From Hippopus hippopus (taxonomy: Eukaryota > Mollusca > Bivalvia > Cardiida > Cardiidae), in assembly GCA_946811185.2 (NCBI GenBank), contig OX328102.1:16803194-16867193 (forward strand): a DNA stretch of 64,000 bases. The letters run 5' to 3'. Both the position numbers and the translations under genes were made by a program. Within the stretch, counting starts at the first letter, position 1. Every line of letters begins with the position of its first letter. Below, one piece after another: positions 1 to 64,000 of the stretch. Below the pieces are notes generated by a model. The model was not told the origin of the DNA, did no database searches, and saw only the letters and a program-made list of their open reading frames with translations.

Positions 1-1510
<1,510 letters not shown>

Positions 1511-1526
1511 TAAGATTATGTGATAT

Positions 1527-1753
1527 CAAATCTTTGCCATATCACAAAATTTTGGATTGGAACGAATTGAAAGCATTTGCAGACGACAAATCAAATGTTA
1601 GTTAAATGTTAATTTCTGTCTTTGATGGGGTAGACAACATAGTGAGAAAAGGAGAAAATGCTGGTTACCAGCATTTTCTCCTTTTCCCACAATGTTTCAA
1701 AAGCCTTCTCTTTTTGGGTCGTTAAAAGCAGGGATTGTGTGGTAAAGGGTTAA
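1527..1753. repeat. Palindromic TTAA MITE (MITE-1) copy
   Basis: A nearly full copy with the central palindrome GGAGAAAATGCTGGTTACCA and its mirror, ending TGGTAAAGGGTTAA. It lies just after the 5' splice site of the preceding IMPDH exon. Confidence 0.8.
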
Positions 1754-2299
1754 GGACAATGGAACATTGGGAGTGAATCCTCTAATCCTCGAAAGCGGTG
1801 TATAGTTGATTTGTAAGTCATTGAATATGTTCTAGTTGCTTTACTCAATACAGTAGATCAAGGTCAGAGATAGCATGACATGTAGGGTGTGATCTTGGAT
1901 CTAAACTTTCCATAACATGAGATTGTTTGATTAATTTGACACTATGAATTATGGCCGTATGAAGTTAATATTTATGTCTACAGCTTAGACACTGTTTTGA
2001 AAAAAGTGTTTTAGCAGATAAGATATATTTGATTTAGCCTTTTATCAAACCATCCCATGTTTTTAACAACCTTGAGAATGAGGTCTCATGAAAACATTAT
2101 TGGAAAAAGAGAAAATGCTGAGAATCATCATTTTCTTCTTTTCCCACAATTTTTACTTCTGTTTTGAAGACAAATTTCACCTTTTGAGCCACATTTAATA
2201 TGTCATCTGCAAATGCTTTCGATGTTTTTGGTTTTGATAAGTCCTAATTTTAGGGTCTAGTAAATAGTTTCACATTTTTTATCTTATTACAAATTTCAG

Positions 2300-2443
2300 T
2301 GAAAGTGACAAAATCAAGGTGGCCCAGGGGGTTTCGGGGTCCATAGCAGATAAGGGATCCATTCACAAATTTGTGCCCTATTTAATTGCTGGATTACAGC
2401 ATGGCTGCCAGGATATTGGGGCTAAAAGTCTTTCAAACTTAAG
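2300..2443 (+). CDS. IMPDH: IMP dehydrogenase, second visible exon
   Basis: It follows AAATTTCAG and is followed by GTCAGT. With the AG left by the previous exon it reads [20 protein letters not shown] and continues through [20 protein letters not shown] to SLSNLR. This is the conserved C-terminal part of the IMPDH barrel, including the region that supports the flap and a monovalent-cation-site neighbourhood in the family. Length 144 bp, phase 2 at both ends, in frame with the neighbouring exons. Confidence 0.93.
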
Positions 2444-2546
2444 GTCAGTAGTTAAATCATTTTATGCATATTTGATTTAGTTTTCTATAGATTTTTACCC
2501 ATTACTGTTCAGATTCATTTTTTATGCTGGAGCTGATGAGATTAGA

Positions 2547-2725
2547 GCCATGCTCTGTGAAAAGGAGGTTTAATGAATCTGCAGAAAGTATTGACCCATG
2601 TCAGTCTCTGCAGTCTGTGCACAGTTACTGTAGGTTAAAACCATTTGCTATTTGTAAATTTCCTGCATGTCCAAGGACCACACTACATCTTAAATCAGTT
2701 GGTTGTAAGACAAAATGGATTTTAT
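2547..2725. repeat. GAGCCATGCTC-family MITE (MITE-3) fragment
   Basis: Starts AGAGCCATGCTCTGTGAAAA and contains the characteristic CAGCCTGCGCAGTCTGTGCA-like segment (here diverged), then AAAATGGATTTTATGAATCC. A related copy lies at about 4190-4462. Full copies near 44,002 and 48,841 show the inverted ends. Confidence 0.6.
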
Positions 2726-3310
2726 GAATCCATAATCAGGTGACGACTTGCTTGATATATCATACTCTCTTTTGCCCTAGCATGGCTTATTTGTATTGTT
2801 GTGAAAGATTTCATGTCAATGAAATTCCAGATTATTTTACACCCCTCCCATAATGAACTAAAGGGGCAATACTGAAATTTTGTTGTATGTCTGACCGTCC
2901 AGCTGTTTGTTCGTAGGTGCAATTTGTGTTGTCTTCTCCATGGACAATTTACAAGCAAATTTTTGAAATTTAAATGGAAGCTGTCCTATTATAGAAATGT
3001 GTGAGCTTGGATGTTTTCTGTATGATTGGTAGGCTATTACAGGAATTATTGCCCTTTGAATGTACATGTATATGTGAAAAATAAGCCAATGATTTGGAAA
3101 GATTGTGAATGTTGGATATGTTGGAAAAAAGCCAGTGGCTTGGAAAGAATGTATAGCACTGGTTGAAGTAAACCCAGTTTTGTAGGAAATGGTGCCCAGA
3201 AAAACTGCTGAAAACTTCTTAAATCACCACAAAATTATCTCTACATTTACCTGAATTATGTTCATAACTTAAGAAGGTGTGTGTATAATAATATTCTGGG
3301 TATCCCAATA

Positions 3311-3704
3311 TTCAACTCTGTATCAGACAACAAAATTTTAGATTAGTCAAAATTGAAAGCATTTGCAAGCAACATATTAAGGTCTACGCCCCCTTACTCT
3401 CATATTAAAAGACGGAAGCTGCCGAGATTGGCCGAGTAGCCTTTAAGAAAAACTGATGTTCCACGATATTTACCGATGAGTAAGTGAGTCTACGGCCCCT
3501 AACTCTCATATAAAAAGACGGAAGCTGCCAAGATTGGGCGAATAGCGTTTACTTTTTTCTTAACAGGATTTGTCTTTTGATGATTTGAAAACATAGTAGG
3601 AAAAGAAGAAAATGCTGGGTACCAGCATTTTCTCCTTTTCCCACTTTGTTTTCAAAAAGCCTTCCTGATGGTTTATTAAAACTGGATTTTTTAGTGAAGG
3701 TTAA
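3311..3704. repeat. MITE-1 copy interrupted by a second TTAA MITE
   Basis: The left half of MITE-1 (CAGACAACAAAATTTTAGA, about 3322) stops at a TTAA at 3377. Sequence of the GGTCTACG family follows to about 3563, then the right half resumes with the central palindrome and ends GTGAAGGTTAA. Confidence 0.7.
3381..3559. repeat. GGTCTACG-family MITE (MITE-2), tandem or degenerate copy
   Basis: Holds one and a half units of the motif CCTAACTCTCATATTAAAAG ... GAAGCTGCCGAGATTGGCCG. It shares these with copies at 12,882 and 51,914. TTAA lies at both edges (3377 and 3560). Confidence 0.65.
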
Positions 3705-3763
3705 GTCTAGTGGGGGCAGCTAGCTTATAGTGATGAAAACCTGAGTTTTAAATTATTTTACAG

Positions 3764-3847
3764 GTCAATGATGTATTCTGGAGAATTGAAGTTTGAACGA
3801 AGAACAACATCAGCACAGATAGAAGGGGGCGTACACAATTTACATTC
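3764..3847 (+). CDS. IMPDH: IMP dehydrogenase, third visible exon
   Basis: An 84-bp exon between TTTTACAG and GTGAGT. It reads [20 protein letters not shown] then GGVHNLHS, matching the near-C-terminal segment of animal IMPDH. Phase 2 at both ends, so it joins the previous exon and the last short exon at 11,076 without a break. Confidence 0.92.
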
Positions 3848-6109
3848 GTGAGTACCAATGGCTACTTTGCTCACAAAAAATATTTTAAGAGTTGATTGCT
3901 TTCCTCTCTTTTACAACAAATTTACACTAAAATAAATTTGATGTAGAAAATATGAAAATATTGTGACAAACAAAGAATTTGAGAGAGAGTAATTTCTGTG
4001 TTCTTGGCTATGTTTTCTAAGGCCTTCTTTTGCCTGGATGTCAAAATGTGATCAGTGATACCTGAGGTTTTTCTTTAAGTTGGATTGTTTCAGAAATTCT
4101 ACTTACCAGGTACATTTTGAATTATTGAGATATCTTTCCTTTGATGGAAGAAAATTTTAAAAGAAAAGCGTAACTCATCTGAAATATACTTGACCCATGT
4201 TCTGTGAAAAGGGAATTTTATGCATCAGCAAAAAAGTATCAACTCGGGTCAGCCTGCACAGTCTGCTCAGGCTGCCCTATGTTGAAACTTATCGCTATTT
4301 GTAAATTTTCTACATGGTCAAGGACCATTCCACCTCAGGATTCAGCTGGTTGTTAGACAAAATGGATTTTATGAATGCATAATTATATAATGACTTGTTT
4401 GATGTAATTAATCACAGAGATGCCTTAGACCTCTTTTTACCAGAGCATAGCTAACATGTTTATCATCTGCTCAATGCAGTTTTAGGAACGGAATAGTCCT
4501 CTTGTTGAAAAGGTCTTTTTGAATGCTTGCCAAACCAAAATCTATGTGTGAATTACTTTGACTCTTCAAGAAACAACACTATTGTTGACTGGTCCAAATT
4601 GAATGCATTTGCAGACGTCAATTCAGAAGTGGATTATGTTACAATGCTTGAGCATAAAAAAAGTAAATAACAATGTGGGAAAGGAAAAAAATGCTGGCTA
4701 CCAGAATTTTCTCCTTTTATCATGCTTTTTTCAGAAGTCTTCTAATCCAGGTCGTTAAAACAGGGATTGTTAGGTTAAGGGTATCATACACAACTATGTG
4801 AAAATAAAATATGTTTTCAAAGTTTTGTTGGATTTTTAAAACTTAAAAAGAAGTTTGAGATTGAAAGAGCAAGAGATAGATAAAGAAAAGAGAGGAAGTC
4901 CAATGAGCGAAAGAAAGAAAAAAGGGAGGGAGGAAGATAGCTCATTTGACATTTTTATATTACCAGTGTTTTTCGTATTTAATCTCTGATGGTGAGTATA
5001 TGGTGTGAAAATCAACCTGCTACATGCAAAAAGCCATTATCTCCTATTACAAATAACATGAGATCATTGTTTGTTTTTACCACATCATTCTGTTTTGTGC
5101 TGTTGGCAGTTTTACCAGAATTCTTGTGACATATCCCTTAACCCATTAGCATATTGGCCATTATAGACCTGTCTGGACCTGAAAACACCAAGAGATATTT
5201 GAGGGAAAGGAAAATGTTTATGATGTATGAGATTGGAAATTCTATGAAAACAGGCTGTAACTTTTAATCTTTTATCAAACAGTATGAAGGAGAAGGCTTT
5301 TGAAAACATTGTGGGAAAAGAAGAAAATGCTGGTAACCAGCATTTTCTTCCTTTCCTGCAATGTTTTCTATCCTTTTAAAAGCAAGTAATATAACTAAAG
5401 CTGTATGTATTTCATTTTCTGCAAATGGTTTGAATTTGGAAGAATCTAAAACTTTGTCCTTTGGTTAAAAGTTACAAGGCAATATCTCTCTGTGTTAAAA
5501 GATACATTAGTATGGTACTATAGTGGGTTAAGTTTTACCCAAGGTAATCCCGCCCCTCTTTTGGAGTTTCTGAATATAACATTTCTTGTCTGTAATGAAA
5601 AACATATAATCTCTTCATTGTGTGATACTATTCACAGCTTTTTATCTCAGTTAGAATTTGTTTCTTTCTCTTTTTAAACTACTGAAAAATCATTCATATG
5701 GATCAATTCTGGGGATCTCTGTGACCCAATAATCAACCTTTTACCACGTAATCCCAAGTTTTATTTACCCTGAGAAAGAAGTCTTTTGAAAACATCTTTG
5801 TAACCAGCTTTGTCTCCTTTTCCCACGTTCTTTTCTACCCTGTCACAAACAAATCCCTTGATTTGGGCACAATTAATGTGTTGTCTGCAAATGCCCATAT
5901 TGTAGATGAGTCTAAGATAGTGTCGTCTGATAATGAGTAAACTGATTACCTGTGAACTGTTGTAGCATACAGCTTTGTAAATGTCATTTTCAAATAGGAA
6001 TTACATGAATCAAACTATGAGACATGATGGAAAAAGTCCACAGAATGAATTTATCCTGTTACTGCAGTGTTTTATAAATTTGTTTGCTGCAAGATAAAAC
6101 AAGGTCTTA

Positions 6110-7203
6110 CAGTGCTCTCAATAAGGGCCCATTTCAGGAATTTTTGTAGTTCCATGTTCGAATTTTAGGAATTTTTTTTAAAAAATCAGGAATTTTTTTT
6201 TTTTTTTTTCTGCATCAGTCAATGTGGTCATAGGCTTACATTTATTTTGATTGTGGTGCGGAATGTCTAATCCTAATATCAAACCCTATGTTGTGATAAT
6301 AGATTACTCTAAAGTTTTATCCAGAAAGACACGTCTTTAGGATAACCATATCGTAATAGGGTTAGAAGTGCATATATATCTATAACAACACTGATTATGA
6401 TCTGTGATTGGCTGGCAATGATGGACCATGGTACTTTAAATTAAGAATAAATAATTTCTTTCGTCATTTCTTCCAAACCAAGTGAACATGCTAACCCATC
6501 TACCTTGAATTTTTTGATGTGCATGACTTTCTTTTAGTTTCTTAGTGGATATTGGAAGAGACATATCTCGGATAGATGTGGTTTCCTTCGTAACGACGAT
6601 CACGTCGCCCGATGATTTTTTAAAGAAATTTGCCAAAGAGCGCTGCATAATTCCCAAAAGAAATGCATAACGAAACTATAATCTGCCGATTTTTAAAGAG
6701 TTGGACAAATATTTGATATTACTCGATTGTTTCAATTTCTTTCATGTTGCATGTTTGCAAACAAACAACATTCCCCGATCTTCGATTGCGTGTCTTATTA
6801 ATTGCAATTATCCGTTAATTTCTACAGCTGCAGTCAAATTAAAGACGGTTGATTACTTACCGACCGACCAATTAAACGCTTACCATAATCCGTTCATAAT
6901 TGGATAAACAATTGCATATGTGTAATTGACATCTCTACACCGTAATCCGGATCACCAAAACGCTTTAACATGATTAGAGACTCTTTGTAAAGCGTTTTCC
7001 TTACATTGAATAGACGATATCAAAGTTTTCCACACGCGTTAAACCCTTTTTGCATTGTTTTTTGAAAAAACGTCCGGGTTGAAATTCTCAGACGTTTTTG
7101 TCAAAATCTGGACGTAAAAAAAACGTCCGGCTTTCAAAATGCCAACGTTTTTTCTCAAAATTTGGACTTAATATACGTTGACGTCCACTTATTGAGAGCA
7201 CTG
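6110..7203. mobile_element. 1.1 kb non-autonomous DNA transposon with 7-bp target duplication
   Basis: The ends are inverted: CAGTGCTCTCAATAAG at 6110 and CTTATTGAGAGCACTG ending at 7203. The 7 bases GGTCTTA occur directly outside both ends (6103-6109 and 7204-7210). The right subterminal part has repeated ACGTCCG / GGACGT motifs (about 7066-7180). I see no transposase. A 7-8 bp duplication points to the hAT or P superfamily; the sequence does not decide which. Confidence 0.85.
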
Positions 7204-8029
7204 GGTCTTAGGTGTAGGAAAGGGCTGAGTTTCAAAGTTTTCATTTTGTCATTATGCATTCTAGTTTTCAGAGATAGAAAATGATGTTTGTTTATTGAAA
7301 CATGTACTTGATCTAGTTTGAACCCCTTTTAGCAATTGCCACTTGAAAGTTTGTTTCCCTGTGTAAGGACCGAGCCCCATTATTTGTGTCAATTAAGTTC
7401 TTGACTTTTCAATGAATAGTAGTTTTTGCATTCCTGTTTTGCTAACATGTTCATATGTGTATGTTTGTGTGTGGAATGGGGGCTAGGGACTTCATGTCAA
7501 AACTGCTGAAATGTTTTGCTATTGAACAGTATTTCTTTACATTGGTAGACCATCATATTCAATAGGGGGTGTTGAAAAGTCAGTGCTATTTCTGTTGAAA
7601 TTGTTTGTTAAAGAATAGTATATCTCTGATAGAACATTATAATTATTCATGTAGGGGGAGGGGATAATGCCAGCCCTGTTGTTATGCTTTTCCATCAGAT
7701 GGTATTTCCCTGTTCTTGTGCCATGACCCTGTGTGGCTTGATGACTAAGGCATTGGATTTGTATTACAGATGCTCTGGGTTAGATCTGGCCACTCCTGCT
7801 GGTCCAAAAGAGATCTTAGTATCATAAAAGTTGTAGCATGGAAGTGTCCCTACCTCATTACTACACAACAAAAGTTTAAACTTGTGCATATTGAATGCAC
7901 TGATAGGTTTGTCTATGGTAGGATAGAAAATGTTGTAGAAAAAGGAGAAAGTTCTGGTTACTAACATTTTATCTCTGCAACTATGTTTTCAAAAGCCTTC
8001 TCCCTCAGAGCTGGAAAAAGAAAGAGTTA

Positions 8030-9243
8030 CAGTAAAATCTCGATATTTCCAATCTCGAAAATTCGAGGACCCCATATTTTTCGAGGAATTTCCATAGTCC
8101 CAGCAAAAACTCCACTATATAGAACCAAAAATAGATCGGTAATTTCGAGTCTCGATAGTCTGAAAATTCGAAGACATGTGCTGGTCCCTGTCATCAATTT
8201 GCCTCTTTAAATTGATTGTTGATTCGAACACATTATTTTCTCACCTCTCAATTAATTGTTTTCACACCTTTCCCAGCAAAGGAATTTTCGGCGTCGGCCC
8301 GTCCATGGTGTAGTGTAAGTTTTACAATCTATTACAATTACAACCGGAGATTCATACTACAATACGATTTTGAAAAGGAGTGGACCTTGATTTGATAATA
8401 AGAGGTTAATTATGTTAAGTTTGACATGTTTGCTTCTACCACCCCTTCCTTTGATTATGTTGTTTGATATTTCATTTTATAAAATCACTCGAGTATTTCA
8501 TTCCTGATTAGACAACTGATTTTATCCCCGACTTCATTTTTTTTACGTATGTGTGTACATCACAAGTTCAAAGTCAATTTTGATGCTAAAAAGAGTTTGA
8601 AGCATATGTGATCGGAGGATGTCTCATTTTTTATCATTTTTCGTGTCTATCTATTTTTAGCATCAGGTTTTCCCGCCTTCATTCTTCGATCGTTTTCAAC
8701 ACTTTTCAAATCGCGATATTCAAAGATATTTCATTGAAACATCGGTATCCGAGGAACTTAAATCCATACATGTGTAGGCTTAAATATTTTTGATACCATA
8801 TTATATCCTACCCTTCTGCTGTTTTCTTAGGTCAAAAATAATAATGCACTTTCTTTCCCGTGGGGTGACAGTTAATGGGGGCGAATACAACAGGGCAAAT
8901 TTTACGAATTTGAAAGAAAAACTAGAGTAGGGGCCTACCAACCTTTCCAAAACCTCACAGAATGAAAGGAATTTTAACGTGACTTATTTCCAAGAACTCG
9001 TATGGTCAGATTCGCTGCATTTAGAGAAAGTAACCCTTTTGATATGATATTCTTTGAATATTATGAAAAATGAGAATGAAAACTCGGATTTATTGGGGGT
9101 GGGGGGTTTAGTAGATGTTAACTTTACTTGCCGATCTTGAACGGAATTCATTTTTTCACGGACATTTTGGATAATTCGAAAACCGCGATAATTCGAATAT
9201 TTTGCTTGTCCCCTTGGGACTTCGAATTATCGAGGTTTTAATG
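8030..9243. mobile_element. pogo/Tigger-like non-autonomous element
   Basis: The left end CAGTAAAATCTCGATA and right end TATCGAGGTTTTAATG are inverted, and TA lies on each side (8028-8029, 9244-9245). CAGTAAAACCTCGATAATTCG-like ends are typical of pogo/Tigger/Jerky elements that duplicate TA. Further TTCGAATTAT motifs lie inside the right end. No open transposase frame remains. It appears to interrupt a MITE-1 copy that starts near 7856. Confidence 0.75.
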
Positions 9244-9829
9244 TATTTGGTAATAATAAAGTTAAAAGATTGGTCCCAGTGGGGGAAAGGGTGTGTTGTG
9301 AATTGCTCTCTGGTGAGCGATTAAGGACCATTTTGGCCTTTTCATTGGAAACCTTCTTGCCAAAATCCTTTCTGTCAGAGTTCATTGATATTTGGTATGA
9401 ATGATACTCGATTAGACCTGCTTGTATTCATTAACATCATCTTGGCATGTGAAAATAATGGAGTTTTTTTTCCTGAGGGGACGGGGGATAGTAGGCTTAT
9501 TTTCTCAATGAAATTTATTACAATACAGATTTTTTACAGTGCAACAATTGTTTATGCTATTCACATGTATGGCACATTTAATTTATAAGGCAGTGGTGCC
9601 GTACAGGGCGCTCATAGCCCTCTTGTTTTTATTGTGACCAGCTAGTTTTTCAATAGATATTTTTGTGCAGGCAGTCACAGTGTCAAGTATCATTCATCTT
9701 TAACCTATTACCCTCTTTACCAAATTGAAACATCAAGGTAACTTAAAGCAATACAACGTAAAATTATGTTCTAGAACATGAATACCAAATAACAACATTA
9801 TGACAAATTTCTCATTTTGCCATAATATA

Positions 9830-10039
9830 TTAACTCTTTACCAGATGACAAAATTGTAGAGTGGTCCAAATTAAAAGCATTTGCAGACCACAAATTAAAT
9901 GTTACTCAGAGTATGAAATTTCTTTGAAAGGGTAGAAAACATCATGGTAAAAGGAGAAAATTTTCTCCATTTCCCACATTGTTTTCAAAAGCCTTCAACA
10001 GGGTTGTTAAAACTCTGCATTGTTTGATAAAGGGTTTAA
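9830..10039. repeat. MITE-1 copy
   Basis: TTAACTCTTTACCAGATGAC at the left and GATAAAGGGTTTAA at the right; the central palindrome is half deleted (only GGAGAAAA-TTTTCTCC remains). Confidence 0.75.
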
Positions 10040-11075
10040 AAAATTGTTTTCCTCAATAGGCAAAATTTTGTGATCATGTGCAGGAGGTATTTTGGTAATT
10101 ATGTTGAAATGTTGATTTTTTTTTTTCTTTAAAGTCAGCATGTTTTTTCTCTGAAAAGTTAAGTTTTATCTCATAATGTTGATAAAGCAAGATAGTTTTT
10201 TGTTATATTTCTTTGACATACATGTTTCTCTTGTTTTGTTTTCTTGGTACATTGTTTATGCCTATGGAAAGAGAATATCAGATAGTTTATCACTTTCATA
10301 TTTTTCCTGCCATTTTTGTGGTTATAAATAGCCCAAAGGAATTGTTTAGTTCACTCAAATGATATATTAATCCTTTACCAAACAATTCCATATTTTTATG
10401 GCTCAACGGAGAACTTTTGAAAACCTCTTTGGAAAAGGAGAAAATGCTGTTAACCAGGATATTCTCTTTTTCCTATGGTGCTTTCTATGCTCTGAAAAAC
10501 AAATTCCATAATGGTAATCACACTTGATTTGTCCTCTGCAAAACCTAAATATAAAGGTATGTAATCGTAAGGTTTATATGTTCAGAATATCCAACGAGAT
10601 GGCAAGACGGTGTAGATCAATAAATAGGCTGCATAGTCCTTGCATACTGGTCCTGATCAGCATTATATGCCTAAGAAAGATGAGAGTTGCATTTGCATTT
10701 TCGTCAGATTGTTTTATCAATTACATGTGGTTTGTTAAGAAAACACTCTTTTTCGGGAAATTTTAATGAATGAACAATTTCTGTAATTAAATGTCTTAGC
10801 TGTTTACCAAACGACATTTGGACTGGACTGAATTGAAAGCATTTGCAGACAACAAATTACTAGTAAGTCTTGCTTAAATGTTGATTTCTGTATCTGATAG
10901 GGGAGAAAACATTGTGAGGAAAGGAGAAAATGCTGGTTACCATCATTTTCTCCTTTTACCACAATGTTTTCAAAGCCTTTTAAGAAGTCTGAAATAGCTG
11001 TGTTTATCCAAATATGTGGCAACATTAGAGTTTAGATAGAAAAATAAATATTTGCTTTTGTTCCATATTTTTCAG

Positions 11076-11097
11076 GTATGAAAAGAGATTGTATTAA
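11076..11097 (+). CDS. IMPDH: IMP dehydrogenase, terminal micro-exon
   Basis: After ATTTTTCAG the sequence completes the Ser codon and codes YEKRLY followed by TAA. Animal IMPDH ends in YEKRLF, so this is the true C-terminus. The preceding intron is 7,228 bp long and is filled with transposon copies. No clear AATAAA lies within 250 bases; the nearest is near 11,424. Confidence 0.88.
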
Positions 11098-11803
11098 AGG
11101 TCTAAACAGAAGATTACAAAAGAAACACCGGAGAGGACTTATGTTTATTCAAGTGGATGTGCAATTACTAACAGATTATGAGTTCAACACTGGCATTATA
11201 ACGCAGTATAACATCTAATTGACATTACAAAAAGTGATTCACATGCTTAATTCGGCATTAGCTTCTTTTCATTTAAAGCCAGTCGCAATTTAGTTCATTT
11301 TGGGAACAGTGTCAATCAAGATCAAATTGCATAGAATGTGCATGTAAATCTTTACTATGTTACATACTTTTAGGCTAAGCCAAACCAAAACCATTAGCAG
11401 ATGACATATTGGATGTAACCCAAATAAAACGGTTTATCTTTAAATGCATAAAAAAACATTCTGGTACCAAGTAGAAAATGCTGGTAACCATCATTTTCTG
11501 GGTTTTTTTTTTTTTCCCCACAATGTTTCTAGCCCTTTCAGAGGCAAATTCTGTCTTTTGAAACATGTTGTTATCATCAAACTTGGACAAGTGTAACATT
11601 TTGGGTTTTTTTTTTGTAATGAGTTTTGGGGTGGCCCAGTTTATTAAACTGTGATTGTTGTTTGATTTCAAATTTCATGGGGCAGATGCAGGTAAAGAAA
11701 AATCTTGTTTTGCTCTTTGCTTGATGCATGTCACATCAACACAAAAATCATTTAATTAAGCAAATCAGAGTTTTATGCAGTCACTGATTCATGTCTGATC
11801 ATA

Positions 11804-12026
11804 TTAACTCTTTACCAGACGACAAAGTTGTAGACTAGTCCAAATCCAAAGACATTTGCAGACAACAAATCATATGCAAATTGGTGTGATTTTTATTTGA
11901 AACAGAAAAAACATTGTGGGAAAAGAAGAAAATGCTGGTTACCAGCATTTTCTCCTTTTTCCACAATGTTTTCAAAAGCCTTATCCAGTGGTTGTTACAA
12001 CTGGAAACTGTGTGGTAAAGGGTTAA
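11804..12026. repeat. MITE-1 copy with TTAA at both ends
   Basis: Begins TTAACTCTTTACCAGACGAC and ends GTGTGGTAAAGGGTTAA, with the full central palindrome near 11,915-11,975. Confidence 0.85.
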
Positions 12027-12284
12027 AACAATCACTATTCAAATTTGACTAGATCTATTTACCTTTTTTAGAATGCTTTTGTGAGAGGGGCATTTGTTTG
12101 TTACAAACAAATATTACTTTTTCCACAAACTTCACTACATCATTCAGAAAATGCTTTCTCCTTTCCTTCTAAGTTTAATTACACAAAGTGAAAAACATCA
12201 GTATTGAATTCATTGTAGGGAGGCAGAAGTAGTTGCTTTTTCTACAATATTTGCAAAAGCTGTCAGTATTTTATTGCATAGTTT

Positions 12285-12530
12285 TTAACCTTTTCCCACA
12301 GAACAAAATTTAAGACTTGTCCAAATTGAAAGCATTTCCAGACAACAAGATAAATGTGACTCAATAATTGCAATTTATCTATGGAAGATCAGTAAACATT
12401 GTGGGGGGGGGGGGGGGGGGGGGAGAGGAGAAAATGCTGGTTACCAGCATTTTCTCCTTTTCCCACAATGTTTTAAAAGGCCTTCCTCTTCAGAGTTGTT
12501 AAAAGTTGGAATTATGTGGGAAAAGGTTAA
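12285..12530. repeat. MITE-1 copy carrying a poly-G tract
   Basis: TTAA at both edges. About twenty Gs in a row (about 12,404-12,423) replace the usual GGGAAAA of the left palindrome arm, an expansion of a short G run. Confidence 0.8.
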
Positions 12531-12589
12531 GCCATAATTGTATTGCACTTGGTTGAACACCTTACTGTATTTGAAGATTATAGAATACA

Positions 12590-12817
12590 TTAACTCTTTA
12601 CCAGACAACAAAATTTTAGACTGGGCTAAATTGAAAGCAGTTGCGCACAACAATTTTGATGTAGTTCAAATTCTGATTTCTGTCTTTGATAGGGTAGAAA
12701 ACATTGTGGGAAAAGGAGAAAATGTTGGTTACCAGCATTTTCTCCTTTTCCAACGATGTTTTCAAAAGGCTTTCTTCTCAGGGTCGTTAAAACTCGGGAT
12801 TGTGTGGTAAAGGGTTA
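12590..12817. repeat. MITE-1 copy with TTAA at both ends
   Basis: Close to consensus: TTAACTCTTTACCAGACAAC at left, central palindrome near 12,705-12,770, TGTGGTAAAGGGTTAA at right. It lies only 60 bp from the previous copy in the same orientation. Confidence 0.85.
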
Positions 12818-12881
12818 AGATGTCTTTGTACTTTATCCCTGTGGCTCGTAAATGATAAAATAAATTTTTAAGTTCAATTAA

Positions 12882-13105
12882 GGTCTACGGCCCCTAACTC
12901 TCATATTAAAAGATGGATGCGGCTGAGATTGGCCAAATAGCCTTTACGAAAATGTCGATGTTACATGATATTTACCAATGAGTTAGAGTGTCTTTGGCCC
13001 TTAACTATCATAATAAAAGACAGAAGCTGCCGAGATTGGCCGAATAGCCTTTACGAAAAAGTCTATGTTACACGATATTTACCGATGAGTTAGGGGTTGT
13101 AATCG
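12882..13105. repeat. MITE-2 (GGTCTACG family) double unit
   Basis: Two head-to-tail units of about 110 bp, each with CTGCCGAGATTGGCC-like and CACGATATTTACCGATGAGT segments. TTAA lies at 12,878 and 13,106. Confidence 0.7.
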
Positions 13106-14634
13106 TTAATTACTAAACAGTTACTTCTTTTTACAGTTCTGAGGTAAAAGGGTTTTGAAAATTGTAGGAAAAGGAGAAAGTGCTTGAAACCAGGTTTTTC
13201 TTCCTTTCTTCCACAATGTTTTCCACCCTTTCAAAGACAAATCACATCACTTGAAACGCATTTAATTTGTGATCTGCAAATGTTTTCAGTTTGGACTAGT
13301 CTAGAACTTTGTCTTCTGCTTGACACTTAAATTTTATTGTGAAGCAAAGAACTTTGAAAGAAAATGCTAGAGTAAGACCAGTTTCTTCTTGTAGCCACAT
13401 TGGCTGCAGCTAGAGGAAGAGGAAGAAGGCTGTCTGTAGATATAAAATGTTGAAATCGTGAAAAGAATATTCTGTTTCAATAAATTACAATTTCAATAAA
13501 ATATTGGAATTTCAAGGTGTTTTAGGCCTGAACATCTGATATTGGACAATGTAGATTCAGGATCAGACTTAGCATCTTGTGCAGTCAGATCTTGGATATA
13601 CACTGTCAACAAATGGGCCTGTAGTTATGGGTTTATGTAAATATATTTCAGTTGTAAACTGAACGAAATGTTAGATACAGGACTATGTCACCAAACTTTA
13701 TACTTTATTAGATCTATATTGTATCTCTGTATTATATTATTTGTATGTTATCCAATTTAGTTAGGCTTTTGCTGTTAGTGATATTTTGATGTCAATAATG
13801 TTGTATATAAGCCAGGTTATTAACCTTGAAGCTGTTAGTTACTTTTGAAGAAACAGTAGATCAAGATCAGAGTATATCTCTTGTACAGTTTGGTCTTGGA
13901 ACTAGACTGTCGGGTTTTCTGTTCAGTAGAAATTCAGGCCAAACAATGTATCACTTTTAAAGTCATATGTGAAATCAGGGTCTTTTGCGGATGGCATAGA
14001 TCAATATCGGACTACACAAGATCTATATTTTTTGCGTGTTAAGTCAAGTGTACAAGTTAAAGATGTTAATGATTTGCAGTGGACGTTATTTCAGCTGTCG
14101 CTAGAGATTGAGTTATATATTTGACACTGTAAGTATTGAAATGCAATACATGTGAGCCATGCTCTGGCATAAGGGAGTTTAATGCATCTCTATGATGCAG
14201 TATACGAAGCAAGTCATCAATTAATTCTGGATCCATAAAATCCATTTTGTCTTATAACAAATTGAATTATGAGGTACATGAGGACTGGTCCTTTGACATA
14301 AAGAAAATTGACAAATAATAGCAAAATGTTTAAACAGAGGTCAGCCTGTGTGGACTGCACAGGATTACCTGAGGCAATACTTTTTGCTGATTCATTAAAC
14401 CCCCTGAGCATTGCTCAAGTTTTTGAAATTGTTTTCCCTGTCATACAAATATGGATAATTCGTTAATTTAGATTTGGGATTGAAATAAGCAATACTCATT
14501 TTCTCAGGAAGTAAACTTGCTGCAGGCAACATTAAAAACATCTATGAAACATGTGAAATAATCCATATTAACTAACTCTTCACCAGGCTATAAAATATGA
14601 GACTGGTCCATTTTGATAATATGTAGATTATTAT

Positions 14635-14924
14635 ATAGTTTTAAACTTAGTCATTTCAATAGAGCCAGATTTTGCTGCATCTTTGACGGACTCTGTGCCA
14701 GTCAGAAATTTCTTTCTCCAACTACGAACTGTTTCATAAGATACCTTATCAGACCCATAAACTTCCCCCAATTCAGTAAAAATCTGCATTACCAAATGAC
14801 CGAGATTTGTGCGAGCTTTTACATAAGCTCTAATTTCTTCAATATTCTTAATCCGTTTCCCAACCATTTTTACAACAGTGGTCAACAACTAGCTCTATTG
14901 AAATGACTATAAGTTTAAAACTAT
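14635..14924 (-). mobile_element. Mini-mariner keeping only the transposase HTH region
   Basis: The ends are inverted over about 31 bp: ATAGTTTTAAACTTAGTCAT at left, mirrored at right with a 2-bp indel. The minus strand carries an 85-codon ORF (14,888-14,631) whose middle, SYETVRSWRKKFLTGTESVKD, matches the N-terminal helix-turn-helix of mariner/SETMAR-type transposases. The DDE catalytic domain is absent. It sits within what looks like a MITE-1 left end (TAACTCTTCACCAGGC at 14,574). Confidence 0.75.
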
Positions 14925-15272
14925 GTGGAGCTAAAGGCTCGTGTTTATACCGTTGGAAAGGTATTGAATAGAGCTATTCAAGCGTATCATCATCCACGAA
15001 ATCGTTGAAAGCGTTATCGCGCTGTGGTACAATACACATTACATATCGAACAGCCCTCGTAAAATTCAATATTTTGTAAAAATGATTTATTTCTAATTCA
15101 TTTGTTTCTTACACAATGCAATGAATGTAATTTTTCTAGCAATGTAGCTTTGTAATATTGGCATATTACCTTAATTTGAGCCAGTTTCTTTTTTTGTGTT
15201 TTGGTTCTATCTTTTATTTTCTACACTTTAATTGATGGTGCACCTTTGTATAATATTACGTATTTGTATTAT

Positions 15273-15707
15273 TTAACCCTGTTCCAAATAGTCACAAATT
15301 CTATGGACCTAAGAAATATGGCTTTTGGTAACATTGTAAGAAAAGGAGAAAATGCTGGTAACCAGCATTTTCTCCTTTTTGCACAATGTTCTGTATCAAA
15401 TTAGATCAGTTACCCTTAATCTGTCATTTCAAGTTGGATGATTAAAAAATTTGTCATTTGGTAAAGAACTAACTTAATTCTGTACAAAATGACAGAATTT
15501 TGGACATATTTATGACGGAAACATTTGTAGATGCCAATACAAATGTTGGTCAAGTGGTGGGAATTACGTGTGTCTGAAAGGACTGAAAATATTGTGGGAA
15601 AAGGAGAAAATGCTGGTTTTCAGCATTTTCTCCTTTTAACCCACAATGTTTTCAGATGCTTTTTTTCTCTTGGGTCCTGAAAATATGGAATTGTTTGGTA
15701 TTGGGTA
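15273..15707. repeat. Two adjoining MITE-1 copies
   Basis: The first runs from TTAACCCTGTTCC to about 15,476 and the second from TTAATTCTGTACA (15,474) to about 15,707. They share or abut one TTAA, as expected for repeated insertion at the same target. Confidence 0.75.
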
Positions 15708-18650
15708 AAATACACATATTTCCAAATAAGCTATTACCCTTCAGGTACATATACAACTTAGTACACCTTTCAGGCTTGTTGCAGGGGTTTAAAGAAGCAT
15801 TATGTTGAACTATGAGATGAACAAATTGCATTAATTTCCTGAAAAATGCAACACTAAATCTTTACAACTGCCAGTCTTTTTTTATTTGTTTGATATCTTT
15901 TTATAATTTCCTTTAAATGTTTCTAATTATCTGCTATAAAAAGTAGTTTGGGGATCAATTGTGCGCATCGGAAGGGAACACAATTATTTTGTATCACATG
16001 ATACATTTTGAATCAATCAAAAACATCTCTGAAAATAGATCGTAGATTTCATGTGACTGCAGTTGTAAACACATATTTGTATGTTACTCTGTCAGATCAG
16101 ATTCAGTTTGAAACGAGACTTGAAAGCACTGAATGAATTCTTTAAATAAGACCCAAATAATTGCATTTTCAATTTTGTTATCGTCTACAATGTTTCAGCA
16201 AAGTTGGCATTGTAGAACAATGATTAGAACCCATTCTTATCTTGATTTACACTAGCAGCAAATGCATTTATAGTCGTGAAAGGCACTTAAATGGTTTATT
16301 TACTGTATATTTTATCACTTTCATCACAACTTCTTCTATCACATGTTTCTTTGTATTAATTGTAGAATGGATAGAAAAACAGGTTCGATTTTGATTTCTT
16401 GTTTTTTTTTGTTTTTTTTTTAATGAAAACGTTTTTCTACAATTTCAATTTTAACAATTTCAGTATTTTTTTCATATAATATGTTTCATATGTACATTTA
16501 TTTACAATAGCATACAGAAGCAGGGGTGGAAGAACTATATAAGTTCATGAATTGTCTGAATTAAAAAAATTGTCAGGTTTAAATGAGCCCATTTATGTGT
16601 GCCAGCTTTCAAATTAGCAATAGACTTCTGTACAAAGATATTTGCATGTATTCAGTTTGATCTCCAAGCCTAAGTGTTTTCTGTCAACTGTATTTTCTAC
16701 AATTAGAGGTTAATCTGTTACTCTGCAAGTACCATCTTTATACATCCCTGAAAACAACTGCTTTGGGGAAAAAGAATTCTGGAAAAAGGCCCATGTAGTA
16801 AGTAATTGCTCCTTTTCTTACAATGTTTTTTTTTCCATTTATCATTTATTAACTCTTTATCACACAGCAAAATTACAGACAGGTCCAAATTGAAAGCACA
16901 TGCATAAAACACATTAAAATGTTAATTAAATGAAAGTTTTTGTTTGTTAAAGGGTAGAAAGAATTTGATAAAATGATCAAAACCAGGATTTTATCTCTTT
17001 CCCACATTTTTTTCAAAAGCCCATTTCATCAGGGTCGGTCAAACTCAGGATTGTGTGATAAAGAGTTGAAATAGAAGATATTTTCTTTCCTTCGAATGTG
17101 TTAAATTTGTATTTTTTGTAGCAGTTTTAGGTATGAACTATATAGATATAACCTGTACCATAATAGGTGAACAAAATGCTATGAAATAGACAGAGAATAC
17201 TTACTTCATTTTCTTCGATCACCTGAATATTTTCTCAGTTACCAATGGACAATTTTTGTCCTTGGAGTGCCATGAAGTTGTTGTCTACAAATGTTTACAA
17301 TTTGAGCAAGTCTAACATTTTGTCTTCAGGTAAAGAGTAAATTTGACGAGAATGAAAGAAATGTATGATTCATGCTGTTGATTTACGATTGATTTTGGTA
17401 CCTTATAATTATAGTATGTACTTGTATATGTATGTATTTGTAATACTCTGTTCAAAGTTCCGACAGGATAATCATAAAAGAAATACTGAATGTAAAAAAT
17501 GTTTGTTTATTTCACAAACCACCTACATGAACAAAGTACAGTATTTTATTTCATGCTTTTCGGTATTTTATTGAGAAATAACGGTGGAATATTGTTTGAT
17601 ATTTCATGGTTACGACCAGTATAAAATACCGATTTTATTTTCTAACCCTTCAATTGAAGGCGGGAACAGTAGTTCCCACACACTAGTTACGAAAACATTA
17701 TGTGCCATTCAACTAGATGGAAATATGACGTAATTTACCTTACATTTCTCGCGCTTTACGTAATATTGTAATGCGTTGTTATGCGGAGGGGGTACGCCAC
17801 GGGGAATTACCGAAAACAACTGTACTGTAAGCCCCTCCCCCCGCCCCCCAAAAAAACGGGTTGAAAGCATGAAATGAATAGAATATTTTTTTTCTGGTGA
17901 AAGATCGAAATTTATTTCATCGAGTGAAAGTCGTCGGCAATATTTTCACTCGTGCACCACTTGTGAAAATATTACTGATGATGTTAAATATCCTCTATAC
18001 ACTATATCCCAACTTGCCTGTTCTTTTTTGAGTTTAATTCAACTTAAAGCAAACAATCACAGGTTTTAATGACCGTGATGAAAAGGACTTTTAAAAACAT
18101 TGAAGAAAAAGGACAAAATGCTGGTAACCAGCATTATCTCCTTTTTCCAGACAATGTTTGCTACCCTCCACAGGCAAGTACAAGTATATGAGCCACATTT
18201 ATTTGACAAAACTTTAATATTTCATGAAATCTCCGTCATTACTAAAGATATTTACTTCAAACTCAGGTTCATTGTTAACTTTATGAAGGGAAACAAATAT
18301 CACCAGAAGTAAACCTCAAAATATGTTTGACAAAGTTATTCCTCTCTTTCAACTCGGTATGTTTCACTTAAAAGGCAACTGCACTGGCTTACCCATGCGG
18401 AGGTCTTGTTATAATACCATGGGGCCAGTATTTTTTGCCTTTGGGTCAAAGAGAATAATTATGGTGTTAAGTCTCAAGATATTCCAACGAAAACTGTAGG
18501 AGGACAAAACAATTCTTCTGTGTTCAAGAGCAGATAACTTCAGAACTTGGCTGTATCTATTTGTACAGAAAAATAAGCTATGGAAACATTTATGTGAAAA
18601 GGAATTTGGTTCTGTATCCTTTACATTCTCTGTTTAGCCATGGATATAGA

Positions 18651-18791
18651 GAATAGATGGTTGGTGTCTTGGATGGGTTAAGTTTATCGGGCAAGGCGGA
18701 GGAATTTATCTGGTGCGCCGAAGGCGAACCGGATAAATTTCGGAGCCGAGCCCGATAAACTTAACCCATCCAAGACACCAGCCATCTATTC
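18651..18791. repeat. Foldback with 42-bp arms
   Basis: The left arm 18,651-18,692 (GAATAGATGGTTGGTGTCTT...) pairs with 18,750-18,791 (...CAAGACACCAGCCATCTATTC) with few mismatches. The loop has its own inverted pair (TTTATCTGGTGCGCC / GGATAAATTTCGG). A third diverged arm lies at about 18,905-18,950. Confidence 0.85.
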
Positions 18792-20874
18792 TATTTATCC
18801 TGTCACTCACTGTAAAGGAACAAAACAAACAAACGAAAAAAAAAAAAACATTCATAAAGACCGTAGGCCTACCTTTAAAAAGTTTCCAGAGCCGAACTTG
18901 ATCGACTTTCCCAATCCAAGACACCAACCGTCTATTTTATTTATCCCTTTTCTCAATTAAAACTAAAATCCGACTAAATTGAACATTTCGCTCGAAATAA
19001 GGCACATATTGACATCTTTCTTACTAGATCTATGAGAAACTTTAAGAAAGGAAGAACCGTGCTTACAACACCCTCTGGATATGCAGCTGCAATAATGACG
19101 TCATGAATGATATTGTCTACGTCATAATTATAAAACGTGACGTATATCCGCAGAAAAATAATGTGGCGAAGAAGACAATGTTTTAACATAACAGACAATT
19201 AATTAAACGAGCAAAAGTATTCGCTAGCGATTGATTTATTCATTACGGCAGTAAGACGCTTGGTTGAAAATAGTCCCAGTTAGCAGGTGCGCACTTAGCG
19301 GTCACGTGACCAACTGACGGATATCAAAAAAAAAAATATACGGCACCCTGTTATCGGGTTGAAATTGTAGAAGGTCACAGGATAAAATAGTTTCAATAAT
19401 TGTACACAACATATGTTTAAAGTGAGAAAGCCACACACGATAATGACATGAAGAACATGCCTTTGTCAACTACATATTGGAATGCTGACAAAATGTACAT
19501 GACACATAAAAACACGATGTATTTTGGACATTTGGTGCAAGATCAAAGTATGGTTTGTTCTTAAATACCAAATTTCAGTGTTTTCACTCATTCAGCCCAT
19601 CTATCTATCCATCTATCTATATCTATCTATCTGTCTATCGATCGATCGACAATCTACTAAGAACTTATTCTCTTATTTTTTCTTGCTTAAAGGGAGGTAA
19701 TTCTACAGATAACAAGTTCAGTATCATGAATAGCGTTTTAAGGCCCGTCGACAACTTAGGTCATATTGGGCGCACTTACTTAGTAAACAATAATGCGAGG
19801 TCAAAATAACATACATGTGCAACAACATAAGACAAACATGATAAATGGGGAATGGACGAAACACAAAATGATGCCCCTTTTGTCGCCTTTTACAACATGC
19901 ATGCTGTCACTTTTGTTCCGCCAGTTGAAATGGCAGATGTGACGATCGCGGGACTGCAGTGGTTTATTCTTATACCCCCGATTAAACCACACGGGGTCCC
20001 ACAAGCCAATTGATTCCCATTCCAAACCCTATTTACATCAAGAAAAAAATACTGGATTTGGAATAAGAACTACCCAGCCTGCTGCAATCCTACGAATTAC
20101 GAGGAAAGCAGCCGTTTGTCTCTAATTTTAGTCGCCTTCTATGACATGCCATAGAGAAAGGCCGAGGTCCTATTCTATAAATTAAAAAAAAAAAACCGGG
20201 ACCCCACGGGGATGTTCAGTATCACTGGTGACTCTCCTTGAATGCTTTCTGTTCCTGTTAGTCGTAGAATAAATTCATTGTGTTTTCCTCATACAGCCAT
20301 GCGACGAGCAGCTATTGGTTTGTTACGAATGTGTTTGACTTTTTGGCTTTTCGTAAAATGTATGTTTTATACTTTCCAAAAACGCTCCACAGATATTTTT
20401 TTCTTTTTTCACATTCAGGGGCCATAAACCATGTATTTGAAAATAACGGTAATTTTATGTCCTTTGCAATCTGAACCTGACCAGGGATCATATATACACA
20501 TACGAGTATACGATCCCTGACCAAACATGTCATCAAAATCAACCGGTGCCGCATCTGGTGTCCTTAAAATCGGTGCCCACTCGCCCCACCCCACCTTCCG
20601 TCGAAAATGCTCAATTGACTCATTCACTTCCATTTGCGATTTAATTAGCTTTTTGCGGACGGCTAAGATCAAGATCAGACTGCACAGAACGTCCAAATCT
20701 TTGATCTATACCGTCCACTAGCCGATGCTACTCTATGGCCAAAATCATCTTCAACGGAACGAGAAAATCTACTTTAGAACTAGAAAAATGTAAAAGTGTA
20801 GATCTATTTAGTTTGCAGCGAAAGTTTTGATTTTCTAAAAGTAGGAAACACATGAAATATTCCATTGACAAGTA

Positions 20875-21096
20875 AACTCTTTAACAGATGACAAAAACTC
20901 AGATTGTATATTTTGAAAGTATCTACAGACGACAAATAAAATGTGGCCTAAATGATAGAATTTATCTTTGAAAAGATTGAAAACAATGCGAGAAAGAAGA
21001 AAATGCTGGTTACCAGCATTTTCTCCTTTACCCACAGAGTTTTCAAAAGCCTTCCTTGGGGGTGTTATAATATAGGATTATATGGTAAAGAGTTGA
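20875..21096. repeat. MITE-1 copy beside the Polinton
   Basis: Starts AAACTCTTTAACAGATGAC, carries the central palindrome near 21,000, and ends ATGGTAAAGAGTTGA. The Polinton target duplication begins 20 bp further on. Confidence 0.75.
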
Positions 21097-21115
21097 TTTT
21101 CAGAGAGAAATAAAC

Positions 21116-21121
21116 ACAGAA
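21116..21121. repeat. Polinton target site duplication, left (ACAGAA)
   Basis: Identical to the six bases at 38,090-38,095. Confidence 0.92.
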
Positions 21122-21395
21122 AGTAGTATATAATATTCCCGATCTGGGCCAAGACGTGTCGATCGAGCTAATCGGTTCGATTCATCGCGTCGCGCCAATT
21201 TTCCTTTTCAACCATTCATCTGGTTAAACGTGTCGCGCCGATTCATTCGACTAATCGATTCAACCATTTTTAGGTTAACCAATTCGTCCGGCTAAACAAC
21301 GCATCGCCCGCTTCGTCCGGCTAACCAAAAACAATTTTTTTTTTTTTAAATCGATGCAACGATTACCCGATTCTCGAGAAAAATTTTTTGAAAAT
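21122..21395 (+). repeat. Polinton left terminal inverted repeat
   Basis: 274 bp matching the reverse complement of 37,818-38,089 with only scattered differences, mainly in a T run near 21,330-21,345. It has an internal short repeat TTCGTCCGGCTAA occurring at least twice and ends in TTTTTTGAAAAT. Confidence 0.95.
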
Positions 21396-21428
21396 TAACT
21401 TTTTAAAAAGTATATAGTAATATATAAA

Positions 21429-22283
21429 ATGGATTTTCGTGAAAAATTAAACCGAGTTATTGAGAATAAAATATATCATTCGAAGAGTAGCCCTATTGAA
21501 ATTGATCATGTTCCACGACATTATAGGATGGAGGATTTCATTAATTTAAAACGTGGTATACGATTTTTTTGTGATGGAGGAGCTGATCATGTTCACGCTT
21601 TAGAAAGAATAAGAAGTGCTTGGTATTATGAGTATAGCAAATTTATAAAAGTAAACGATACAAAAGATAACCTAATATATTTTGGTGTAGATGAAGGTAA
21701 TTCGGATTATGATCCTTCGAGAGTATATGAAGTAGTAGACTTTCCAAGAAATATATCTATATTAAATTTTTTAGGAAGGGATGGAAGTATTCTCACTAAA
21801 TTTGATAACTATATAAAATTAGAACAACAATTAGGAAGTACATATGTTCCACTTGATTATATAGATGAAGTATATAGAAACCTAGGAGGAACATTTTATG
21901 CATTTGTAATTTTTGAAAAAATCTTTCGTAATGAATGGGGAGATTTAGATTTTTTAGGTGGAGACTTTTTTAATAATCGTGTAAATTGTGATTATTCAGA
22001 TATATATGAAAATCAAAATAGAGTTACACCAAATCTTGTAAAATTTTCAAAAGATGTAAATTTAGAAATAAAAAGAAAAAGAGAAATAGAAGAATACTAT
22101 GAGAAAAAAAATGGAATTAAAATTTTTAAAGAAGAAAAATGTATAATCTGTACTGAAAAAGAAGCAAATATATTATTTTGTAATTGTGGTCATTTATGTA
22201 TATGTAATGAATGTAATTCTGAAAATGAACTTACTAAATGTCCAATATGTAAGACAAATAATACCATTAAACGTGAAATATAA
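21429..22283 (+). CDS. RING-finger protein of the Polinton (putative E3 ubiquitin ligase)
   Basis: An intact 284-residue ORF starting directly after ATATATAAA. The C-terminus holds a RING: C238-x2-C241, C251-x-C253-G-H255-x-C257, C262, and CPIC (C271, C274). Such RINGs bind two zinc ions and recruit E2 enzymes. The first 230 residues resemble no domain I can name; a charged stretch at about 210-230 (KRKREIEEYYEKK) looks helical and links to the RING. It is the only gene reading inward from the left end and meets the polymerase tail-to-tail over a hairpin. By analogy with RING proteins of large DNA viruses it could redirect host ubiquitination; that is inference. One of the few unbroken genes of the element. 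Confidence 0.85.
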   Translation: MDFREKLNRVIENKIYHSKSSPIEIDHVPRHYRMEDFINLKRGIRFFCDGGADHVHALERIRSAWYYEYSKFIKVNDTKDNLIYFGVDEGNSDYDPSRVYEVVDFPRNISILNFLGRDGSILTKFDNYIKLEQQLGSTYVPLDYIDEVYRNLGGTFYAFVIFEKIFRNEWGDLDFLGGDFFNNRVNCDYSDIYENQNRVTPNLVKFSKDVNLEIKRKREIEEYYEKKNGIKIFKEEKCIICTEKEANILFCNCGHLCICNECNSENELTKCPICKTNNTIKREI

Positions 22284-22313
22284 AATATAACTTTTTTATC
22301 AAAGTTATATTTT
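22282..22313. terminator. Perfect 13-bp hairpin between convergent genes
   Basis: AAAATATAACTTT (22,282-22,294) pairs exactly with AAAGTTATATTTT (22,301-22,313) around a 6-base loop. It lies just after the RING stop codon and before the polymerase stop codon. It is likely a shared 3'-end or termination signal for both strands, as in compact viral genomes; the function is inferred. Confidence 0.6.
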
Positions 22314-22345
22314 TTAATTATTGCTTAATTTATAATGACCCCAAG

Positions 22346-25300
22346 CTAGTGATCTGTTTTATTTTCTAAGACAAACCTTTTATCATCACTTGATCCTAAC
22401 GCTTTTTTGTTTAACTCTTCAGTATATATATCATGACCCCTACTTCTTAAAACAGTCATCTTTCTATACTGATCCTTTCCTGTAAGCAAACACTCTTTGT
22501 AATTATCAAGGTTTATCTTTTTCTTAATAACCGCTTTTTTAACACCTTTACATCTTTTATCTTCCTTCCCATCTAAAGTTTTATAATCATACATTTTTGC
22601 CCCTAAACAAACAAACTCTGTCATAATCTTACCACCTAACTCATCTTTAAACTTTCCAACTACTCTTGCGTTACAATCATTTCTTAAAAAATGATCATCA
22701 GGGTAGTTACTTGTATCAAACATTGTAGATACATCAGGAGCAATATCTTTATATAAATCAGCAGTTTCTATTTCAAGAATAAAACTATCTGTATCAGTAT
22801 AACACAATCTAACCTTTTCACCATACTTCTTTTTATAATAATTATAATAAGTTTTATGCATATGTGTTTTACTAATATCTAAAATACTCATTCCTGAGTA
22901 AACAGGTTTGTTGTATTTTATATCAGTCTTTTTCATATGCACAGCTGTTAAGTTTTCATCAAATATTGTTGTATGGTTATAGTTTGGTTTTGCTACAAGT
23001 TTCCTATAACACTCTTCATTAGAAACTAGGTGTATCGTTACTCTATTTCTCAAGTTTTCCATAGTTTTACCAAAAACTGAATTATTCATCAACTTAAAAA
23101 AATCCTTTTCAAAGTTATTTTTAGCCGCTGTTCTTAGTTTAATGTTTGTATCAATATATTTTTTTAAGCCATTTACTTTCCTCAAACCTAATTCCTCGAT
23201 GTACTTTTGTAAGCTTTAAACCTAATTCAACACATGTTTTTAAAACCTCATAATGTAAAATATAATTTGTTTTATTTTCTAAATTTGGAATAAGTTTTTC
23301 TACTTTTTCTATCTTTTTACGCTCAGGTGCTAAAGGAAAGTCATTATGTAAATCATGTAACTCTTAGGATATTCTAAATCTACTTCTCCCAATTTTTTAA
23401 TTCTTCATCATTCATCCATTCAAAGTTATGAGTAGGAAGAGGACGGCTCATTGCCCAAGGGTAAAGACTGTTTGCATCTATATATAATAAATATTTTGAA
23501 GGTTTACTAGCATCATAAGATTTCCCCATATATTTATTATTTTCTACTGAGTACCTTTTAGTACACATACTAACACCACCTCTGATACCCATTTCTACCA
23601 TTAAAAGCATATCAGGATCAGATAAAAGTTCTAGGTTTACTTTTGTTATTTTTAATGCTGCATCCCAAGCCAAACCTGGAGCAGTAAAATACCAACTAGG
23701 ATCTAAGTCATAATTTTTACAACAAACATCTCTAAAGTTATCAAAAACATCAGCTAAAAGCAGCACATCTATCCTATTGTAAAGTTCTAAGTAATCCTTT
23801 AACGTTTTCATATTAAAAGCTTTCCAAACCTTTTGCGCATAATCATACTCTTCATCTGTAATTCCTTCTTTGTTTAAACTAGAGTAAAATGCTTCTTTAG
23901 GTGGTAACTGAGTTTCTTTAAGTTTATCAAAAGAATCTAGGTACTCATAAGGAAAAACTCCTTTTCTTCTAACTAGTGGTAGTTGTTCTTTCGTAAAATA
24001 TTTTGATAAAATTTTTAACTGATCTTCCTCTAAGTTGCTTGAAAGTTTATCCAAACTAGAAGACATAAATTTAAAACAATCAAGAAATCTAATTTTATGG
24101 TATTTATTTTCTCCAACAAAAATCATTTTACTAAAACTAATATATTTTTCTTCATTATTTGGAATACAATCAATCTCACCATCAGTTTTACCAAGACATT
24201 TAATAAAAAGGTGAGCATTATACCCACTTAAATTATGGAAGTACACAGGTGTAAAGTTAGGAATTGCAGCTTTTAAGTTACATGTTTTATGTGCGGCACC
24301 TCTATACTTACCTGTAAAATGACAATGATCTCTTACTCTAGGGTTATCACGAGTAAACCTACCCCCACAAAACCAACATCTTGTTTGTTGTGAATGTTTT
24401 ATTTCTTCCTCTCTTGTCATATTTAATGGTAATGGGTTTTGAAAGTATTCTTGATGGATTTCTTTTATATCATCTGTTAACCAATTTATAAAAAAAATCT
24501 TCCGCTTTTTCTCCACTATATTTTCTTTCTATAGGTGCGCAAACATCATCATCAAAACATTTTATAATATAATGAAAACTGCAAGGTATATGTTTTTGAC
24601 GTTGTATAGTGTAACTTTCTTAAGAATTTGATTGACATGTTGCTATTGGTTCCAAAATACTTTCAAAATCAGCGTATACAGCAAAAGGAACTCGAATCTT
24701 TCTAACATGATTTTCAAAATGAAGTTTTTCACCTTTTTTTGGTAATTCTAAATTAATAGGTTCATACAAATTACAGTATTGTTTATGTTTTTCTAAAAGT
24801 TCTTTACTGCCAAAATGATTTAAACATCGCCTGCAATACAATACACAACCATGATCAATTACTTGTTTTCTCATTAAACCATTAAAGTTTTTTATGAATA
24901 TGTAGTGCATATTTTCTTCATCATTAATAAAAAGAAGATCAATATGTTTACTTTTTTCATTATCTGTAATTCTTAAAGGATAAAATTTACGATCATCGGT
25001 ATACCCATAAACATTTACACTAATTTCAGGATTTTGTTTTTCAAACTTAATGGTATCTTTAAACGAAACAGGATAATTTATTCCTTCCATTTTTACACTA
25101 CTTTCCTTTGCTTGTAAATCCCTATCAATTCTTTCAGGATGGCTGTCTTTAGGGAATAACGCTCTTAAAATACACCATAAAAAGCATTTGTTATCTTTAT
25201 TTTTCATATTGATAACTGCTTTTTTATTAGCAATCCATTCTGGTAAAGGTAGGTGGCCTCTAGCCCGTAAAGAATCATAAACAACTTTGTGTAGTTCTAG

Positions 25301-25876
25301 CTGTACTACACGTCCAAAAGTCCAACCATTACCTTCTCTTTGGAAATTAGCTAATTTTTCTAAAACTTCATCTATCATTTTATTCAACAAATCCTCTACT
25401 TCTCCCCTATTTAAATTTAAATGTTGTTTACTATGGAAAGCACGTTCAACAGGACCTCGGTCAAGATCTGTCATTAACCATAATTTACACCTAAGTACAA
25501 GTTTTACCTTTGTTTGCAAATTATTTTGAAGAGTATTTATAAGAGGCATCCACGTTTCTGCGAAAAATCTTTGTGGGGTATAATCTTCTCTACCCTCTAT
25601 AACATGTTGAGTAGCATACTCTCTAAATGCGGATTGAGCAACTCTAATCTCAAACGGTTGTATTGGAGGATAATTTTCTATAACGTGTTCAACAATTTCA
25701 TCCAACACTTGTGGTATCTGCGTTGTCTCCACATTACCGGTTAACCAATTACCAAAATCTGTTATTCTTCTTTGTATGGATTCCGGAACGACAGCTGAGG
25801 CAAGTCGTCTTGCTCCAGAGTAAACATTAGACGCAGCTCGTCTTGCTACATTTGTAAATCTATTAAACAAACTCAT
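22346..25876 (-). pseudogene. polB: Protein-primed family B DNA polymerase of the Polinton, broken
   Basis: It replicates the element by protein priming in the family. Order on the minus strand: an N-terminal domain (24,620-25,876, 418 codons) with CRRC zinc motif and ExoI (YADFES, D403/E405). Next come an HNH-like CH-rich patch (RDHCHF...HKTC), ExoII (FHNLSGYNAHLF), ExoIII (YNRIDVLLLAD) and motif A (DANSLYP) in 23,380-24,516. Motif B (NNSVFGK) and motif C (YTDTDS) lie in 22,346-23,185. Lesions: an in-frame TAA at 24,620-24,622; a 1-bp gain in a T8 run near 24,490; two shifts between about 23,350 and 23,390; and a 1-bp gain in an A7 run near 23,155. The catalytic residues themselves are kept. 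All length changes are single-base and most are in homopolymers, so assembly error is possible for those. Confidence 0.93.
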
Positions 25877-25960
25877 TTTTATATAATAGATATAATTTTT
25901 CTTAAGCTATTTTGTTTTATTTATTTCAAAAAAAATTATTATGATAATATCATAATAAAA

Positions 25961-26401
25961 TTACTGAATGCTAATTTTATGTTTATTTTCCGAACCTGTA
26001 GTATCTAAAAAATCATAAACAACTGTGTGTAATTCTAAACACACCACACGTGAAAGTACCAAACCCCCACCTTTTTGAAATTTATCAAGCTTCCATGAAC
26101 TTTCTTTTATCATACTTTGTAGCACCTCATCTACTTCTTCTTCACTCAAGTTTAAAAAATTATTACAATGAATAGCACATTCCTTCTCCGAGTTAGGGTC
26201 TATGGGTAAATATACTTTACAAATAAGTACAAGTTTTATTTTTCTTTGTAAATTGTTTTTGAGAGTATCTCGAAGAACATTCCTCGTTTCTGCAAAAAAC
26301 ACACTTGGATTATTACAAACTCCACCATCTATAACGTATTTTCTATATACATTTCCAGTCTCATTTTGGACAAGTCTAATATTATGTGAAAACGAACTCA
26401 T
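25961..26401 (-). CDS. Stand-alone paralogue of the polymerase N-terminal domain
   Basis: An intact 146-residue ORF. Residues about 33-130 align with residues about 105-205 of the adjacent polymerase: FFAET, then NNLQ-K-KLVL-CK, FLNL-EEVDEVL, then R-VCLELHTVVYD match FFAETWM, NNLQTKVKLVLRCK, HLNLNRGEVEDLL and RVVQLELHKVVYD. The upstream bases are also nearly the same as those before the polymerase start (AGCTTAAGAAAAATTATAT), so the duplication included the promoter. It lacks exonuclease and polymerase motifs. The role is unknown; it might bind the same DNA or partner as the polymerase N-terminus. Confidence 0.85.
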   Translation of the reverse strand: MSSFSHNIRLVQNETGNVYRKYVIDGGVCNNPSVFFAETRNVLRDTLKNNLQRKIKLVLICKVYLPIDPNSEKECAIHCNNFLNLSEEEVDEVLQSMIKESSWKLDKFQKGGGLVLSRVVCLELHTVVYDFLDTTGSENKHKISIQ

Positions 26402-26470
26402 TTTTATAATAAATATAATTTTTCTTAAGCTAATTTCAAAAAATTTTATTATGACAATGTCATAATAAAA

Positions 26471-26810
26471 TTACTGAATGTTAATCTTACATTTATTTTT
26501 CCAAACCCTTCCATTCCAGTTCACAATCGTTTGAGGGCAATGATCTATAAATTTACCCGCCATGTAAATTGATGGAAAGGTTTTTATTTCACCAGTTTCA
26601 ACATCCTCTAAACTAACTTTTTTAGGATTATGCATAATAATTTTTAACCTATCAAACCTAGGGTCCTTACTTCTTTCTTTTTTAGGTGACTCCTCTGGGA
26701 ACAAACCATGTTCTTTCACCAACTCAACGAGCCGTTTTTTATCCCAGTAAGAGTAAAATTTTATATTATTTTTTTCAAGAATTTTTTTTTAAATCTGAAA
26801 CCGTTATCAT
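26471..26810 (-). pseudogene. Small NUMOD1-like DNA-binding protein, frameshifted
   Basis: The open part (26,471-26,722) has VETGEIKTFPSIYMAGKFI followed by TIVNWNGRVWKNKCKI. This pattern of a strand, S-x-x-x-A-x-x-I helix, TI helix and GxxWKxxxI resembles NUMOD1-type modules found in homing endonucleases and phage regulators. The likely start is the ATG at 26,810, next to a TATATAAAA motif. The frame breaks in an A9 run (26,782-26,790). No nuclease domain is present. It lies between the capsid gene and the polymerase block. The match is by pattern only. Confidence 0.6.
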
Positions 26811-26864
26811 TTTTATATAGAAAAGAAAATCTTAATACACTACAGTCATTTTATTTCCATCAGA

Positions 26865-28127
26865 CTAGAAGTTAATTAACCTATCGCTAATAATAACAGC
26901 ATATGCCTCAGTGTTCGCATCCACATTTGCGCTGAAATTTGCCTTAATTTGAATAACAGTAACAGAATATTGTAATCTTTCACTCTGTTTGGAAACGTCA
27001 AACAAAAACAAAGGATATAGAGTTCTATAATCTGAGGGGGAAATGTTAGGGTTTGACACCAACTCATCCATGTTATAAAACTTAGATCTAAATAATACAG
27101 CGTCACCATACGCTCTACTAAATTGCTGACTACCAAATGAAAGATTATAGTCAACCGCAGGATATCTAGTGGAGTTTAACATAACATAAATATTTTTAAC
27201 ACCTACATTGTTAAACACAGATGCATTTTGTCTTTGGCTATTACTTTTATTAGTTTGAAAGCCGACAACGATAAAACGTGGCACCTCAGGAGATGATTTA
27301 ACGGAAAGTCTCCAGGTAAATGTTGTTGCCTGAGGAACCGTGATAGAGTCACACTGTAGCATTCTATATCCAACCGGTATTTTTTCTTTTTTCTCGATAA
27401 TTTTATAAAGTTCCATCTTCTCTTGGTCAGCAGGTAGCACGTGTGGCATAAACCATGATATCTTATCTAATCTAATTCTACCTTCAGGAGCAGCGTTGAT
27501 TCGAAAGATTGCATCATTATCATTATTTCTTGTTAAGGTGAGAGTTTGCTTCATTCCATACAATATTTTATCATAGTCCTCACAAAAACCAAATATATGT
27601 TTTAAAGGAACTCTAAAACTAAATGAACCTACTGGATTAATAGTATCACTAATGATGTATTCTCTTCTTATTTTCCAACCTGTGTTATCAGCTTCTGCTG
27701 CGACTGTTGTATCCTTATACCAACATTGATTTAACCCTTGTGATTTAGAAAAATCATCCGGATATTTTAACACCCCAAGCATTGTAGTAGCCTGGCCAGG
27801 ATGTGTTATAGACTCAATATCCATACCTGAAAGTTGATACCTAATATTTTTAAACAGGTGCATCAAGGCGTTGTTTGTTAAAGCAATATTAGTGTTGTCT
27901 GTGCCTTTAACATAAGGACTTCCATCAATATTCTTTACTAATTGACCTTCAATAAGTAAATAACTCTCACTAGGATGAGTAAAAATATCTTGGGTTTCAG
28001 TGCTAATTCTAATATCTCCTCCTGGGTTGTTGAGATTTGCGCCTGTAATCGGTTCATACTCAAAGTGCTCATACTCATCAATACTATCGTCTTTTAAAAT
28101 TGGTTCGGTAATTCTTAAAATGTCCAT
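26865..28127 (-). CDS. Major capsid protein (double jelly-roll) of the Polinton
   Basis: An intact 420-residue ORF rich in predicted beta strands, without signal peptide or membrane segment. Segments such as SYLLIEGQLVKNIDG, NNALMHLFKNIRYQLSGMDI and MLGVLKYPDDF follow the invertebrate F54H12.2-like family, which has been assigned as the Polinton double jelly-roll major capsid protein forming icosahedral shells. The start ATG follows AAATTATAATTG...AATAAAAATG. It is one of the few unbroken genes, and sits with the penton, ATPase and protease expected for virion formation. Recognition is from family pattern, not a computed fold. Confidence 0.8.
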   Translation of the reverse strand: MDILRITEPILKDDSIDEYEHFEYEPITGANLNNPGGDIRISTETQDIFTHPSESYLLIEGQLVKNIDGSPYVKGTDNTNIALTNNALMHLFKNIRYQLSGMDIESITHPGQATTMLGVLKYPDDFSKSQGLNQCWYKDTTVAAEADNTGWKIRREYIISDTINPVGSFSFRVPLKHIFGFCEDYDKILYGMKQTLTLTRNNDNDAIFRINAAPEGRIRLDKISWFMPHVLPADQEKMELYKIIEKKEKIPVGYRMLQCDSITVPQATTFTWRLSVKSSPEVPRFIVVGFQTNKSNSQRQNASVFNNVGVKNIYVMLNSTRYPAVDYNLSFGSQQFSRAYGDAVLFRSKFYNMDELVSNPNISPSDYRTLYPLFLFDVSKQSERLQYSVTVIQIKANFSANVDANTEAYAVIISDRLINF

Positions 28128-28244
28128 TTTTATTATTACAATTATAATTTAAAATAAAATTATAATTGTGTTACTTTACTCTAAGTCTCTAACAAAAGCT
28201 GGGGAAAAGATTTTTTTTCATTATTAACAAACACACTTTTAAGT

Positions 28245-28541
28245 CTAATGTATTTTTTTGGCGCTATCTGTACTAGTTTTAGGATAAACTTTATTACCGT
28301 ATACAGGTGTTATTTGGGGTATATCCTGCTTTTGTAAATAATTATTCACCTCTTCCTCAATCTCTTTCATTTTGATTACTTTTTCAGGAGACAACTTCAC
28401 AACGGTTTTTTTATAACCATATTGTGTGTCATTAATTTCGAGGATCTCACAATCTTCTAGATTAAAAAATACACTTAATATGTAAATAGAACTACTATTG
28501 CGTCCTACATGAAATACACGTTTAAATATTAAATTTGGCAT
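28245..28541 (-). CDS. 98-residue Polinton protein of unknown function
   Basis: Intact small ORF with an AT-rich motif (TTATAAAAAAAG) before its ATG. The N-terminal half looks like beta strands (RVFHVGRNSSSIYILSVFF), the middle has a short acidic helix (KMKEIEEEVNNYLQKQ). I do not recognise the family. It lies between the capsid gene and the small hydrophobic protein in the leftward gene train, which suggests a structural or assembly role, but nothing in the sequence proves that. Confidence 0.6.
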   Translation of the reverse strand: MPNLIFKRVFHVGRNSSSIYILSVFFNLEDCEILEINDTQYGYKKTVVKLSPEKVIKMKEIEEEVNNYLQKQDIPQITPVYGNKVYPKTSTDSAKKIH

Positions 28542-28593
28542 TTTCTTTTTTTATAATGAATATAATTATCTTAACTTTTTTTCATTTTTTTCT

Positions 28594-28991
28594 TCATACT
28601 ACTTTAATGCCAGACCCACTGTTTAATTTTTTAACTAAGTCTTGAATAGCAATGGCACTTCCATCTATTAATGTATCAATGTTTTGTGCTGTAGGTGTAT
28701 CAGTGGGTTTCGGTGTGGCGGTATATTTTTGTAAAATTTTTTGTGATTTTGGTGTTAAAGCTTTTGTAACTAATTTTTTTCCTGCGTCTACAGCTGCACT
28801 CTTTCCAACCTCTAAAGCTTTCTTCGCACCTTCCTTAGCTACACTCTTCCCCACATCAAGGGCAGAAGATGCAATTTGTTTAGCCGCGCTACTTGTAAAA
28901 AGCCTCGTTAAAAAGGTAGCAATACTATCAAAGATTCCAGCACCACAATATGAATACTTTTTTTAAATCCGTGGTTTTTAGTGATAATCAT
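28594..28991 (-). pseudogene. Small basic amphipathic protein, frameshifted
   Basis: The open part (28,594-28,854) has a repeated Ala/Gly/Lys helix with DVGKSVAKEGAKKALEVGKS-like periodicity. The likely start is the ATG at 28,991, four bases after the stop of the next gene. A 1-bp loss in an A7 run (near 28,960) puts the first part in another frame; after it comes a Gly-Ala-Gly motif followed by a hydrophobic helix (FDSIATFLTRLF). Small basic proteins with a glycine-rich start and amphipathic helix occur in Polintons and adintoviruses as candidate core or membrane-active proteins. The role is inferred. Confidence 0.6.
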
Positions 28992-28994
28992 TTT

Positions 28995-30000
28995 TTATAG
29001 TATAGACATTAAATTTTTATAACTGTTTGAATCTAAAACACCTTGTCTTTTTAATTCATCACATATGCTCACTAACTCGTTTCTTACACCTGTGTTGCCT
29101 GCTTTTTTACTTGCCAACAACAGGTCTAGTCTTTTTTATTAATGCGTTAGGGTCACATGGGATAACAACGATACCCTTTCCTTTAAATTTTTTTCTATTC
29201 GCCCAAATAGGTCCAAGTATATTAATCCACTTTTCCCCTCTAGAACCTTTAGGATATCTACTATCTGGGTCGTTATTACGATAAAGAGCGTTGGTTTTTA
29301 GCATTAAATGTTCGTAATTTGCAAGATCCTTATCTGTATAAATGTTTTCATCTGGTTCTTTAGCAACAATTAACTCCCATAGACCAGGTGTTCCTTTATA
29401 TATCTCAGTACCAACCAAAATATCATCATCATCAAGTATGGTTAATTTGCTACCAATATAAAATTTACCATTTTTATCATGTAATCCATATGTTCTATCA
29501 ACATTAGTTTTACCAACAAATTTCGTTAAATACTCCTTTGCAATTGGTCCAATAAAATGCTTATCTTCATCTTTCCACCATTCCTTTTCCCCTGCACTTG
29601 GTTCTTGTCCTTCAGAGGAATAAGCTTGTATTGTTGGAAATGCTGGTAAATTAATAGCTTGCGGTAAGTTTTCTAAACCTTCTTCAATAGGGCTGAGCCC
29701 CTCAGTAATCTCCTTTGTTGTAGCTTTTTGTGCTTCTGTAATCTCCTTTGTTGTAGCTTTTTGTGTTTCCGTAATAGGTTTAAAAAACTTTGAAAGACCA
29801 GTTTGCAATTCTTGCTCACCTGTTCTCTTTGCTAGTAGATTATCCCGAATATTCTTTTTTGTTTCAAGATACTCTTTTACAATTAAGTCCCTTTTTGCAG
29901 GATCAGTGATTTTTAAAAAAGACATTTTTTTATTACTAACATAATTTTTTTTTATATCATTTTCATCATAGTTTTTATCATAGTTTTTAACACGTTTCAT
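28995..30000 (-). pseudogene. Conserved Polinton-associated protein with coiled-coil repeat, frameshifted
   Basis: The main ORF is 29,107-30,000. I prefer the internal start at 29,925 (MSFLKITDPAKRDLI), since the element's ATAAAAAAATG motif precedes it. Residues about 78-103 hold two copies of a 12-residue unit TQKATTKEITEA, a likely coiled coil. The second half (GKFYIGSKLTI, TPGLWELIVAKEPD, KTNALYRNND) is a pattern I have seen in invertebrate Polinton proteins with no assigned function. A 1-bp gain in an A6 run (29,132-29,137) cuts off the last part; the frame beyond stays open to 28,995 and includes a second conserved helical region. Function unknown. Confidence 0.7.
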
Positions 30001-30041
30001 AACTACAGCTGCATGAAAACTTTATTTTTCTTGGTTTATTA

Positions 30042-30727
30042 CTACTCCGAGGGAGCGGTATGATTCTTTTCAACCAACCTCCGAAAGGACTCACGCGCTT
30101 CTTGCCTCCCTTTCTCAATTAAACTTTCTTCATTTTCGGTAGATATCTTTTTCTTAGTTTTTGTTCTTACTTCATCCTTCATTTTCTTATACTTCTCTAA
30201 TTCTTCCATGATAAGTTTAAACTCTTCATCCGATATATGATTGTCAACTAAAGCGTTGGATATATGTGTAGCGATTGTGTCAAGCTTAGCATCAGCTATC
30301 ATTCGAATCTTTTGATGTTTTTCTGTCTTAGTTGTTGAATTTCTTACAACATACTTACCTACTAATGAAAGAAGACCGGTAAATGCTGCAGAGGCTTCTA
30401 ATGCTATTACAGCTGGAATAGCTACAACAGTAGATAGTAACTCGATTCTTCCAACTCCGCTAGCCATGGTAATTGTAATGAGAACCGTATCAATATTGTC
30501 AACAATTTTTGCTGCTCTAGAATATTTTTTAGCTAAGGCATCTCTCTTTTGAATTTCATTTTCGAGAAACTTTTGTACTTCACATATCTTTTGTAAACGG
30601 TAGGAATGACCCTTGTCATCTCCCATTGCATACATCTCAATAGGTGGGGCGCTTGCAGTATTTCTTTCTCGAGGTAACGGAGGATAGATTTTTTTTTTGA
30701 AGGGTGTTCTTGATCTATTTCTGCCAT
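30042..30727 (-). pseudogene. Polinton membrane-associated protein, frameshifted near the start
   Basis: ORF 30,042-30,635 plus an upstream start at 30,727 in another frame; the break is in an A10 run (30,699-30,708). The protein has an N-terminal helix (RLQKICEVQKFLENEIQKRD), a hydrophobic pair at about 50-100 (VLITITMASG, VVAIPAVIALEASAAFTGLL) and a long charged helix (EELEKYKKMKDEVRTKTKKK). It belongs to a family common in invertebrate Polintons that often shows two membrane-spanning or membrane-inserted helices. The role is unassigned; entry or membrane disruption during virion uptake or assembly would fit the hydrophobic pair. Confidence 0.7.
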
Positions 30728-30754
30728 TTTTTATTAAAATGATATTTTTTCATA

Positions 30755-31135
30755 TCAAGATTGTAAATATTTTAGATAGCAGAATAACTCACCCTCAGGT
30801 ATTTCAACTGAATTTTGTGAGAAATTATAAATATAGACTAAGATATCATTAGTCTCATTATCAAGATGTGTCCCATTAAGAGTGGTTAAACTATCTTTCC
30901 ATTTATTACTAACAGATATCACTGCAACTCCTCGTGTAGTTATATAACCAAATCCTAGCGAAAGTCACATACCTTTACTAGAAGGAATCTTGATAGTTAC
31001 TTGTGAGTATATTTTCCATTTTAGAGGATCTTGCTTTAAGGGAGGATATCTTACTCCACGTAAATGAGGTTTCCAAAGTATAGTTGTATGTTGATTAGTA
31101 ATATTAGGTTTTATACCAAATTTATGTATATCCAT
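30755..31135 (-). pseudogene. 127-codon gene split by an in-frame TGA, possibly dUTPase-fold
   Basis: Reading from ATG at 31,135 to TGA at 30,755 there is one frame with a single internal TGA at 30,965-30,967 (codon 57). The two halves keep the same composition and hydrophobic pattern, so this is a real gene and not chance. After the break come LSLGFGYITTRGVAVIS, NDILVYIYNFSQNSVEIPEG and a short end. G-Y/R-G-V then alternating strands and IPxG resemble the core of dUTPase-like jelly rolls, but the catalytic motifs are not visible. The likely start follows GTAAAAAATG. It lies between the pVI-like and membrane-protein genes. Confidence 0.6.
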
Positions 31136-31180
31136 TTTTTACTTGTTATAGATAATATTCAAATATTATTATTTATAACA

Positions 31181-31765
31181 TTACAATATAGCTCCTAAGA
31201 TAGGGATATTAGCAAATGGACTATTAGGTCCAAGCAAAAGTCCTTTTCCATCATAATTTTTTCCTCCTTTCTTTAAATACAAACCATCACCAACAGACTC
31301 TAATCCTTTACCTTTGTATGGCTTTAAGTATAATCCACATCCATCAGTTTCCACTCGACAAACACATCCTCCTTTTTTAAGATAAAGACCTGATCCCATT
31401 GCTTTTTGTACTCCTCTTTGAGCTAATCCAGAAAGAGCACCAACACCTAAAGCTGGTAAAACGGTTTTTGCGATCGTTGGCAAAGCTCTAGCAGCCAACC
31501 CCGCCAACATTCCGAGAAAACCTCCCTCTATTTTCATATTATGTTTAAGTTGTTTTGCAGTCATTTTAATCGTTACACCTTTACCACCCTCATAGGCTTT
31601 AGCTATTTTTTTTGCTTGTGAATTGGTTAATGCTAAAACATCATTACCTTGCAAATCTTCATGACAAAAACGAATACTTACTGGACAACCAGCTTTATCA
31701 GCATATTGAAGCTTTTGCTTTTGTCCTTCCGATATATTTACTTTGACAGTAGTGTAACTCATCAT
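31181..31765 (-). CDS. pVI-like hydrophobic capsid protein with adenain-type cleavage motif
   Basis: An intact 194-residue ORF. The N-terminal 80 residues form a compact domain (YTTVKVNISEGQKQKLQYAD...). At about residue 80 the sequence KIEGGFLGML fits the adenovirus protease consensus (M/I/L)-x-G-G-x. A 35-residue Gly/Ala/Leu amphipathic to hydrophobic helix follows (GFLGMLAGLAARALPTIAK). The C-terminal third has repeated GxGLYLK units (SGLYLKKGG, CGLYLKPYKG, DGLYLKKGG). Adenovirus pVI is organised the same way: a propeptide, a protease site, then a membrane-lytic helix. The element's own adenain-like protease is at 34,822. The parallel in function is inferred. Confidence 0.75.
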   Translation of the reverse strand: MMSYTTVKVNISEGQKQKLQYADKAGCPVSIRFCHEDLQGNDVLALTNSQAKKIAKAYEGGKGVTIKMTAKQLKHNMKIEGGFLGMLAGLAARALPTIAKTVLPALGVGALSGLAQRGVQKAMGSGLYLKKGGCVCRVETDGCGLYLKPYKGKGLESVGDGLYLKKGGKNYDGKGLLLGPNSPFANIPILGAIL

Positions 31766-31788
31766 TTTATATATAATTCTTTTTTTAT

Positions 31789-32562
31789 TTATCTCGCTTC
31801 TCTAATATGAAATCTAATTGTTAAATTTTCACCTCTGAGGTTTAGTAAATTACCATCTTGGTCTGTAATATTTACCTCTAGGTTATGTATTTCATCTAGT
31901 GTTATTGGTAAGTATACTAAATTAACTGGTGACTCAATTATCTTATATTCAGGTGCAACATCTGGGAAAAAAGAGTAAATAGTGTTTTTTGTTGAACCAT
32001 TAACATAACTTCCTGAAATAATATCAATGTTAACAAGTATACTGTTTATACTAAGAATGTTTACTACATTCTCCGACTCATAAAATCCTTGTGTATATTT
32101 AGCGCTAGTAAATCCTAATACTTTGGCAATAGAGTTTGGTTGATTAAAATCTATTTGATAACCATCTTCTAAGGTAATAACAGACTTTAGGGTATTGGTG
32201 TTTGCAGAAATGTTAATATAATACTCTTCATTAACTTCATCGTAATGACCCCTTTTTCTCATTTCCTGGTGAATGGTATCATTAATGCCAACAAGGTCAT
32301 AACTTCCTTCAGGTATTCTTAATTTAATCCATGAAGTACCATTGTCTGGAGAATAAACGAATATGTTGTTTGAAGCATCAATGTTTGGAAAAGAGTAGTA
32401 AGTTTCAAGGTTTACTAAAGCTATCTCGTATTTTTTATCCTTTTCCAGCTGAATTGGTGGATTAAACCTAGTTCTAAAGCGTGTTTTGTTGTCACTTACT
32501 ATAATTTGAAATGATGTTTTGTGTTCCGTATTTTTTACAATTTGTTCTAGAAGGTCTTCCAT
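31789..32562 (-). CDS. Penton / minor capsid protein (single jelly-roll)
   Basis: An intact 257-residue beta-rich ORF. FQIIVSDNKTRFRTRFNPPI, KKYEIALVNLETYYSFPNID, GFTSAKYTQG and the C-terminal LPITLDEIHNLEVNITDQDG follow the pattern of the Polinton minor capsid protein, which sits at the fivefold vertices. It is immediately downstream of the ATPase (24 bp) and upstream of the pVI-like gene (23 bp), each with an AT-rich motif (TTATATAAAATG) abutting the start. This is a strong family match by pattern. Confidence 0.85.
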   Translation of the reverse strand: MEDLLEQIVKNTEHKTSFQIIVSDNKTRFRTRFNPPIQLEKDKKYEIALVNLETYYSFPNIDASNNIFVYSPDNGTSWIKLRIPEGSYDLVGINDTIHQEMRKRGHYDEVNEEYYINISANTNTLKSVITLEDGYQIDFNQPNSIAKVLGFTSAKYTQGFYESENVVNILSINSILVNIDIISGSYVNGSTKNTIYSFFPDVAPEYKIIESPVNLVYLPITLDEIHNLEVNITDQDGNLLNLRGENLTIRFHIREAR

Positions 32563-32586
32563 TTTATATAATAAATGTAATCTTTT

Positions 32587-33356
32587 TTAATTAGGTATGT
32601 AAAAGTTGTCAAAGCCGTTTCTATACTTCCCATCATGTTTTTTACTGGTTAGATCAATGATAGCAAAACCGTGTGGTTTTTCCCACGTCTTTTGACAAAA
32701 TTTTCTAAACTCATCCTTAGACATATCTTCACCTACATGATCGTTATAAATATTATTAATGTTTCTTGTGGGAAAAGACAAATAAAATTTGCGTTTTCTC
32801 TAATAGTTTGTCTCGGTAGTCTAAAATAATTCTGTGAGAGGTAAAAGCAGTCAACATTACTATGCCTTCCTCGAATGTAGTAACACTCACATTTGTTTTG
32901 CTTTTCCAAAAGTAAATCATCAAAAATCATTAATTTTTTATTTTCTGAGTTTAACTGTCTCGGATCAGGCACATCACTCGCATTTTCAAAAAAGTTACAA
33001 TTTATATTTGATTTGCTTTTAATCGTTTTAATCCATTCTTCAACCAAAGGTGTTGGTAAAATGTTTAGTTCTTGTATTTCATCACGCATGTTAAACAACC
33101 TTAAAATACATTCTTTTGGTAGTCTTTCTTCAAAAGCTTTTTTTAGTATTCGGTATTCCGGTTGAAAAAGGCTTTTTCCAAAAACACTCAAATCATTGTA
33201 GTCAAGCCAGCCTGGTCTAAGTAAAAGGTTTAACAATAAGGTAGTTTTACCACATCCTGATTTACCTACAATTATTCCTCTAATACTTTTTGGTAAAAGA
33301 GAGTGATTAAATCTCTTTGATACTACTTCGTTCCATGATAAATTTACAATATCCAT
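32587..33356 (-). pseudogene. FtsK/HerA-type genome packaging ATPase, frameshifted
   Basis: The 207-codon first ORF (32,733-33,356) has Walker A GKSGCGKTT (residues 31-39), Walker B LMIFDDLLLE (D146/D147) and the downstream RGRHSNVDCFYLSQNYFRLP segment typical of Polinton and virophage A32-like packaging ATPases. After FICLFPQ the frame shifts near 32,770, and the conserved C-terminus (IYNDHV, MSKDEFRKFC, WEKPHGFAIIDLTS) continues in the ORF ending at 32,587. The ATPase pumps the genome into capsids in relatives. It is the first gene of the leftward train and is divergent from the integrase. Confidence 0.9.
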
Positions 33357-33387
33357 TTTATATAAATTTTTTATTTTTTATTAAAAA
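33357..33387. promoter_or_regulatory. 31-bp divergent promoter gap
   Basis: Only 31 AT-only or nearly AT-only bases separate the ATPase start (leftward) from the integrase start (rightward). TATAAA occurs in it, and TTATATAAA is read directly before the ATPase ATG. Both transcription units must therefore start within this gap or inside the opposing genes. Confidence 0.55.
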
Positions 33388-34816
33388 ATGTATTGCGTTA
33401 AATGTAAAAAAAAAGTTACAACTAACATAGAATATGCTGTTGCTAAAAACGGAAGAAATATGAGACGAGGAAAATGTGTGGTTTGTGGAACAGCTAAAAC
33501 CCAGTTTGTTAAGACGTCAAAGGGTGGATCATTGCTAAATAAAGCTATAAATAATTTACCTTTTGAAATGCATCTTCCTGGGCACAATTTTACGGGGCCC
33601 GGCACTAAATTAAAAGAAAAGACTCAACCCAGATTTAACACCAAAGGATTGGAGTAAACCAATAAACCGTGTTGATAAAGCTGCTTATCATCATGATGTT
33701 TGTTATTTAAAAAATCCTACTACTAAAGTTAGAAACGAAGTGTATGATAAAAATATGTTAAAAGAGTTAAAAGGTATTTACAACCCAACGGTTAGGGAAA
33801 AAATGGATAAGTCCATCGTTAGTAAACTCATTGGAACAAAGATGAAATTTGGAATGGGGGTTAAAACCACGACTGGTTTCAGGAGTAAAAAAAAAAATTT
33901 AAACATGATAAATTTATCGGAAGAATTACATAAACCCGTAAAAAGAAAATTTAAGAAAAGGAGAGTTAGAGTAAACGGTATAGATAGAATATGGGCTGCC
34001 GATTTAGTAGACATGCAAGCATTTTCTAAGTTTAATAGTGGTGTAAAATATCTTCTCGCTGTTATTGACATCTTTTCAAAATACGGATGGTTGGTACCAA
34101 TAAAAGACAAAACGGAAAAATCTGTTGCTATAGCATTAAAGAGTATTTCTAAGGAAAGAAAACCAGATAAAATATGGGTGGATAAGGGTAAAGAGTTTTA
34201 TAACAAAAATGTTAAAGACTTGATTTAATTATATTCCACTAAAAATGAGGAAAAATCTAGCGTGGTTGAGAGATGGATTAGAACAATGAAAGAAAAAATG
34301 TGGAAGTATTTTTCTACTAACTCCACAAACGTTTACATTGACGTGTTACAGGATCTTGTTAAAGAATATACGAACACGAAACATTCTTCCATTAAAATGA
34401 CTCCAGTAAATGCGAGTAAAAAAGAAAATGAAACTAAAGTTTGGAGAAATCTTTACCCTGATCATCTCGAAATAAAAGATATAAAACCTAAGTTTTCTGT
34501 TGGAGACAAAGTAAGGTTAACTAAAAAGAAAAAGACTTTTGAGAAAAGTTATACAACAAGATGGACTGAAGAGGTTTTTACAGTTTCTGAAGTAAAGCAT
34601 ACATCGCCTGTAACATATAAAATTGAGGATCTTAATGGAGAAGAAATAAAGGGTACCTTTTATGAACCCGAACTGCAAAAAACTAGTCAAGAGTTGAATA
34701 GGATAGAAAAGGTTATTAAAAAAGGAAAAAAGAAATCTCTTGTAAAGTGGAAAGGTTATCCCGATGAATTTAATTCATGGGTAGATAATAAAGTCATTAT
34801 AAATATTTCGCTATAA
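33388..34816 (+). pseudogene. Zn-ribbon / PLA2-like / integrase / chromodomain protein, broken
   Basis: First ORF 33,388-33,657: a zinc ribbon (CVKC...CVVC) then HLPGHNFTGPG, a phospholipase A2-like calcium loop. In the next frame YHHDVCY supplies the His-Asp pair, the arrangement of parvovirus VP1 PLA2. That frame runs on through 33,740-34,228 into a retroviral-type integrase core (WAADLVDMQ, then WVDKGKEFY) and, after an in-frame TAA at 34,226-34,228, the third acidic residue in SSVVERW. The C-terminus is a chromodomain (LVKWKGYPDEFNSWVD). Lesions: a 1-bp shift near 33,620 and the TAA. PLA2 and integrase may have been two genes; a poly-A run near 33,888 leaves that open. The integrase inserts the element; the chromodomain may guide target choice. 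Confidence 0.87.
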
Positions 34817-34821
34817 AAAAA

Positions 34822-35238
34822 ATGTTAGATATTTCAATTGAAAACGTAATTTTACCAAATAAACCGTTAAACAATTTCGAATTGGAAGATGCGGCAAAAA
34901 GATTAAAGATTCCTTCTTTTAGAGGGTTTTTTTTACTTGATACATTGCCGAGAAAACCAAATAAAAAAGAATGTGGTATAGTAAACCTTGATAAAAGTGG
35001 TGGCCCTGGTACACATTGGGTTGCTTGGTATAAAAACGGTAAAACTAAAATTTTTTTTGATAGTTATGGTATACAACCACCTATTGAAATTCAAGAGTAC
35101 CTAAAAAGCCCAATACATTACAATAGTGATCAATTACAACAAGCTGGTCAAGTATTTTGCGGTCATTTATGTTTATACATTCTTTAAGAGTTGGGTTTAG
35201 GTAATAAATTTCAAACAGTAAAAAATAAATTATTTTAG
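34822..35238 (+). pseudogene. Adenain-like cysteine protease with in-frame TAA near its end
   Basis: It processes capsid proteins in the family. ORF 34,822-35,187 (121 residues) has the C5/Ulp1-type active site: H65 in GTHWVAW, D80 in FFDSYG, Q106/Q107 and C113 in QVFCGHLC. After LYIL an in-frame TAA (35,185-35,187) occurs, and the frame stays open for 16 more codons to TAG at 35,236, where relatives have a final helix. The core could be functional without that tail. It starts 5 bp after the integrase stop, with ATAAAAAAAATG at the start. A candidate substrate is the pVI-like protein. Confidence 0.88.
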
Positions 35239-35247
35239 TACTAAAAA

Positions 35248-36444
35248 ATGCCTGTTGATAAATTCGGACGAATGGATGATGTTAAAACAAGCGGTGATGG
35301 TGTGTAAGTCGCTTATATAAATAATAATTTTTTACGTAAAGATGGAACAACCACCGTTACAGGTTCAATAAATATGAATGGTAATACATTAACGAGGGAT
35401 AGTAATCCGGTAAATTCACATGACGTTGCTACAAAACATTATGTTGATGAGAATTCTGGGGGATTATTAAAAGAAAATGGTGGGTATCATGTTCTTGGAT
35501 TTCTAAATATGGGTTTCAATAGAATAAGAAATGTTAAAGAGCCTACAGAACCGGGTGAAGCTGCTACTAAGGATTATGTGGATAGAAGTGGAAGAGCATT
35601 AGTACAACAACAAGATGGCACTTTTTCCGCTGTTGATGATATAAATTTGCGGGGGTATACTTTAAAAAATCTTATAGATCCCGCGGATGCTCAAGATGCT
35701 GCGACTAAAAAATATGTAGATAATGCTAATAGAGCCTTTGTTTATGGAGGTGGGGGGTATATAGCCGTTGCTGACGTTTCTATGGGTGGACGGAGAATTT
35801 CAAACCTTGGACAACCTTTAGAACATCATCAAGCTGTAAATAAGTATTACGTAGACAGCAATATAGAAGCTGTTTAAACTTATTCGGGGATTGGTGCTAT
35901 ATTAAAAACTCCACAAGGAACTTTTTCTGTCGTTAGCGATATTGACATGAATGGCAACTTTTTAAAAAATATTGCAGACCCGAGGGATTCACAAGACGTG
36001 GCAACTAAGGCTTACGTAGACGCTAATAAAGTAATAGCGCCGAGACTTATTGGTCCTAAACCTATTATAACCGTGTGGGCTGAAGAAAATGGTGAAATAG
36101 GAGACGGCAATTATGAGTTTTCATTTGGTAACGGCAACTCAGGCAATGAGCATGGTTTGGGTGGTTACTGTATGAGTGCATCAGGTAGAATTATAAGAGG
36201 TAGTTTAACGGTTGTTAAAGATGATCCTAATATACCAGAAGAGGTAAAAGTTAATATTATGGTAAACGGAATAGAGCAGGTTGATTACTCTATTATTAAA
36301 AAAGTGGACGAAACTTGTAGCTGTACGGTTTTTCCAAAGACACTAGAGGTAAAACAATGCGACATTATAAACTTTATTTCAAGATCAGACAACCCTACTG
36401 TGCGTCACGCTTACATATCTATTTTAATAGAGTTAGACTTGTAA
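35248..36444 (+). pseudogene. Fibre-like repeat protein (putative attachment protein), two in-frame TAAs
   Basis: One frame runs from ATG at 35,248 to TAA at 36,444, interrupted by TAA at 35,305 and 35,875. The middle has five repeats of about 46 residues, each ending in a variant of AATKKYVD (ATKHYVD, ATKDYVD, ATKKYVD, VNKYYVD, ATKAYVD), the same unit seen in phage tail fibres. The last about 140 residues form a distinct head domain (PIITVWAEENGEIG, MSASGRIIRGSLTV, then a VNIMVNG strand). A repeat shaft with a C-terminal head is the layout of a receptor-binding fibre. It starts 9 bp after the protease frame ends. Confidence 0.75.
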
Positions 36445-37510
36445 AGTGTTAAATATTGGAAAAAGGATCAGTTTACACCACGTGACATAGTATTTCGCAC
36501 TGCTTACTAGTATAATATCAGTTTAGTCTGGACTTTTGAGGATGATGGTAGTATATTATGATATTAATAATTTTTTTGCTTTGTTTTTTTAAAAAATTAA
36601 AAATGTATATGATAATTGTATAAAATATGATCTTATTTTATGATAAAGCGGTCTTACTTCCCTGTTGTATTTTAACTTTTGTAAGAATAAGAATGTTATT
36701 ACTAACACCAAATGGTAACCTCTGGCGCGGCCTAACAGCCCATAAGTTAATACCGAAAAAAATAAGAACCGCTGGCGAGGCCTAACAGCCCGTAAGTTCA
36801 TAGCAATTACTAACATAAAATGGTAACCTCTACTGTGGGCTAACAGCCTGTAAGTTAATACCATATCAGTACATATTTCTTACACATTAAAAACACAAAG
36901 TTGTAAGGCTGCTGTTTAAAAAAAACAGAATAAGTATTTTATACAATTATTCTACACGTTAAACATTTTTTTAAAAAACAGGGTTAAAATTTTTTTTTAT
37001 ATTATAATGTACTACCATTTTCAGTTTTGGTGGTGTTAATTGAAAGCTATAGAGTCGTTTACTAAATAATACTTCCTCTTTCGTTTTCGATGAGGAAGTA
37101 TAAAAATGGTTTAATCATGGTAGCGTCATGACTCACCTTACTTCATCTATACTTTTTCTTATGTTAAGGTATAGAAAACGTAGTTAAAGGCGATTTTTAA
37201 GCTAGTTTAACGTTTTTCAACATTATTTTAAGATAAATATATAATGTACGTTGATACATTATGTATTCAGTTAACCATTATATAAAAAATGAGTAAATGA
37301 TTAGTAATAAATCCCAAACCTTGCCAAATAATGATGATGTAAATGCAAATCTCTAGGGGGTTTTTTGTTGGTTATTAAAGATTCGTTTACTATCATATAA
37401 CAAATACATTGATTTCGAGTAAACCCTTTTAAATCTTTTTTTTTTTTCAACATCAAATTGGAACGTCAAACGAAACTTAATCTCTTTTAAGGACATTTTA
37501 TCAACTGAGT
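36445..37510. other. AT-rich non-coding part of the Polinton
   Basis: No credible gene. A threefold repeat of about 60 bp with GGCCTAACAGCCCATAAGTT lies at 36,712-36,863. The rest is AT-rich with several poly-T runs. Confidence 0.6.
36712..36863. repeat. Threefold tandem repeat inside the Polinton
   Basis: Three units of TGGTAACCTCT...GGCYTAACAGCC..TAAGTTAATA. The two first units differ from the third mainly in GGCGCGG/ACTGTGG. It lies after the fibre gene on the rightward side. Confidence 0.8.
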
Positions 37511-37783
37511 TTATAATTTCCCACAAAAAATTTTCATACCTTTTTTTTTATTTATTATAGGACAACATGCTTCTATAATTGGAGAAGCATATTTTGATAA
37601 CATTACTGCAAACTCTGAGTGTTTTTGTTTTCTTTCATCGTCTGGAAGATGGTTTGTTAATGATTTAAATATTTGTTTAGCATCTTCTGTTCTAGCCAAG
37701 TTTTCTTACATTTTATTTAAAGCTGCAAGTAGTCTACTATCATTAATGTTAATTATAACTAAAAAAATTTTTATCTCATCCAT
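37511..37783 (-). pseudogene. Small helical Polinton protein with in-frame TAA
   Basis: One frame of 91 codons from ATG at 37,783 to the stop at 37,511, with TAA at codon 26 (37,706-37,708). Both sides look coding (DSRLLAALNKM; then TEDAKQIFKSLTNHLPDDER). Mostly helical, charged; no family recognised. It is the outermost gene at the right end and reads inward. Confidence 0.5.
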
Positions 37784-37817
37784 TATTAATACACAATTAT
37801 GTGGAACCTTTTTGAAA

Positions 37818-38089
37818 ATTTTCAAAAATTTTTTCTCGAGAATCGGGTAATCGTTGCATCGACTTAAAAAAAAATTTTTTTTTTGGTTAGCCGGACGAAG
37901 CGGGCGATGCGTTGTTTAGCCGGACGAATTGGTTAACCTAAAAATGGTTGAATCGATTAGTCAAATGAATCGGCGCGACACGTTTAACCAGATGAATGGT
38001 TGAAAAGGAAAATTGGCGCGACGCGATGAATCGAACGGATTAGCTCGATCGACACGTCTTGGCCCAGATCGGGAATATTATATACTACT
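37818..38089 (-). repeat. Polinton right terminal inverted repeat
   Basis: 272 bp, the mirror of the left repeat, ending ...ATATACTACT directly before ACAGAA. Confidence 0.95.
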
Positions 38090-38095
38090 ACAGAA
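38090..38095. repeat. Polinton target site duplication, right (ACAGAA)
   Basis: Identical to the six bases at 21,116-21,121. Confidence 0.92.
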
Positions 38096-38347
38096 AGTAT
38101 TTCTTTGATAAGTCAACTTTGCTCTTTAAGTTCAGATAAGCCCATTTCACATGTGAGCAGGTACTTATCGCAGTGATACTTCGGCTTTTCACGAGTGACA
38201 TTTTCTGTTCCTTTTTTAAGGTCGAAACCAAAGTAAAATGTCGTGCTTAACTCTTTCACTACTGAATAAATAAACTGCATTTTCTCAGAGGCAAAAAATA
38301 CATTTCCTCTACTAGATCAAGAGACAGTTCGGTCATAATCTAGAATA

Positions 38348-38425
38348 TAGCAATGGACAGTGTAGATCAAAGATCAGACTGCACGTTCTGTGCAGCCTGA
38401 TCTTGATCTACACTGTCCACAAAAG
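38348..38425. repeat. AGATCAAGATCAGACTGCA hairpin repeat
   Basis: Two arms AGATCA(A)AGATCAGACTGCAC and TGCAGCCTGATCTTGATCTA fold back on each other. Further copies lie at about 41,046-41,126, 43,588-43,665 and 52,228-52,302. Confidence 0.75.
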
Positions 38426-38455
38426 CTTCTGGTGTTGTCTATGGTATTGAAAGAG

Positions 38456-38706
38456 TTAAAGGGGCTTAATGTATCTGCAGAAATTATCAACCAATGTCAG
38501 CCTGCGCAGTCTGTGCAGGCTGACATTGGTTGAATTTTTTTGTTATTTGTAATTTTTCTGTATGTCAAAGGACCATTTTACCTCATGATTCAGTCGGCTG
38601 TTAGACCAAAATGGATTTTATGGATCAATAATCATGTGATGACTTACCTAGTATAATGCATCACAGAGATGCATTAAGCCCCTTTATGCCAGAACATGGC
38701 TCATAC
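38456..38706. repeat. MITE-3 copy
   Basis: Starts near AAGGGGCTTAATGTATCTGC and ends ATGCCAGAACATGGCTCATA, with the inner palindrome CAGCCTGCGCAGTCTGTGCA. Confidence 0.7.
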
Positions 38707-40262
38707 TCTTGTAAATAATGTCGGAAACACATGTACATTTACTAAGCTGAAGCAACTAGAAAAATCCACTAGTTACTCTCTTTAGGTAGAATTCTTGTCA
38801 TGAAAGGGTCTACTTTAAGTATTTGTAAAGGTCAAAAACTAGTGTCATGGAGAAAGGGATCATATGTCTGCGTGACCGTTACCTTTACCAAAACGCCACA
38901 TATTAAAATTCAAAGGAGTCTTTTTTCCCCCCGAAAAAAATCTGAACCTTATCAGAATTTCTCATCTTCAGTAGTTACAACCTTCCTAGCAAAATTAGTG
39001 TTATTTTGTTATTTAAGAAAATTTTTGTGTTGCCACGATGTTTTCTAAGATAAGATAATCTTTGACTAAAGAAGGGGGGCATACATGTACATGCCTTTAG
39101 TTCTGCTATGTGTAGTGACATGTTGGGGCCAGAAATATAGCGGAATTTCTCAGAGTAAGATTGTTGCATTTCTTTTTTTTTTTATTTCTTTGATATTTTT
39201 GTAATTTACATTCTCTAACAAAAAACCTTTCGCGTCCTCCAGCCGACAACTTTTGAAAACATTCTGGCAAAAGTAGAAAATTGTTCGTATTGTTTTTTCG
39301 TTTATTGAACTTTTATTTAATTATTCCCTTTATTTATACATTAATCCTTTATTAGTGACAATTTTAATTAAAGTAATGTGTTAGGCCTACTCCATTTATA
39401 ATTATGACGAAAACGGTCCGTTCAGTACCAAATGACAAACTCAACCAATATCAGCAAACTCGGACAATACAACAAAAAATCTGCCAATATAAAAAAATGC
39501 CGATATAACTAGGTCGATATCAAATCCAAATGGATAAAAAATCCCGGTCGTTGATTAAAAAAAAATGTCATTAACTAAGTTATCTCCTGCTGGCCGAATT
39601 ACAAGTCCTCGGTCTCGGGCTAATACCGCAGACCTCGGACCTGTAACTCGGCCAATACGAAACTGCTAGGTTAAATGGCATCATATCATCCACATCTTAC
39701 AAAGTTGTTCTCAAATCGTTTCGGCAGAGGAGCTATGAACCAACCCTTAAAGTGCCTTGATATACTAAAATTGACATATTAAAGTGCCAAAATAAGCGAA
39801 ACTCACACATTATTTCGGTAAAAGCCATCAGGACTTTTTTCAATCTGCAAAACTATTTTGGTTAGAATATCTGAAATAAAAACTTGACAGTATAGATCGA
39901 AGATCAGATGCCAGTTGCTATATCAGTCGGCACGGTTCTCTCTTGTAAACATCGGTTCTTTTCACCCGCTAATAATGAAACCTACATAAGGCATTCGTAT
40001 CATCAAATGCCTTTAAAGATGCTAAAATATTCGTTTTCAGCCTATTCTAACCCATATCGTCTTTAATTTATTAAACTATGGTCTTTTTGAGGCTTCGAGT
40101 GAAAGATTACCCCAGGCATTTGCGAGGTTGCATAGATTACGACCGACAGAAAATTTATGCAATTTTGGACTGTGCGTCGCTCTGCTTGTTCAATCGAGCT
40201 TCAAGTGCTTTCTACCTGTCTGTGTAGTAATATAATTTTTCAAACTGTATCATTACAAAGAC

Positions 40263-40393
40263 GCCAACCATGGTTTACTCAGGTGGGACTACTAAGGTGA
40301 TCAAACTCTATGTGGTTGGTATAACGACACTTTAATGTGCCTACTCGAGCGTCACGCGCACGTCAGTTTTGGTTTCCAGGGCTGTCAAAATGG
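40263..40393 (+). pseudogene. Decayed duplicate of DNase I exon 1
   Basis: GCCAACCATGG, TTACTCA, TGGTTGG-ATAAC and CAGGGCTGTCAA occur in the same order and spacing as in the true exon at 40,451-40,585. The frame opened at its ATG closes at a TAA after 21 codons. It lies about 200 bp upstream of the real exon, so a local tandem duplication is the simplest origin. Confidence 0.7.
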
Positions 40394-40458
40394 TGTGTCC
40401 ACTCACAAAAACGCTTAGAACATTCTACTAATTCTTTATAATTAAACAGGTGCCAACC

Positions 40459-43400
40459 ATGGCTTACTCAAGTATTCTGATGGGAGTTGCAATCTGTTTG
40501 GTTGGCATAACAACGGTTGACTCCGCCCACTCAAGCATCGCGCGCATGTCATTTCCGGTAGCCCGGGCTGTCAAGCTACCATACCCACTACAAATTGGCG
40601 CCTTCAACATCAAAATATTTGGGAGATCTAAAATGAGCGATCCATTTGTTGCTGAAATTATTCGTGACGTAAGTTATGAACCATTTTTACTTTAAACAAT
40701 CCATTAGCAGTTTACTTAGGATTAGGTTTGAGAATGATACCAAAAACGGTTGGAATGTAGACTTCTTGATCTGATTTGAGTCTTCGGTCAGGATTACGTG
40801 ATGGGTTGAGGTTCCACCTCACAACCTATGTAATCGATTGAAAGTATATGTACATGTATTGTTATAATTCTCAGTTCAAAGAACGATATCTGATTGGCTG
40901 AGACTTTTAGTCGCAAGTAGTAAGGTATCTAGTTGTAGAATTCTTAACCCTTATCCCACTGAATAAGTTGGATGATACCATCAAGTCGACAGAAAATACA
41001 AAAGTATTGCTACTTCAATGTTATTTTTAGGAGAGAAATATCTCCTTATCAGACAGTGTAGATCCAAGATCAGACTGCACAGAACGTGCAGTCTGATCTT
41101 GATCTACACTGTCTGCAAAAGGTCCTTGAGTCGCGATTAGCAGCCTAAGGGTTAACTTGCATTCTGATCTTACTTCTACACTATCAGCTCTATTGAGAAT
41201 TTCTGGCAAATATAGCCTTAAAAGTGCACTCCTTGTGTATTTCTTTCGTTACTAAAATGTCATATATCTATTTTGGGTAGGGATTGTTGAATGATTGACT
41301 GTGTATACAGCATACCCCATTGTTTTCATTATGTACCCAGTTTATTGACTGAACAGTTTCTAAGTTACTTACCCACTATTTTCATTATTTACTCCATTGA
41401 CTGATAGTGTAAACAGTTTCTTTGATGATCTACCCCAGTATTTTCATAATTTACTCCCAATAATTAGTATATGAACAGTTTCTTTGATTATTTACCCGGG
41501 TATTTTCATTATTTACCTCATTAATATACAGTGTGAACAGTTTCTACAATGATAAACCCTATTATTTACATTACGACATATTTACCCACTTATTCAACAA
41601 TGTAAAATTTCTACATTTTTGTACCGTGTTATTTTCATTACTTACCCTAGTTATTGAGGGTGTGAACACTTTCTACCAGTGCTTACCCCATTATTATTAT
41701 TTTTGAAAACATTGTGGGAAAAGGAGAAAATGCTGGTAACCAGCATTTTCTCCTTTTTCCCACAATGTTTTCAAAGAAAAATTGCATCATTTGAGCATTA
41801 TTGATATTGTCGTATGCAAATGCTTTCAATTAGGATGGGTCTAAAAATGTTTTTGTGAGATAAAGGTTTAAGTGACAGCGTGGACAGTTTCTATAACTAT
41901 TTACCTTATTACTTTCATAATACCCCCTTAATGGCAGTGTGAACAGTTTCTACAATTACTAACCTCATTATTTTCATAAAATACCCTGTTATTGACAGCA
42001 CGAACAGTTTCCATATTTGACAGTGAGAATAGTTTCCATAAGTACTTACTCCATTATTTTCATTATTTACTCAGTTTATTGACAGTGTGAACATTTTCTA
42101 TAACTGACAGTGCGAACAGTTTCTATTACTGACAGTGCGAACAGTTTCTATAACTGACAGTACGAACAGTTTCTATAACTGACAGTGCGAACAGTTTCTA
42201 TAACTGACAGTACGAACAGTTTCCATATTTGATAGTGAGAACAGTTTCCATAAATACTTACTCCATCATTTTCATTATTTATTCAGTTTAATGACAGTGT
42301 GAACAGTTTCTATAACTGACGGTGCGAGCAGTTTCTTTATCTACTCACTTTAATGGCAGTGTGAACAGTTTCCGTATTTGATAGTGAGAACAGTTTCCAT
42401 AAATACTTACTCCATCATTTTCATTATTTTACTCAGTTTAATGACAGTGTGAACAGTTTCTATAACTGACAGTGCGAACGGTTTCTTTAATCATTTACTC
42501 ACTTTAACGACACTGTGAACAGTTTCGATGATTGCAATCCCCATTATTTTCCAGATAGTGTTACGGTATGATCTCATCCTCATCCAAGAAATTCGTGATG
42601 TTACAGGAGAAGCCTTACAGCAGCTTTATGATATGGTTGGCAGGTATCTAAACCTTTAACTCAGGATTCTTAGTTTTAACGACCCCAAAGGAAGAGATCT
42701 TTGAAAACATTTGGACAAAATGACCATTCAATTTTTCATTTCGTAGATTTTCTAATTCGGATTGGAGTAAGAATAGCCTCTCCTTATTGGTTTCATTCAA
42801 ACTTGATTTTAAGCTAGAGATTTAGATATTTAGATATGTTTTTCCCGTAAACATTTTGTTATAGTCTTATAGCTTGACAGAGAAATAGTTTCGCCACGTA
42901 TTTGCATTAACAGTATTTTCAAAAATGGTTGGTCATTTATTGTGAATTGTACTGTGAGCGGTCAATATTAAGTAAATGTTCACGATTATAGACATGTAAA
43001 CAATATCGTAAAATCACATCTTCTATTTTTGATTAATACATTGTACATGCTCAATATCGTTTAACAGCGAATTATTAAATTTTTACCCTTTCCGTGTTTG
43101 TGTGTAGAAAAGGCAAAGCCCATTTTATTGGACTTATTCAGCTGATTTTATTTTCTTCATTTATTGTTGTTGTTGTTGTTATTATATAAGTCTTTCCTAA
43201 ACGACAAAATTTTAGGCATGTTAAATTAAAAAGAATGACAGAAATGAAGGGCTTTGTTTTTAAACGAGTTGAAAACATTTTGGGTAAAAGAGAAAATGGT
43301 GATTACAAGCATTTTCTTCTTCTCATATAATGCTTTCAAAAGCTACTCTTTGTCAGGGTCGATAAAAGTCGAGATTGCTTGTTAAATGGGTTTACAAAAA

Positions 43401-46400
43401 TGCGAATTTTGCCTTTTCAGATCTACATATGGGTTGACATTTAGTGACAGGCTGGGACGTTCATCGTCGAAAGAAGAATATGCCTACTTCTATAGGTAAG
43501 TATTTCTCTCTTGCGTTCTCCGTCTATCTTTCTGCATTTCCATGCACAAATCACGGAATGAATTATCCCCTAGGTGAAATAAGGGCCTCTGCGGACGGCA
43601 CAGTTGGAAATCAGACTGCACTGAACACGTGCAGTCTGATCTTGGATCTATACCGTCCGCCTTTTCAGTCCAGCATTAAAGATGCTTCTAAGATTAGTGG
43701 ACTGTATTTTCAGCCGTGGAAAAAGGTCGAGTTAATAATTATGAGCCATGCCATATGAAAAGGGATCTTAATGCATCTGCGAAAAGTGTCGAATCATCTC
43801 AATCCGCGTAGGCTGACATGAGTCGAAACTTTTTGCCATTTTTAAGTTTTATGCATGTCCAACAACCCTTCTACTTCAGGATTCAGCCGGTTGTTTGACA
43901 TATTTGATTTTATGGATCTATAGTTATCTGATGACTTGCTTGGTATCCTGTATCACGGAGATGCATTAAACCTCTGACGGCACAGAATGGCTTATATAAT
44001 TGAGCCATGCTCTAGCAAAAGGAGGCTTAATGCATCTCCGTGATACAGGATACCAGCCCAAGTCATCACATAAATATGGATCCATAAGAGCCACTTTCTT
44101 AAATAATCGACTTAATCATGAGGTAGACTGGTCCTTTAACAAACAGAAAATTGGCCAATGGCGAAAAGTTTCGGCCCAGGTCAGCCTGCGCGGACCGCGC
44201 AGGCTGGCCTGGGTCGATACTTTTCGCAGATGCATTAAGCCCCCTTTTCACAGACCATGGCTCAATTATTTGGTGATGAAAGCTTTTATGACCGTCTAGT
44301 TGCCAACCCAGATTCCAGTTTTACAACTCATGTTTTCTGCCGGCGACTGTAACGTTGATATACAATACTGTAACGTACTGTCAGACTCGTTGTCATATTC
44401 ACGCTTATAAATGGTATGAACTCAATATTTGCCCACAATTTGATGCCCGACTTGATTAATTTTGGCAGCTGCCCCTTTGAAGGCCAAATGCGACTTTAAT
44501 TCTAGTTTTACAGTTCATTTTTTCTCTCAGGGTGTGAGTTGAAATTAGATGCATTTTGACTCCCCGGTTGTTTACTTATGGCCGGTAGTGGACCTTTAAT
44601 GAAGCAAGAGTTATTTTATTAACACTCTGCTCGAATAGTGAGTTTTTAAAAAAAACAAACATACGTTGTGGACTTAGCACCAAGGCCAAGTAAACAAAAG
44701 CTAAATCGTTGATGATAGGTTTTGATGAAGTCGGGTAATGGAGCATGCGGTGAAAACTTTTCATTCACACTTACTTCTCACGAAAACCTAAATCAGAGTT
44801 CGCATTCATCAACCATTCTTAAGAACATTCTCAGTCTTATTCGCCAGAATTTTCTAAATTTGAAAGTAAAAAAAAAAAACTCCTGATTGGCTAAACCATT
44901 TGGTTTAGCCAATCAGAAGTTGTGTTACTTTCAAATTTAAAAAAATCTTGGAGAATAAGACAAATAATGTTTATAGAGAATGGTTGGTGAATACGGAACC
45001 AGGAAATAGAAAAATAATGTTACTTTTCAGCTCGCGCTTTCTCATTTATTCCTTTCTTTCTCTCTCCCGTTTCTGCCCCTAAAGCCTTGAAAAAGATGGC
45101 AAATTTTTATCTTCAGGTATGACAGGTTGCAATTAACCGGAGTACATCAGTATGCGGATAGACAGGACGTGTTCGAGAGAGAACCGTACTGTGCGAGGTT
45201 CAAACCCGTTGGGGGTAAGTTTCATACTGTAATAATTTAATATCAGTTGTTTTCATGAACATTGGCGAGTTGTGATTGGCTGAAAAATTTTTTTCATAGC
45301 TCCATGAAAAAAAAATCACGTTGTGCCGGAACTACTTTTGCTGAAGGTTACTTTTGCGGGTCCTACATACTGCTGTGTTCATTTACTTTCGTTCTATTGG
45401 TTAATTTTCAGTATTGGGGATCTGAAAACTGCTTCCCTATTGTATTCTTGCGCCATACAAATATGAGTGGAAGGGGCTTTAGAAACTCAAACGTTAGATT
45501 TAAAAATAAAGAAAATGAATGCAGTTTGAATTATTTCCGTGGGTGTATGTTGTCTGTAATATTAAATTATAAGGAATGAAGAGAATTTTATTTTTTTCAT
45601 GGAGGTATGAAAAAAAACCGTCGCGGTTTCATACAAAAGTGTGATTAGGTTTTTTTTTTTCATACCTCCATGAAAAAAATAAAATTCTTTTCATTCCATA
45701 AATGTAGGTATAGGTTCAAAATATTACTCGGGTTAAGATTCCTATGTTTAATCCTTTACCACACAATCCCGAGTATTAACGACATTGAGGAAGAAAGCAT
45801 TTGAAAACATTGTATATAAAGGAAAAAAGAAAATGCTGATTACCAGCTTTTACTCCTTTTTCCCACAGTGTTTTCTACTTTTCAAAATACACATATTAGT
45901 GTTTAAGGCTAATTGATCTTGTCGTCTGTAAATGCTTTCAATTTGGACAAGTCTAAAATTTTGTCGTCTGGTAAAAATAATTAATCGTCACCAGCAGTTT
46001 TCCTTTTCCCATAATGTTTTCTACTCCGCCAAAGACACATTTTTGTGTTTAAGTGAAATATACTTTGTCCTTTGTAAATGCTTTCAATTTGGAAAAGTCT
46101 AAAATTTTGTCGTCTGGTAAAAAATTAATAGTTACACGTGTAGAAATGTTGACCAGAGAATCAGGTTTTATAGGTTACATAATTATGTTTTTCCCGTCCT
46201 CACGTCTTTAATCCTTTACCACACGACAAATTTTAGACCTGTCCGAATTGAAAGCATTTGCAGATGACAGTTTCAATGTGGCTCATATGAAATGATTTTT
46301 CTTTCATAGGGTAGAAAACATTGTGGGAAAAGGAGAAAATGCTGGTAACCAGCATTTTCTCCTTTTCCCACAATGTTTTCAAAAGCCTCCTCTATCAGGG

Positions 46401-49400
46401 GTGTTAAAAGTCGTCATTGTGTGGTAAAGGGTTAATCAACAAATTAGGCCTACATGATGTCGTTTTCCTCTTCTAGACTCAAAATGTTACATGTTACTGA
46501 TTTTCACGTACAATTTTGATCATTACATCTATAGAAATATTCCCCTTGCATTCAGGGTTTAATATATATATACGTCACATGAGTAGTTCCCCTTGTCTTT
46601 ATTCAATACGTCACATGATGTTGTTTCCCTTTTACGTATATGCTCAAAATGTATGAGGTGTGTTTCCCTTGTCTTCATTGAACACATTATATGGGTTGTT
46701 TCCCTTGTATATTATGCTCAAAATTCCCGTGTATTAGTTTAAATAGCTATACGAATTGTTTATAATGCATCCTGTTAAGTAAGTTATATTTGTTGTTTCT
46801 TCTTTATTCAGCTCATTACATGGATTGTTTTCCTTGTATGGCTCGAAATGTTGCATGCATTGTTTCGAGTTTAGGTTGTTCTCGTTGCATGAATTGTTTC
46901 CAAAGCTCCCTGTCCAATACCTTACATGAGTTGTTACCTTCCTTATTTTCAAACACTTACATGAGTTGTTTCCCTTTTGCAGGTTCATCATGGGATTTTG
47001 CGGTGATCGGTCTTCATGCTAAACCCGATGATGCAGTCGCCGAAATCGACGCTTTAATTGAAGTATACGATGACGTCAGACGAGTATGGCCATCTACTCA
47101 AGTAAGTTTTTTTTGTGTGTTGGAAGTTTATTCTTTGATAAGTAAGCATGGGCTATCTTGATTATTATTCTGACATAGATTTAATCACAGCGACAGTTTT
47201 CGTCTTACATGAAATTTGGCACTTGTTCTATAGGGTTTACCTACTTAGGCAATATCCATTGACCTTTAAAGTACCTTTTACAACTCTAATTTGGCCGGGC
47301 ATATGGGGGCTCAATGCCTCTTCCTTATGTATTATACCAAGCAAGTTATTATGTAATTATGGATAAATTAACCCTTTACCAGACGACAAAATTTTAGCCT
47401 TGTTCAAATTGAAAGCAATTGCAGACAACAATTTCAAAGTTGCTCAAATGGTGCAACTTTCCTTTGATAGGGTAGAAAACATTGTGGGAAAAGGAGAAAA
47501 TGCTGGTTACCAGCATTTTCTCCTTTTCCCACAATGTTTTCAAAAGCCTTGTTTCTTCAGGATCGTTAAAACTCGGGATTGTGTGGTAAAGAGTTAAAAC
47601 TATTTTGTCTAACTTGATCTTTTAATAGAACAGTCATTGGACACGAAGAAAATTAACCAATGCAAAAAGTTGCGAGCATGTCAGCCTGCGCGGACTGCAC
47701 AGGCTGGCAGGGGTCGATACTTTTTGTAGATGCATTAAACCCCCTTTTCACAATTGCTCTTACAGGCTTTGCAGATCAAGATCAGACCGCATGGAATGCA
47801 GTTCTTCATATAGCTATAACCTTTTATAAGTACATCCACATGTTTCATTTATCTTTATAAGTTTTGTATGTGTAGTATTTGTTTATACATACTGTATATA
47901 TTCATTTAATGGTATTTATTGTTCCCTCAATTTTCAGTCTTTTTGTTTATTTATCTATGGATTGATTATTTAATTGAAGGATATTATCATTTTGGGAGAT
48001 CTGAATGCAGCATGCTCATACGCCTCTGAAGACGAGCTCGAGTCTCTGCCAATCTATAACGAGGAGTTTTTCTACTGGCCTATAGGCTTTGACGTGGATA
48101 CGACCACGGGAAACTCCGTCTGTGCATATGATAGGTCGGTATTAAAATTTTTGAGGGTTACCGACGGTCATTTGATTATGGGACAGTTCATTTATATGAT
48201 CCATGCTCTGTAAAACTGGGGTTAAATGCATATGCATAAAGTATCTACCCATGTAAGCCTGGGCAGTCTGCGCATGGACCGAAACTTTTTGCTATTGGTC
48301 AATTTTCTGTGTATCCGTGGACCAGTCTAGCCCGGGTTTTATCCGGTTGTTAGGCAAAATGGGTTTATGGATCCATAATCATGTGATGGCTTGCTGATTG
48401 GTTGTTGGGTGGATGGATGGATGGATGGATGGATGCCCAGGATGGGTGGATGTCCAGGATGGATTGATTGAAATGGAAACCGAGATTTTCTCCAATTACC
48501 GGTACCGTACTATGTTTCTATTCCGTCAAAGGAAAAAAAAAATCATTTTGGACATATCTAATTTGTCATCTGTAAATCATTTCAGTTTTTGTAAATCTAA
48601 CACTTTGTCGTCTAGTAGAGTTTGATGTAAATAGCCTAGATATCATTGCAAGCTCCATCTATCTGCAGGTTTGTGATCGCTGGACCTAATGTTCGGGCGG
48701 CACTAATTCCTGGCAGTGAAGATATCTACCGGTATGAGGTTGAACATGGACTTTCCTATGACGAGGTAATGAAATTGGGTTCGTTACATTGAACTTATGT
48801 ATTAGATTAGCCATGACCTAATTATCTACCAGATAACATATGAGCCACGCTCTGGCAAAAGGGAGCTTAATGCATCTCCATGGTCCATAATACCGAGCAG
48901 TTTATCACATTAATTGTGGATCCATGACATCGATTTTATCTAAAAACTGACTGAATCATAAGGTACACTGATTCTTTGGCATGCAGGAAACTTACAGAAA
49001 GCAAAAAGCATCGGCCCAGGTCAGCCTGCACGGACTGTGCAGGCTGACCTGGTCGATATTTTTTGCAGATGCATTAAGCCCTCTCTTCACAGGGCATGGC
49101 TCATTATTGAGTTCACACATATCAATGAAATATTGTTGAAAGGGCTTTAAAACACCATTAAATACTTCAACAATAAAAGATACGATATCGCAAGTTAAAA
49201 CTAAGAACTATGGAGCTTTTTGAGTGTTTATCTTTTTTTTTTAAGTAAATACCTATTGCTAGATTTATGAAGCATGAAGAGATAATCTAACCAATTTTGG
49301 CAGAAAGAGCCACTTTTGCATCCCTGCAGGGTACAACTTTTGAAAACATCATGGGAAAAGGGCGATTGCGTGTTAGATATATGCAGTGACCTTAGAAATT

Positions 49401-49622
49401 GATGCAGCGATGTTATTAATTCAAGCAGATATTGAGAGAGCTCTCTTAAACATGTGACGCCAATGTCATACCGTTACAGTCATTCAGTTACATGTTCGTT
49501 CGTTCGCTCCTTCCTTCCTTCCTTCCTTCCTTCATTCATTCAATCATTCAGTCATTCACGTTCGTTTATTTCAGATGCTCGACGTCAGCGACCACTATCC
49601 AATAGAAATTGTGATCTATTAA
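40459..49622 (+). CDS. DNASE1: Secreted DNase I-like endonuclease, complete eight-exon gene
   Basis: Exons: 40,459-40,668; 42,555-42,643; 43,421-43,495; 45,117-45,214; 46,983-47,101; 47,980-48,134; 48,669-48,765; 49,575-49,622. All introns are GT-AG and phases join, giving 296 residues. A signal peptide ([12 protein letters not shown]) at 6-25 marks a secreted or vesicular enzyme. DNase I hallmarks: E82 in LIQEIRD, H169 in [15 protein letters not shown]204 and N206 in [11 protein letters not shown]287-H288 in SDHYPIEI, and C209/C245 as the essential disulphide pair. It cuts DNA with Ca/Mg. The start has a good context (CCAACCATGG). AG before GTGCCAACC at 40,449 suggests a 5' non-coding exon upstream. 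The ATTAAA overlapping the stop is the only nearby polyadenylation-like signal I see. No lesion is present. Confidence 0.93.
41280..42555. repeat. Minisatellite filling DNase intron 1
   Basis: A loosely repeated unit of about 80 bp (TTGACAGTGTGAACAGTTTC...ATTTTCATTATTTAC) runs along the intron. Inside it, from about 42,100 to 42,225, a 25-bp unit ACTGACAGTGCGAACAGTTTC is repeated about five times. It ends at the splice acceptor of exon 2. A MITE-1 copy (about 41,690-41,872) is embedded. Confidence 0.8.
43999..44267. repeat. MITE-3, complete copy
   Basis: The ends are inverted: AATTGAGCCATGCTCTAGCA at left and ACCATGGCTCAATT at right, with AGGAGGCTTAATGCATCT mirrored by AGATGCATTAAGCCCCCTT. 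A second palindrome CAGCCTGCGCGGACCGCGCA sits inside the right half. A diverged second copy lies directly before it (43,741-43,994). Confidence 0.85.
44850..44975. repeat. Hairpin repeat around TGGCTAAACCATTTGGTTTA
   Basis: AAATTTGAAAGTAA ... TGATTGGCTAAACCA is mirrored by TGGTTTAGCCAATCAGAAGT ... TTACTTTCAAATTT. A second, diverged copy is at about 55,945-56,045. Confidence 0.85.
45575..45700. repeat. Foldback with about 48-bp arms
   Basis: GGAATGAAGAGAATTTTATT...CATGGAGGTATGAAAAAAAA pairs with its mirror ending ...AAAATTCTTTTCATTCC at 45,697. It lies in the DNase intron between exons 4 and 5. Confidence 0.85.
45748..45984. repeat. MITE-1 copy (reverse orientation)
   Basis: TTAATCCTTTACCACACAAT at left, GTCGTCTGGTAAAAATAATTAA at right. 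A truncated further copy abuts it (to about 46,131), sharing the TTAA. Confidence 0.8.
46208..46435. repeat. MITE-1, near-consensus copy
   Basis: TTAATCCTTTACCACACGAC to GTGTGGTAAAGGGTTAA. The palindrome GAAAACATTGTGGGAAAAGG ... TTTTCCCACAATGTTTTC is perfect over both arms. Confidence 0.9.
47368..47597. repeat. MITE-1, near-consensus copy
   Basis: TTAACCCTTTACCAGACGAC at left, TGTGGTAAAGAGTTAA at right, perfect central palindrome. In the intron between DNase exons 5 and 6. Confidence 0.9.
48841..49105. repeat. MITE-3 copy
   Basis: TGAGCCACGCTCTGGCAAAA at left and ACAGGGCATGGCTCA at right, with inner palindrome CAGCCTGCACGGACTGTGCA. In the last DNase intron. Confidence 0.8.
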
Positions 49623-49749
49623 AGGTTGAAGATTGAAGATGGTCACTAAATCCAGTCGGAGTTGATCAATTTGAAAGGCACAATCCCTTTTATGCAATAT
49701 TTTGCATGCACAGTATTTATCAAATTTTTACCATGGTTCTAATGACATA

Positions 49750-49993
49750 ATTGGCCTGCAACACGCGAAAAGGGGTATTCAGACATTTGCGCAACGTGTC
49801 GTCTTGGATCAGCCTGCGCAGTCCGTGACTACATTACATTTCGTCCGACAATAGACTTTGCGCTAAACAGAAAATTACATAAAAACGAAAATTGTCTGGT
49901 TCGAATTAGTCTGCGCGGACTGCACAGGCTGATGCGGGACGGCACTTTACGCAAATCTCCGAATGCCCCTTTCCGCGTGTTGCAGGCCAATTA
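49750..49993. repeat. MITE with ends ATTGGCCTGCAACACGCG
   Basis: ATTGGCCTGCAACACGCGAA at left is mirrored by CGCGTGTTGCAGGCCAATT at right; AAAAGGGGTATTCAGACATT mirrors CCGAATGCCCCTTT. The middle shows CAGCCTGCGCAGTCCGTG and GTCTGCGCGGACTGCACAGG, motifs shared with MITE-3. Confidence 0.85.
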
Positions 49994-50131
49994 TTGTGTA
50001 CTCTGTATTTGGCTCTTGCTATTTTCCATAAGACCCGTAGCTGGTATTATGGCACTTTAGTACAGTACTTTCTCCATATTGGACTTTTTTTTTTTCGAAA
50101 CTACAGTTATCAGTATGAACGATATAAATTT

Positions 50132-50612
50132 GAGCCATGCTCCGACAAAGAGGGGCTTAACTCTTTACCAAACGACAAAATTTTAGACTGGTCCAAATTG
50201 AAAGCAGTTGCAGACGACAAAATAAACATAACTGAAAAATTAAAATTTGTTTCCAGCTGGGTAGAAAACATTGTGGGAAAAGGAGAAAATGCTGGTTACC
50301 AGCATTTTCTCCTTTTCCCACAATGTTTTCAAAAGGATTTTATCTCAGGGTCGTAAAAACCAGGGGTTGTTTGGTAAAGGGTTAAAGCATCTCCGTGATC
50401 CATGGTACCAAGCAAGCCATTACATACTTCTGGGTCCATAACAGCCACTGTTTTTTAACAACCGACTTAATCATAAGGTAGACTGGCCCTTGGACATACA
50501 GAAAATTTACCCATAGCGAAAAGTTTTGGCCCAAGTCAGGCTGACCTGGATCGAAACTTTTCGCACATGCATTAAGCCCCCTATTCACAGATCATGGCTT
50601 ATTTATAATGAA
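50132..50612. repeat. MITE-3 copy split by a MITE-1
   Basis: The left fragment TGAGCCATGCTCCGACAAAG runs to 50,160; the remainder (AGCATCTCCGTGATCC...) resumes after 50,385 and ends AGATCATGGCTTATTTA. The two halves join at one TTAA. Confidence 0.85.
50157..50385. mobile_element. MITE-1 insertion with TTAA target duplication
   Basis: TTAA at 50,157-50,160 and 50,382-50,385 flank a 221-bp element (CTCTTTACCAAACGACAAAA ... TTTGGTAAAGGG). The host MITE-3 has a single TTAA at this place (GGCTTAATGCATCT in other copies). This shows TTAA-specific insertion with 4-bp duplication, as in piggyBac, whose ends also start CCCTTT-like. Confidence 0.9.
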
Positions 50613-51913
50613 CGGTGCATGGCATATATGTTTTTGTATTATAGGGCGGAGGTCTTATATCATGAATACAGAATATTGAATTGATTTGAATTTAAATTAA
50701 GAGTTGAATACTACTTTTAAAAGTTAAAATTATTCGAAAGGATAGTCAGCAACTGAAACAAGCAACTGATCTCTTTTCCCACAATCTTTTCGATATAATT
50801 AAGTCACGGCATTTTCCTAAAAGCTACGTATTCCACATTTGTGCTTCTTGTAACAGTTTTGGATTCGTCTAGAAACAGCCTGTACAGTAATAGTTTCGAA
50901 AAACGTGATGTTTTGTTAGGAATTTTATGATGTATAACGGATAGAAGCTGTTGTTCATATCCCAAGTCATTGAAAAAAGCAGCATGCAGTAATTGGCTTT
51001 ATTGCAGATAGCGGCAATGACTTGTCACCGAGTGATTGTTTTATATCAAAAAAGGCGTGCAAAGTTTGATCCTTTGCCGAGGGCTTTAGATTTTTCTGTC
51101 AGCCATTACCGGAAGTCATGTGATACCTCTACTAGAAACTTGTTATGACCCTGAAGAAGAAGGCTGTTGAAAACATTTTGGGGAAATGAGAAATTGCTCT
51201 TCCCCGAAATGTTTTCTACTGCGCTTTCACAGAAAATGTTCATCATTTTACACTTTACCGTGAAACCCCGTGTTTTAACAATCCTACTGAAGAAGCATTT
51301 TGAGACTGTGACATTTTGTCAAAAGGAGAAAATGCTATAGCTATCATTTTCTCCTTTTTCCCCCAAGTTGTTTTCAACTCTTTTCCGGAAAAATTAACAT
51401 ATTTTTAGATACATTTCATTCTCTGCCTGCAAATGCTATCAATATGGATGATTCCATTATGATTTCATAAAGTAAAGAGTGGAAAGGAAGATAAACAGAT
51501 ACTTTTTTGTCAAAGTGAAAATTTCCTGTTTACCAAGGTTTTTATTTAGCTTTAGAATAGTAGAAACTACCGTAAAATCGCTAAAAGGTCTTATTAAAAT
51601 GAGCAACCCTGTGTGAAAAAGGTGCTTAATGCATCTGCAAAAAAAATCGACCTAGGTCAGCCTACGCAGTCAGCGCAGGCTGACCATGGTCGAAACATTT
51701 TGCTTTTGGTCAATTTTCTGCATATCCAGGGACCATTCTAACTCAGGATTCAGTCCTTTGTTAGAGAAAATTGACATAATGGATCCTAAAATATGTGATG
51801 ACTTGCATGGTATAATGCATCTCTGAGATGTACCAGTATTAAGTCATTATTTGTCAGAGCATGGCCCAAACATGCTTGTCGCTACAGTCATATTGTCTGT
51901 AAACTAAATTTAA

Positions 51914-52030
51914 GGTCTACTGGCCCTAACTCTCATATTCAAAGACGGCAGCTGCCGAGATTGGCCGAATAGCCTTTACGAAAACGTCGATGTTACTCGA
52001 TATTTACCGATGAGTTCGGGGTCGTAGACC
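51914..52030. mobile_element. MITE-2, single complete 117-bp copy
   Basis: GGTCTACTGGCCCTAACTC at left is mirrored by GAGTTCGGGGTCGTAGACC at right. TTAA lies directly outside both ends (51,910-51,913 and 52,031-52,034). Confidence 0.88.
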
Positions 52031-52504
52031 TTAAGTGCGTAGTGTACAACTCTGAAAGCATAGAACTTTTTGATAGTATATTTTGACCGTTTGACTTATT
52101 ACACAAAAGAAAACAGACACACAGGATACTGTAATTAAAAGCTTTGACCCCCCCCCCCTTTCAGAAACCTAAACATTTCCTTCCCCCTTGAACCTGTGCT
52201 AGAAAGCATCCGTATTTGATACTTTAGTGGACTGCGTAGATCAAGATCAGACCGCGCGTTTCGCACAGTCTGATCTTGATCTACGCCGTCCGCAAAAATT
52301 TATTCAAGTTGCTTAAGGCAGTGAAAGGCTTTAAACTAACCATTTAAAGGTCGTCGATTGCTATAATACGCGGTTTAACACCACAAATTTTATATGCGAA
52401 CAGCGAATCATATTCTGCTTTGGAATTTCCTTTGATTTGGGTGAATGTGTCCCTTGGGCGAAATTAACATTCTCAATGTTAATATTAGTACATTTAACAT
52501 GCCC

Positions 52505-52734
52505 TTAACCCTTTACCAAACAGTCCCTGGTTTTCACGATCCTGATGAAGAAGCCTTTTGAAAACATTGTGAGAAAAGGAGACAATGCTGGTAACCAGCA
52601 TTTTCTCCTTTTTCCCACAATGTTTTCTACCCTTCCCAAAACAAACTTCAACTTTTGAGTCATATTAATATTGTTGTCTGCAAATGCTTTCAGTTTGGAC
52701 TAGTGTAAAATTTTGTCGTTTGGTAAAGAGTTAA
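52505..52734. repeat. MITE-1 copy (reverse orientation)
   Basis: TTAACCCTTTACCAAACAGT to TTTGGTAAAGAGTTAA, full palindrome. Confidence 0.85.
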
Positions 52735-52967
52735 ATCTGATTATACGTTCCACAGTTCTTGCCTCTCGCTTAGGAACATGGCGATTAGTACAGAAATACC
52801 AGGATTTTACCCCCTACCTAACTATCCTGAGTTTTAATGACCCAGAGGAGGAATGCTGTTTAAAACGTTGTGGTAAAAGGGGAAATGCTAGTAGTCAGCG
52901 TTTTCTTGTGTTTTTCCTACAATGTCTTCTATCATTTCAATGATGCGTCCCACCATTTTAGCAACGT

Positions 52968-53194
52968 TCAACTCTTTACCAAACGACAAGATTTTAGACT
53001 GGTTCAAAATGAAAGTACTTGCAGACGACAAAATGAACGTAACTCAAAAACTGAAATAGTTTCAAGAAGGGTAGAAAACATTGTGGGAAAAGGAGAAAAT
53101 GCTGGTAACCAGCATTTTCTCCTTTTCCCACAATGTTTTCAAAAGGATTCTAAGTCAGGATCGTAAAAACCAGGGATTGTTTGGTAAGGGTTAA
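52968..53194. repeat. MITE-1 copy
   Basis: CAACTCTTTACCAAACGACA to TTTGGTAAGGGTTAA. Right edge TTAA; a degraded reverse copy follows to about 53,475. Confidence 0.82.
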
Positions 53195-53619
53195 TTTGTT
53201 GTCTGTGAATGCTTGGAAACTGGAAGAATCTAAAATTCTGTCGCCTGGTAAAGGCTTAAGTCTACCGCACAATCCCGTGTTTCACCGATCCCATGGAAGA
53301 GGGATTTTAAAAGCATTGTGGGAAAAGGATAAGATACTGGTTACCAGCATTTTGTCCTTTGCTAATAACGTTTTTTACCCTTCTAAAGACAATTTTCATA
53401 ACTTCAGCCTCATTTAATTTGTCATCTGGAAATGCTTCCAATGTTGACCAGGCTAAAATATTTTCATCTGATAAAAGACTTACTTATTTCACTACTAAAT
53501 AAATACACTTAAAGACTTTTTTCCCCGTGTCTGAAGGCTCTATTCCACTGTGAATGGGATTCATGTTTGGGTTCAGCTTATGTGCCCCTTATTAACCCGG
53601 CCTTTGTCTAAACTGGCTA

Positions 53620-54650
53620 TATATACTCCTTAAAAAAACAAAGGACCTATAAAATAGAAGGGCTATGATTCTATCAATTCTATTACTAAAAACTAAAATA
53701 ATACATATTAACTGATATCAATTCGCGCTCACTCCTCAAAGAATGCATGTTCCGGTTCCCCCTTAGTCTATGGTTGATTAATTCTGGCACTGATCTGTCT
53801 CTGGAGTATGTCCCATACGTGCATTATCGGATTAATGTCTTGGGATCGTGCAGGCCAGTCCATGCGTTCTATACCCTCGCGTTCTAAGTACTACGTGACC
53901 ACATTGGCCCAGTGCAGCCGAGCGTTATCGTCCATTAGCACAAATTCCGGATCAACAGCACCAGCATAAGGTGGTAGAAATTCGTGTAAGATGTCATTCA
54001 CATAACGTAAACCCGTCAAAACACCGTTTTGTATGATGTTCAAGTCTGTAGACACGTCGTAACGGACTCCATCCCATTCCAGCACTGACAGACCACCGAA
54101 CCTATTGTGTTTCTGAACACAACAGTCTCGGAATCTCTCGTTTTTCTTTCGCCACATACATCTGCTAGACTGCTACCACCACTAAAGTCAACACAGAACC
54201 TTGATTCATCTGTGAGGAGAACAGAGCGGAGTGTGGCTAACGGAATGTTTCGGCGCTCCAGTGAAAATAGCAGTGATGTTGCATGTGTCCGGCCAATAGC
54301 ATTCTAATGTTGCGTTCAATGTCACCAGCCGGTAAATATCTCCTGATGGACATTTTGGTCGTAGACTCTCTTTAAAACTACCCAAACCTTTCACAAAAAA
54401 TTGTCCTGAACGAGTAACACTATAAAACTGTCAGTTACAATGGGTTTTTTGAAACACAGCAAATCGCCGGGTGATCCATGCAAAAGCAAAATACACGATT
54501 TTCCCATGCAGTTACGCACAATTGATTCTTTTCTTTATTTCTCCAATAGCTGAAAGTAAGTAGTAACTCAATGGATAAATGCCAACATCTGAATAAGTAA
54601 ACAATATGGATTTAAAGTTGTGGTCCTTAAATATTTTTGAGGAGTTTATA
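53620..54650 (-). pseudogene. Dead Tc1/mariner-type element
   Basis: Inverted ends of about 28 bp: TATACTCCTTAAAAAAACAA...AGGACC at left and GGTCCTTAAATATTTTTGAG at right. The minus strand codes transposase fragments: CMWRKKNERFRD, FGGLSVLEWDGVRYD, then VLMDDNARLHWANVV (second catalytic Asp), a stop, and DWPARSQDINPIMHVWDILQ. Tc1 relatives have NPIEHVW here; the third acidic residue is Met. The N-terminal part (about 54,200-54,480) is frameshifted. Inactive. Confidence 0.85.
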
Positions 54651-55307
54651 ATTATGTCGGTGATTTCGGCGTGTGTTCAGAGTTAATTTGAAAAATTCAT
54701 TTCAGTCTTCTAAAAATCAAGAGTTCAGTGTTACTTTAAATTGATATGGTGGTATTTAAAAATGTGCTAAGTTAAAACATTAATCAGTACGGAAAGACAA
54801 AAAGTGCTCACATCACAAGTTAAAAGTTGCTCGGCTGGATACTGTATGGCTCTGTCACATGAGCTCAAAGGATGTACATGTAGTTAGGACAATGAAAAAC
54901 CAAGTTCATTTTACACGTAAGTCTCGTTGTATTTTTTTCATAGCATAATACTTGTATGAAGTTATAGAATTTGTTGTATTTATGACTATACAACAGTATA
55001 GAGTATCTTTGGTACTTTGATTATGCTTGATTAAGACTCGTCACTCTCAGTTCTTTGATTTTGTTAGAATCGCAATCTCTCGGTCTCTTGAAAAAAAGTC
55101 GATCGAAACGCAATAAATACGTTGCAGTTCACTGTATTTTGACTCTCCTTAGACAATCGAACCTGAAACACAACATAATTCAACCGCAATATTGTGTCAA
55201 CTGTATATGCTTAAAGAGTTCAATACAACAACACAGGACATTAGTTAAGTAGAGCTTATTGCAGTGATGCCCCTGGCGTTGGAAATAGAAGTGTAGGGGT
55301 AGAGCAT

Positions 55308-55800
55308 AGGCACTTGGTTTCCATGACTTTAAGTTTCAAAACTTACATTTATTTTTGTATACTATAATTACTTTAAGGTTTCTCAGCGGCCATCTTTTCA
55401 AGCAACGGAAGTTCGTTCAATCTACAACGGTTCCCGAATTATCGCAATGCGAAGATGGCCAATACCGGTACCACGGTAATGTAAACAAACCGTTCACCAC
55501 AATAACTTAATAGGTTAGATATTGTAAAGTAAATACTTAAAAATTAATATGAATAACAAAGAGCTATTAGCAAGTGAGTTTATTGAAAACAAATTTCAAA
55601 TATTATTTACGTTTACAGGTCCAACATCATCGTAGTACCCGTATTGGATATGGTCCCTGTACGACTATTCGGGAACCGGTGTAAATTGAACGAACTTCCG
55701 TTGCTCGCAAAAGATGGCCGTTGAGAAACCTTTTAGTATTTTATAGTATACAGAAATAAATGTAAGTTGTGAAACTGAAAGTCACAGAAACCAAGTGCCT
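55308..55800. mobile_element. Foldback element with about 130-bp arms
   Basis: AGGCACTTGGTTTCCATGAC at the left is mirrored by AGTCACAGAAACCAAGTGCCT at the right; GCGGCCATCTTTTCAAGCAA mirrors TTGCTCGCAAAAGATGGCCG; AAGTTCGTTCAATCTACAAC mirrors the segment near 55,680. About 210 bp of spacer carries no gene. Confidence 0.85.
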
Positions 55801-56662
55801 GTGGAGTAGAGTAGTGTCTCTCACTTCAGTAGTTATCAGGTCGATTACCGTGAGGAGCAAGGTCTACCTTTTTAGCTACCTACTTTTATAGGGCAAGTAC
55901 ACTAACCATTCACCAACTATTCCTTTGAACTTTCTTTGACTTATCTCAAGAGTTTCCTAGATTAGAAAGTAACACAACTTCAGATTACCTAAACCAAATG
56001 GTTTAGCCAATCAGAAGTTGTAATACTTTCAAAATCTAGAATATGACTAAGAATGAAACTAAGGATGGTTGCTGAATACAGGTTTCTGAATACAGTCATG
56101 GAGCCCGCCGAACAATATTGTAGATCGATGTAAAATAAACGGTAACGGTCAAGGATAATGCAGCTGTATGCTCATGACCATGTCTAAAATCTCGTGATAA
56201 GCGGGGTCCACCTTTGGAATTACTCACATCACAGCGCGAATACTTGTTAAGAATTCCATGAAGAAGTCGTCCAGGGCGATTGATTAAAGCTGTGAGAAGT
56301 ATTTTTTTCATAATTGATCACGATCAATGCGTTTAAGGTAACACCAAGTTTGGTGAACGTCACCATTTTGTCAAAAGCTTTCGGTTTATTCCCACCTGAG
56401 TCCTGTTATCAGAAAGACTCGCCAGAGCATAAACAATAACAACCTCGAAATTTCAGGACTTTAATTTAGACTGTAACGCACATGTAGTAAAAAGAACTCT
56501 CAATCAATTGAAAAAAGGATAAAACGAATCAGGTTGAAGAAAAGCTGTGGAGCAGCAGTTCAGATTTGTTCATTCTAACTAAGAGAACGGCTGCCAAAAT
56601 TATTGTATCTGAACTGGTAGTTTTGTAAAACGAATCGAGACTGGCAAATATGTGAGTAGTAA

Positions 56663-56718
56663 AGGAGGGGAGCATGGGATCTACCCAGGCCGGGGGTAGA
56701 TCCCATGCTCCCCTCCCT
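56663..56718. repeat. 24-bp-arm hairpin, GC-rich
   Basis: AGGAGGGGAGCATGGGATCT..CCC pairs with GGGTAGATCCCATGCTCCCC..T around a 7-base loop, one bulge. It begins a block (to about 56,970) in which CCCAGGCTC..CCCTGAG units recur. Confidence 0.85.
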
Positions 56719-57013
56719 GAGCGCCCTATATCACCGTCCCTGACAAAAAATGTGTCCCTATATGCTGTCCCCGAAAGATTTTTTAAAAAAAATATCCCAT
56801 ACTCTCTACCCTGAGAGGGATTTAGCATTCAAAATGGCGGCCGTGTGGATGGCACTCTGGGGACAAAAATGCCCCAGGCTCCCGTCCCTGAGCGGAATTT
56901 TTTGCAAAAAAGCGAAAAGGGGGGGAGTTTTTCCCAGGCTCTCTACCCTGAGAGGGAATTAGCATTCAAAGTGCAGATCTTATGACTGGTAGGTTGGGTA
57001 AAAAATGGTCAGA

Positions 57014-57480
57014 TCACTGAGTTGGACTTAGTTTTTTCACCCTATGGATGATTTTTTTCTTTCTAATTGCCTGACCATTGAGTTGGACTTAGACTTTTTC
57101 TTATCTATGATTGATTTCTTCTCTCTAAATGTCTGAGCACTGAGTTGCACTTAGACTTTTTTTACCCTATGTATGATTTCTAAATGTCTAACCATTGAGT
57201 TGGACTTAGTCTTTTTTCAACTATGAATTCTCTTTTTAATTGCCTAAGCATTGAGTTGGACTTAGACTTTTTTCCCCTATGAATGATTTTTCTCTTTCTA
57301 AAAGGAATTTGTCCCTATATCACTGAGTTGGACTTAGACTTTTTTCTGCATCTCTATGAATGATTTCTAAATGTTTGAGCACTGGGTTGGACTTAGTCTT
57401 TCTGATTTTTCTGCATCTATGAATGATTTTCTCTCTTTTAAAAAGGTTGACCATTGAGTTGGACTTAGTCTTTTTTCTAC
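57014..57480. repeat. Minisatellite of about 60-bp units
   Basis: GAGTTGGACTTAG recurs about eight times (57,020 to about 57,455) with CTATGAATGATTT between. It marks the left flank of the second virus-like element; its boundary to host DNA is not visible. Confidence 0.85.
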
Positions 57481-57534
57481 ACCTATGTATGATTCTTACT
57501 CTTTGCAGTATAACTCTCTGGAGTGTATCTCTTC

Positions 57535-57945
57535 TAAAAGAAAGATAGAACTTTCGTGGTAGATGGTTAGTCCTGAAAAGGACTGTTGGGTTAGCTCTGA
57601 AAAGAGCTGTGACAATTTGAAGAAATGACAATTTGAAGATAGAACTTTCGTCTGACAGCTTGAAGATAGAACTTTCGTCTGGCAGCTTGAAGATAGAACT
57701 TTCGTCTGACATCTTGAAGATAGATCTTTCGTGGTAGATGGTTAGTCCTGAAAAGGACTGTTGGGGTTAGCTCTGAAAAGAGCTGTGACAATTTGAAGAA
57801 ATGACAATTTGAAGATAGAACTTTCGTCTAACAGCTTGAAGGTAGAACTTTCGTCTGACAATTTGAAGAAATGACAATTTGAAGAAAAGATAGAACTTAC
57901 GTCTGACAATTTGAAGAAAGGTAGATCTTCCGTGGTAGATGGTTA
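57535..57945 (-). repeat. Array of 3'-end units with histone-type stem-loops
   Basis: Units of about 21-27 bp (GAAGATAGAACTTTCGTCTG) alternate with stem-loop units. On the minus strand the stem-loops read AGCTCTTTTCAGAGCT (57,593-57,608 and 57,769-57,784) and AGTCCTTTTCAGGACT (57,569-57,584 and 57,744-57,759). ORFs read across it (DESSIFKLS repeats) are products of the repeat, not genes. Probably an amplified copy of the 3' flank of the small genes. Confidence 0.75.
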
Positions 57946-57960
57946 GCCCTGAAAAGGGCT
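57945..57960 (-). promoter_or_regulatory. Histone mRNA-type 3' stem-loop of small gene 1
   Basis: Minus strand: ACAGCCCTTTTCAGGGCTAA. Six-base stem AGCCCT/AGGGCT with loop TTTC, followed by ACCATCTACCACGGAAGA, a purine-rich stretch placed where histone genes carry the U7-binding downstream element. It lies 46 bases after the stop codon of the gene at 58,006-58,239. Confidence 0.75.
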
Positions 57961-58005
57961 GTTTGGGGTGTCCCTAAAAGGGAGCTGGTTTTGGAGGTTG
58001 TGTTT

Positions 58006-58239
58006 TTAAGCACAACCTCCAACCTTTCTGCAGGCTGGACAGCTACTTGCTGCCCGCCTCTTTAGCCTCTTCAACTCCCGTTCATCCAGGTTGAAGTTTA
58101 GCGAGAACGCTGGCTTGTTGTCATCATCCCAGCACTCGGTCTGGGGTACGACGAACTCCTTCTTCTTGTCGTCCATCTTTTTTCTGGATGATAGCTGGGC
58201 AAGGTCCCAAAAATCCATGTCTCTTAAACCACACTCCAT
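58006..58239 (-). CDS. Small gene 1 of the second element (77 residues, CPxC...GC tail)
   Basis: Intact ORF. The N-terminus is acidic and mixed (CGLRDMDFWDLAQL), the middle basic (DERELKRLKRRAASS), and the C-terminus ends CPACRKVGGCA. The tail resembles CPICQANFGCCH of the next small gene, so the two are likely paralogues or share a zinc-binding tail. A TATAAAA lies 51 bases upstream (58,290). The stop codon sits in a perfect 12-bp hairpin (57,991-58,022) and a histone-type stem-loop follows. I do not recognise the family; the basic stretch could bind nucleic acid. Confidence 0.6.
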   Translation of the reverse strand: MECGLRDMDFWDLAQLSSRKKMDDKKKEFVVPQTECWDDDNKPAFSLNFNLDERELKRLKRRAASSCPACRKVGGCA

Positions 58240-58289
58240 GTTGTCTACAAGTCGAAGAGAATGAACGATGTGCGGGAAATGACACTGGG

Positions 58290-58296
58290 TTTTATA
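58290..58296 (-). promoter_or_regulatory. TATA box of small gene 1
   Basis: Minus strand CCTATAAAACCCAGTG. Upstream (58,398, 58,447, 58,496) are three CCAAT motifs within a 115-bp block that is repeated upstream of small gene 2. Confidence 0.65.
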
Positions 58297-58367
58297 GGTT
58301 TTCAGACGGATTGAACTAGTTGACCCATGACGTCATTTTCTCCTATGTTTTTCCCGCGTCGGCGTTT

Positions 58368-58480
58368 CATGCTGTTTTGGCTCCAAATTAATGTTATCCA
58401 ATCAGAATCAGCGTTTTATTTCTAATACTAAATGTTTTATTGTTGTCCAATCCGTGGGTTTGTTACATTTTCTTGTTCGG
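58368..58480 (-). repeat. Duplicated promoter block, copy 1
   Basis: CATGCTGTTTTGGCTCCAAA ... CCAATCCGTGGGTTTGTTAC matches 59,161-59,277 with about ten differences. Each copy lies the same distance upstream of a small ORF, so gene and promoter were duplicated together. Confidence 0.88.
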
Positions 58481-58674
58481 GGATTTTATTGTTGACCAAT
58501 CCGTGGGGTTGTTACATTTTCTTGATCGGGTTAGAAAAAACTAGAGTTTGGCTAATCTATGACTTTTTTTTTTGATTGTGAATCTTTGCAGTGTAACTCT
58601 TCTAAAAGAAAGAAGTTTGACAATTTGAAGAAATGACAATTTAAAGAAAGATAGAACTTTCGTGGTAGATGGGT

Positions 58675-58690
58675 AGCCCTGAAAAGGGCT
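58675..58690 (-). promoter_or_regulatory. Histone mRNA-type 3' stem-loop of small gene 2
   Basis: Minus strand: ACAGCCCTTTTCAGGGCTAC, then CCATCTACCACGAAAGTTC. Stem AGCCCT/AGGGCT, loop TTTC, 33 bases after the stop codon of the gene at 58,723. The flanking text AAACACAGCCTCCAAAAC matches that after small gene 1. Confidence 0.78.
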
Positions 58691-58722
58691 GTTTTGTTTT
58701 GGAGGCTGTGTTTTTTCCAGTT

Positions 58723-59016
58723 CTAATGGCAACACCCGAAATTCGCTTGGCAAATGGGGCATGCTGTAATCTTCCTCCCGAACTCGATATCAACCAAAAT
58801 GATATCCGGTGTTGTCTTTAATAATAGCTGAACTAATCTTTCGCCGAGATCTTTGTATGGCTGTGTTATACGTTGCAGTTGGTTTTGTTCCTCCTCTCCT
58901 ACGAGACGAGTGGTTAGTTGCAATAACTGCTGCCCTGCATTTAGATACTCTCGGAGAGCCTCACGTAGTTGATGATTTACCTCCTCCATATTGATAATGT
59001 TTCCTAATATTGACAC
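58723..59016 (-). CDS. Small gene 2 of the second element (97 residues, helical, CPxC...GC tail)
   Basis: Intact ORF; the start may be M1 or M10. The first about 75 residues are predicted helical with heptad-like leucines (NHQLREALREYLNAGQQLLQ, GERLVQLLLK), suggesting a coiled coil. The tail is CPICQANFGCCH, like small gene 1. TATAAAG lies 65 bases upstream (59,081). A histone-type stem-loop follows the stop. Family not recognised. Confidence 0.62.
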   Translation of the reverse strand: MSILGNIINMEEVNHQLREALREYLNAGQQLLQLTTRLVGEEEQNQLQRITQPYKDLGERLVQLLLKTTPDIILVDIEFGRKITACPICQANFGCCH

Positions 59017-59080
59017 TGCTTTCGAAGTGATCGTTAGCTGAGAATCAAAGAAATGGTGAATGTATGAAAATAACGCTGGA

Positions 59081-59087
59081 CTTTATA
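59081..59087 (-). promoter_or_regulatory. TATA box of small gene 2
   Basis: Minus strand ACGTATAAAGTCCAGCG, placed like the TATA of small gene 1. CCAAT motifs lie at 59,193 and 59,294 further upstream. Confidence 0.65.
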
Positions 59088-59160
59088 CGTTTAAGGAGGA
59101 TTGAAATTTTTAAAGAGTTCGGACCTGGCAGAAAGCACATACATTTTTTCCATGCTACGT

Positions 59161-59277
59161 TTCATGCTGTTTTGGTTCCAAATTAATGTTATCCAATCAG
59201 ATTCACCGTTGTTTTTTCTAATACTAATTGTTTTATTGTTGACCAACCCGTGGGTTTGTTACATTTTCTTGTTCGGG
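59161..59277 (-). repeat. Duplicated promoter block, copy 2
   Basis: Counterpart of 58,368-58,480. TTATCCAATCAGATTCACCG differs from copy 1 by a few bases. Confidence 0.88.
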
Positions 59278-59479
59278 GGGGATTTATTGTTACCCAATCC
59301 ATAGGTTTGTTACATTTTCTTTTTTCGGGTAAGAAAAACTAGAGTTTAACTAACAGTCATGAGACGTTGTATGGAAAAATGTAACCAGAACAAGTCTTTT
59401 GGGGAAAACAGAATGAAGAACTCTATTGTTTTTGAACTTTTATTTATTGAACTTTTATTTACTGAACAGAACTAAACAT

Positions 59480-59945
59480 TGAAACATTTTTTTGCAATGC
59501 ATCATAAAAAATTTCTTGACAATGAAAAAAATTTCTTGACAATGAAAAAAATCACAAGCAAACATTTTTTTGCAATGCATCATAAAAAAATTTCTTGACA
59601 ATGAAAAAATTTCTTAACAACTAAAAAAAATCACAAGCAATCATTTTTTGCAATGCATCATAAAAAATTTCTTGACAATGAAAAAACATTTTCTTAACAA
59701 TGAAAAAATCGCACTGAAATATTTTTTCACAATGAATTATTCACAACGATTTGATAACAATGAAAAAATCGCACTGAAATATTTTTTTCACAATGAATTA
59801 TTCACAACGATTTGATCACGATGAAAAAAACACACTGAATTATTTTTTCGCAATGAATTATTTTACAATGAATTGATAACGATGAAAAAACACACTGAAT
59901 TATTTTTTGCAATGAATTATTTTACAATGAATTAATCGCAAAAAA
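59480..59945. repeat. AT-rich tandem repeats between small genes and polymerase block
   Basis: First AAATTTCTTGACAATGAAAA units with TTTTTTGCAATGCATCATAA, then a related unit AATCGCACTGAAATATTTTT / CAATGAATTATTCACAACGA. CAATGAA is the common core. No gene; it could be an origin-like or 3'-untranslated region. Confidence 0.8.
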
Positions 59946-59962
59946 CAGTATATAACAAATTT

Positions 59963-60682
59963 TTATAATGCAAATTCGCAAATACCACGAGTTTCACGTT
60001 TGTTTTCATATTCCGTAATGTCTTTATGTAATTGGTCATACCCAAAAAACATTGTATACTCACTGTCCATATCGTCGAAATCTCGTAGTCCTATGAATGG
60101 AGCAACATGTCTATAAGCGTCTTTTGTTGAAAGAGTTGAATTCACTACTTCTTCTGTAACATCTCTATCAAATAGAATATACCCTGACATGGTTTCCTTT
60201 GATTCTCCGTAGGAATCATGAACAGATCCTTTTTTGTAGCGTAAGTAAAAGTCAAATAGAACTGATTTCATTTTCACAACGTTAAGAAAACTTTCTTCTG
60301 GTGTTCCTATGATAAAAAATGTCCATCGGCTTGTGGATCTAAACAGCTTACTAATAACATTGTCTTTCATACAGCTATCTGCTAAATAAGTCTTGAGAAC
60401 GAGATCCAGCCCCGAATCGTCCACCATCGTTGCAATAAAGTTGAATATAGCATACACTTTGTAGGACTTTTCTCCTTTTGCAATCCACTTAAACAATTTT
60501 CCGATCCAAATTTTCACACAGAAAAATTTAATGTTAAGCTGTGTTCGTTCATCAAGCGTATGCTGTCGAACAAATTCTCCATAAATTTTTTCACGTAGTT
60601 CTATTGGTAGCGGCAACATGATTGTTATTTTTTGACCAGCGGCTAATATTTTTCCCCGACTTACTTTGAGTGATTGGTACAC
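59963..60682 (-). CDS. 239-residue protein of the second element, unknown function
   Basis: An intact ORF starting 17 bases after the polymerase stop codon on the same strand, so probably in the same transcription unit. Features: PLPIELREKIYGEFVRQH near the start, a hydrophobic/aromatic middle (FFCVKIWIGKLFKWI, YAIFNFIATMV), RWTFFIIGTPEES, and an acidic end (DFDDMDSEYTMFFGYD). No zinc motif, no Walker motif. I recognise no family. Given its position it may be a replication partner of the polymerase. Confidence 0.6.
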   Translation of the reverse strand: MYQSLKVSRGKILAAGQKITIMLPLPIELREKIYGEFVRQHTLDERTQLNIKFFCVKIWIGKLFKWIAKGEKSYKVYAIFNFIATMVDDSGLDLVLKTYLADSCMKDNVISKLFRSTSRWTFFIIGTPEESFLNVVKMKSVLFDFYLRYKKGSVHDSYGESKETMSGYILFDRDVTEEVVNSTLSTKDAYRHVAPFIGLRDFDDMDSEYTMFFGYDQLHKDITEYENKRETRGICEFAL

Positions 60683-60699
60683 AACAATGTGATATGAAA

Positions 60700-63600
60700 T
60701 TATTTTCTCAAGCTTTTATAACCATAGGGTACAGTATCAGTACCATTTACAATGACTCTCTTGGTGTATACAGAACGAAACGTTTTTGTTTGTGGTTCAC
60801 TGGTAACCGTTCTATCTCTGTGTCTTTTAATTCTACAATCATACTGAATTTTGATTTCTACTGTACGATCCAAAGCACATTTCGAATATGTATCGAAATT
60901 TACCACCTGTTTTGTATTGTAATCCAGAGTAACCCCCTTTACTTTACATTTGCTTATCTCTTTTCCATCTTTTGTTTTCATTTTGTAAGCATAATTCTTA
61001 GGTCCAAGTCCTCTGAATTGAGTAATTTTACAAGCAGGCTCTTCATCACTCCATTTTCCTAACCGGCTGTTAATAATAGGGGGATTCCATAATTCAGGGT
61101 CGTGAATGTACATACAACTATCTGTATCGAAATACAGAACTCTATCTTTTAACTTTTCAAGAACACTGTACAATTCCAACCTTGCATAAGCTGTTACGTA
61201 AGAACCTACTATCACATTGGCTGTAGCATGGGTGTCAATATGTTCCAACTTTGATTCATAGTTAACCAAGATGAATGAACAGTCCTCGTCAAAGATTTCT
61301 ACATGCTTTACAATGAAATTGGGATTGGTGACTAATTCGAAATATTTAGACGGATCACTGATGTATTCCGTCTGGGTCATTTTTTCACGCTGAGCTAATT
61401 TTCCCCAAAGGCAGTTCAACATAATCTTAGCAAATGATCTTCTCCCAGGATTTCTTTGAATACAACTTGGATCAAGACGAACACCTTCTGCCTTCTCATA
61501 TTCACAAACGAACTGATCTTTTTCTGAGTCTGATTGACAGCTATCTGGATAACCACTGGCTTCTTGCTTAATTTTCAAGAAATTGTCCACATAATGTTTA
61601 AAGAACTGATCTGACACAGAGTTGAAATGCCAAATTTCATACACTTGCAATAATCGATAACCGCAGTCAAGAGCCTTGAATAATTCAAAAGTAACCCAAG
61701 TTCCGACCAAAGCCCTCTCTTCTTTACCATGTCTACAAATGTTTGAACTTTCTTCTGCACATTTCATACAGAGGGGAAACATCATTTTGTTGTTACAGTG
61801 AACTGGGAGAACGGGGTGAAACAAATCAGTTGGAGGTAAAACTTTACACTTGATTAATCCCTCATATTGGCGAATATTGTTCATATCAATATTCTCAGTA
61901 GACAAAATTTCTGGATGACCTACAGGGTAGGATTTGTGTTTACAAACATAAGGGTATAGAGAACAGATATCGATGTACTTGATTTCCTTTTTGGTTTTTT
62001 CATCAACATCATATCCAATTTTTATTGCATTACATCTTCCTCCGGACAAACCATCCCTCGGATCGATAGGGTCCCAATGTGGATATAACTTTTCAATGAG
62101 TTTTTTGTACTCTTTATCCTTCATCTTAGCATCAAATTCGTGTTCCCAAATGTACACTACATTATATCCCATGTCTTCGATATCTGCTATACGTTCAAAA
62201 GTACATTTGAACAATTCAGACATGGGTTTTCCATTAATAGGATTGATCTGTTTTCGATCTGTATAGCATACAGGACAACCATGATAAAAATCTCCAAGAA
62301 ATTCATAAACAGTGTTTGTTTGATGGTGAAAACCATCTACACTATATTTCCCGATTTGAGCTTCACCACCATTTTTTGCATGCTGAATATTAATACCTTT
62401 TTCCTGGGCAACGCTTTGAACCCATCGTATCGCTTTCATAGAAAAGCGACGTCTGGATGAGTCTTTACTTGAAATGATAGCTATTTGATTTTCTGGTAAA
62501 TATTTGCTTCGCCACACCTTGTTACAGGCATCTGCGATGGTAATCGCCTCTAAAAATGGACAAATACCACCCTGTTCGATAAACAGCTTTCTGAATTCAG
62601 CACATCCTCGTCTGAGGATATCAACATCTGACCTACAGTACATTTCCATCTCCTTCTGAAAATTGAATTCCTCACCATTTCGAACTTTGTCATTATACCA
62701 AACTATAAATTTTGACCTAGCCTCTTCAGACATTGAATCGGGTTTGTAATAAGACATATCCAAGTAGGGTCCGATGTAACTCCAAAATTCATCTGTATTT
62801 GCCCAGTGAGGAAAGTAACCTTTTTTCATTTCTTGAAGGTCAAAGGTGGATGGAAATTTTGCCAAACCAAAACTCATGAAATTGAAAGAATCGATCAGAC
62901 GTACACCGTTCAGTTCTAACTTCATAATATTGTTTCCATTCATGATCACTTTTGGAAGTTTTAACCCAACTTTGACAATATAGTCAAGAATGAACTGACC
63001 GTCATAACCTTTGAAATTATGGGCAATAGCCGTAACCCCTTTATGATGTTTTGAAAAGAGCCAGTTGCAAAATTGACTCAAAGTTTCTTCACCTTGAAAA
63101 ATAACTTCCCTACCCTCTTCAAATTCACTGCATGTAGAACAATGAAAATCAAGTGATTTATCGATACATTCATCACACGCTCTGTGTGCAATACAATAAT
63201 TCGGGATGTGCACACCTGTGTCTTGTTTGCATTCAAAATCAAAGAAAATAAACTGTGTTTTTTTGACTACAGAAGAACTCGTCTCGTCATCGCTGTCATG
63301 GTTCAACTTACTTTGGTAAGGCTGAATATAGCATTGATGAGAAAAGTTAACAATTCTCTTACAGATATGACACCTTTTCTTTCCATTGCAAACATGATTT
63401 TTCTTTCTGACATGATATTGTGCACCGCATTTCGAGCAGAGTTTCACTAATTCACAAATGGATTTCTTTTCTTTACCTTGAACATTTCTGTGATTTTCAA
63501 AGCATTCAGCACTAAAAAAACGTCTACTGCAAACACTGCAAACATATTCTTTTGATTCTGATGGACATTTTCCTTTGCGGTAACAACCTTTACAGATATT

Positions 63601-64000
63601 TGAACAAGCATGACTTTCCCGGTTAGAGTAACCCACATCACAGAACTCACAATAATATGCACAACTAAGAAAACCTTTGATAGATTTGATGTAGTCATAA
63701 TGGTTTTGATGAAAGTACAAATGTATGATCTTACTATTGGCTTTCACTTCTGGATGTTTAAATATTTTTTCCACTTTTGAATGCTGTTGGTGAACTTTAA
63801 TGACATAGCCTTTTTCATACAAGAATGTTTGAATTTTTTTGTATTCATCAATTCCTACAGACTGTGTTGGTGAAACTCCAACTTCATGTAACAATTTCTC
63901 AGCTTCAGTCTTTTGAAGAGGACATTTTGAATGACGAATACGATCCCATTTTCTATTCCATGCCTCGGTGTTTTCACGCTCACTGTAGCAAATTCCCACA
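60700..64000 (-). CDS. polB: Protein-primed DNA polymerase B with inserted nuclease-like domain (5' end outside window)
   Basis: An open frame of 1,099 codons reaching the window edge; the true start lies beyond it. A zinc-rich region spans about residues 117-223 (many CxxC and C2H2 pairs). Exonuclease: FFDFECK (D254/E256), AHNFKGYDGQF (N328, D333), YCRSDVD (Y454, D458). At about 515-625 there is an insertion with GKYSVDGF and VYEFLGDFYHGCPVCY, the D...E core of a Vsr/restriction-like nuclease. Polymerase: DICSLYP (D677), NCLWGK (862-867), YFDTDS (956-961). It is of the protein-priming type of Polintons, adintoviruses and bidnaviruses. It is clearly different from the polymerase at 22,346-25,876. 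No lesion, all key residues present. Confidence 0.9.
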   Translation of the reverse strand, partial: VGICYSERENTEAWNRKWDRIRHSKCPLQKTEAEKLLHEVGVSPTQSVGIDEYKKIQTFLYEKGYVIKVHQQHSKVEKIFKHPEVKANSKIIHLYFHQNHYDYIKSIKGFLSCAYYCEFCDVGYSNRESHACSNICKGCYRKGKCPSESKEYVCSVCSRRFFSAECFENHRNVQGKEKKSICELVKLCSKCGAQYHVRKKNHVCNGKKRCHICKRIVNFSHQCYIQPYQSKLNHDSDDETSSSVVKKTQFIFFDFECKQDTGVHIPNYCIAHRACDECIDKSLDFHCSTCSEFEEGREVIFQGEETLSQFCNWLFSKHHKGVTAIAHNFKGYDGQFILDYIVKVGLKLPKVIMNGNNIMKLELNGVRLIDSFNFMSFGLAKFPSTFDLQEMKKGYFPHWANTDEFWSYIGPYLDMSYYKPDSMSEEARSKFIVWYNDKVRNGEEFNFQKEMEMYCRSDVDILRRGCAEFRKLFIEQGGICPFLEAITIADACNKVWRSKYLPENQIAIISSKDSSRRRFSMKAIRWVQSVAQEKGINIQHAKNGGEAQIGKYSVDGFHHQTNTVYEFLGDFYHGCPVCYTDRKQINPINGKPMSELFKCTFERIADIEDMGYNVVYIWEHEFDAKMKDKEYKKLIEKLYPHWDPIDPRDGLSGGRCNAIKIGYDVDEKTKKEIKYIDICSLYPYVCKHKSYPVGHPEILSTENIDMNNIRQYEGLIKCKVLPPTDLFHPVLPVHCNNKMMFPLCMKCAEESSNICRHGKEERALVGTWVTFELFKALDCGYRLLQVYEIWHFNSVSDQFFKHYVDNFLKIKQEASGYPDSCQSDSEKDQFVCEYEKAEGVRLDPSCIQRNPGRRSFAKIMLNCLWGKLAQREKMTQTEYISDPSKYFELVTNPNFIVKHVEIFDEDCSFILVNYESKLEHIDTHATANVIVGSYVTAYARLELYSVLEKLKDRVLYFDTDSCMYIHDPELWNPPIINSRLGKWSDEEPACKITQFRGLGPKNYAYKMKTKDGKEISKCKVKGVTLDYNTKQVVNFDTYSKCALDRTVEIKIQYDCRIKRHRDRTVTSEPQTKTFRSVYTKRVIVNGTDTVPYGYKSLRK

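Follow-up and report, generated by a model that had tools for sequence, protein, structure and literature searches.

Replication-dependent histone genes of metazoans share a 3' end (RF00032) with a six-pair stem, a UUUC loop, a 5-nt tail behind the stem whose last bases are CA, a purine core and a corresponding spacing between stop codon and stem. Polintons/Mavericks combine a 6-bp target duplication and long TIRs with a type B polymerase, and adintoviruses and other animal viruses with a type B polymerase carry small extra genes; a survey of these viruses, in the part considered here, mentions 'Oncoid' genes (PMC11071296). Foreign DNA that exploits histone biology is represented by the viral histones (bracovirus H4 and others), which, in the part of the source considered, encode histone proteins (PMC9145170). 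The mobile element described here was found in a 64-kb stretch of DNA from Hippopus hippopus, the window of this analysis. It carries all of the histone 3'-end parts named above, with the loop of host H1, and ATTGTCA as in host histone genes; it differs from the metazoan histone 3' end in that these parts stand behind non-histone ORFs on a mobile element, in the A-U bottom pair of the stem and in stem-loops that are often tandem. Unlike viral histones, it is histone-like only in its gene-control parts. The best explanation, to which we assign a probability of about 0.75, is that the element carries a set of histone-gene mimics that would work via the S-phase/SLBP/U7 route of the host.

The element is 14,044 bp long (14.0 kb) and runs past the window end to C7:16873891. 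Apart from the small genes, the following features were recognized:

56655-60014, no strand: left TIR, 3.36 kb, starting with AGTAGT, with the target-site duplicate TATGTG before it
56664-56716, no strand: perfect palindrome of 23 bp with a 7-nt spacer, just inside the terminus and also in the other TIR
57003-57490, no strand: subterminal tandem repeats of the TIR, period about 56-62 bp
59439-59464, minus strand: AATAAA cluster (starts 59459, 59448, 59444), behind the genes for the polymerase and the 218-aa protein
59963-60619, minus strand: ORF of a 218-aa protein, without stem-loop and without Pfam match
60700-64000, minus strand: type B DNA polymerase, 1369 aa, continuing off the window to C7:16868002

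The two TIRs are 99.6% identical (blastn of the ends), and the 6-bp duplicate TATGTG flanks both sides. A Polinton at 21122-38089 of the same window has AGTAGT ends identical to those of the element. The polymerase matches PF03175 with E 4.9e-38 for the 747-aa ATG-initiated ORF at 60700-62943 and with E 1.9e-44 for the whole ORF. The first-pass annotation had called the element 'Polinton-like or adintovirus-like', which is partly right: the ends are of the Polinton type and the polymerase is of type B, but neither a capsid nor an integrase gene was found. Compared with Polintons/Mavericks, Pfam matches for a retroviral-type integrase, an ATPase and a double-jelly-roll capsid are missing among the scanned larger ORFs of this copy, and small histone-like genes are present in the TIRs; compared with adintoviruses, there is no Pfam match for hexon, integrase or, polymerase included, an OTU domain in the scanned ORFs. 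Four other element interiors, in which ORFs of at least 100 aa were judged by eye in stretches, contained the same genes and no other large ORFs. By a rough estimate, the element is present in several hundred copies.

The stem-loops and the small genes that carry them are arranged in the left TIR as follows:

57569-57584, 57593-57608, 57744-57759, 57769-57784, 57945-57960 and 58675-58690, minus strand: six perfect stem-loops with 6-bp stem and TTTC loop
57569-57608, minus strand: tandem pair 2 (57593-57608 and 57569-57584), inside a 176-bp duplication
57744-57784, minus strand: tandem pair 1, AGCTCT/AGAGCT (57769-57784) and AGTCCT/AGGACT (57744-57759)
57904-57910, minus strand: ATTGTCA of small gene 2, which follows the stem-loop and the purine core CGGAAG
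57945-57960, minus strand: stem-loop of small gene 2, AGCCCT-TTTC-AGGGCT, tail AACCA
57970-57985, minus strand: seventh, decayed stem-loop, GCTCCCTTTTAGGGAC, directly upstream of 57945-57960, a hairpin in folding
58006-58239, minus strand: small gene 2, ORF of 77 aa ending in CPACRKVGGCA, with histone-type 3' end
58634-58640, minus strand: ATTGTCA of small gene 1, at +35
58657-58662, minus strand: purine core CGAAAG of small gene 1
58675-58690, minus strand: stem-loop of small gene 1, AGCCCT-TTTC-AGGGCT, tail ACCCA
58723-58989, minus strand: small gene 1, ORF of 88 aa ending in CPICQANFGCCH, with histone-type 3' end

The six minus-strand stem-loops reported by the first-pass annotation are real and far above chance. 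The fully paired pattern N-G-YYY-T/loop/A-RRR-C-N has no further match on either strand of the window, and 0.1 hairpins per 64 kb are expected (mean of 60 order-1 simulations) against the six observed. The genome-wide search that had been proposed yielded 7,771 matches to the stem-loop pattern and none to a reversed-pattern control. The simplicity of a 6-bp hairpin is all that favours chance hairpins, an explanation that is refuted by the simulation and the reversed-pattern control and whose probability we regard as negligible. Four minus-strand stretches folded better than their shuffles, with z from -1.95 to -3.15; a plus-strand stretch, the only one examined, did not (z -0.91). The histone-type stem holds with respect to its 6 bp and TTTC loop, but all six copies have A-U, not G-C, as the bottom pair. 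The purine-rich element described for each copy is confined to four of the six: the copies at 57769 and 57593 are directly followed by the next hairpin and have no such element of their own, and the core behind the copy at 57945 reads CGGAAG. Each tandem pair (57744-57784 and 57569-57608) has a single purine core and lacks ATTGTCA at the usual distance. Among 94 anchored copies, the bottom pair is A-T in 93 and G-T in one and the second pair is G-C in all, figures that overstate conservation, because the stems were anchored on the tail and drawn from loci picked with the stem pattern, and that are not counted as proof. The second pair, which is the base read by SLBP, is also G-C in 11/11 rows of the host and element alignment.

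Judged from the sequence, the stem-loops of the element match the host's own histone 3' ends. When a covariance model built solely from five host histone genes was run over the window, the top four ranks fell to the element sites equipped with a downstream element, namely 58675-58690 (49.4 bits, E 1.2e-7), 57945-57960 (43.3 bits, E 2.1e-6), 57744 (29.5 bits, E 0.0013) and 57569 (22.0 bits, E 0.043), with E-values that are rough after short calibration; the next match scored 16.6 bits. At the gene ends the match reaches about 45 nt beyond the hairpin. Element gene ends of other loci scored 42.3-52.5 bits, and none of the unrelated viral contigs L001 to L003 (matching in the bare stem) and L004 was listed to E 10. 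This result, which does not depend on Rfam, supports, at sequence level, the proposal that non-histone genes of a virus-like element carry histone-type 3' ends. The first-pass annotation had named a covariance score below threshold as an argument against it. Rfam Histone3 (RF00032) indeed found nothing in the window at its gathering cut-off of 34 and nothing above that score in 20 further loci; at E<=10 it gave four matches in the whole window, all at these stem-loops, with 28.5 (58675-58690), 22.9, 22.9 and 22.1 bits. Four of the five true host histone genes miss this cut-off too (H2A 33.5, H2B 32.4, H3 31.5 and H1 30.0), and only H4 (35.2) passes.

Over nine distinct host and element stems, base pairing was kept in 54/54 cells and three pairs showed double changes; the covariation score was reached by none of 500 shuffles and the count of three double-change pairs by 23. 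The bottom pair is G-C in all five host genes, unlike the A-U of the element. AAC precedes the stem in four of the five host genes and mostly in the element as well, and the first base of the purine core is the 13th past the stem in small gene 1 and the 12th or 13th in the host, whose cores include CGAAAA, CGAGAG and AGAAAG. ATTGTCA is located at +30 to +33 in 4/5 host genes and at +33 to +35 in 4/4 gene ends of the element, and GAAAGTTCT is common to host H2B and the element at positions one base apart. Between stop and stem there are 28-39 nt in host histone genes and 45 (77-aa gene) and 32 nt (88-aa gene) in the window, in agreement with the 46th and 33rd base claimed before. Together with ATTGTCA, the promoter box and the TCAATCC-TATA spacing described below are common parts that had gone unnoticed and fit the histone-type reading. 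The host has an SLBP gene (PF15247, E 1.4e-13, domain at C11:6982951-6984266).

The same likeness to histone 3' ends could be expected if these were leftovers of a real histone cluster that the insertion had carried along or disrupted. No histone ORF was found in the window (with four human core histones as queries, the best tblastn match had E 0.089) and the 58 host H4 matches are all on contig C15; therefore, the stem-loops are not local remnants of such a cluster. Moreover, they stand behind non-histone ORFs, three of which were sampled in 12-20 matches each, and no histone Pfam domain was found in the 77-, 88-, 68- and 104-aa proteins. With these data the cluster origin is refuted, and we give it next to no weight.

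Histone-type ends are present on four different small genes, of 77, 88, 104 and 68 aa, and the larger genes (polymerase, 218-, 292- and 220-aa) are without their own stem-loop and have AATAAA. Among the readable tblastn matches (20/20 for the 77-aa, 12/13 for the 104-aa and 19/21 for the 88-aa protein), the stem-loop lies 40-46 nt past the stop in 20/20 matches of the 77-aa gene, 25-33 nt in 12/12 of the 104-aa gene and at most 60 nt in 16/19 of the 88-aa gene. The 88-aa protein is the same in both TIRs. The pN/pS ratio was 0.09 for the 88-aa gene (10 distinct intact sequences) and 0.25 for the 77-aa gene (4 distinct intact sequences of equal length); the 104-aa gene showed no protein-level constraint (0.91).

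Most hairpins lie in TIRs with tandem arrays, and the tandem pairs at 57.5-57.8 kb are gene-less. Both observations would suit hairpins that act as DNA, for example as cruciforms or as replication or integration signals of the TIRs, with a fortuitous or vestigial histone likeness. We consider this very improbable, given that strand and place of the hairpins track the genes, that a copy is found behind the 68-aa gene (L013/L015), in the interior of the element, and that the host-histone model continues to match well past the hairpin at the gene ends.

AATAAA occurs 107-232 nt past the stop in 18/19 matches of the 88-aa gene and 247-253 nt past it in 8/12 matches of the 104-aa gene, in both cases past the stem-loop, and thus polyadenylation of these transcripts is possible. 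Histone parts captured from host genes might then work only partly: they could serve SLBP-type binding or the control of translation, with no cleavage by U7 and with polyadenylation at the downstream AATAAA. A bottom pair unlike that of the host is consistent with this idea, as is the combination of hairpin and AATAAA in C. elegans histone genes, whose mRNAs nevertheless end after the hairpin according to the part of the report considered (PMC1924863). We nevertheless judge partial function to be unlikely: AATAAA is absent within 360-1000 nt past the stop in 19/20 matches of the 77-aa gene, which are related and not independent copies, and within 321 nt past the stop of the 68-aa gene, and two parts located past the presumed cleavage site, the purine core and ATTGTCA, are retained at the gene ends.

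Upstream of the two small genes of the window, putative promoter elements were located on the minus strand:

59037-59140, minus strand: core promoter of small gene 1, with box GTGCTTTCTGCCAGGTCCGAACTCTT, 22/26 to the host H1 promoter
59104, 59087 and 59062, minus strand: TCAATCC, TATAAA and CATTC of small gene 1
58240-58357, minus strand: core promoter of small gene 2, with E2F-like sites (58350-58357 and 58272-58279) and CRE (58328-58335)
58314, 58296 and 58263, minus strand: TCAATCC, TATAAAA and CATTC of small gene 2
58500, 58451 and 58402, minus strand: ATTGG boxes upstream of the core promoter of small gene 2

A host histone promoter box of 26-27 nt lies upstream of the 88-aa gene and the 220-aa gene. 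Its alignment to the host reached 39 points for the 220-aa gene (0/200 shuffles reach this score) and 32 points for the 88-aa gene (1/200); for the controls, the score was reached by 196/200 (polymerase), 44/200 (218-aa) and 75/200 shuffles (292-aa). The 77-, 104- and 68-aa promoters were barely or not above shuffles (54, 89 and 9 of 200). The best histone box of all belongs to the 220-aa gene, which has no stem-loop. For small gene 2, whose motifs we take to be E2F-like sites and a CRE, a CRE together with a pair of E2F sites no more than 150 bp apart was found in none of 200 simulated 64-kb sequences and the pair alone in one, in a test chosen once the motifs had been noticed. Neither the E2F 8-mer nor the CRE hexamer occurs within 300 nt upstream of the five host histone genes. 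The spacing between TCAATCC and TATA is common to element and host histone promoters.

In the reading as histone-gene mimics, each small gene is a short, uninterrupted frame with a TATA promoter whose parts resemble those of host histone genes: ATTGG boxes, a TCAATCC placed 17-18 nt upstream of TATA, and the host histone box or else the E2F/CRE set. Behind the frame follow the histone stem-loop, a tail of 5 nt with CA as its last bases, a putative U7-type element rich in purines, and ATTGTCA. Driven by the host in S phase, the transcripts would be bound by SLBP at the stem-loop, paired with the U7 snRNP at the purine core and cut by CPSF73 about 5 nt past the stem, a position that the tails ACCCA and AACCA fit. 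The unpolyadenylated mRNAs would be translated during DNA replication and destroyed afterwards, and the products would thereby be tied to the period in which the element can be copied by its own DNA polymerase. The arrangement suggests that borrowed histone machinery may time small-gene expression to DNA replication; we infer SLBP and U7 binding, cleavage, S-phase timing and any role of the proteins. We also lean towards the fuller account in which a virus-derived mobile family built mimics of histone promoters and 3' ends round four ORFs, with mRNAs that would be SLBP/U7-cut, free of poly(A) and restricted to S phase.

If this is true, the transcripts would be, within the literature searched, the first known case of a histone end on non-histone animal mRNAs and on mRNAs of a mobile element. 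No earlier report was found among the best literature matches, which covered few subscription papers, or in the part of PMC11071296 considered. Non-histone genes with a histone end borrowed by selfish DNA would be an exception to the rule, and would reveal a new means by which a mobile element keeps step with the host cell cycle. In that case the A-U bottom pair would represent a naturally occurring variant SLBP site and, like the tandem stem-loops and the conserved ATTGTCA, a natural test case for the needs of SLBP and U7.

The repeats contain AAATTGTCA, which resembles the U7 Sm site. A U7-like RNA gave no RF00066 match in the window at E<=10, and this candidate was set aside because ATTGTCA also occurs in host histone genes. 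Searches via the polymerase, the 88-aa protein, the stem-loop pattern and two polymerase-motif patterns revealed no relatives among viral contigs: the loci with the stem pattern (L001-L003) did not exceed a rough chance estimate in number, and the one with a polymerase motif (L004) has no polymerase ORF. Phage records gave distant matches only, of which three, with identities of about 25%, were to polymerases or to records lacking annotation, and no solved structure was found for the polymerase by sequence. AlphaFold models of the small proteins were poor, with pLDDT values of 46.4 (77 aa) and 62.8 (88 aa). In a forced alignment these two proteins are 28% identical, and the common part is mainly the C-terminal CPxC...GC.

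The minus strand of the window carries six hairpins with a perfect 6-bp stem and a TTTC loop, all at the positions reported by the first-pass annotation. They are the only sites in the 64 kb that fit the histone consensus with full pairing; simulated sequence contains a mean of 0.1 such site. A purine-rich element had been described downstream of each hairpin; A(A/C)CCATCTACCACG(A/G)AAG indeed follows four of the six, and the other two directly abut the next hairpin. Two further features accompany the hairpins:

57970-57985: decayed seventh copy of the hairpin
57626-57732 and 57804-57869, minus strand: 27-bp tandem units between stem-loop pairs, repeating the purine core (GACGAAAGTTCTATCTTC...)

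A covariance-model search had been suggested as a check by the same annotation. With the Rfam histone stem-loop model (Histone3) at relaxed thresholds, the whole window yielded only four matches, all among these hairpins (28.5, 22.9, 22.9 and 22.1 bits), and no window hairpin reached the gathering score of 34. This score was also missed by four of the five true host stem-loops (H2A 33.5, H2B 32.4, H3 31.5 and H1 30.0 bits); H4 passes with 35.2 bits. A covariance model was then built from the five host histone genes only and run unfiltered over the window. It placed the four element sites with a downstream element first to fourth, at 49.4, 43.3, 29.5 and 22.0 bits (E-values of 1.2e-7, 2.1e-6, 0.0013 and 0.043, which are rough owing to a short calibration), followed by a fifth match at 16.6 bits (E 0.55). 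In a run over 12 further loci, four unrelated viral contigs among them, element gene ends scored 42.3-52.5 bits and none of the four viral contigs was listed up to E 10. In the 1.07 Gb assembled genome a conserved H4 stretch has 58 matches, all in C15:40.59-41.47 Mb, and three stretches retrieved from there show, in this order, H4, H2B, H2A, a stem-loop 3′ of H1, and H3 (the H1 ORF was read in one histone unit, L059). The host also has an SLBP gene, whose RNA-binding domain was matched in two stretches.

The likeness to host histone ends extends beyond the hairpin. The distance from stop codon to stem is 28 nt (H4), 31 nt (H2B, H2A and H3) and 39 nt (H1) in the host, compared with 45 nt and 32 nt for the 77- and 88-aa genes of the element in the window. 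AAC stands 5′ of the stem in four of the five host genes, H1 having AAA. Counting bases from the end of the stem, the purine core begins at the 12th-13th in the host and at the 13th-14th in the element, and GAAAGTTCT is common to host H2B and the element at positions one base apart. ATTGTCA lies at +30 to +33 in host H4, H2A, H1 and H3 (AGTGTCA in H2B; L059:603-8140) and at +33 to +35 in all four element gene ends, and is absent from both gene-less tandem copies of the element stem-loop. In the host, ATTGTCA is a conserved motif farther out than the usual downstream element. The element stem AGTCCT-TTTC-AGGACT differs by one base pair from that of host H1, GGTCCT-TTTC-AGGACC; this bottom pair is a fixed difference, G-C in the host and A-U in the element. 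Among nine distinct host and element stems, pairing is intact in 54 of 54 cells, with double changes at three pairs. Of 500 shuffles, none equalled the real stems in covariation score or in the proportion of cells that pair, and 23 equalled the count of three, in a control weakened by the relatedness of the sequences.

Within the element, the histone-type end is restricted to certain genes. All four small genes (77, 88, 104 and 68 aa) have the stem-loop; the polymerase, 218-, 292- and 220-aa genes lack one of their own and carry AATAAA instead. The pattern AG(C/T)(C/T)CTTTTCAG(A/G)(A/G)CT was sought after the stop codons of related, not independent, copies, leaving aside two 88-aa and one 104-aa tblastn matches not readable to the end. 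It starts 40-46 nt past the stop in all 20 copies of the 77-aa gene and 25-33 nt past it in all 12 copies of the 104-aa gene. For the 88-aa gene it starts within 60 nt in 16 of 19 copies, one of the 16 having a U-G third pair; the remaining three comprise one copy with a U-G top pair and two in which changes disrupt two pairs. AATAAA is absent from 19 of 20 copies of the 77-aa gene in the 360-1000 nt examined past the stop, and is found 107-232 nt past the stop in 18 of 19 copies of the 88-aa gene and at 247-253 nt in 8 of 12 copies of the 104-aa gene. Because of AATAAA after these two genes and the A-U bottom pair of the stem, there is room for a partial or altered histone 3′-end pathway.

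Host-like pieces also occur in the promoters. ATTGG boxes lie upstream of the small genes, and TCAATCC precedes TATA by 17-18 nt, compared with 18 nt in host H2B and 19 nt in H2A; this arrangement is absent in H4, H1 and H3. CATTC follows the start of TATA by 33 nt (77-aa gene) and 25 nt (88-aa gene). The host H1 promoter box, GTGCTTTC..CCAGGTCCG..CTCTT, with variants in host H2B and H4, stands before the 88- and 220-aa genes, its match being equalled by one and none of 200 shuffles, respectively. Against this box the polymerase, 218- and 292-aa promoters were not above shuffles (196, 44 and 75 of 200), nor were the whole promoters of the 77-, 104- and 68-aa genes clearly so against host histone promoters (54, 89 and 9 of 200). 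In place of the box, the 77-aa promoter carries a pair of E2F-like sites together with a putative CRE, all within 90 bp. Of 200 simulated 64-kb sequences, none had such a pair plus CRE within 150 bp and one had the pair alone; promoter motifs were picked after being seen, and their significance was assessed post hoc. A GCGGGAAA-CRE stretch precedes the 104-aa gene in two of three copies (GTGGGAAA in the third) and also the 68-aa gene. The 68- and 220-aa genes have a divergent promoter in common.

On the simplest reading, the element has taken over control parts of host histone genes, both promoter pieces and the 3′ end, and its small proteins would thereby be produced during host-cell DNA replication. 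The sequences themselves show the architecture, its likeness to the ends of host histone genes, its restriction to certain genes and its repetition through the genome; binding by SLBP and U7, cleavage, S-phase timing and the roles of the proteins are inferred.

The element spans C7:16859848-16873891 (14,044 bp), with terminal inverted repeats (TIRs) of 3.36 kb (99.6% identity), ends AGTAGT and TATGTG duplicated at both flanks. Its larger genes encode a type B DNA polymerase (1369 aa), a zinc-knuckle protein (292 aa) and proteins of 220 and 218 aa; four other interiors have the same genes according to the ORF lists of their stretches. The 77- and 88-aa genes lie in both TIRs, the 68-aa gene in the interior and the 104-aa gene in the TIRs of other copies. 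Stem-loop plus tail has 7,771 genome matches at up to three mismatches (none for the reversed pattern) and nine distinct matches in this copy (five in stretch L013 and four in L014; one in L015 duplicates an L013 match), which gives, as a rough figure, several hundred element copies. Pfam scans of the larger ORFs of this copy gave no integrase or capsid match. Neighbouring and terminal features are as follows:

21122-38089: Polinton, TIRs 98% identical, 6-bp target duplicate ACAGAA
56664-56716, repeated at the corresponding position of the opposite TIR (L014): palindrome of perfect 23-bp arms around a 7-nt spacer, only 9 bp in from the terminus
59480-59934: AT-rich tandem arrays of 61- and 78-bp units within the TIR, separating the small genes from the polymerase unit

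The Polinton encodes a double-jelly-roll capsid (E 3.7e-52), an A32-type ATPase (E 3.5e-9) and an integrase core just under the cut-off (E 6.1e-7; 30.1 bits, cut-off 32.6); its polymerase-like frames, judged by eye, are fragmented. Since it shares the terminal hexamer AGTAGT and a 6-bp target duplication with the element, a Polinton-type integrase could serve the element in trans. The palindrome near the element terminus possibly forms a terminal hairpin.

Among distinct intact sequences, pN/pS was 0.09 for the 88-aa gene (n = 10), 0.25 for the 77-aa gene (n = 4) and 0.91 for the 104-aa gene (n = 10). The 77- and 88-aa proteins have a C-terminal CPxC...GC stretch in common and little else. The 68-aa protein (L015:322-528, minus strand) is zinc-ribbon-like, matching FYDLN_acid at 20.7 bits, under the cut-off of 23.9.
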